Source: Spirogloea muscicola
Lineage: Eukaryota > Streptophyta > Zygnematophyceae > Spirogloeales > Spirogloeaceae
Length of the DNA stretch: 50,436 nt
Assembly: GCA_009602725.1 (NCBI GenBank)
Contig: WELB01000008.1
Span: 529,945 to 580,380 of the forward strand
Direction of reading: 5' to 3'
Under the pieces are notes generated by a model that saw only the letters and a list, made by a program, of their open reading frames with translations, searched no databases and was not told where the DNA came from. Positions 1 through 50,436 of this stretch are shown in pieces. Within the stretch, counting starts at the first letter, position 1, and every line of letters starts with the position of its first letter. A program made the translations under genes and the position numbers.

Positions 1-1
1 G

Positions 2-3000
2 CGCTCGCCGCCGACGCCGCCGCCGCCGCCGTCGGCGCTGCCGGGCCAAGCCACCGGCGGCAGCGCCGCGCCCTACCTGAAGACGCGGCAGCACCAGGTG
101 GTCCTCGGGCCGAAGGCGGCGGGCTCGCCTACGAGGGCTGGCGGAGAGGAACCCCCGCAGAGCTCCGGCGCCCGTGTTGCTGCGCAGCTGAGCCTGGAGC
201 TGCCGGCCGCCGCGAGAGGTCCCCTGCGCTGCTCCTCTTGGCGGCCGCCCAGCCGCCGTGCTGCTCGTACCGCCGTCGCTCGCCCGCAAGCTGGCGACGA
301 GCTTGGCGGTGCCGAGGGCTGCTGGGGCCGCATTCTTAGCTCAGATGGAAAGCGCAACAGTCTTCTCAATCTGAAGGTCACGGGTTCAAATCGACGGGCT
401 TGCTTCCCACTGCGTGTGGTTTTCTGTGTTGCTGCAGCAGGGCCCAGCACCCAGCAGAGGGTGCCACAGCTGGCAGGGCCCAACGCCAGGCTGAGGACAT
501 GGAGCCGCGCCAAGGCCGCGACAGCCGTCGTCGGCGAGGCCCCTGGTGCCCCAGCACCATGGCGCGGCGCCGCAGCGGCCGCCGGTTCGTCAGTGAGTCG
601 ACAACGGCTGCAGTTCAGCTGGAATCGGTCGTCGCCCCGAGGGGCGCTGCTGCTGCAGCAGCGGCGGCTCGCCACCCTCGTGTCTCCGCCGCCGCGAGGC
701 TCCCTCCTCGCACTGCTGAGGTGTGCCCAAGCGAGCTTAGTCCCGGCATCGCTGACCTTTGCAAGAATGGCCACCATTATGCACCTTTGCTGGTTCCAAG
801 GCGTGCGCTAAGTGTGATGACTGAACATGGGTCTTTGCACGTTAGGTGACTGACATAATGGCAAGGGGCTGGCTCCCGCAACAACTTCTCTTCCATTTAC
901 AGGAGATCACCGTCAAAACAGCGGCCGGTGGAGACGCTGTACCGACGCGCAGGTCATGGTTATGTGCTGCAACGCATGGGGCTTCGAAGCACGAGCAGGG
1001 CCAGCCTGACCTGGACCAAGTCCATCGAGAAGTGGCGGCGGTCGGCCGACCAGGTCCGCTATCCCACTCAGTCCAGAATGCTCTGCTGAAGCTTCTGGGT
1101 CTCCCCCCTGACATGGCTGTGCACATCAATCATGTTCAGGAACATCAGACTGCGAGGCTTGCTGAGCTTGCCTCCATTGGCTAGGCCTCACCTATTTCTG
1201 CCAAACAGAAACTCTCGAACAAATGGGCCACAGGCAGTGCAGCAGCTTATTCCCAGTTTGTCTGAAACATGCAATCAGGCTGCCACACTGGCGCTCGTAA
1301 AGGTTGAGAAGCAGAGGAGGGAGGGCAAGGGGAAGGCTGTGCAGGCTGGTGCCAAGGCTGCTGTCATTAGGATTATGGCAGCCAGAAAGAGTTCTCTGCT
1401 GCAGACTCCTGCACAAGGTCTGCATCATGGTATGACGAGACGATCTGCTTGCGAGCTGTTCTCTTCTCTGTGCTACTCTCAAGCCCGCGTGGAGGTCCAC
1501 AGTCATGCTTATGCTGAGCGCAATTGAAGATTGTTGACATGCCGGTCATCACTCGCTGTGTCTTAGGTGAGAGGGTAGTCACTATCGGCCTTTTGAAGTA
1601 CAAGATGGATGCGGAGGGTCACACACTGCAGCGATTACCAGGTACTTCAAGCTCAAGAGCACATCATGATACTCTTTGCTACCATATGGCTTCTGTGCAT
1701 AATTAGCAGACATGGCAGATTTGTGCATGTCCCTTGCCTTGCCAATCCTGTTGAATGATTATAGATGCATTCTGGTCCTTATGCAGACCCGATTGCTGGA
1801 AAAAATAGCCCCAATTCGCCTTCGACACCGCGGCGTGCGTCGCTTGGGAAGGTGAAGTAAGTAAGGCAATGGAAGCAATGCAAGAGCCCCATGCACATAT
1901 GTTCTCTGCATCACAGTGATGTGTTCTGATTTCTGCACGTGGAAGGTGGGATTCTCCCTCTGCCCAACTTCTGTGGGTGTTGTCTACCCTTTAAAATGCA
2001 GCTCACCAATCCGTTTGTCTAATTTGCAAGCTATGTGAGGCTAGGCAATGGTAACAAGCTCATAAGAGATCCCAAGACAACATCCCGTGTACTGGCAAGG
2101 TAAGTCACCTCATTAAGGTCAGTCCCCTGTAAGTATTGCCAGAAGTCACATCATTCAGCAGAGTTGACTCTTGGGCCAATTTTTTTGGCAGTGGTATATC
2201 ATTCTAATGTCTCACTATGAGACAGTTGCTTTGCTTGCTTGCAAGCCTTACCTGCACATATTTTGCTAAGCAACGTGACTTACGTCCTGCAAAAATCTGT
2301 GCAGCGCACGACTACGCTACAGCCTTCACAACGCACGTCGCCGGAGGCTCAAGAAGCAGCAGCATTGCCAGTTCTTTACAAGATTTGGCAAGTGCAACAA
2401 GTCAGACGGGGACTGTCTGTACATACATGACATAAAGAAGGTGGCAGTATGCGTGAAATTCCTAAGGGGCAAGTGCATGGATGACAAGTGCCCTCTGATG
2501 CACAAGGTTTGTCGCACCCTCTGTCGCCTCCAGACCAGTATCTCAAAACGCTAGCATGTAAGGTTTCGCTGTTGTCCTCAGCCAGGCAGTCACCTCTCAT
2601 CCTTGAGCAGCCTATGCGCTCTGTGACACGAAGACAGGCAGTGTTTTTAGTGCTATTACTGATCTGATAGACACGCCCCACATGGGTGCTACATTCCTCC
2701 ACTGTTGCAGGTCATTCCAGAGCGCATGCCTGACTGTTCCTATTACTTGCAAGGTAGGTTCTTGTTGCAAGACCAGTCATTGACCAAGGTGGTCATTCAC
2801 ATTTGTTCCCTCTGTGGGGAAAAGCTTTGAAGTATACTTGAGCTGGCTTTGCAATCCTTGGAATGTTCTTAGGTTTGACTCCTTAGAGCTGTATAGAAGA
2901 TTGTCTTTGGGGAGTGATGCACCTCGCAGGGATGTGTGCAAACGAGAGTTGCCCGTACCGGCATGTTTGTGTGCATCCAGACGCCCCTGTCTGTCAGGAC

Positions 3001-3600
3001 TTCCTGAAGGGCTACTGCAGTAAGGGCGATGAGGTATGTTTCTTAACCTTTCCTCATTGCTGTTTAGTAGCTCCATGGCAACTTGCTGTTTGGCCATTTC
3101 GCCAAAGTTTCAGAGAATTGCAAATGGCTTCTAGTAGCAGGCCATCTGTTCATCTGTTCCAGTTGACAGCAATCAAATGTCTCAGCTGGAAAGAGCTATA
3201 TGTCATTGGGAGGACATCATGGATGACCCTGTAAGGCAACATAATAGTGGCAATTGCAATCTACGATGACCTCTTGGCGACGCCGACAACATATCGTTTT
3301 GCTTTCGTGTCTCGCACCACCGGTGTGGCTCACTTCTGATGGCAGTGTGACAAGAAGCACAGTTATGTGTGCCACAAGTGCCACGGCAAAAAAGACGATG
3401 CTACTGGCGCCACATATCGAGGTCATCATATCAAGGCAAACAAAAGTCGGGGCAGCACCGCGGGCTCTGGTAAGCGGCTGCTCTTCAGTTATGCACAAGG
3501 GCTGCCTGAGCCCGCAGAAGAGCGGCTTGCCAAGAAGCCGAGGCCCCCGCCAGACTTAGGAGATGGAGGCATACCTCTGCTTCTAGACGAGGACATGTAG
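2..3600 (+). CDS. CCCH zinc-finger protein, ZC3H3 / AtC3H7 type (5' end probably outside window)
   Basis: Exons with matching phases: 1567-1641, 1787-1856, 2031-2099, 2305-2506, 2711-2753, 2930-3033 and 3346-3600 (stop). They encode a basic stretch around VRLGNGNKLIRDP, then consecutive CCCH fingers: CQFFTRFGKCNKSDGDCLYIH, CVKFLRGKCMDDKCPLMH, CSYYLQGMCANESCPYRH, CQDFLKGYCSKGDECDKKH, and a last degenerate one starting CHKCHG. The order and linkers (KVIPERMPDC) match the ZC3H3 family, which acts in nuclear mRNA 3'-end processing and export. Upstream, 903-1053 (contains LTWTKSIEKWRRS) and about 1255-1340 (contains ATLALVKVEKQRREGK) look like N-terminal exons, and the GC-rich frame from base 2 may be another. 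The first exon and start codon are not certain. The C-terminus after the fifth finger is short and basic. Role is known from the family; the exon model is inference. Confidence 0.88.
325..398 (+). other. degenerate tRNA-like sequence (elongator Met type)
   Basis: An A-box-like TTAGCTCAGATGG is followed at normal spacing by an anticodon-arm-like CAGT...TCTGAAGGTC, as in eukaryotic elongator tRNA-Met, and a B-box-like GGGTTCAAATC. The anticodon loop has an extra base and the T and acceptor stems do not close, so it is not a working tRNA. It may be a tRNA pseudogene or a tRNA-derived repeat lying in an intron or UTR of the zinc-finger gene. Confidence 0.3.
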
Positions 3601-3731
3601 ACTATCTCGCTGGGCCGCCCAGCAGAGGGGTTTGAATAGGAGACTAGCCTCCCTCTGCACCCGCCACCTGCGCACATAACGATTCCCCCTTCCCCCTCCC
3701 TCCTACTGCCCTTTGGAAGCTTCCCTGCTTT

Positions 3732-3737
3732 AATAAA
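3732..3737 (+). promoter_or_regulatory. poly(A) signal AATAAA
   Basis: A canonical AATAAA lies 132 bases after the stop of the zinc-finger gene, inside TTTAATAAAGGG. The position suits a 3'UTR of ordinary length. Chlorophyte algae usually use TGTAA instead, so this weakly favours a streptophyte. Confidence 0.55.
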
Positions 3738-4160
3738 GGGAAGCTTCTAGAATGGCACATTCATACATTCAACGTAATTGGGGAGCTCGCTTTGAAATTT
3801 GCCCGGGGCTGGCGGGGGTGTACATGAGAGATAACTGAGCAAATCAGAGTGGAGTGGTAGGATCAAGCCGAGTCGGACTTTCCAGTCCAAGTATGCATGC
3901 ATACTTTTCTTCATACTTCTCGTCAGCTGGCTGGGGTTTGCTATTCTCAACAGCAGAATCTCAGGTGGCATGCGTCTTTGGACTGCCAAGGTAGCAGGCA
4001 TCTCTGGCCTTTCCGCACATCTACATGCCAAAGTTCATACCGCTTGGTCCCTGAATGCATGTGTGCCTCTGACAGCCTACAAAGCAGCGGCCCTCGGTTG
4101 GTGGCCTTCTGGTCGGCACTGATTGAGCGAGAGCCCGGCGTGCTGGCAGCGAGCTTGCTG
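3738..4160. other. intergenic, no gene seen
   Basis: Downstream flank of the zinc-finger gene up to the tandem array. Open frames here are short and show no family motif. Confidence 0.6.
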
Positions 4161-4934
4161 CATAAGGACTCATATGTGAAACTGGAGGCTCATACTATGG
4201 TTGGAAGCAGGGCAACATGTCCTCTTTTAAAAGCCTGCAATAGCTCTTTCACAGTGTATGGGGGTTGGACGCCTGGGGCCGACCCCAGAAATGGTGACGC
4301 TGTGAGCGATCAGCCCACAGGCTCTCATTGTTATAAGCGGCTGGCCTGGAGAAGGTGGAGCGCCTGTGAGGGAGAAGGCGAAGGTCTTCCGAAACGAGGC
4401 GATGCCGATGAATGGCCTGCATAAGGACTATATGTGAAACTGGAGGCTCATACTATGGTTGGAAGCAGGGCAACATGTCCTTTGCTCAAAGCCTGCAACA
4501 GCTCTTTCACGGTGTATGGGGTTGGACGCATGGGGCCGCACTCAGAAATGGTGACGCTGTGAGAGATCAGCCCACAGGCTCTCATTGCTATAAGCGGCTG
4601 GCCTGGAGAAGGTGGAGCGCCTGTGAGGGAGAAGGCGAAGGTCTTCCGAGATGAGGCGATGCCCACGAATGGCCTGCATAAGGACTCGTATATGAAACTG
4701 GAGGCTCGTACTATGGTTGGAAGCAGGGCAACATGTCCTGTGCTCAAAGCCTGCAATAGCTCTTTCACAATGCAGGGGGGTTGGACGAATGGGGCCGAAC
4801 CCAGAAATGGTGACGCTGTGAGCAATCAGCCCACAGGCTCTCATTGCTTTAAGCGGCTGGCCTGGAGAAGGTGGAGCGCCTGTAAGGGAGAAGGCGAAGT
4901 CCTTCCGAAATGAGGCGATGCCTATGAATGGCCT
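4161..4934. repeat. tandem array, three copies of a ~258-bp unit
   Basis: CATAAGGACT recurs at 4161, 4420 and 4677 and the array ends near 4934, giving periods of 259, 257 and about 257. Each copy runs through GGTTGGAAGCAGGGCAACAT, AGCTCTTTCACAGTG, a GGTTGGACG segment, CAGCCCACAGGCTCTCATTG and AAGGTGGAGCGCCTGT. Copies differ by scattered substitutions. Open frames span copies on both strands because the unit is close to a multiple of three; no protein family is recognised. Confidence 0.92.
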
Positions 4935-5995
4935 GTGACGAAGAGCCGCGGAGGGCACTTGGTGGGTCTGACGGGGCCACGCAGACGGCCTGCAGGCCAT
5001 ATCGTGAGCGGCGGCGTTGGCTGAGGAGACGAGGAGAATGAAGATGAGGGGAAGTTGCTCTTCATGTTTTCATGTTGAGGGCCTCCCCCTTTGAACCTGC
5101 CACTCCCTGTGAAGGCTGGCCTAACAAAACCACCGCCTCCTTGTGGTACAGCTTCGTTTTTTGCTTTGCCTTCAGCACGCACTATGTAATGCCGCGGCTT
5201 GGCGTCCCTACCCATCCCTAGTAGCCAATGCCGCTTCCGGTCCCCTTCGGGTACCCTGACATTGCTGGGCTGTCCTTTCGCAGCCATCGCTCGCTCTAGT
5301 AGAAGTTCTTCCATGTCGTTCTTCTTGGGGCTGGCCCTTGGCAGCCCTCGCCCCATTGGGAAGAGCAATTTCTCCAATTTTCTCCACCTTTCTTCCTTCT
5401 TTTCATGCGAACTGCTGACATTCTCCCGTTGCTCCCTTGGACCTTGTTCATTTCTTTTGGGCTGGCCCCTCACAGCCAAAGCCTTGCATGAAGAGGAGCA
5501 ATCTCCTCCTTATGAGCTGGCCCCTTCGAAGTTCATTCTATTTCTGGAGTGGCAAATCACAGCCATCGTCCTCTACTGGACAAGTCTTCTCACTCACACA
5601 GGCAAGCGCAGCGCGGTGTCCCGACGTTCCCAAGGGGAGCAGGCAAATTCCACTTTCAATGCGGCCGGCTATCTCCTCCAGGTGTTTGCCAGGTGCTTGT
5701 CAAGATCGCTGCAGCGATCAATGGGACACGCGCTTGATCTGCGTGCTGGGCGCCCTTTGGCTGCAGCCCCTGGCTATAGACAGGGAAATCGCTACCCAGA
5801 GACTAGTTTCTCTGACCTGCGGCTGCTCGACAGGAAATATTGAGCACCCAGTGGCCACTTGCGTCGCTGTGTGCCTTAACTCTTTTCTGGCCCCTTCGAA
5901 CATTGTTCATCCTTTTTCTGGACTGGCCAATCACAGCCATCGCCCTCTACTGAAAAGAGTCCATCTCTCTCACACTCTTCGCCTTACTTTCAAAG
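4935..5995 (+). repeat. dispersed-repeat cluster (hairpin family plus one GY-ending element)
   Basis: Several copies of the motif 'TTGTTCATTCTTTT-GGGCTGGC-n-CAGCC' lie at about 5320-5346, 5450-5480, 5528-5575 and 5905-5945. Around 5640-5843 is a divergent copy of a longer element whose frame ends in SDLRLLDRKY then stop, like others in the window. The flank 4935-5230 has no recognisable gene. All frames look like repeat debris rather than genes. Confidence 0.7.
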
Positions 5996-6269
5996 AAAGA
6001 GGACTCGTCCAATATAAGGAGATGGCTTGGATTGGCCAGAGAAATAGTGAACGCAGTTCGAAGCGGTCAGAAAAGCGTTATAGCACAGCGACTCCATGAG
6101 AACTGTTTCTGACTTGTGACTCCAAACTAGTAATTACAAGAGAAAGGCTCGCGGTGCGCTTGAAATGAGAGCGTGGCCAAATTTAAGCCAATACATTGTT
6201 CAGAATACATAGCGCAAAGAAATGGGGGTCTTGTCGACCCGTTCAACGACCACTGCTGGAGCTGCGGGA

Positions 6270-6800
6270 TGAGTGGGGCAGCAACAGTGGCAGGAGGGAT
6301 GGCAGGGGTGGGAATGAGGGCCGAAGATGTTGATGCGGGCCTTCACGATCTGTCCGTCATCCACTCCTGGAGCCGCCAAGGGGGTTGGCCAGCAGCTGTG
6401 GCAGGAGGGATGGTGGAGGAGGGCCGGAAAAGCCGATGAGGGCCCTTGGCGACTTGTCCATCATCCACTTCTGGAGCCGCTCAAGGAGGAGGGCAGCAGC
6501 AGTGGCAGGAGGAATGGCGGAGGGGGAAAGGAGGGTCGGAAAAGCCGATGAGGGCCTTGGCGACCTGTCCTACATCCACTTCTGGAGCCGCTCGAGGAGG
6601 AGGGCAGCAGCAGTGGCAAAAGAAATGGCGGAGGGGGAAAGGAGGGCCAGAAAAGCCGATGAGGGCCTTGGCGACCTGTCCTTCATCCACTTTTGGAGCC
6701 GCTCGAGGAGGAGGGCAGCAGCAGTGGCAGGAGGGATGGTGGAGGGGGTAGAGAGGGCCGGAAATATTGAAGCGGGCCTTGACGACCTGGCCGTCGTTCA
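6270..6800. repeat. minisatellite, ~111-bp unit, about five copies
   Basis: AGCCGATGAG recurs at 6431, 6543 and 6654 (periods 112 and 111), with more diverged copies before (about 6320) and after (about 6765). Units contain GGCCTTGGCGACCTGTCC, ATCCACTTCTGGAGCCGCT and a GGAGGAGGGCAGCAGCAG tract. The central copies are close to each other, the edges are degenerate. Confidence 0.9.
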
Positions 6801-6837
6801 CTCCATAAATGACCCTACACGGGTGGATTCGGGAAGA

Positions 6838-6872
6838 GAGAAATGAAATGGAATGAAATGAAATGGAGGAGG
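6838..6872. repeat. (GAAAT/GGAAT)n microsatellite
   Basis: A short run of GAAATGGAATGAAATGAAATGG immediately after the minisatellite. Confidence 0.7.
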
Positions 6873-9100
6873 AAGTGGCATTCCCAATAGGGGCAAGGGC
6901 TGCGAAAAGCCAGCCCGAAAGACATTGACGAAAGGTTCGAAGGGGCCAAATGGTTCGGGAAGGAGCCGTTCGCTTCTCTCGACGGGAGAGCTACTTACTT
7001 TCTCGTCCGCAGGTAAGGCGTTCCTAGTGGGCCCCACGACGACGCCGGCCAGCCCGGGGGAACTCAAACTGAACAGTCAGTTTCAGCCCGGGGGGCCGGG
7101 GTGGAGGCCGACGTGCGGCCGACGTGGCAGCTAGCGGGCCGATGATGGCGGAACGTGGTGGGGCCTGGGCGGGCACCCAACTCCGACTCCGGCGGGTCCG
7201 GAGCTCCCCGCCAAATCTCAGTTCCGTGCCGGCCGCGGCCCCTGGCGCTCTGTTGCCCGCCGCGGGGCCCAGCACCTGGCGCTCTGTTCCACCCTCTGCT
7301 GGGTAATTGATCGGGGCTGGGCTGACGTGGCGTCTGGAGGCGCGGCAGCCTAGCCCGAACCCCGCTGGGGCGGCGCTTGGCCCTGGAGAAGTTTTCTCAT
7401 TCTCCGACTTGCGGCCGCTGACCCGAGGTCACCAAGCTCTTCTTCGCTGTAGTCTCTTTACATAGCTCTGTGTAGTCTCTTTACATAGCTGTGTCGTCTT
7501 GGCGCCTCTCAACCCTTTTGATCTTCTTCGTTTACAATGCCTCTCAACTGCAAGGCAATGACTTAGGAAGCGCGGCCAGATTGACTGGTGGCTGGGAAAG
7601 GCCAGCCCAAAGGAATGGACAAGGTCTGAAGAGAAAGTGCTCGCCCATTGAGAATAGGGGCTGGGAAAACTAGCCCGAAAAAAAATGAAGGAGCCGGAGT
7701 ACAAATGACTAGGACTAAGACATCAGCCAGGGAACGCTCAGTAACCTCTAGTCAGGAGATGCAAGTCTGAGTAGCTAGCCGGCGGAAAGACGTCGGCCTG
7801 ACGGAAGCCGGAGGCCGCCGCCAAAGCTCGGCCTGCGCGCAAGTGAACCTGCGCGCAATGTCTCTCTGAGAGGGCCAAAATGCTTAAAGCAACACCAAGG
7901 CCAAAGTCCTTGCAAGGAGGTGTTGGCTGGGTGTGTGAGGAGGAGCTCTTCCAGCGGGGCGAGGGCACTGAGACCCAGGCCAGAATGGACAAGGTCAGCA
8001 GGAGCCGGGCAATGTAGATACCACTAAGGGGCAGCTCCAGCACCCCTTGTCAGCGGCCGCAAGTCCGAGAAACCAGCAGCACAAAGCAGCACGACCCGCC
8101 TAGAGCCTGACGCGGCAGTCAGAGGGCACGACCAGCACGAAGATGTGAGGCATGTGCCAGGGAGCGCCGCAGGGAATGAGGCCAGCCCCACAGAACGAGA
8201 GAAAGCACACTCCCAGCCCCCTCTGGCTAACACTCTGAACGTTGCCGTCTTCTTTTGTTGGGGCTGGCCCATTGCAGCCCTTGGCCCCTTCGGAAGAGCT
8301 GCTTTTTCTCGAAGATGCGCACGAAACTAGAGGGAGGCAACCGAGCAAGTACACATTTCAAGCAAATTCAGTGCATACGATGGAGCTACATAACGCGGAG
8401 TTCGAGGTGAAGATTTACCTCGGACGCGCCGAAAGAACAGGGGCCTTCGATAGCTGAGGGAGGATTCTGGCAGCACGAGTGAGCGTATAAATTCTGACAG
8501 GCTCCAACTCCAAGAGCCGAAGCACCGCCACAAATGGCGCTCATTACGCGCACATTACGCTGAGGAGTGGCCAAAGCCGGAGCCGCCGAAGACATCCATA
8601 GCGCAGGGCTGAAAGTAGAAGCTCCATCATGAAAAAGAGGAAGAGAGAAGCGTCTATCTGAAGGGGGCGAAGGCTGTGAAAGACCAGCCTAAATGAGGAA
8701 CTCGCTGTGAAAGCCAGCCCAACACCAACGGACGAGAGCAAGAGAAAAGCCCCGACAAGCGAACTGCTCGGCTGGGTAGGTGGCTGCTGCCGAGGGCCAC
8801 TCCCCTCTAGTCAACACCTAGGAGCTGCCGTGGGCACCGGCACGGCTGCCGGCGCGCAATGGGAAGCGCGCCTCTTCTCGACGCACACAGCAGAGAAGCA
8901 GCTTCTCCGAGCAGCTTCTCCAAAGCGCTGTTTGTGAAAAAGTTCTCCAAAAGGGGCGAAAGAGGCCAGCATGTCAGTGGCCAGCCCAAGAGAAGCGGAC
9001 CTATAGGTCAAGGGGAGGGAAGCCCGGGTGAAGCTCCACCCCGGCAAGTGAGGCGGAGGTGTCACAGCCGGCGGAGGGGGGGCTGAGAGGCGGCGGCGGG
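6873..9100. repeat. intergenic, dense dispersed repeats
   Basis: Contains minus-oriented copies of the hairpin family (GGCCAGCCCAAAGGAATGG at about 7600, CCATTGAGAATAGGGGCTGG at about 7650) and of the GY-ending element (7735-8040 and 8040-8180, both beginning at GTAACC/GTCAGC-type ends on the plus strand). A GC-rich patch at 7030-7390 has no gene signature. No conserved protein was found. Confidence 0.65.
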
Positions 9101-9182
9101 GTTTGAGGGACGGGCGGGAGGCCGTGGGGCAGAGACGTGCGGCCGGGCGGACGTGGGAGAGCGGGGCCCGCCCCACAGGCTC

Positions 9183-9575
9183 ACGACACGTGGTGGGCCC
9201 CGTGCCAGCAGGCTGGAGCCAGCCGGCCCGGCGGCCGCCTCCGCCGGAATCGGAGCTCCCACATCCACACGCCCCGGGCCCGCCGGGCCGGCAGCCGCCC
9301 CCGCCGGCAACAGAGCAGCCCCCTGGCACCTGGGGCTCTGTTGTCCTGCGGGACGCGGCGGGTCGCCCTCGTGATCGAGCTGTGCCGACGTGGCGCGGCC
9401 GTCCGGGGCCCGCTGGGCCGGCAGCCGCCCGCCGCCGGCGCCTGCACGTGGGCACTGCTGCCGNCCGCGGCCACGTTGCGTGGAGTCGCGACGCACCTCT
9501 GCTGCTCGAGCCTGGCCTGCGCCACGCGCGCATCACGTGGCACCTGCCTCGATTGCGGGCGGCAGACACGTGGCG
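9183..9575. promoter_or_regulatory. G-box cluster upstream of the LHW-like gene
   Basis: CACGTG occurs at 9187, 9445, 9534 and 9567 in a very GC-rich stretch, mostly as (A)CACGTGG. These are plant G-box/ABRE-type cores bound by bHLH and bZIP factors. They lie 180-560 bases before the start codon. Function is inferred from motif and position only. An ambiguous base sits at 9464. Confidence 0.4.
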
Positions 9576-9748
9576 GGCCCGCGGGTTGCCCGCCCCATGC
9601 GCGCGGCGCATTGATTGCGGGGGAGGGGGGCAAAGCCCACGCGGCCCGCTGACCAGGTCCGACCAGGAGGGCTCCCCCCCCCACCCCGGCGGGCCTCGAT
9701 CCCCCGTCCTCACAACCCCGGCCTCACCCCGCCGCCGCCGCCGCCGCC

Positions 9749-12682
9749 ATGGACGACGCCCTGCGCCGCGCGCTGCAGCGCGCCGCCCGCCGCCGCTGCG
9801 GCGGCGGCTGGGCCTACGCCGTCTTCTGGCGCCTCCGCCGCCGCGCCATGCCCCGCGCCCGCAGCCTGTGAGCGCCCCCGCCACTGCTGCGCCGCTTCCC
9901 ACGCCGCTGGCTCGCCTTCTTCGCCCTGACGCCTCGGGCTCCCGCCTTCGCCAGGCCCCTCTACTGAGGCGCTGCATGAAGCTGCGGCTAGCTAGGCCGC
10001 TGACGATGCTCGTCGGGGATGTGCGCTGCAGGCCGACCAGGGGCGGCCACATGGATCTCCTCCACAACGAAGAGCACGACTGGTTAGTGCCTCCGAGCAG
10101 CGCCCCGTTCTTTCCAAGCAAGCGTGCATGATCACAACATCGTTCAGGCTACCTTTCGCTACAGTCGATTTGTTAGTGGGCGAGACCCACGGGGTTTGTC
10201 TGGGAGCCCGTCGAGCGTGAGCTGGGTGCAGTTGGGCACACGCTCAAGGATAGGCAGCAAGTTATGTGATATGGCGATGTGAAGGATACATTTTTTGATC
10301 TCGTGAACAATCACATGCTTGCAATTGAACGTGGAATTACGTGTCTTGATCCCTACACCTCAATCGGAAGCTCAGAAGTGGCTTTCTCACACGCAAAAAG
10401 CATGAGAAGCTGACAGCACGAAGTTGAGGCTGCAGGGTGCTCATGTGGGAGGATGGTTACATGCCCCCGTCGGACCGCGGCCCCACGGGAGCGTCTGGGA
10501 CAGCGGCGGCCCCCATGGATGAGCCCAGCCCTGAGATGATGGCGCAGCTGAGGGAGGCCTACGAGCAGCTCAGTTACCAGATTTACAATCATGGCGAGGG
10601 GTGAGCGACTGGTGCCGCTTGCACTGTGCTTAACACGCTTCTCAGCCCCCCTTTTCCTTGCGTGCCTCCTTGGCCAGGGACAGTGCACGCAGTCCACCTT
10701 GTTGTCCTCTTTGTCTGTGTGATAAAGAAGGAGGGTTGGCTTGGCTACAAGGTTAATGGGTGTCGTGTTACCTTCGCTTGGCCTTGGCCCTGCAGGCTCA
10801 TCGGCACGGCGTCGTCCACTCAGCAGCACGAGTGGGTGCACCACAACGGCGAGCAGAAGGTCGTCGAGGCTGTCAATGCAGTCCAACTCGAGAGCAAGGT
10901 GAGCCTCCACTGCGCTCGCCTTTATCTTGCTGGCTAGGTGACCCTAGATTCTCTGCCGCGGTGGTCTTGCCACATGTATACTCCCTTCTTCACATTTACC
11001 CCTCAAGCGCACTTGGGCCTTACTCACCGACATGGGTCTTCTCTGTACTGAACAGCAACCCCCTGCCATCTGGACGGCGCAGTTCGAGGTGGGCATCAAG
11101 GTGAGCCAGCTCTTCATTGCACCTACTCAGGGTTCTGTTTGCATCCCAGTGACAAAGGCTTGCAGCCGGAATCTCTTTGTGATTCCAACACAGTCATCTG
11201 AGGGTGCTGGTCTGCTGGCTGCTCTTGCAGACCGTTGCCATAGTACCCGTCCTTGGCGGAGCTTTGCAGCTGGGCTCCTTTGCAGATGTGAGCGCCTATG
11301 TGAATGCTTAGTCCTGTACATGGCTGCCTTGACAACATGATAAATACAGCACTGGCCCTGCCGAATCATCGTATTGAGACAGTCGCTCATTACGTGGGCC
11401 TCGTCCAATTTGGCTTGACTCTCCTTCCGACACCCTCCATGTCTTGACATTAGCACATGGTAAATGCACAAGTCTGACATTTTCTCCGAGCTGCTGGGCT
11501 TGAATACAGAAGCCGGAAGACCCGGCCCTTGTAACAGCTCTCCGGGAGGACTTTCAAAACCTGTACAAGGCCACTGGTGTCTGTCTGCCAGCATTTGTCC
11601 AGGAGTTGAGCCAGACTGCACAGTTGGACGAAGACAAGATACTGCCTGTGCCACTCAGGAGCATGTCAGCGCCGGCCCAACCCCTGTTCTGGTCCCTCCA
11701 GGACACCCCGCTGCCGAGCAGCGCAGTGTCCGAAAGTGCCAGACCAGATCGTGGCAGCACCGCCCAGCCTGCCATCACGGGCTTGAAACGCTCGCAGTCG
11801 TCGGCCAGTGAGGTTGTCAGCACAGCCGACGACTTCTCCGACAGTGCACAGAGGAAGCCCAAAGTGTTGCGAGCAAACTCCCAGGAGTCGACTGGACTGC
11901 TGGACGTGCGGCCGGCGGCGCCTGTGCAATTCTTCCCAACCAGTGAAGAGGAGAGGCAGCTGGCGGCGCGCCAATTCGAGCAGCTTGCCAAGGCCGACTG
12001 CGCGCGGGCAACCTCTGTCAAAACGGGGGACGCAATTGCTGTTGCTCAGTCTTTCTCAGCCGAGCCTGACTTGGAGACTGTGAACCTGCAGCTGGGGCGT
12101 CCTCCCCTACCAGATCCGGGACACGCCGTGCGCCTGGCCTTCCTCGCCTTCAGCACGTTGCCAGGCTCGCGCTCGTTCATATCTACAGCAGACCAGCCCC
12201 CGCAGTCCACCCTGCCAGCCCCCTCGAGCATGAAAAATGATGCCGACATCAAGTCGTGGATGCCGCAGGCGGCGGCTCAGCCCTGCAAACCCACCATGCC
12301 ACCCGCAGCGGACCTGCCCGAACTCAAGGATTCTACATCCGAACATCTCATGGAGAGCCGTTTTCAGGCGGAGAGGATGTCGTCCTCCACCAACTTCTGC
12401 GACCTGTCTCCTGAGAGCCTCGCAAGTCCTCCAGGAGTGGCCACTAGCGAGGCCTTCTGGGATGGGCTCCTAGCGGTGAAAATTGAGGAGCTGCTGTCCG
12501 CTGACTACATGATCGAGGAGCAGATGCCCACAATGGTGCCGAAGCAGGTTGGCAGGAAGGACTGCAAACTGATAATCAGTGACCTCGAAGTGCGTGGCAA
12601 GAAGCCGGAGCTCGACAACAAGTTGATCGAGCTACAAGCCAAATTATCAAGAGGATCTGATGACGTGAGTAAGCCTTCCTGA
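9749..12682 (+). CDS. MYC-N domain protein, LONESOME HIGHWAY (LHW)-like, no bHLH domain seen
   Basis: Six exons with matching phases: 9749-9867, 10436-10600, 10796-10898, 11056-11100, 11231-11287 and 11510-12682, giving about 553 residues. The ATG follows a (CCG)n leader. The N-terminal 160 residues carry the bHLH-MYC_N hallmarks of the LHW group: GGGWAYAVFWRL (residues about 18-29), LMWEDGYM, a GEGLIGTASSTQQHEWV block, AQFEVGIKTVAIVPVLGGALQLGSF. In plants LHW pairs with TMO5-type bHLH factors to control vascular cell division; in algae its role is unknown. The remaining ~380 residues are Ser/Pro/Ala-rich with no recognised fold. A GTGAGT donor at 12665 could splice to a later exon, but no basic helix-loop-helix was seen in the following 2 kb. 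Transcription-factor role is inference. Confidence 0.8.
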
Positions 12683-14220
12683 CAATGCATGGCAGTGCAA
12701 GCGGCCTTCGTGAATCTGAGCCTGTATGCTACGCATTTTTCTGACAAGGCGAGCCGCTTGATGCAGGGCAACATTGTCACACACTTCGCTCATGCCGTGG
12801 AGCAAAGCCTGAACCGCTCCATGGCAAGCTGTGGTTGGGTGGCCAATGACCCGCATGAAGGCTGGGGCGTCGCAACAACCTCTGTGGAAAGGACTGTGCG
12901 CGTGTAATCTCAGAAGCAGTGGCATACACGGTTCCTATACTGGCTGGAGAGAGCTACTCTGGTGCTTGATACTCGGAACTTGTACATATAGCTGCTAGAC
13001 GATGGCACCAGCAACAGCACCAATCTTTCCTCCCTTGGACTCCACCATTCATGCAGTTCCCTCCTGGTTAAACATAGCCTGAGATATTACTCAAGCTCGT
13101 CTTGAGTTTTTTGAGCTGGCCTTGCCGCTTCGCTGCTTCGCAGCTTGCCGCCTGTGCCCGCCTTTTGCCAGGGGCCTTACAATATGCACGACGCAACCAA
13201 GGCGACTGGAGCACTGATCCTGCTTGCTGTGGACGATGTCTGATCACAGTGAGCAGGATCATGCTGCTCCGCCACCTGGTTGGCTGCAATTTGGACAGGC
13301 ATTTCCTGGCGACTTTCCCCTGGGTCTGCATACACATGTGCAGCTTCCTTGCAAGTGCTTAGTTAACGCCCACATCGGCACTCATTATTAGCTGTACTCC
13401 AGCTTAGTCCTAGAATTCAGCTTTTTATGGTTGGCTCCGCCAGCATTAGGGGCTCATCTTTCGACACCAGCTCTGTCATGCAAAGCTGTGCTGTTCTGTG
13501 CTGCTAGATTCAAGATTATATTGAAAACTTGTCACAGCCACGTTCGGTTGGGCTGGGAAAAGGCGACCACATTTATATGCATGTCTCGGGCTGATGCCCT
13601 TGATTTGGGTGCCAGCAGTCTTGATTGGGTCGTGCATTTGATGCCGGGAAGCACAGGGACGAGCAGTGGGGCAGATGCAAACAGGTGAGGTCTGCCCTTG
13701 AGCTGAAGATGTGTAGCACTAGCCCTCCGAAGACTAGTGGAGGCCACAGGAGAAGCGGCTGAAAGAATGACCGAGGAAATGTCATAGTTGGCACAGGCGG
13801 ATGTAGCGACTTGCTTGTTTCGTAGTCCGTGCTCACAAAGAGTGTGGAGGCAGCACGCAGGATGGTGTGATGGGAGTGGACAGCGAGCGTGAGTGCATCA
13901 AACTAGAGGAAAGAACGATGAGGGTGCATTGCATACGGCTAACGATTGCCTGGAGATTTAGGACGTCCAGTCCAGGAAGAGGAACTTGAAATGGCAGGTG
14001 GCATATTACAGCTTATCAGTCACAAGTCAAGAATCACTACTCCGATGAGCTGAGTCTAGGAGGTCTGTGTCACCGCGCAGCCCCGACCGCTGGATGCGGT
14101 GGCTGGCGACTGACCAGCTCTAACGGGCATGGCCTGGGAGCACTAGAGGAACAGGCACCTCAGAGTGGGCAGCTGGGCGTCGGTGTCCGCACACTTGCCG
14201 AGCTGCTGGTTTTTGGGGCA
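12683..14220. other. intergenic / possible 3'UTR, no gene recognised
   Basis: Moderate-GC sequence with only short frames (60-92 codons) on both strands and no family motif. It may hold the 3'UTR of the preceding gene. From about 13700 repeat-like purine-rich sequence begins. Confidence 0.5.
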
Positions 14221-17200
14221 AGCAGCGTCAAAATGGCAAGGCAATTGCTAAGGGACTGCGGTCAAAGAGCAAGGTAAGGCTACGGCTGTGTGAGGCCATG
14301 CCACGGAAATGAACGAGGTCTGGAAGGGCCGGAAGGCACGCTGCGAGAGACCAAGTCCAGTGGGAAAATGAAGAAAAGAGCGCTGCCAAACTGACAGCAG
14401 TGGCTGTGAGAGGCCAACCCAGAGGAATGGACAAGGTCTGCTAGGGCCGGATGGCTCTAGCAGACCTTCTCTCTGATGGCGCAAGGAACAAGAGCTCCGA
14501 TCCGTCGGCGCGGGGCAGCCCGGAAAAGAACACCGAAATACGTGGGGCAGCCCGAACTGGCCACCCCCCCCGGTCACAACCAGGCCCCCTGCAACGCGGT
14601 GGGTCAATCCGCAATTGTTTATGTAGGTCTTCAGATGTGCTTGCCTTTGTACTTGGCCATCTGGCCTTCATTTCTTTCAAACAAACGATATTTGTCAACC
14701 GGGGCCCACTAGGTGCGGTTGCAAGCTCCCCCTCTTCGGCTAGCACCTGGAGCTGTTGCGACCACCTGGTTTTCTGGGCTGGCCTCTCACAGCCACTGCT
14801 CTTCCCTAGCAGTATCCTTCTAATCGCGACCCGGCCAATCTCCTGGGTACTGAGCTTCCCTGCATCGTCTGCATCGTCTGGTGTTTTGTAGTGTAGTCCT
14901 TTCGGCACCTCTTTCTTTGGCTTTGGACATTGTCTATTGTTGTTTGGGCTGGCGTTGCCAGCTATGCTCAATGGGCGAGCACTTTCTTCTTTGCCAGCCC
15001 CTCTTCTCCATGGGCGCGCCCTTTTCTTTTCTGTTCTTTTCTTTTCTAATCTCCTGGTGGGCTCATTGAAGATGTGTGTATTAAGAGATGGGGAGGCCAT
15101 GTGTGGCCAAGTACAAAGGCAAGCACATTGACAAATGCACGTCACCTGCTGCTAAGCCGACCCGCTCAGTAACCACGAGCCAGCACATAGAGGTCGCTAA
15201 CTGATGCTCGAATACCGGATGGCAATCGACAAGCTCTCGAACTACCAGCCAAGGCTCGACCAGCTTTCTGATGCAACGCATGAGCCTGAGCTCGCTGCAG
15301 ACAAGCTGATACTCGACGTCGCAAAAATGACATGTAGGCAGCCGGCATACCCATCTGGGCTGGAAGCATATCCTCGCGTCGTGCATATCCCAGACTCGCT
15401 ATGTTCTCAAGTAGGGTATGGAAGCGAGGACCCAAGCAGCACGAAAGTGTCGATTGCGGCCGGGAGAAGGTGGTCGCTGCGGGGGTAGTCAGAGTAGTGT
15501 TGGAGCTTTCTCTGCTCAGCACCTCCCACTGCGTGGCCAGCAATGTGTGTGGAAGCGGAACTCTTGTATGCCTCGGTCACCACCACATCCACCAAGGCTC
15601 GTGGGCCTCCGCCAGGTTGTACACCCACAATGTCCAGGGTGCGACGGTGATGGCGACCGTGGGAATCCGTGGTGATGGGCATTACGTTGCCTACTTCCAC
15701 ATGGCGCGGTAACCGGCGGGGGTCGGGCCCCCTGCCGCATACCGGGTCGTTGCCCCGCCTACATTTGTCTCCGATACACGGAATTGCTTGGGGGAATGCG
15801 TGTGTATTAAGAGATGGCCACACATACCTCCTAGTACAAAAGAGAGAAGGCAGGCGGGGCACATGAAATGAAATGGAGGCCAGTTCAAGCCGATACATTG
15901 TTCAGGCAGAGTCTAGGGCAGACTAAACAGGACTACATAGTAGGGAGACCTAAACAAAGGCAAGCGGGGGGGGGCGGCCCTGCTTCGGTCGGCGGCTTGG
16001 TGCTTACGGCCGTGCTCCCGCGCCCCAGATAAGTCTGGTTATGATGTACTAATCTAGAGAGAGATTCTGTTTTGCATTTCATTACGTTAGATTCTTCTGT
16101 GCTTTTCTTGCAGTATGTACTGGCTTGCCTTGACCTCCCTCTCAAGTCACGCGCACCACGCGCTTTCTCTTCTGTGCTTCGCCGCTGAAAGCCCTCCGAC
16201 AATTACATACACGCATTTTCCTGCCCCGCCTGCGCGCCTAATGGGACGAGAGCAAGGCGATGGCTGTGAGAGCGCCAGCTAAAAAAGGAATGACTGAGGC
16301 AGTGCTGACCCTGCCTCTCTGATGCTGCCGCTACCGGCAATGTCGGTGCCGCGCCCCCAATCTAGCCACACCAGCCAGGTTATGGGCCTGGCATAGAATT
16401 GCTGAGAAATCGAGTGGTGAACATGAAAGAAAGGGAGGCCAATTCAAGCCAATACATTGTTCAGGCAAATTTAGTGCAGAGACTCAATGAACGAAGCCCT
16501 ATGCTAGGCAGACAGGGCGCTCTTAGTAACGCCGTGTCAGCAGTAGGAAGTCAGATCAGCTGAGGGAAGGATGAGTGAGAAGGCGACTGAAGAGGAACTC
16601 TAGATCCACGGGTGAGCACATACAGATCGGAGAGGCTACGTTGGGGAGCAGAGAGAATAGAAGAGGAGGGAGAAGACAGAGGAGGGGAGTGGTAGCGGGG
16701 ACAACCACATTCATAGAGAACAAGCAGCTCTTCTGAAGGGGGCAGGGGAAAGGGGCCGAGTGCTGTGAGAAGCCAGCCTACATAAGAGAGGAGGTTTCCA
16801 AGGGAGTTGGGAGTTGTAGAAAGCACTAAGGAAGCCTGTTCAGTAAGCCCTACTCAGCCAAGCAGGAGTCGCCCTACCTATAGCCTGAGGCGGCAGCCAG
16901 GACAGTGATAACACGAAGATGCTAGGCAAAGCCATATGTCAGTGTATGTTGCGGGGAAACGAGAGCAGCATCCGGTACACAAGGGCCTGGAGCCCGCGGC
17001 GGATAGACTTTGCTGCTCCTTGTGGTGCGCTGAAACACTGCGCATCCCCCGCGCAAGTGGTCAAGCCACCTCTGTCTTGTGGTGAGTGACGAGGGCCAGA
17101 GCAGCTAAGTACTAGAGCAAGCACATATACAATCAATAGCCGCCTGCTGCTATGCCGACCCACTCCGTAGCCACGTTTTAGCAGGTGTGAAGAAGCTCTG

Positions 17201-18080
17201 CCGAATGGGGAGTTTCTTCCGAAAGGGGCTCTTGCCAAAGGGCACGTAAAGCCTGCTAACTGGGGCAAGACGTGTATTGAGTAACGGAGGGCCTGAGTGA
17301 CAAGAACAGCGCCAAGTACATCTATGAACATCGCCAGCTGCTTAGCTGACCCGCTCAATGAGGAGTCAGCAAGGAGGCCGCTAGTTGATATTCAATTACT
17401 GGACGGCAATTTTTAAGCCCTTCTGCCACCAGCTAAATAAACAAGCAAAGGTGGGCGAGGGCTGTGAAATGCCAGCCGAAGACAACGAAGACCAGCTAGA
17501 GCTCGCCCAGCTTATTACTGGGAAAGCCTGTTCCTGAGCTCGCTGCAAGAAATAAGCTCATAAAGGGGGAGCGAGGGCTGTGACAAGCCAGCCGGAAAGA
17601 TGAGAATAAATTCGAAGGGGCCGAAAAGAGCTGAAATCGCCTAGTTCCACAAAGGTTGGTTACTTTGTTGTCCTAATTAGCAGCCCCTAGTCAGAAAGTC
17701 TAGCCGCTGGAAAACAGCTCCCTTGACGAGGGCCACTAGCGGCAGCTAGAGGAAATGACGGTTCCAGGAAGGAGAGGGCGGTGGCTGTGCGAGGCCAGCC
17801 CAGAAAACAAGAATGAACAAAGTACGAAGGGGCCAGAGAAAGCACACAGCGAATCAAGTTGCCTTGAAGCACTTATTAGAGTACGGCCAGCACGCACGCA
17901 GATGCAAGGTTTGGACCAAGGACCGCTGGAGGAGAAGATCTCAAACGGGTTGCAGAAAGCTGACACACTCACGACGGCTGGTGGAGGTTGCATTGGTGCA
18001 TCCCTCCCTGGCAGAACAGCTCCTCCAGTCGAAGGCAGTGGCTGTGAAAGGCCAGCCCAGAAAGAATCCATCACCCTTCA
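14221..18080. repeat. dispersed-repeat region
   Basis: Minus-oriented hairpin-family copies: about 14270-14440, 16735-16790, 17450-17480, 17570-17620, 17780-17840 and 18030-18060. Plus copies: about 14770-14800 and 14930-15030. GY-ending elements, all minus: about 15165-15480, 16605-16720, 17345-17420 and 17680-17800. The AATTCAAGCCAATACATTGT element is at about 15845-15960 and 16425-16500. A head-like segment GTGTATTAAGAGATGG is at about 15075 and 15800. No intact transposase, reverse transcriptase or other gene was seen. Confidence 0.7.
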
Positions 18081-18267
18081 TGCCATGGCCCTCCACCACT
18101 CCATACAGACTCCATTTTCCTGGCCAGCCGGCTCGTCCCCGTCACGCCCGCTGCGCCGCGCCGGAGGCCCAGGGCACCTCCTCTTCCCCCGTGTTCCAGT
18201 CACAGGCAGCAAATCAATCGCTCCTCCACACTGCCGCTGTGCTCTCCTCCGCGCCGTTCAGGCGGCC

Positions 18268-19835
18268 ATGACCACGCCACGCCGCTGCGGCGGAGCCGGG
18301 GCATGTATATTGAGCGATGCGTGGCAGCGCTCCCACCGGTCGCTGGCTGCGGCGCTGGAGGCAGGCGCAGCCGGCGGCTACAGACTCAAGACCTCCGCAA
18401 TCCTGCCGGTTGACGAGCTGCTACATCTGCTTCACGAGGCCCGGGCTGCCGCGCTGGTCGCCGTCCTCGATCGGACCTCACCTCGTCTGACCGAGGTAGG
18501 CCGCTTGTCCTGCTGAAGGATGTGATCTTCAACACCACCGGCGTGTCAATGGCCTTCATCATCCTCGCCGACTGGTCTCCTGACGCCAACCCCGAAGTCT
18601 GGGAGAGGTAACATTTATAGATGCTATAGATGCTGATATTCTTAAGATATGCAAATATCTTATCTCATCTTATCTTATCTTAACTCAAAGTTTGCTACTC
18701 TGACAGCCGCCTTTTGAATAGTACTGCTGGTCGCAGGTCACTTGCATGGCCATGAATCACTTCTTGGCTAGGGCGGAGAGGCAGTGTTTTGATTCTTGAA
18801 GAAGACCTGTGTGTGGCAGAGTATCAAAACTGAGCCAAAGTTTTCAGCGGTCCTACGTTGTCGTCGCTGCGCCAGGCCCCCAAAGAAATTCGGAATTCAA
18901 CAAGGCCTACTTTCGGTGTGCTCACATTTCACAACACATATCTGAGCTGCCACTTCGGTGTGTTGTCAGCAAGTCATGTTTGCAGATATAGGTGTAAGTA
19001 TCACAAGCTCAAGGCTGTAAATATGTCATTCAAATGCACCGGCACCTCGACTGCCTGTTACAAGCAGATTGCCAAAGTAGATTGACAAGCTGCGATGCAC
19101 CAGGCACTGCAAGTCCTGCTTTGGCAAGACGCCTTTTGTCCTCGTAGCAGACGGGCTGTCAGCAATAGCCAAGGTCTTGCGGCTCGTTCATGTGCAAGCT
19201 GGTGAGCAGGTGGCTTGATTTCAATTTCTGGCCAATGCCAACCTGTCAAATTCCTCACACTTGTTGCTTGTGCGTTTCATGATGAGATCTTTGTGGCCTG
19301 CCTTTGCAGAGTGCAAGAGACAAGGTACCATGGAAGTGCTGGATGCTGAGGCAAGTATTACTGAGCAGACACACGAAGCAGCTTTTCTAGCATGCATCAG
19401 ATGCAATGACTAGGTCGCCTTCAGAAGGGTGGCTGGTAACAACACCATTGCTGGTGGCTTTACTCTGTATGCAATGTCTGTGCAAGTCCTGGCAGCTGCA
19501 GGAGCTGGTGAAGTCGCCAGAAGCCATAGCTACTGCACTGCTCGCTGTCCCCGGCCTGGATGGGCCCAGTGTTTATGTGGTATTAGTCAGGCCTCTCCTT
19601 TGACAACAACGTCGAGCAAGGAAATTGCACTGCTTTGCACATGCTCGATCTGCCAGTGTCATTGTTCTATGTGGCCATTGTGCAGCTGCTACAAGCCTTT
19701 GGGTCAATTGAAGCCATCGCATCAGCGGGCCCTGAGATGATTGTGAGTAGGACGGGTTTGCGGCCCTCTGAGGCAGAAAAAGTTGCAGCCTTCTTCCGTG
19801 ATGACCAGTACAACCGCACCCCGCAGCTGGACTGA
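18268..19835 (+). CDS. PTD: PARTING DANCERS-like ERCC1/XPF-fold meiotic protein
   Basis: Exons: 18268-18607 (with an apparent frameshift near 18490-18506), 18841-18915, 19104-19201, 19310-19350, 19496-19570 and 19686-19835. Phases agree except at the frameshift. N-terminal KTSAILPVDELL and VLDRTSP, then PLVLLKDVIFNTTGVSMAFI, SYVVVAAPG...FNKAYFR, KTPFVLVADGLSAIAKVLRL, and a C-terminal helix-hairpin-helix (AVPGLDGPS, LLQAFGSIEAIA, SEAEKVAAFFRDDQY) follow the order in plant PTD, as I remember it. PTD partners SHOC1 and promotes class I meiotic crossovers; the family is ERCC1-like and non-catalytic. The 19350 splice donor is GC rather than GT. The frameshift may be a sequencing error or true damage. 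Confidence 0.8.
18654..18682. repeat. (TATCT)n microsatellite in PTD intron
   Basis: A run of imperfect TATCT/CATCT/TATCT units in the first PTD intron. Confidence 0.7.
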
Positions 19836-22800
19836 TGGCAGGAAGCCAGAAACTGTGCTACATCTGCATACTATACCACTATTAACAGTTCACATCCGCT
19901 GCTTTCTTATGCTGACCTATCGTCTAGGTACTGAAATATGAGCCTATCACAGTACGGGGCAATACTGGGCGGTGGAGCAGAAAGGCGGCTCGTATGGCAC
20001 ACCTGCAGGCACCTCTTAACATGTGCATATAGGATGCCTCAACTCTTGCATTGGTATCATAAGGCAGATCCTTCGCTACTAATTTGTAGCGAACAGCCGG
20101 CGGGATGGGCGAGGTGGCCCAATGTGCGCACACTATTCAATTGAGAGCCACATTGCTCATCAGGCGACAAGGTGTGGGGACACTTAGATGACTGGCCAGA
20201 TGAGAAAAGCTAAGAAAGGCCGAGTACAGCCATAATCCGACAGCCCGACTCGTAAGGCCTCAGCGTTGAGCAATATAAGAGGAAAGAAAGCCATAGCACG
20301 GTGGTCGTTGGCGTGAGGGGTGAGGCAGTGTGCTCGCAGTAGGGCATGTGAGCTGCGGCCGATATATTTGCAGAAAGGCAAGGGAAAGGAAAGCTGATGC
20401 AGAAAGAGTGTGAGCAGAGATACCCCACCTGGAAGCGCCTGCGGCGAATGGGAGGATATGAAGGAAGCGGTGGAAGGAGGGACTCTGAATGCGACAAAGA
20501 ACGGCAGTATGTACGTGGCCCGACAGTGAGTTGCTGACGTCACTCAGAGTCCTGTACACACGGCAAAGAGCGATTCCCGTTAACTGAAGTACTGTGTTGT
20601 CTAACCTTGACCTTGTACTTGCCATGTACATCTAAGGACATGCTCTTCTCCTTGACCGTCATGTCTAGTTGTCTAGATGCCTAGCTAGTGTTGGAGCTCT
20701 TTGGATATTGTCCATTCTTTTTTGGCTGGCTTCTGCCAGCCCCTCTCTTCTATGGGCGAGCTCATCTTCTTGACCTACTTTGCTTCATGATCAGCACACT
20801 TTCTAAATGCAGTCGAGCGGGTGAAAGGTGAGCGAGCTAGGAGCACTCCAATCAAGGTGGAGTAGAGAGCGACAGCAAATGCGATGCAAAGGGCGACTGT
20901 GCACCCGAGCAAGCTTGACAGTCACGGAGGAGCAGCCGCAGGTCAGCATGCTAGCCCTGTTGCAGAGTGACAAGCCCCACAGCGAAAGCTCATGGCCTGT
21001 GTAACGATTTTACATGGCTGGAATGTCAATGCAGCAGTGACGTATTGACAGATGCCTGGAGACTAGACACCTCATCCGGCTGATAGATAAATTGACTGTC
21101 AGTGCCGCAGGAAAGGCTTGACAGATGCCTGGAGACGGACAATTTCACCAGGCTGGGCAGCGTGGCTTTAATTTAGAGATGAGAGCGGCGCAACCCGGAG
21201 TCGTGACACGCGAGACAGCATGGTGCTGGCGCTGGAACGAAAACGGGAGGTGGCAGCGCTGTAGACTGTCTTGACGGCGTTGGTTAGCCTTTAGTGATGA
21301 CGGGAACGATAGACGGCTGACGATAGCATGGGGGTAGTGACCGTCAGCTGCTAGTGACGGGGGACCGTCAGTATGGCGGTGGTTGCCGATGGATGGGTAG
21401 ATTGTCGGTGGTAGCCCGTCGATAGCCGTCGACAGGTCGTGGACGGGTCGTCAACGAGAGACTGGGTGCCAAATGTCCTACCCGGGCCCGTATGGCCGGG
21501 CTCGCAGTCCGTCGGGCTATATAGAGCGCTTAGCGCTTCCTCTGGCTTCCTCTGGCCCCCTTCTCGTTCTTTGTTCATTCTTTTCTGGGCTGGCTTGTCC
21601 AGCCCCTATCCTCAATGGGCGAGCCCTTTCTTCTATATAGAGGGCACCCGAGATGGGAGAGAGGGTGAGTACTTCACCCAACCTCGGACACCTGGACCCT
21701 TGCCCCTGCAGTAACCGTTGCTCAATTTTCGGTTGCGGCCCCATCCCAATGCCTCCCCGGTTTTCCTTGCGCCGCCAGCAGCCCGGGCTTGGCGATCCAC
21801 AGCATTCGTTACAGCCTGCCTGACTGTGCCCGGGCATCAAGAGGCATACATTTCTTCCTAGGAGTGAGGCATACATTTGAAACAAACGAGGGCCAAATGG
21901 CCAAAGGCAAGCACATCTGAAGACCTACATGACCTTCAGCAAAATGACCCGCTCAGTAACCACGAGTCAAAACATAAAGGTCACTAATTGATGCCTGAAT
22001 ACTAGATGTTAGATATGAAGCGCTTTTGCCACCAACTAGAGCTCGCCCAGCCAGGAAAGCGCGTGGGGCGCATGAAATGAAAGGGAGGGAGATGAAGACA
22101 CAGCTCTCCCAATGTGAAAGAAGGCGCGCGGTGCGCATGATATACAAAAAAGAGGCCAACTGTGGCCTTACAAAAGTCCTGGTAACAATGTACGGCAAAG
22201 GGGGCCGAGTGGCTAGCGGATTGAGCGGGGCTGGTCTTCCACATCCAGTGGCCACTTGATTGCCGTGTGCTTTAGCACGCTTCTGGCCCCTTCGTACTTT
22301 GTTGGGCCAATCTTTCATTCTTTCATTCACACAGAAAGTGCTCGCCCATAGAGAGTAGGGGCTGGGCTCACAAGTACCGCCTTTGAAGAGCTTAATCGCT
22401 TGAGAGGGAGGCAGTGGCTGTGAGAAAGCGCGCGGTGCACATGAAAGAGAAAGGGATGCCATTTCGAGCCTCACATAAGTCTCAGAAACGGGGCAATGAG
22501 CTGGTTAAGGGCGGGAAGACGAGTTCCTCCCGTTGGCAATTGACACCCATGGGGTGGGCGCTCGGTGGCTCGAGCTGCTCACCCAGATCGCCCGCCACAC
22601 CATCGCCCGTCGCTTCCATGGAGAGCCGGTCAACTTTCCTTCAGCCGGGTCGCTGGCGCAAGTGTCGTATGCGCCTGGCTGTCTCGCTGCAGAGGTCTAT
22701 GGCCCGCGCGCTGCACCTTCGTGCCGGCAGAGCCCTCGCTGCTGCCTCTGGCTCTGGCCAGGGGACCCACTTCCAGGAGCCTAGCATCTCTGATCTGCGG

Positions 22801-24312
22801 CTGCTTAGCATGGGTTACTGAGTGATCGTTAGCTGCTTTGTTTCTTTGTGTGCTTGTAATTCTAGGGGGGGACATCAAATGAGGGAACGAGAGTAACCAC
22901 AGAGTTGGTGGGGCAGAGGAAAAATGGCTCGCCCATATGAAAAAAGTGGCTAGCAAAGCCAGCCTAGAACACAATGGACAATAGCGGCGGCCACAAAGAC
23001 GATGTGAGGTCTCCGAGAGAATGAGCTCGCCCGTCAAGGCCACAAAACGGGGCCGACAAAGAAAAACTACACACCAGGACACACAATGATGCAGAGGGAG
23101 GATCGAACGGCGCCGGCAGGGAACGGAGGTGGCGGCCAATCAGCCAAATGACGGCCAAGCAGCCAAAGAAGAAGTGGCACTCCCAATGTAGAAGCGCGGC
23201 CAGATTGACTGGTGGCTGGGAAAGGCCAGCCCAAAGGAGTGGACAAGGTCTGAGGGAGCCTGAGTGCCAGCCCAATGGGGGCAAGGGCTGCGAAGTGGGT
23301 CCCCTGGCCAGAGCCAGAGGCAGCAGCGAGGGCTTCTGCCGGCTCGGCGTAGAAGAAAGCGCGGCCAGATTGACTGGTAGCTAGGAAAGGCCAGCCCAAA
23401 GAGAGAAGGCGCGCGGGGCGCATGAATTGAAAGGGAGGCCAATTCAAGCCAATACATTGTTCAGGCAGAGTCGAGTGCAGACTAAACAATGCTACATAAT
23501 ACGGAGACCTAATCTAAGGTACCTAAGATGACATTAGTACCCACGGGTGAGCACAAACAAATCTGACAAGCTAACTTGGGGAGCTGGAGCGAAAGCAATG
23601 GACAAGGTCTGAAGGAGCCGGAGTGCCAGCCCAATGGGGGCAAGGGCTGCGAAAAGCCAGCCCAAAAAGAATTGACAAAGGTTCGGAGGGCCTACAGCCA
23701 CGAAGGGGCCTGAAGATGCTATGTCAGAACAGGGGGATGAGAACGAAATGAGGGAGGCCAAAGGAAGCCAGTACGCTGCTTGAAGAAGTGAAGCTCTTCC
23801 AAAGTTGGAGGGAGCTATGAATGGCCTGTGAAGACACTTCCAGAAGCTTGTAAGAGGACGGAGAATTAGCGACCGACCGGCCAAACAACCAATCAGGCAG
23901 CTTGCAGCCACGCCGACGATGATGCGCCCAACCGGGCGCTTCCCACCTGCCGGGAGCAGGGCCGGGCCGATATTTCCAGCTCCGTCAGAGCCCCCTACCA
24001 GCACGCTCGTAGAACGCGACGCGGGGTCCATTAGTGCGGCGCCGTCCCGTCCCGCGCTTCACGCGCGTCCGCACGCGGCCGCCGAGATGCATCGGATCCG
24101 ACGGCCGGGCCGACCAGTGGTGGAGGATGAATCTCATCCCATCCCCGGCGGCCCGCATCGGCGGCGCCGACGCGGCGGGGCGCGCCGCACGATCCCGATC
24201 GGACGGCCGCCAGGCCCTCCGGCCAACGGGTACCTCCACAAAACCCCCCCCTCCCCACCCCCTTCCCTGCTCATTTGTCAGCCCCGCCCCGCCGCACTCT
24301 ATCTTGCCCGCC
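19836..24312. repeat. intergenic, dispersed repeats and RBCS upstream region
   Basis: 19836-20640 shows no gene. Hairpin-family copies: 20712-20760 (perfect GGCTGGC-TTCT-GCCAGCC), 21550-21630, 22270-22380, 22930-22980, 23200-23240 and 23600-23670. GY-ending elements: 21945-22080 (-), 22590-22825 (+) and 23535-23585 (-), with a fragment at 23290-23345. The AATTCAAGCC element is at 23405-23520, and a head with palindrome GGCCAAATGGCC at 21891-21902. Two copies of TTGACAGATGCCTGGAGAC lie 70 bases apart near 21047 and 21117. 23870-24312 is the GC-rich flank of RBCS; I see no convincing TATA box. Confidence 0.65.
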
Positions 24313-25298
24313 ATGGCCGCCCTCGCCGCCACCTCCGCCCTGGCCGTCGCCGCCGCCGCGCCCGCCGTCGCCGCCGCCCCCGCCTCCCGCTCCGCTTCCG
24401 TCGTCCCCGCCTTCTCCGGCCTCCGCCGCAACGCCGGCGCCGCCAACGAGTGGGCCCTCAAGACCACCTCCAACGGCTCCAAGACCAATGCCTTCCTCGT
24501 GAGAGCCCGCCCTCTGGCGCCCCCCCTCCGCCCCTCCTCGGCCTGATCGTTGCCTCTGAGCTCAGATCTGCCCATCCCGTGGCCTGCATTGTTACATAAC
24601 CTCTCACCTTCTCACGTCCGCCCGAGCTGAAGCTGCATTCCTCATGCCATTGCTTCCTCTTTGCTCTACCTTGATTCAGTTGCTTAGAGCCGATTCTTGA
24701 TGCTCCTGGCATGGCAAGCTCATTACTCGTAAATGTCTTTGCTGTGTCGCCAGGTGTGGCCCCCTTACAACAACCCCAAGTTCGAGACCTTGTCCTACCT
24801 CCCCCCACTCTCCGATGAGGCTATTGCCAAGGAGATTGACTACCTCCTGTTGAAGGGCTGGATTCCCTGCATCGAGTTCGACGAGGTGCGTTGCTAGCAT
24901 CTGACAAGTGTAGGCAATCTTGCTTATCGCTGATGATGTGCTCTGATCAGCATTCGTGTAGTTGGCTGAAGGAGCTGTAAGATCAGATCTAGCTTCGGCT
25001 TGTCCTGATCTGGCTTTGGCACGCTCTCGTTGACATCTTCAGCAAGCTCGCTTGTGGTGCTGATTCCTGGCAGGTTGGCACCATCTCTCGCTACAACAAC
25101 CGGAGCCCAGGCTACTATGATGGCCGCTACTGGACCATGTGGAAGCTCCCCATGTTCGGCTGCAACGACTCCACCCAGGTTCTCCAGGAGGTCGCCAACT
25201 GCAAGAAGGAGTACCCAAAGGCCTTCATCCGTGTCATTGGCTTCGATAGGAGCAGGCAGGTCCAGTGCTGCGGTTTCATTGTCGCCAAGCCCCAGTAG
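24313..25298 (+). CDS. RBCS: Rubisco small subunit precursor, chloroplastic
   Basis: Three exons: 24313-24498, 24754-24885 and 25074-25298 (stop), 180 residues. Residues 1 to about 55 are an Ala/Ser-rich chloroplast transit peptide with no acidic residue. The mature part starts near [19 protein letters not shown] and contains [55 protein letters not shown] and [11 protein letters not shown]. It assembles with RbcL into the L8S8 carbon-fixing enzyme in the stroma. The segment between EFDE and [10 protein letters not shown] is short, as in land plants, rather than the longer loop of chlorophytes such as Chlamydomonas. Both introns fall inside conserved blocks with GT-AG ends. The start ATG is in a CCGCCATGG context. 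Confidence 0.97.
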
Positions 25299-27960
25299 AT
25301 GGTGGCGCTCGCCTTGTGAGGCCTGCCAATTATTTATGTTGTTGGACAGCCTTTCAATTTGAAGCTATTTTACTGCATAGAAAGCATCTGTCGGGCATTG
25401 TCANGGGGGGGGCGGGAGAGCTTGGTGGTGGCTTTTTTGTTGTATTTCACAATTGTTGCTTTAAGCAGAAGTAAAGCAGCAGCACTTGATGATAATTCTG
25501 GGCGAGAGATGAATTATGAGAACACATATTCATTCATTCAGGTTGTGGCCTACAGACTTTGACCTAGTCCTCGCACAAGAGCCTGGGTATCCTGCTGCCA
25601 GAGCTTTGTTGTGCTTCTGAATTACCAGCTCGCAATTCCTGATGTGCTGCCAAGAAGCAGAATGCTCTGCGCTGTTAAACTTGCTGTCCATCCTTTGCAG
25701 ACATTGATATCTGCTTCGTCTCTACCCCTGCCCTGCCTACATGTAAGTGAAGGCAATGCCTGGCTGACACTGCATATGCTCTGCCCACACATAGCCACAT
25801 GCCTGAACCTGCCCAAAGTGCCAGCAAAGGCCCACATTCAAGTAATTCCAGCTTGCGCACAACAAATGCACGGCGCACGAGTGATGGAAAGATTACAATA
25901 TGAGCAGATTGGGGGTTTGCTCCACTGGCTGGCCCTGTTACATGCACGGTAGCACATTATCCTTTCCTTGTACTTGGCCATTTGGCCCTCGTTTGTTTCA
26001 GATACACAAACTTGGTTCCTGAGGAGTGCTTATCTTGCTCTGCATCCTTGTTGTTCAATACACTGAATCTGCCGAAGCCCCTGATTATTTTTGGAATGTC
26101 AATAATAGCAATTTTTAGTGTCGCGCCTCTTGGCTGCGTTCAACACCCTCCACTTTCTTATTTCTCCACTCCATGTCTCGCAGCTGGTCGTTTGCCCCCT
26201 CTCTGTACTCCCAGCAGAACGCCCCCAACTTAGCGGTACAGAATCAGATTCGCTAATGGCGGCAGATCAAGACTAGCACAAGCTCCGCTTGGCAGCACAA
26301 AGAGGTCAGCATAGCACAGGCTCCCTCCGCACCCAGGTTAGTTGATAGTCATAGCTAGGGCGCACAGGAGCAGCAGTGCAGTCGCCTCGTGTTCAGGATC
26401 AGCCCTAAATGCCGGGCAACCCTTCTCACTGGGAGCGCTTCCACGGCCCACTAGGCTGAGTCTGGTGGTCACATAGCCCATCTGCTGGAGTACCATGCGA
26501 ATGTGTTTGACCGGATGGTTCCCCAGCGCAACTCGCTGCTTCATCGTATTGCTACATCCAACACTCTTGTGGTCAAGACTTCGGGAGCTCAGACTGCAGG
26601 GCGACAGGGGCGGTAGTGGCTGTAGAAGGCCAGCCTGCGTGAAAATAATGAAGCAGGGAAACAGTAGATTACTTACTAGATGAGAGCTCCTCGATGTAGG
26701 CCATGGCAGCGGATGACATGTTCGGTGAGGACTACGCTGGCAGAAGTGCTTGACAGCATAGTACGCAGGACCAGAGAACAATATGAGCTCAGTAGCTGTG
26801 AGTTGAGCAGCCTGAGTCAAGACAAAGTCGGAAGCAAAAAGCAAACAGGCAATTGGTGCCTGGTGCCGGCCAAGTGGTGCCAGCCGAAGGCTCCAGCAGA
26901 TGCGAATGGTTGTGATCGTGTCAATCATGAACATCTGAAGGAAAGGTCCTCGCCAACAGGAAAAAGTAAGGGGCAATGCCTTCCAACGAGGGCAGTGGCT
27001 AGGACAACCAGCCCAATGTACCTCCTCCACATGTTGGGGCATGATAGTGCCAGCAGAGGAGCTCTTTGACGTTTTACGTGAATGATCTGACTGCGGGTCA
27101 AAGGTCAATGCCTGTGCAGGTTTAAACGTAACGTGGTTGTTTGGCGAGACGATAAAGTCGTGCTGCACCTGTCAGCAGGCGGATGCTGATTATCTTCCGC
27201 CAGCAAGGTGGTGGAACGCCAATTGCTCCCGCTTCGCCTATCTTTCTTCCATTACCCCATATCTTCACCTCACATGGTAATTTACGAGAAGTTTATGATG
27301 GGATATTCATGAGTCCTTTACACACAAAAAGAGAAGCAATTTCTGCTGAAAACTCTTGTAAACGTAAGGCTGTAGGACCAGCAACATCAGACAGCTAATT
27401 TAGGGCAGTGGACATTATAACGATAAGTGACCACGACTTCTGGCAACTGGGTGGAGCCCTTACCCTCTTACACCGCAGACCTCTTGCACGTCTTACTAGC
27501 AAGGCAGCCCAGCGGGAGCCGCTCTTGGAAAAACCAGCAGCTTTAGTCTTTCTTTTCCGTTTCAAGTTCCCTTCAGTTGTCCTTGCGCTCGTGCGTAGCG
27601 CCTCTATTGGCCAAGGGCTTCGCTTCGTGTAGTTCTGACCTTTCAGATTCTTTCGCCTGAGCACTGTACAAGCTCGGCTTGGCCTCCCTTACATTTTCAT
27701 GCGCACCGCTCGTCTTCTTTATCTCCTGTATGGCACCCGGCTGGCTTTCACAGCTCAGTAACCCCGAGTCTTGCAGCTGCTGACTCGGTATTACTTACTA
27801 AGCTCCCATTCACTGTATTCTCGTGCACAGATGCGTAGTTATGGTGCCTTTCGGCCCTTTAGACCTTGTCATCCTCGTTGGGCTAACCTCTTACAGCCGT
27901 TGCCGTCAAATTGGAAGAGCTGTTTCTCACAGCCACTGCCATACGTTTGAAGAGCTGTTC
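25299..27960. repeat. RBCS 3' flank and repeat-bearing intergenic region
   Basis: 25299-25560 is probably RBCS 3'UTR (an ambiguous base at 25404 precedes a G-run). A head fragment of the dispersed family with GGCCATTTGGCC is at 25960-26010, and hairpin-family fragments at 26615-26640 (-), 26990-27015 (-) and 27850-27935 (+). A 276-codon minus frame at 26338-27168 overlaps repeat sequence and shows no family motif, so it is not called as a gene. Confidence 0.55.
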
Positions 27961-27979
27961 GGTGGCTCGAGCTGCTCAC

Positions 27980-28353
27980 CCAGCTCGCCCGCCACACCAT
28001 CGCCCGGCGCTTCCATGTGGAGCCGGTTGACTTCCCTGCAGCCGGGTCGCTGGCGCAAGTGTATCGAATGCGCCTGGCCGTCTCGCTGCAGAGGTCTCGC
28101 TGCCCATGGCCCGGGCGCTGCACCTTCGTGCCGGCAGAGCCCTCGCTGCTGCCTCTGGCTCTGGCCAGGGGACCCACTTCCAGGAGCCCAGCATCTCTGA
28201 TCTGCGGCTGCTTAGCAGGGGTTACTGAGTGTCTCGTAGCAGCTCTGTTTCTGTTACTTAGCGCTTCCCCTGGCCCCCTTCTCGTACTCTGTTCATTCTT
28301 TTTCGGGCTGGTTGTTCCAGCCCCTATTCTCAATGGGCGAGCACTTTCTTCTT
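27980..28353 (+). repeat. dispersed GY-ending element plus hairpin motif (left arm of inverted pair)
   Basis: Closely matches 22590-22825 in its first part. Bases 28104-28311 are identical, base for base as read here, to the reverse complement of 32224-32432, and the match resumes through the hairpin motif CTGGTTGTTCCAG to about 28353. The apparent frame ends SDLRLLSRGY then stop, but the same ending decays freely in other copies, so it is not a protein gene. Confidence 0.9.
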
Positions 28354-28445
28354 CTTGTTCCCCGTTTACTGCCACTTTATTCTACATTCTTTTCCCCCTC
28401 TCTCCACACACTCTCTGCATGCGCCACGGGCTCGCCGCCCCACCC

Positions 28446-28458
28446 ACGCCGCCGCCGC

Positions 28459-28489
<31 letters not shown>

Positions 28490-28492
28490 GTC
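28446..28492. repeat. (CCG)n run before the DJ-1 start codon
   Basis: A nearly pure GCC/CCG trinucleotide tract ends directly at the DJ-1 ATG. It is probably 5'UTR; similar tracts precede the LHW-like start. Confidence 0.75.
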
Positions 28493-29933
28493 ATGGCGCC
28501 AAGCAGGCGCATCCTCTTCCTGGTAGGCGACTTCGCCGAGGACTACGAGGTGAGCATCGCCGGGTCTTCACCACCATGCTGTGGGAGGGGCCGACGGAAG
28601 GCGCCAACGCAAGGAGAGCTGCAGCGTCAAGGCAACCCTGTGCTGCGTACTTCGTCGCACCGCTTCATTGGCAGGAGAAGCCATGATGTGCCTGTCACAC
28701 ACACTGTCGTCATGGCCTGCCATGTCTGCAGCTAAATGCGACTCAGAGGTAGCTCACCACAATGGCATGCTCGCATCGCTCGCAGGTGATGGTGCCGTTT
28801 CAGACGCTCCAGGCTCTGGGCTTCAGCACGGACGCGGTGTGCCCGGGTAAGAAGGAGGGTGACATCAGCCGCACAGCCGTCCACGATTTCGAAGGTGATC
28901 AAGTATGTGGGCTTGATGGTCCTCTTCACGGAAACCTGCAAAGACAAGCCTGCTGATTGACTTCCAGATTCTTCTGTCAGTATGATACGATTCTTTTTTG
29001 TTAGAAAGACATTATCTCTGGGTGTTCCTCCTGCTTTAGATTTTGTTAAGAATGACCAATATTGTCATGCAAGGAAGCTAGCATGTGGTGGTCGTTGCTT
29101 TTCCCATTGTCTGCAATGACTGCCAGCAAACTTGACAACCCTGTAATGCATGTATGACAACAAGCTGGAGCAAGCCGCACATTTGCTGTGGTTAGCTAGG
29201 ATTATCTGCTGAAGTCTGTCCTCTGCCCCTGGCTTGGTGCCTTCCACAAGCAGACTTACAGCGAGAAGCCAGGCCACAATTTCGTCCTCAATGCAACTTT
29301 CAGCGACGTTTCGTGGGACGAATACGATGCACTTGTGATTCCTGGAGGCCGTGCTCCAGAGTATCTCTCGGTTGATGAGTCTGTGATCAAGTTGGTCCAG
29401 GGCTTCAATGCAGCTCTGAAGCCAATAGCTGCTATCTGTCATGGGCCGCTCATACTCGCAGCAGCTGGTGTGCTCAAGGTCAGTGGTACCTTTTGTTGGC
29501 AAGGGCTGCTGCAACTGATCGAAGGTGGCTAGCAATGTGACTCATATTGACGACCTGCTTACATGGATCTGTGATCCTTCCGTTACTGAGTGATTTGAGT
29601 GACTTCATCGTGACTTGACTTGACTTGACTTCACAAGACAGTGACTTGATCATCACTTATTTCTATCCTATTATGCAGCTGATATTGATGGTGTGGTGAT
29701 TGTGCAGGGCAAGAAGTGTACAGCATATCCTGCTTGCAAGCCAGCTCTGGTTGCTGCAGGAGCAATTTGGGAAGAGCCCGACCCTATATCTGCCTGCTTC
29801 ATGGACGAATGCCTTGTCACAGGCGCGGGCTGGCTGGGGCATCCTGAATTTATTGGGTTGCTCTTGATGGCTATGGGGGCAAGAGTACAAGGAAGCGACA
29901 AGAGGGTGCTCCTATTAGCTGGGGTGAGTATCT
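28493..29933 (+). CDS. DJ-1/PfpI family protein (plant DJ-1D/E/F type), first domain
   Basis: Exons 28493-28549, 28786-28902, 29254-29478 and 29708-29933. They encode a complete DJ-1/PfpI domain: [57 protein letters not shown], the nucleophile elbow [14 protein letters not shown] with the conserved Cys, then [18 protein letters not shown] and [10 protein letters not shown]. Exon four runs into [10 protein letters not shown], the normal start of the second domain in plant two-domain DJ-1 proteins. Plant members have glyoxalase III-type activity on methylglyoxal and glyoxal and protect against carbonyl stress. The continuation is disrupted: the next part of domain two lies on the opposite strand (30086-30448). 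Confidence 0.92.
29608..29632. repeat. (TGACT)n microsatellite in DJ-1 intron
   Basis: GTGACTTGACTTGACTTGACT within the third intron of the DJ-1 gene. Confidence 0.7.
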
Positions 29934-30085
29934 TGCCAGAGTGTGTAATTCACAATCAAGTCCGCCCAAAGTTCACTTTCAGCTCATAGTTCATGTTTTT
30001 GCATGTATTTTCATGCATTCACATCATACAGTAGCGCTGTCCTGCCCACCTTCGGAACAGTGCTCTGCTGCTTAGAAAAGCTCAC

Positions 30086-30448
30086 CTGAAGGACTCCAGC
30101 TGCTGACAGTATAAGTGGTCCATGGCAGATGGATGCTATTACTTTTTTCTCTTTGTCAAACTGTCGAACAAGGTCTAGAACTTTGTAATTAGTAGACAGG
30201 TACTCTGGGGCTCGGCCACCTGGAATAAGCAGCACATCTAGTCTTCAGCCTTCACGTCATCAAAATTGGAGTTGAGTTGAAATTTGTGCCCAGGCTTTTC
30301 TGAGTACGTTTGGGCTCCCTCAAAGTCATGGATGGCAGTCATGCAAAAATCGTCTTTGCTTTTTCCAGGACAGACGGTATCGACGCGGTAGTCCAAGCTT
30401 TGGCATTGCCTGATAAGGCACCATCACCTCGTAGTCTTCTACATAGTC
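30086..30448 (-). pseudogene. inverted N-terminal half of DJ-1 second domain
   Basis: On the minus strand, after an AG acceptor, this reads [19 protein letters not shown], then (in a shifted frame) a CPGK and [19 protein letters not shown] block, then (shifted again) [14 protein letters not shown] and [18 protein letters not shown], ending at a GTGAGC donor. This is exactly the piece of domain two missing between plus-strand exons 29708-29933 and 30607-30795, and both splice phases are zero, so a simple inversion with breakpoints in introns explains it. Two small indels (near 30377-30398 and 30235-30243) break the frame. Either a real inversion with decay or an assembly or base-calling error. 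Confidence 0.88.
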
Positions 30449-30606
30449 CTGTCAATGCAGAGATACAGTGATCAAGCACAGCATATCCACTTCAGCAGCA
30501 CTTAGATCCCTGCACAAACGAAATGCAGAGGTGTAACTATTGCAGGATTGCGCTACTCTAGACATAAACTGCTGATCTGAGGGCACCACAATGGCATTCA
30601 TTGCAG

Positions 30607-30795
30607 GGCAAACGGTTGACTGCCTACCCCGCTGTCAAGCCCGCAATTGTCCTAGCTGGAGCAGAGTGGCTTGAGCCAGAACCCATTACCAAGTGCTTCA
30701 AGGATGGGAATCTGATTTCTGGTGCTGCATGGCCAGCTCACCCAGAATTTTTGGCCCTCATCATGGATGCTCTTGGCACCACTGTGTCGACTTAA
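30607..30795 (+). CDS. DJ-1 second domain, C-terminal exon
   Basis: After TTGCAG this exon reads GKRLTAYPAVKPAIVLAGAE, WLEPEPITKCFKDGNLISGA, AWPAHPEFLALIMDALG and ends at TAA. It is the C-terminal third of the second DJ-1/PfpI domain and follows in phase from the inverted exon at 30086-30448 rather than from anything on its own strand. As arranged here it would splice to domain one at 29933, giving a protein with one and a third domains. Confidence 0.88.
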   Translation, partial: GKRLTAYPAVKPAIVLAGAEWLEPEPITKCFKDGNLISGAAWPAHPEFLALIMDALGTTVST

Positions 30796-31197
30796 ACGAA
30801 CGCAAATGAACTGATCAAGTCCACCTGTGCATTGTGATTTGCAAGCACCTTAAAACAGCCTGTAGCAAGTGCCAGTGCTGGCAGAAGGCAGAGCTCTGTG
30901 GTATAGTGAGAAAGTCTTGACATGTGCTCCATGTACATATCTCAACTGCCGGCAGTCAAGAGGCCTGGCGCAGATCGTGCACCGTTTTGGGCCACTTTGG
31001 CTTTGCAGTTATGTTGCTTGACTCTGAGGCCTCAAAGCATGCAGCAGTAACTTGTCGCCATGTTTCCTGCACCTGATGCAATCAAATTTGTACCCCTATG
31101 TGCTCCAGGAGCATATGGTGGCAGATTTCTTCGTACATTATGCTATCCCGCAGTGAGTCAACAAATGCTTGGCACCACATTGTGCAATTGAGAGCTG
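30796..31197. other. convergent 3' intergenic region
   Basis: About 400 bases between the DJ-1 stop and the CMC4 stop, which face each other. Presumably two 3'UTRs; nothing else seen. Confidence 0.6.
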
Positions 31198-31566
31198 TCA
31201 CTTGACCATGCTGAGGAGGTCGGAGAGCTGGGAGCAGTGCTTGGACTCGCCCTTGCAGCTGTCGCAGCATGCCTGCAGCTTCTTGACGTACGCCAAGCAC
31301 CTGGCCAAATCAACGAGCTTTGACGGCCACAGCTAAGCCTTGATGTGCAGTCACATGGAAGGCATCTGCTGATCATAGCCTGCAATACCTCCCTGGACCA
31401 AGCAGTGCCCTGATTTAGCCTATATCAGAAGGCAATAGCGCATGCGAGGGCGAGGCGCGGCGACATACTTGGACACCTGGAAGTCCTCCTTTGCTATGCA
31501 GCGCTGGATTGCGCAGGCCTCCGGATGGCAAGGCTCTTCGGGCGGTGGTTTCTTGCCCCACAACAT
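31198..31566 (-). CDS. CMC4: Cx9C-motif mitochondrial intermembrane protein CMC4
   Basis: Two exons, 31469-31566 and 31198-31300 (minus), joined by a GTATGT donor and a CAG acceptor, encode 66 residues. The first cysteine helix is CHPEACAIQRC (C-x4-C-x4-C, so the outer pair is C-x9-C), the second is CLAYVKKLQAC (C-x9-C), followed by CDSC and a short tail ending SDLLSMVK. Length and the EACAIQRC signature fit CMC4 (p8MTCP1 family), a twin Cx9C protein oxidised by Mia40 in the mitochondrial intermembrane space. Its exact role is not settled; yeast Cmc4 is linked to respiratory assembly. It is convergent with the DJ-1 gene. Confidence 0.9.
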
Positions 31567-32104
31567 CCGCAACAGGTGGTGGGGCCGCAACGACCGCGCG
31601 CCGCAGCAGTCGAAGTGGAGGACGCCACCCAAAAGCGGCGATGTGACAACGAGCTCCGTAGAGCGCAGCAACGCGACGTAGCTCTTGCCCCTTCTGGGCA
31701 GCCAGGGACACAGCCCAAAGAGGATCCGCAAGCACGGCCAAAAGCGGAGGACCTTGCGGGCTCGACAGTGCGGGGCTCACAACGCGGGAGCCGTTGCTCG
31801 CGTGTGGGCTCGGCTTGTGTCGCACCAAATCCTCCTGCGCTGGCTCGCGCCCAGATGGCTGACAGCAGACCTCCGGCTGGCTGGAGCACTGCCGCTGCGG
31901 GCTGGCGCCGGAGCGGGCTCCTCCTTGGCGACGCGGTGACGGCGGCTGCGGCGGCGGCAGCGGCGCGGCGGCGAGGAGGGAGCTGGCTTCGGCACGCGCC
32001 AGCAGGCTGAGGCGAGCGAGAGAGAGCCGTGCCCGGCGGCAGCGGCGGCAGAGGCCAAGTGAGCCAAGTGGCGACCACCGCCGAGTCGCCTCACCTCCTC
32101 ATGC
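31567..32104. other. upstream region of CMC4, GC-rich
   Basis: Long frames on both strands reflect high GC; no protein motif was seen. Probably promoter and 5'UTR of CMC4. Confidence 0.5.
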
Positions 32105-32114
32105 TTTGCACCTG

Positions 32115-32432
32115 AAAGAAGAAAGTGCTCGCCCATTGAGAATAGGGGCTGGAACAACCAGCCCGAAAGAGAGAGAAGGCGCGCGGGGCGCATGAATTGA
32201 AAGGGAGGCCAATTCAAGCCAATTCAAGCCCGAAAAAGAATGAACAGAGTACGAGAAGGGGGCCAGGGGAAGCGCTAAGTAACAGAAACAGAGCTGCTAC
32301 GAGACACTCAGTAACCCCTGCTAAGCAGCCGCAGATCAGAGATGCTGGGCTCCTGGAAGTGGGTCCCCTGGCCAGAGCCAGAGGCAGCAGCGAGGGCTCT
32401 GCCGGCACGAAGGTGCAGCGCCCGGGCCATGG
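32115..32432 (-). repeat. dispersed element (right arm of inverted pair), cut by the gap
   Basis: Reverse complement of 28104-28353. It is interrupted by a 58-bp insert (32169-32226) and stops at the run of Ns, so its full extent is hidden. Confidence 0.92.
32160..32235. mobile_element. short insertion with 9-bp duplicated flanks
   Basis: Compared with the uninterrupted copy at 28290-28330, this copy has 58 extra bases (32169-32226) flanked by AGCCCGAAA at 32160-32168 and 32227-32235. The insert carries GAAGGCGCGCGGGGCGCATG and GGGAGGCCAATTC, the start of the AATTCAAGCC element that also occurs near 15845, 16425, 22060, 22430 and 23405. A target-site duplication is the simplest reading, indicating that this short element moves or moved. 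Confidence 0.6.
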
Positions 32433-32891
32433 NNNNNNNNNNNNNNNNNNNNNNNNNNNNNNNNNNNNNNNNNNNNNNNNNNNNNNNNNNNNNNNNNNNN
32501 NNNNNNNNNNNNNNNNNNNNNNNNNNNNNNNNNNNNNNNNNNNNNNNNNNNNNNNNNNNNNNNNNNNNNNNNNNNNNNNNNNNNNNNNNNNNNNNNNNNN
32601 NNNNNNNNNNNNNNNNNNNNNNNNNNNNNNNNNNNNNNNNNNNNNNNNNNNNNNNNNNNNNNNNNNNNNNNNNNNNNNNNNNNNNNNNNNNNNNNNNNNN
32701 NNNNNNNNNNNNNNNNNNNNNNNNNNNNNNNNNNNNNNNNNNNNNNNNNNNNNNNNNNNNNNNNNNNNNNNNNNNNNNNNNNNNNNNNNNNNNNNNNNNN
32801 NNNNNNNNNNNNNNNNNNNNNNNNNNNNNNNNNNNNNNNNNNNNNNNNNNNNNNNNNNNNNNNNNNNNNNNNNNNNNNNNNNNNNNNNNNN
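32433..32891. other. assembly gap (Ns)
   Basis: 459 unknown bases between the repeat copy and the 5' end of TERT. Confidence 1.
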
Positions 32892-39886
<6,995 letters not shown>

Positions 39887-40244
39887 CAGGTGCAAGTCAT
39901 TCTCCTTCTTGGCATGCTGCAGCGGGGGAGCTTTGATCTGGCCTGCAAATCCTCATCACATGCCGTGCAGTGCTCCTCTTGTTTATCGGCAGGCCCGTAC
40001 AATTTATGACTCAATAATGCAGTGCACCTATTACTTGCTGACATGGCCTAGACTGCGGTTGCAGCCTTATGCACAGGCAAGAGATCATTTGGGCAGTGTG
40101 GATTGACACAAGGGAGCAGTGAAGAGCCCACAACTGCCACCAGTGTACACCCTCGTGTGCCAATCACTTTGTCGTCCACGGTAAAACAATGTGAGTACTG
40201 TCAAATGCGGCCTAACCTTGAAATAACCTCAATTCCGGGTCATG
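39887..40244. other. convergent 3' region, TERT and patatin-like gene
   Basis: About 360 bases between two facing stop codons. No further gene seen. Confidence 0.6.
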
Positions 40245-41990
40245 TCACAAGTCAGCTTCTTTGCTCTGCTCCATGATGTCTGCCATAAGGGCTGCAGAAT
40301 GGAGCTGCGAAAGCGAGCCATCTTGGTGGGCCCTTGAGACAAAAAGCTCGCCAGCGGCCATCATGTCCTTGATCCACTGCCACGTGCGGCTGGGGCCCTC
40401 ACCCTTGGCACCAAGGCTGAGGAACTGAAGGCGGTCCTTCTTCATGGCCTGCATGCATTGGTCTGCTTTCTCAGCCTATAACAATGCAAAGACATGATCT
40501 TGTTGCAATGTACTCGATCACCGCAGGATAACAAGGCGTTTTCTGCGGCATCGTTCGGATCACAACCAACAGACAGGAGGCAAGTCATCTATCTTGTCCA
40601 CTGAAGGACAAGATGACCAGCAAGGGGAATACCGGATCGTCAGTGTAATCAAGCCAGACCGTTGGCCGGCTGCCACCCAAAGCTAGATCCTGCCTGTGGA
40701 CGCAGCAACAGTGCAGCCCAATATTGGTGAAGTCAGTATACTGCAAAGATCAACACAGGGGCAGCTTAATTGGCTGTCACTTAAGTCTACCATATAACTA
40801 GGTAACTGATTGCTTGTATCCAGACTGTGGTGGTTCATGTCACACAGATGACTTGCTTCAGCACAAGCCACTGCTAGCTGTCTATCAATTGACTGACAGC
40901 ATGGTGCGATGCTCCATACTCTATGAGGGTGGAGTCCAGAAGACAGTAAGCAACCTTGATGCGAACAGTGAGCCATCAAGAGAGCGCCGACCGCGGAAGT
41001 GTGCCCACGGGTGGCCGTCCATGAACCAGGGTATGTGCACGGACGCCAGGCAACAGTCAATGAGGTCGTCGCGGCTGGCGAAGTCGGTGAATGACTGCCT
41101 TGCAAAGCCAGTGCTCCTGCGTGCGCGTGCAATAGGCCAGGCCGAGGTGGACAGCTATAAAACGTCTTGCTCAAGCACCATGTCCCCAGGGTGCATCTCA
41201 GAAACCCAACACCTGACAACGACATGGAAGGTGTGGAATGGAGCATTTAAGGTGCATTGCTTATCAGCTGGGCGCGCAAAGCTGGCGGTAACTCATATCA
41301 GCGGGGCAAGGGCAGTGCGGCCGGGCAGGCGTGCATGCCGGTGCCGGATGCTGGGGAGGTGGACAACATAAAGGTGCAGGCGGCCCCGGCAGCGCTCGGC
41401 GGCGTCGCAGGGCAGCATGCTTTGCAACCAGAGGCGTATCAGCCCGCCCCAGATGCCTCCAAGGCCTGCGTGTATGGCGGCCAGGGCGAGCTGCTGAGAC
41501 CAGCGATAAGTGGCGGCAGCCATGGGCAGCGGCGAGAGGCGGCGGTGGCAGTGGCAGGTCCTCTGAGCGCTGGCGCAGGCGGCCTTGGGCGCTGCGTACC
41601 GGCGGGGTTGTCCCAGACCTTGTGGTCGAGCGAGAGCTGGAACGCGGCCTCGGCGGCCGCGGCGCCGTCGACGCGGCAGGCAGCGAGCGTGGCGGCGAGC
41701 GCGCCGGCGCTGGCGCCGGCCATGTCCACAGCGCCCAGGTCGTAGCGCTGCGCCAGGCCCGCCGCCGCGCCCAGCTGCCAGTAGAAGAACATGCCCCTGC
41801 AGCGCCCCGCAGCTCGCGCCGCGTGGTGAGCGCCAAGGCTCGCCCGCCGTCGTGGGGCCATGGCTGGCGCGGCTGCGCGGGAAGCTCTGGCGCCCACCCG
41901 CCTGGGAAGCTCAGCAGCGGCCGCGCGGCGGCGGAGGCGGCGGCGGTGGCGGCGGCGGCGGAGGCGGCGGCGCCTCGAGTGCCATTGCAC
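40245..41990 (-). CDS. patatin-like phospholipase
   Basis: Minus-strand exons: 41600-41990, about 41290-41465, 40955-41094, about 40600-40685 and 40245-40475 (stop). The first exon has an Arg/Ala-rich N-terminus (possible organelle targeting), RGMFFYWQLGAAAGL, then the nucleophile motif GASAGALAA (G-x-S-x-G). The second exon has GIWGGLIRLWL and RGRLHLYVVHLPS. The third has SRDDLIDCCLASVHIPWFMD and RRSLDGSLF, whose DGS is the catalytic Asp position. A later exon has VWLDYTDDPVFPLL. Patatin-type enzymes hydrolyse acyl groups from membrane and storage lipids with a Ser-Asp dyad. The short form with IWGG and DYT resembles patatin-like proteins of green algae and bacteria-like plant proteins. The end of exon two is uncertain. 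Confidence 0.82.
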
Positions 41991-42114
41991 GTTTCGTCGC
42001 CGCTTCGAAATTTGCCTACACTTAGGTGAACCTGTGTTGGCTGTCCGGCGCTGCTGAAGAGGTCAGGGCACGTGGGAGACCCCTCAGCCCGGCGCCGGCG
42101 CCGGCGGCGGCACT
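41991..42114. promoter_or_regulatory. short divergent promoter region
   Basis: Only about 125 bases separate the putative starts of the minus-strand patatin-like gene and the plus-strand WDR83 gene, so they probably share a bidirectional promoter. No clear TATA box was seen; the distance depends on both predicted starts. Confidence 0.4.
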
Positions 42115-44717
42115 TTGCGGGTGGTCCATGGCGGTCGCCAAGGGCCAGGTGCCAATCAACTTTGCAGCCTCCGCCCATTGCGGCTATCTCCGCTGTTGTC
42201 AGCCTNCCGCGACCGCGCCGTGCGCCTGTGGAACCCGCACCGCGGCGCCGCCGTCGCCGCCTTCCTCGGCCACGGCCGCGATGTCCGCGACGTCGCCGCC
42301 GCCGGGTGCGCTTCTGCCGCCGCCGCCCATTCGCCCGCCGCGGCGAAGAATTCTATGGTGGAGCTTCTGGGCGCTGATTGCAGCACAGGCCTAAAGCCCC
42401 AAACCCCCAAACCCATCGGCTGCCGCTGCAGGGACAACGGCAGCCTGGCGTCGTGCGGCGGTGACCGGCAGGTGTTCCTGTGGGACGTCGCGACCACGCG
42501 CGTGGTACGCAAGTTCCGCGGCCACGACGGCGAGGTCAGGATCCCCTCGTCGCTCTCGCTGCGCGCTGGTGTGTGGAATTATTCAACTGGAAGCAGTGGG
42601 AGCTCGCAAGCGCCCTGCTGTGGAGAGGGCTGCTGGGGGCCGCCGCCTGCCACGTTCCCATTCAGCCCCATTCGTCGGTCTTAGGGTTCAGGTTTAGGGT
42701 TAAGGGTTAAGGGCGCCCTGGCACCACGGCGTGACCACAAGCACTACAGCGCGGCCGTTCCATCAGGGTAACAGATAAATATGATGAAGCTAGTATCAGT
42801 TACAATATGATGAGATGAGGGCCCACGCTCCCAGAACGAGAGGGGGTCGGGTTTGTAAGGCTCAGGAGCCGTTATCAGGCCGCCCGAGTTCAAATCCTTC
42901 CTGTTGCGCTCCTCGGCGAGGCTGATCATGGCAGCTCACCCTGGCCTGCCACAGGTGAATGCCGTCAAGTTCAGCGACACGTCCGCGGTGGTCGTCACGG
43001 GTGGCTACGACCGCAGCGTCAGGGCTTGGGACTGCCGCTCGCGCAGCATCGATCCCATCCAGGTCCGCTCTCCCCTGTCACCACGACTGCTTCCTGCACC
43101 AACCAAGTGAGAAGCGGTTGCAGCCTGGACATTGATGTGATATTGACTGCTGACTATGTAAGTGCACTGAAGCCCATGTTAAGGAGCCCTCAGCGCTTCG
43201 GCTATATGCAAGTTATGCCAGCCTGCGATGCTCAAAGCGGCAGCAATGTATGTCTTGCGAGCAGCTGGCAAAGTGCTGTAATTGACACGTGGGAGGGCCG
43301 GTTTGCTTGCTCCTGACATGCGAGCTCTGTACGAGCAGAGCAGGTGATCGACCCGTTCAGCGACAGTGTGTCGTCCGTGGCGCTGACCAAGTCGGAGATC
43401 GTGGCCGGCAGCGTTGACGGCTCCGTCCGGTCACTTGACATCCGCATGGGCCGGTAATGGTGAAGCATGGCCTCCTAGATGCATTGCTTACAAGTAGCTC
43501 GATAGCTACTTGTAAAGGGCAATCCAGAACGTCTGCAGCAGCGTTGTCCATGCAGCAAATTGTTTCCCGGATGCAGAAAGCTCAGGCTTTTGACCACATC
43601 TTAATTTCACTTATCTGGAAATACAGTAGGGATGGAGAGCTGCAGTTTTTTGCGTCATCTGGCTCAGCCTGTTGCCCTGCTTCCCCATCTCGCTCTGTGT
43701 AGGGTGGTCTCCGATCATCTGGGCCGGCCGGTGACCAGCGTGAGCCTCTCCAATGACGGCAACTGCGTCCTTGCCGGCTGCCTGGACAGCACTGTGCGGC
43801 TACTTGACAAGTGAGGCCCCCTGAATACCGCATACGGCGTCGGGACCAAGGGCAGCTGCAACTTCCTGCAGCACCGTGATGATACATCCTGCTCCCAAGA
43901 GCTGGTTACAACATGTGGAGTTTAGCCTTGCAATTGACAGGTATCTGACCTCGTGGCAGGGCATCAGGCGAATTGCTAAACGAGTACAAAGGACATGTGA
44001 ATGAGGTAGGTGATGGCTAGCTCAGCGGTAACAAAGGGTTGCCGAGGCATGTGCGAGCCCCTTGTGGACAGTCGCTGGGCAAGGAAGTGATGGCATCACT
44101 TTATTGTTATCAGAGTGTGCAGGGCATGCTCTGCTGCTGTGACGACACAATCATTATTGCTGATCCTTGTTGAGCCTCATAATAGATTGCCTGGGCTTCA
44201 GGTGCTCTTGCATGAGTGTGCTACTTGAGCTCTCTAGCTGATGGGTAGCCTGACCAGCTGTTCAGTCTCTTACGAGGGCTGCAAGGCTTGCTCTGTGCAG
44301 TCATACAAGCTCGACAGCTGCCTGAGCAACACGGACGCGCATGTCATCAGTGGATCTGAGGATGGACGGATCTGCTTCTGGGACCTTGTGGACGCCAGAA
44401 TGACTTCAATTAAAGGCCATACAGCAGCGGTATGCCAGGAGTCAAGCCTGAGATGCTGGTTTTGCACACCTGCAGGCTAATGTGATTGTCGTGCTCGTAT
44501 TGTGTCTCACACCTGGGATTGAAAATTGCAATGTTGTGCATGCACAGAGGGTAGGAGGGCTGAGGTTGTGCAAGTCTGTGATGCCATAATTGCAGCAGGG
44601 TATTGCTCAAGTTGTAGCAGTAATTGGTTGCAGGTGACAGGTGTGTCGTATCACCCCAAGGAGTGCTGCCTGCTGACATCATCAGTGGATGGCTCAGTGG
44701 CTGTGTGGAAACGCTGA
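42115..44717 (+). CDS. WDR83: WD40-repeat scaffold protein WDR83 (MORG1)
   Basis: Eight exons: 42115-42305, 42432-42534, 42955-43062, 43344-43453, 43703-43810, 43960-44005, 44301-44429 and 44634-44717; summed length is divisible by three (292 residues). Blades are recognisable by RDRAVRLWNPHRG, DRQVFLWDVATTRVVRKFRG, DRSVRAWDCRSRSIDPIQ, SEIVAGSVDGSVRSLDIRMG, CVLAGCLDSTVRLLDKASGE, YKLDSCLSNTDAHVISGSED and GVSYHPKECCLLTSSVDGSV. Order and wording match WDR83/MORG1, a MAPK-module scaffold also found in spliceosomal C complexes and linked to HIF prolyl hydroxylase in animals. The first blade is incomplete: the sequence before RDRAVRLW does not look like a WD strand and an N at 42206 lies at the break. 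Start ATG is therefore uncertain. Confidence 0.92.
42681..42713 (+). repeat. short interstitial telomere-like repeat
   Basis: About five units mixing TTTAGGG, TTAAGGG and TTCAGG lie in the WDR83 intron between exons 2 and 3. TTTAGGG is the usual plant telomere repeat. The run is degenerate and short. Confidence 0.7.
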
Positions 44718-46326
44718 GGCAGCCCTTAAAGCTTCCAGCACATATTCCGAATGCGTGAGGTGGCGAGAGTATTGTACAGGAATTTCTGCACTACGACTGG
44801 GTGTACAAATATGTGTAGTGCATGCTGATAGTGAAGTACTGAAAAGAAGGTATTCCAAAGCCAGCCTGATAGCCAGAAATCAAGGTCAATTACATGCAAT
44901 CTTGCGACTGCTCCGAATAGGGCAAAGTAGCAGTGAAGGTTAGCACGAGGGCAAGCATGCAGCATTGATTTATTGTCGAATCAGAGAGAAGGCAAAGGCC
45001 GTGCACACAAGCACAGGTGCACGCAAGGGCCACTATTGTCTCCAGCCTATGTCCAGTTGCTATGACCTCGTAGCAGCCAATTCTTGCTGCCTCAGCTGCT
45101 GCTTGCCACTTCTGGCCCTCCATATTGCTGATGGGTTTTGCTCATCAAGCAATACATGCCATCTGGTAAGTAGTGACCAAACCAACCCCTTATGCTGAGC
45201 AAGCGCCTGTTATGACTAGGCATCCGCTGAAAGAAGACTGCCTGCGTTAAGGCCACTTTGACAACTCAGGGAATATGAATCACGCTGGACACAGGCTGAC
45301 TGTTCCGCACAGTCATAGATGTCATCGTTCAATCGAAGCCAGCCTTATAAGATGTGGCTCATACTACTAAAAATGGCAGGGACACTGACTGGCAAGCTTG
45401 CTTTTCCAAATTGCAATGGAAGAGACGGAGAATGAGGTGACTGCTGGCAGGCTTCTGGTATTGTCCAAAATTGCAATGATCCAGTTGCCATTGAGAGGCC
45501 AATCAAGCCACTGTCATCTTAGGTGCATCATCAATGACTACGTCTCTGCTGCCCGACCAGACATTGCTGGGCACCTACAGTGCGATGTTGCATGATGCAA
45601 TCTGACATGTCAAAACCTGTCTACTGTCCTCAGCACATAAAAACACACTGAAGCCTGACAACTCGATGCAGATTTGTCCAGCAAAGCCACTAGCATCTTG
45701 AGAAACTAATAGCGCCAGAATGCCACGTGATCAAGGTCAGGTGGTTGGCCAGTGGTTGGCCAGTGCATGTGACATAGCTCAAGGAGCACATACCAGCTGG
45801 CCAATATGGCCATGCAAACAGAGCCACGGAGCTGCTCAATCTGGCAGCCACTGAGTTGCCCAATGTGGCAGCCATCCTGTGGCTTGTTGCACCTTTGTGC
45901 TACTGCTTGTATGTACCCAAAATCATCAAGGATTGACGTACATCGATCTCATCTCTTTCGAGGCTCATCTAAGAGGGAACTTATGACGTCTAAAGTGTCC
46001 ACTCCTGTCTCGTCTAATGTGTTGGCCGTCCTTTGCAACTGTCGCCTGACTAGCTTCTCATACACTCCATCCTCTGAAAAATACGATGCGCAGAGGCATT
46101 ACTACAAGTGACTTGGACAATCAGATTACACCAGACATTCATCTCTGCTGAGCAAAGGAGAGGCACAACAGAGTTCCAAGCAGCAGTCATTACCATTGAT
46201 ACGACACTCGTTTTATAATTACTTTGAGACATTGAGAATGCCAGAAATTAAGCTACACCCTGCAATATTAATCTACAATGCAAATATTGTTCTACAATCA
46301 GGAGATAGGGAGGTGTTGGTACATAC
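44718..46326. other. convergent region; may hold the last exon of the ABC transporter
   Basis: 1.6 kb between the WDR83 stop and the last ABC exon I can support. No coding motif was seen on either strand. A GTATGT donor at 46321-46326 (minus) suggests at least one more 3' ABC exon here. Confidence 0.45.
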
Positions 46327-49300
46327 TTCTTTGGAGAAGCTCGTCATGTGTGCCCTGCTCCACCACTGAGCCCTTGTCGATGACCGCTATCATGTCCGCA
46401 TTTCTGACTGTGGACAGCCGATGGGCCACCAGCACCACGGTGCGGTTGCCCTCTGAGATGAGCCGGTCCAAGGCTGCCTGGACCAGCGCCTCACTCTCGG
46501 TGTCCAGGGCGGACGTGGCCTCATCGAGCAACAGTATCTTGGGCTTGCGCAGCAACATTCTTGCAATAGCCACACGCTGCAACCAACATATGCCACCGTA
46601 TAACGACAGAATCTGATTAACAAAGAGAACATCCTAATTGCCGCTGGTGGTCACAGCATATCCACGAAAATCACAGCGCAAGGTTGGCAACCGTAATAGG
46701 TACATGCAGGAGGAGCACATGATCAGGTGAAGAAGGTGATAAGGTCATCAGGTGTAAAGAGATTGACCTGTCGCTGACCGCCAGATAGGCGAACGCCCCG
46801 CTCGCCAACTCGGGTTGCATAGCCCTCAGGGAATCTCATGATGAAGTCATGAGCATTCGCACTCCTAATGACATGCAAAACAAGATACACTTGGTAGCAC
46901 ATCAAACATTGTAGATTGACGGTGTTCAAGGTCAAGGCATGTAAAAATGTCACGCACGGTTGATATAAACCATAAATATTGACTGTGATCAGTGGTAGCC
47001 TCATGAGTGATTACTGATAGCGCTTGCACAAAAGAATCTACTATATATTACTGGCAACTGACGGACCTGGCGGCATTCTCGAGCTCCTCTTGAGTGTACG
47101 ACGGAAGGCCATATGTAATGTTCTCCTCAATGGAGGAGGCCCACATCTGCGTGTCCTGCGCCACCAGCCCCATGTGCTGATGGACTGTCTTTAGATTGAG
47201 GCTCCGCAAGTCCCAGCCATCCAGCAAGATGGAGCCCTTGACGGGGTCATAGAAGCGCATGAGAAGGTGCACGAGCGTGGACTTGCCGCCGCCTGACCGC
47301 CCAACGAGGGCGCACACGCTGCCCTTAGGAATAGTCAGGCTGACGCCCTGGAGCACTGGATGCTGCGGCCGCATCTGGTAGTGGAAGTGCAGGTCCTCCA
47401 ACTTGAGCTCGCCTTCCACGCTAGAGAGCTGCCACTCAAGCAGGCTCAAAGTCACAAGTCTGAGCTACTTCCTCACAAAGCTTAGTGCCATGCATGCATG
47501 CAATAAAGAGCAGGTGCAGGCAGAGAGCAGAGGGTGCCGCCTGACCTTTGTGCCCGAGTTGGGGTCGATGTCAGGCAGAGCGTCAATCAGCGAGAGCACG
47601 CGCTGGGCCGCCCCCGCCGCGCGCGTGAGCGACATGAGGACCGACATGATGCTCTGATAGCCCGACTGGATGAGGTTCCAGTAGAGCTGGAAGGTAATCA
47701 GCTTGCCAACGGATAGCTTCCCATCCATCACCAACACGCCGCCATACCTGCACGAGCAACAGTGTTGTAGACTTCAGGCAGCCAAAACCTTCAAATGAAA
47801 TTTAATAATATAGAACTACAGTAACATATACAAGCCATAGAATACCTCTGGCCAACAGAAGCTAAGGGAGTCTAGGGCCCATGTGTATGTGTCAACCAGG
47901 ATCTATGGGTGTATTGCTGCTCTTCTGCATCAGCAGTCTTCACAAAGAGGGGCAAAGGAGATGCACCAACCAAACATACCAGAGAATGAGCACAGATGCG
48001 CCGAGGTCTAGCCAGTTGTTGATGGCCACTGCCCCTGAGTAGGCAAAGGCGTCCCGGACGCCCTTCTGCATGGCCCCATATGTCTTGCTCTTGAAACGCT
48101 CGACCTCGGTGTCTTCGGTGGAGAAAGCCCTCACTGTGCGTATGTTACCCAGCGCCTCGGAAGCTGCTGAGTTGGCCTCCGCAAGAACCTGGAGCGCAAA
48201 CAACAAACAGCCCCCTCGAGACCTTACTACTGTGTGGAAAGCAACAGGGGATTGGTCACAGAGTCAACTGGTCAACGATTCAGACAGACAATTAGCAACC
48301 TAGAGATACATAACACAGTAACTAACATAACATGACACAGTTAAAGGGAAGGAACATATTTGTGCTGCGAGCTGCAACTGCCTCACTTACTGCGTAACGC
48401 TTGCGGTTGAGCTCGCGGGACCAGCGGGAGTAGACGGCGGTGATGTGCATGATGGGCGCCATCGTGGTGAACGCAAGCATGCTGAGCTTCCAGCTCGTCC
48501 AAAAGCACATGACGAAGCCGCCTGTCAGGCCCAGCACGTTGCGCAGCAGGGTGGACAGCATCCAGTTGAGCGGCTCCGCCATGGACGACACATCATTGGT
48601 CAGCCGACTGGTCAGCTGCCAACATGGCCACCAAGACGACAAGGTAAAGTAGTCAGTCATACCAATAAACCAGGACCTTCATCCTTAAACAGAATAAGTC
48701 AGCATGTGAGACTCCAAGAGTAAGAGCAATCATCGAAGAATTTGTATGAAAATCAACAGATAGGAGCTTGGGCGGCGCAGAGTACTGACCTCGCCCGATG
48801 TCGTGGCATCAAAGTAAGCAACATCCTGGATGATGACCCCCTGGAAGAGGCGGTCCTGCAGTGTCTTGAGCACACGCTTGCCAACCACGCTGAAGCAAAG
48901 CCCGCGGATGCCCCCGAATATACCAGTCACCAGGCTGAAGACCACCATGAGTAGGACGTCGCGTCGAAATTCGCGCGGGTTGTGCTTGATCACCTGGTCT
49001 AGAATCCTGCCCTGCAAAATAGCATGTGCAGCTCCGGCTTGAGAGTACGTACACATGACAATGTAGAAGGGACACAACAGAGAGTTAGATACAAGTAGCA
49101 CAGTGCAGCAGGAGCTCTGTTGTCACAGTAGCACTGAACTCTGAACATACTTTCAACCTGTAATCGGTGCACAACAGATAAGCAGCCTTAAAAAACCGTG
49201 GTGCGCAGATATGATAAAAATTTGTACCACTTAGGCAAGGGGAGGTGAGTTGACAGGTTCGAAGTTGATACTTATATACATACAACATCTTAATCACACA

Positions 49301-50058
49301 TACATTACTTCATAGGGAGGAGCACCTGATAGTGGGGGAGGATGAGGCCAGATGTGGAGGTCACACCGAGACACATGAAGCCAATGGAGATGACGAAAAG
49401 CTCCTGGCGCGCGAGCGCGACGGCGCGCATCAGGTAGCTTCGCTGGTTCACGTCGCGCTCTACACGCACGCCCTTGTCACCCCGCAGCCGGCCCTCCTTC
49501 AGCAGTGCCGCCGCCGAGACAGGTTCCGTGTTGCTGTTGGCGCCCCAGGCGGACACGCGACCAGCAGGCGCGCAATTCAATCGACTTTGGTCGTCAACCC
49601 CTTGTGCTTGTTTGCAGATAAAGAAGATGCTAAGCCGGCTTGTACACTCCCAGAGTTTGAGATACAAGCTAACGATTATTATATCCAGCATGAAGGGATG
49701 CAATTACTCAACACTCCAGCAGCGACATCCACAGTACAAGGCATACTTGTCACGCCTTCAAACAGTCTTACCTGGCTCGCACAGGGCCGTTGGCTCCCAC
49801 TACAACGTCAACCTGGGCACCATCACCAGACCTGGTTGCGGAGAACTCTTCGGCCTTCTTCGCAGCCAGGGCGCATGCGCGGCCCAGAATACCGGCGTCG
49901 TCCACGACGCGGCTCACTAGCACACTCTCCAGGTTGATCCAAAGCACTGCGGAGCCCATGAGCACTCCCTGTGCAGCCTCCCACGAGAAGTCGAATGCCA
50001 CACACTTGGCACCCACATAAACCTGCCGGACAAGGAGGGCCCGTCGCAATGTGAGCAC
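46327..50058 (-). CDS. ABCB half transporter, TAP type
   Basis: Minus-strand exons: 49772-~50058, 49326-49584, 48790-49011, 48391-48615, 47980-48188, 47546-47747, 47067-47428, 46768-46864 and 46327-46576. One membrane domain is followed by one nucleotide-binding domain. Membrane part: [38 protein letters not shown], coupling-loop region [12 protein letters not shown], and [19 protein letters not shown]. ATPase part: Walker [12 protein letters not shown]-loop [11 protein letters not shown], signature LSGGQRQ, Walker [13 protein letters not shown] and H-loop VAHRLST, all intact. Architecture fits TAP-like ABCB proteins (plant ABCB26/28 or ABCB9-like), which export peptides or other solutes; substrate and membrane are unknown. 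The N-terminal exon is Ala-rich and hydrophobic; more exons could lie beyond the right edge. The C-terminal exon is not located. Confidence 0.92.
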
Positions 50059-50436
50059 AACCTGTCAAGTGCAATATTACAATGCGAGCTAGCAAGCAGC
50101 TTGCCTGCCCAGCTCAACAACACGAAGCCAATGCTCAGCTCGATAGCCGCTTGCCAAGACCAAGCGCCAGCCAACTCTCAACAAGACCACAGCCTTACAC
50201 CTCACAGCATGAGCAATGATCTGATCACAAAACCCAGGTAACTAAATTTCAAGGTTTTAAATCAGGTCCTGGTCCTTTCTGCTGGGAACGGAGGAAAGAT
50301 AAAAGGGTGCGCGGATGGTGGGAAAGAGGGAAAAAGGAATGGAGGGTGAGAACAAGGAAGGGGGAGAGGCAGGGACGGCGAATGAGATGAGGAATGAGGA
50401 AAGGAAAGAGGGAGGAAGAAGAGAGGGAGGGCCGGG
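50059..50436. repeat. upstream flank with purine-rich low-complexity tract
   Basis: From about 50280 to the end the plus strand is almost all A and G (GGAAAGAGGG, GGAAGAAGAGAGGGAGGG), a polypurine/polypyrimidine tract that could form triplex DNA. It lies just upstream of the ABC gene as oriented. No gene seen. Confidence 0.7.

Follow-up and report, generated by a model that had tools for sequence, protein, structure and literature searches.

A probable exon-sized microinversion in one of three homoeologous two-domain DJ-1 genes of Spirogloea muscicola

The nearest known systems to the gene described here are the Arabidopsis DJ-1 homolog D (AtDJ-1D; PDB 3uk7, 4ofw, 4ogg), rice OsDJ-1C and, more broadly, cluster A1 of the plant glyoxalase III proteins. 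AtDJ-1D has been described as a homotrimer (PMC8170915). For OsDJ-1C, mutation of Cys119 in domain 1 affected activity, and the reported reduction of catalytic efficiency by more than half is taken here to refer to this mutant, as far as the consulted part of the article goes (PMC4702089). In the portion of PMC8170915 used here, all of the algae analysed are stated to have single-domain DJ-1 proteins only, with moss being the first to have two domains. Spirogloea muscicola is a streptophyte alga, and an excerpt of PMC9065682 cites a recent triplication of its whole genome; a literature search retrieved no paper that treats Spirogloea together with DJ-1. As regards rearrangements of small size, microinversions between human and chimpanzee are given in the available extract of PMC8755829 as 17-33 nt long and edged by inverted repeats of 3-75 nt.

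In this study, a stretch of 50,436 nucleotides of the S. muscicola assembly (153 Mb in 471 contigs), corresponding to positions 529945-580380 of contig C8 and referred to here as the window, was analysed. Positions 28493-30795 of the window hold a six-exon gene that encodes a two-domain DJ-1 protein of the AtDJ-1D type (glyoxalase-type), with exon limits placed by alignment to two sister copies on contigs C42 and C39 (Table 1). Five of the exons lie on the plus strand and exon 5 alone lies on the minus strand. This agrees with the sequence-only reading, which had placed 30086-30448 on the minus strand between plus-strand neighbours, and both the strands and the coordinates hold: the DJ-1_PfpI profile of Pfam matches the minus-strand piece with an E-value of 5.7e-15 (61.9 bits) and matches plus-strand pieces on either side. 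In this copy, the PF01965 scores of exons 3 and 6 are above the cut-off, and that of exon 4 taken alone is marginally under it (9.8e-6, 25.9 bits, against a curated cut-off of 26.6). The five plus-strand exons are preceded by AG and followed by GT wherever these are expected, and the splice signals of exon 5 are intact on the minus strand (ttgacag before, gtgagc after). Phase zero at both ends of exon 5, as had been proposed from the window, was borne out by the exon lengths of the C42 copy (57, 117, 225, 216, 363, and 189), all six of which are divisible by three.

Table 1. Position and strand of the exons, the inverted block and its breakpoints in the window
Feature	Position	Strand	Remarks
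Exon 1	28493..28549	+	Begins DJ-1 domain 1; Glu19 is the last residue; GT donor after; placed by C42/C39 alignment
Exon 2	28786..28902	+	Domain 1
Exon 3	29254..29478	+	Domain 1, ICHGP motif (Cys120); Pfam PF01965 1.8e-21
Exon 4	29708..29923	+	Last part of domain 1, first residues of domain 2; GT donor intact
Left breakpoint	30048..30060	.	Intron 4; flank ends CTGCCC; in C42, GGGC faces it at the opposite edge
Inverted block	30057..30508 (left edge 30057/30060)	-	About 452 bp, edges within a few bases; opposite-strand match to C42 and C39
Exon 5, inverted	30086..30448	-	Carries most of domain 2 and that domain's Glu, Cys and His
Right breakpoint	30505..30513	.	Intron 5; about 5 bases missing relative to C42/C39, by eye
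Exon 6	30607..30795	+	End of domain 2 and stop codon; AG acceptor intact, in frame with exon 4; PF01965 8.1e-8

The profile search returned 12 DJ-1_PfpI matches in the whole assembly, four on each of the contigs C8, C42, and C39. In the C42 and C39 genes, all four pieces are on a single strand, exon 5 is in sense orientation with an open frame, and all exons translate openly (some stops within the pieces found by the profile search fall outside the exons). Both complete tandem domains in one open frame are thus present in the C42 and C39 copies and absent from the window copy. Exon 5 was located at three places only (16 of 16 profile candidates scored; 3 of 3 in the sequence search). The two sisters match each other across the gene in a single stretch of 3756 columns with 90% identity, and the inverted match in the window sits in a block that is collinear with both of them on either side of the gene. 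Downstream, BLAST matches run in order from 33171 to 43077 of the window for C42 and from 33013 to 42668 for C39, and those within 33-43 kb with an E-value of 1e-20 or better have the expected orientation in 2 of 2 cases for C42 and 4 of 4 for C39; four further C39 rows are a dispersed repeat. Upstream, in 10000-27500, the matches listed by a search that scored 38 of 12565 candidates include in-order matches on C42 and two on C39. By parsimony, the sense order of exon 5 would be the older state, since two of the three copies have it and the Arabidopsis protein matches the C42 product over the full length. The inverted exon itself had been recognised from the window alone, from which the sister copies elsewhere in the assembly could not be seen.

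The alignments to the sisters delimit the rearrangement sharply on either side. Relative to C42, BLAST places 28401-30000 on the same strand, 30060-30508 on the opposite strand, and 30507-32098 on the same strand again, and the same three-piece pattern is found relative to C39. The inverted block is 93.8% identical to C42 and 93.2% to C39 over 454 aligned columns; with the block computationally turned, the alignment to the sisters runs through. With collinear flanks and only the middle on the opposite strand relative to both sisters, the locus has the structure expected of a microinversion. The flipped block is larger than exon 5 and has both of its edges in introns (introns 4 and 5). The earlier proposal of one inversion with both breakpoints in introns also explains the comparison with C42 and C39. 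At the breakpoints, GCCC and GGGC face each other in C42, while C39 has GCCT and GGGC and thus lacks the 4-base inverted microhomology; by eye, the start of the block resembles the reverse complement of the bases that precede GGGC in the sisters. Exact inverted matches between flanks of about 1 kb are at most 11 bases long, and none of those reaching 9 bases has an arm at each edge. In one inverted match of 10 bases, an arm falls on the right edge (30508-30517) and its partner on 29700-29709, about 350 bases from the left edge. No N occurs in 29700-30800, the nearest N run being at 32433.

Several repeats were observed in the neighbouring sequence. A 206-base inverted repeat (28104-28309 and 32227-32432) with 100% identity brackets the whole DJ-1 gene, and one of its arms ends at the N run. 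A large flip via this repeat was considered and rejected, as the gene flanks and the downstream block are oriented as in both sisters. The repeat belongs to a dispersed element whose C42 and C39 copies match the C8 copies at about 84-92% in the stronger BLAST rows, and because of this the perfect pair may have arisen by recent gene conversion or, at the gap, as an artefact of assembly. The interval 32433-33012 consists of 459 N followed by 121 A, with the C39 match restarting directly after the A run, and looks like a gap-closing artefact, although the N run is possibly not an assembly gap. Further away, a repeat of about 650 bases (15068-15718) recurs in at least 35 places elsewhere in the assembly with 88-98% identity among the matches listed, and probably represents a mobile element with recent activity. 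Shorter pieces at 22.5-22.9 kb recur, among the matches listed, on several contigs that also bear this repeat. Lastly, a 258-base unit is present in three tandem copies at 4158-4935 (91% matches).

The flipped exon has gained one base and lost another, and five in-frame stops lie between the two sites; the two small indels read from the window as breaking the inverted frame were thus recovered. Frame-breaking indels number 2 in the 363 bases of the flipped exon versus none in the remaining 3138 bases of coding sequence from all three copies (Fisher P 0.011), though two indels are few. Of the substitutions private to the window copy, the flipped exon carries 9 synonymous and 4 nonsynonymous ones and the other exons 10 and 5, not counting one three-way site in exon 5, two such sites elsewhere, gapped codons, and the extra column. 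Relaxed constraint is not shown by these substitutions: the N/S rate ratio is 0.12 in the flipped exon versus 0.16 across this copy's remaining exons, and neither the nonsynonymous excess (P 0.48) nor the total of substitutions (P 0.10) in the flipped exon is significant. The low nonsynonymous share suggests that exon 5 was under selection through most of its separate history, and equally gives no sign of decay from substitutions alone. A rough Poisson model of nonsynonymous changes and indels (N/S of 0.1 before release; coding indels at half an event per 3138 bases) estimated that constraint was released at 0.12-0.36 of the branch, with intervals of 0.02-0.80 depending on the assumed neutral rate, and was better with release than without it by 2.6-6.2 lnL units. 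This model estimate makes the flip appear to postdate the split of the copies. In introns 4 and 5, 20 of 160 and 14 of 125 ungapped columns carry changes private to the window copy, versus 34 of 799 in introns 1-3; a mutation burst at the inversion is not claimed, since windows of 200 bases in other parts of the block reach 0.10-0.12 and columns at the junctions are partly misaligned. Introns 4 and 5 also have length changes private to this copy, which are partly alignment-dependent.

Taken together, the locus is likely to represent a natural micro-inversion of about 450 bp that affected one of three homoeologous AtDJ-1D-type copies after these had diverged. The sequence-only reading had left a natural inversion and a misassembly side by side. 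The natural event is now favoured, if not proven, by the two indels that the flipped exon carries, the lack of N or of inverted repeats of a size that would mislead an assembler at the edges, and the length changes in the surrounding introns. A misassembly, in which the real gene would be intact and a 450-base piece would have been placed backwards with two base errors, is rather unlikely but deserves consideration. Eight N runs are present in the 200 kb of C8 that were inspected (some possibly not assembly gaps), and the 459 N at 32433, beside an arm of the perfect inverted repeat and 2 kb off, make local assembly trouble conceivable; the purifying N/S pattern that persists in the flipped exon also speaks for a misassembly. 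Against this stand the edges without N, the exact inverted repeats between the flanks that never exceed 11 bases, the private length changes in introns 4 and 5 (with the dependence on alignment mentioned above), and the confinement of both frame-breaking indels to the flipped exon, whose errors would presumably be too few for an uncorrected long-read fill.

For the natural inversion, the following order of events is proposed. The breaks lie in introns 4 and 5, and their ends were perhaps joined at GCCC/GGGC, a 4-base inverted microhomology, in the course of break repair or replication, although a match of this length could be due to chance. The flip would have taken place after the divergence of the three copies, and the flipped exon, useless in antisense, would then have begun to decay, with the two frame-breaking indels as its visible trace. 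The loss may have been tolerated because the intact C42 and C39 copies would keep full function. At present, the window copy most likely makes, if anything, an mRNA that is spliced from 29923 to 30607. This predicted exon 4 to exon 6 junction is in frame and gives 804 nt and 267 residues, in line with the truncated gene of one domain and a remainder that had been expected of a natural inversion. The predicted product has a complete domain 1 (Glu19, Cys120, His121), followed by the initial few and the final 62 residues of domain 2. Domain 1 aligns to both domains of the AtDJ-1D structures, with its ICHG motif aligned to that of 3uk7; Glu19 and Cys120, as located here, are together with the His presumed from the literature to be the catalytic residues. 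Upon retention of the intron after exon 4, the frame would end 21 codons on. A new plus-strand exon derived from the flipped piece was rejected, as all three plus-strand frames are closed.

Other fates of the flipped piece were weighed too. In a plus-strand primary transcript, about 452 bases would lie antisense to the region of exon 5 in C42 and C39, and 104 of 343 21-base words of the flipped exon match exon 5 of C42 exactly (77 of 343 for C39). A transcript with the retained intron could hence pair with the sister mRNAs and feed small-RNA silencing; that the inversion turned the window copy into a regulator of its sisters in this way is very unlikely. It is more improbable still that the flipped exon is in use through minus-strand transcription within a separate RNA: its own splice signals survive on that strand, but the frame is broken and holds five stops, the profile search detected no further DJ-1 piece on the minus strand in the region, and the three plus-strand frames across the piece are likewise closed. 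Hardly credible, lastly, is the insertion of an inverted exon 5 copy from a sister gene with deletion of the gene's own exon, which by structure alone would be indistinguishable from a flip in place, given the nearly equal distance to C42 and C39 (93.8% and 93.2%), the 13 private substitutions in the exon, as expected for the window copy's own exon, and the lack of a second, left-over exon 5.

The inversion is most likely real and fairly recent, and belongs to an ordinary class of damage to genes; structurally, the event is unremarkable. Its value lies in that one homoeolog of a triplicated gene would have been disabled by an exon-sized flip instead of a deletion or point decay, in a clean and roughly datable manner and with two intact copies as built-in controls. 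As the predicted skipped product is in frame with one whole domain, it may also offer a natural experiment, on a small scale, as to whether an AtDJ-1D-type enzyme can do with domain 1 alone.

Compared with the known systems, the C42 product (388 aa) resembles AtDJ-1D in having two DJ-1 domains with an ICHG motif in each, and aligns with 3uk7 from end to end (residues 1-387, E 6e-161). The window copy differs from AtDJ-1D and OsDJ-1C in that it has no sense exon 5 and hence lacks most of domain 2, including the Cys and His that are, by count, Cys313 and His314 in the intact C42 copy; the counterpart of OsDJ-1C Cys119, Cys120, is retained. The intact two-domain genes on C42 and C39 of this streptophyte alga contrast with the single-domain statement on algae in the portion of PMC8170915 used here. 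Like the human-chimpanzee microinversions of the PMC8755829 extract, the inversion is short and perhaps edged by short inverted repeats (4 nt in C42), but it is about 450 bp long and includes a whole exon. To judge by its title, PMC8421701 describes a PRKN exon inversion in dystonia patients, in which an exon is likewise inverted within its gene; that case is a human disease allele, whereas the present one concerns one assembly and one of three homoeologs. As far as these partial sources go, exon inversions have been published before, as have microinversions at short inverted repeats, and the Spirogloea locus is a new example.
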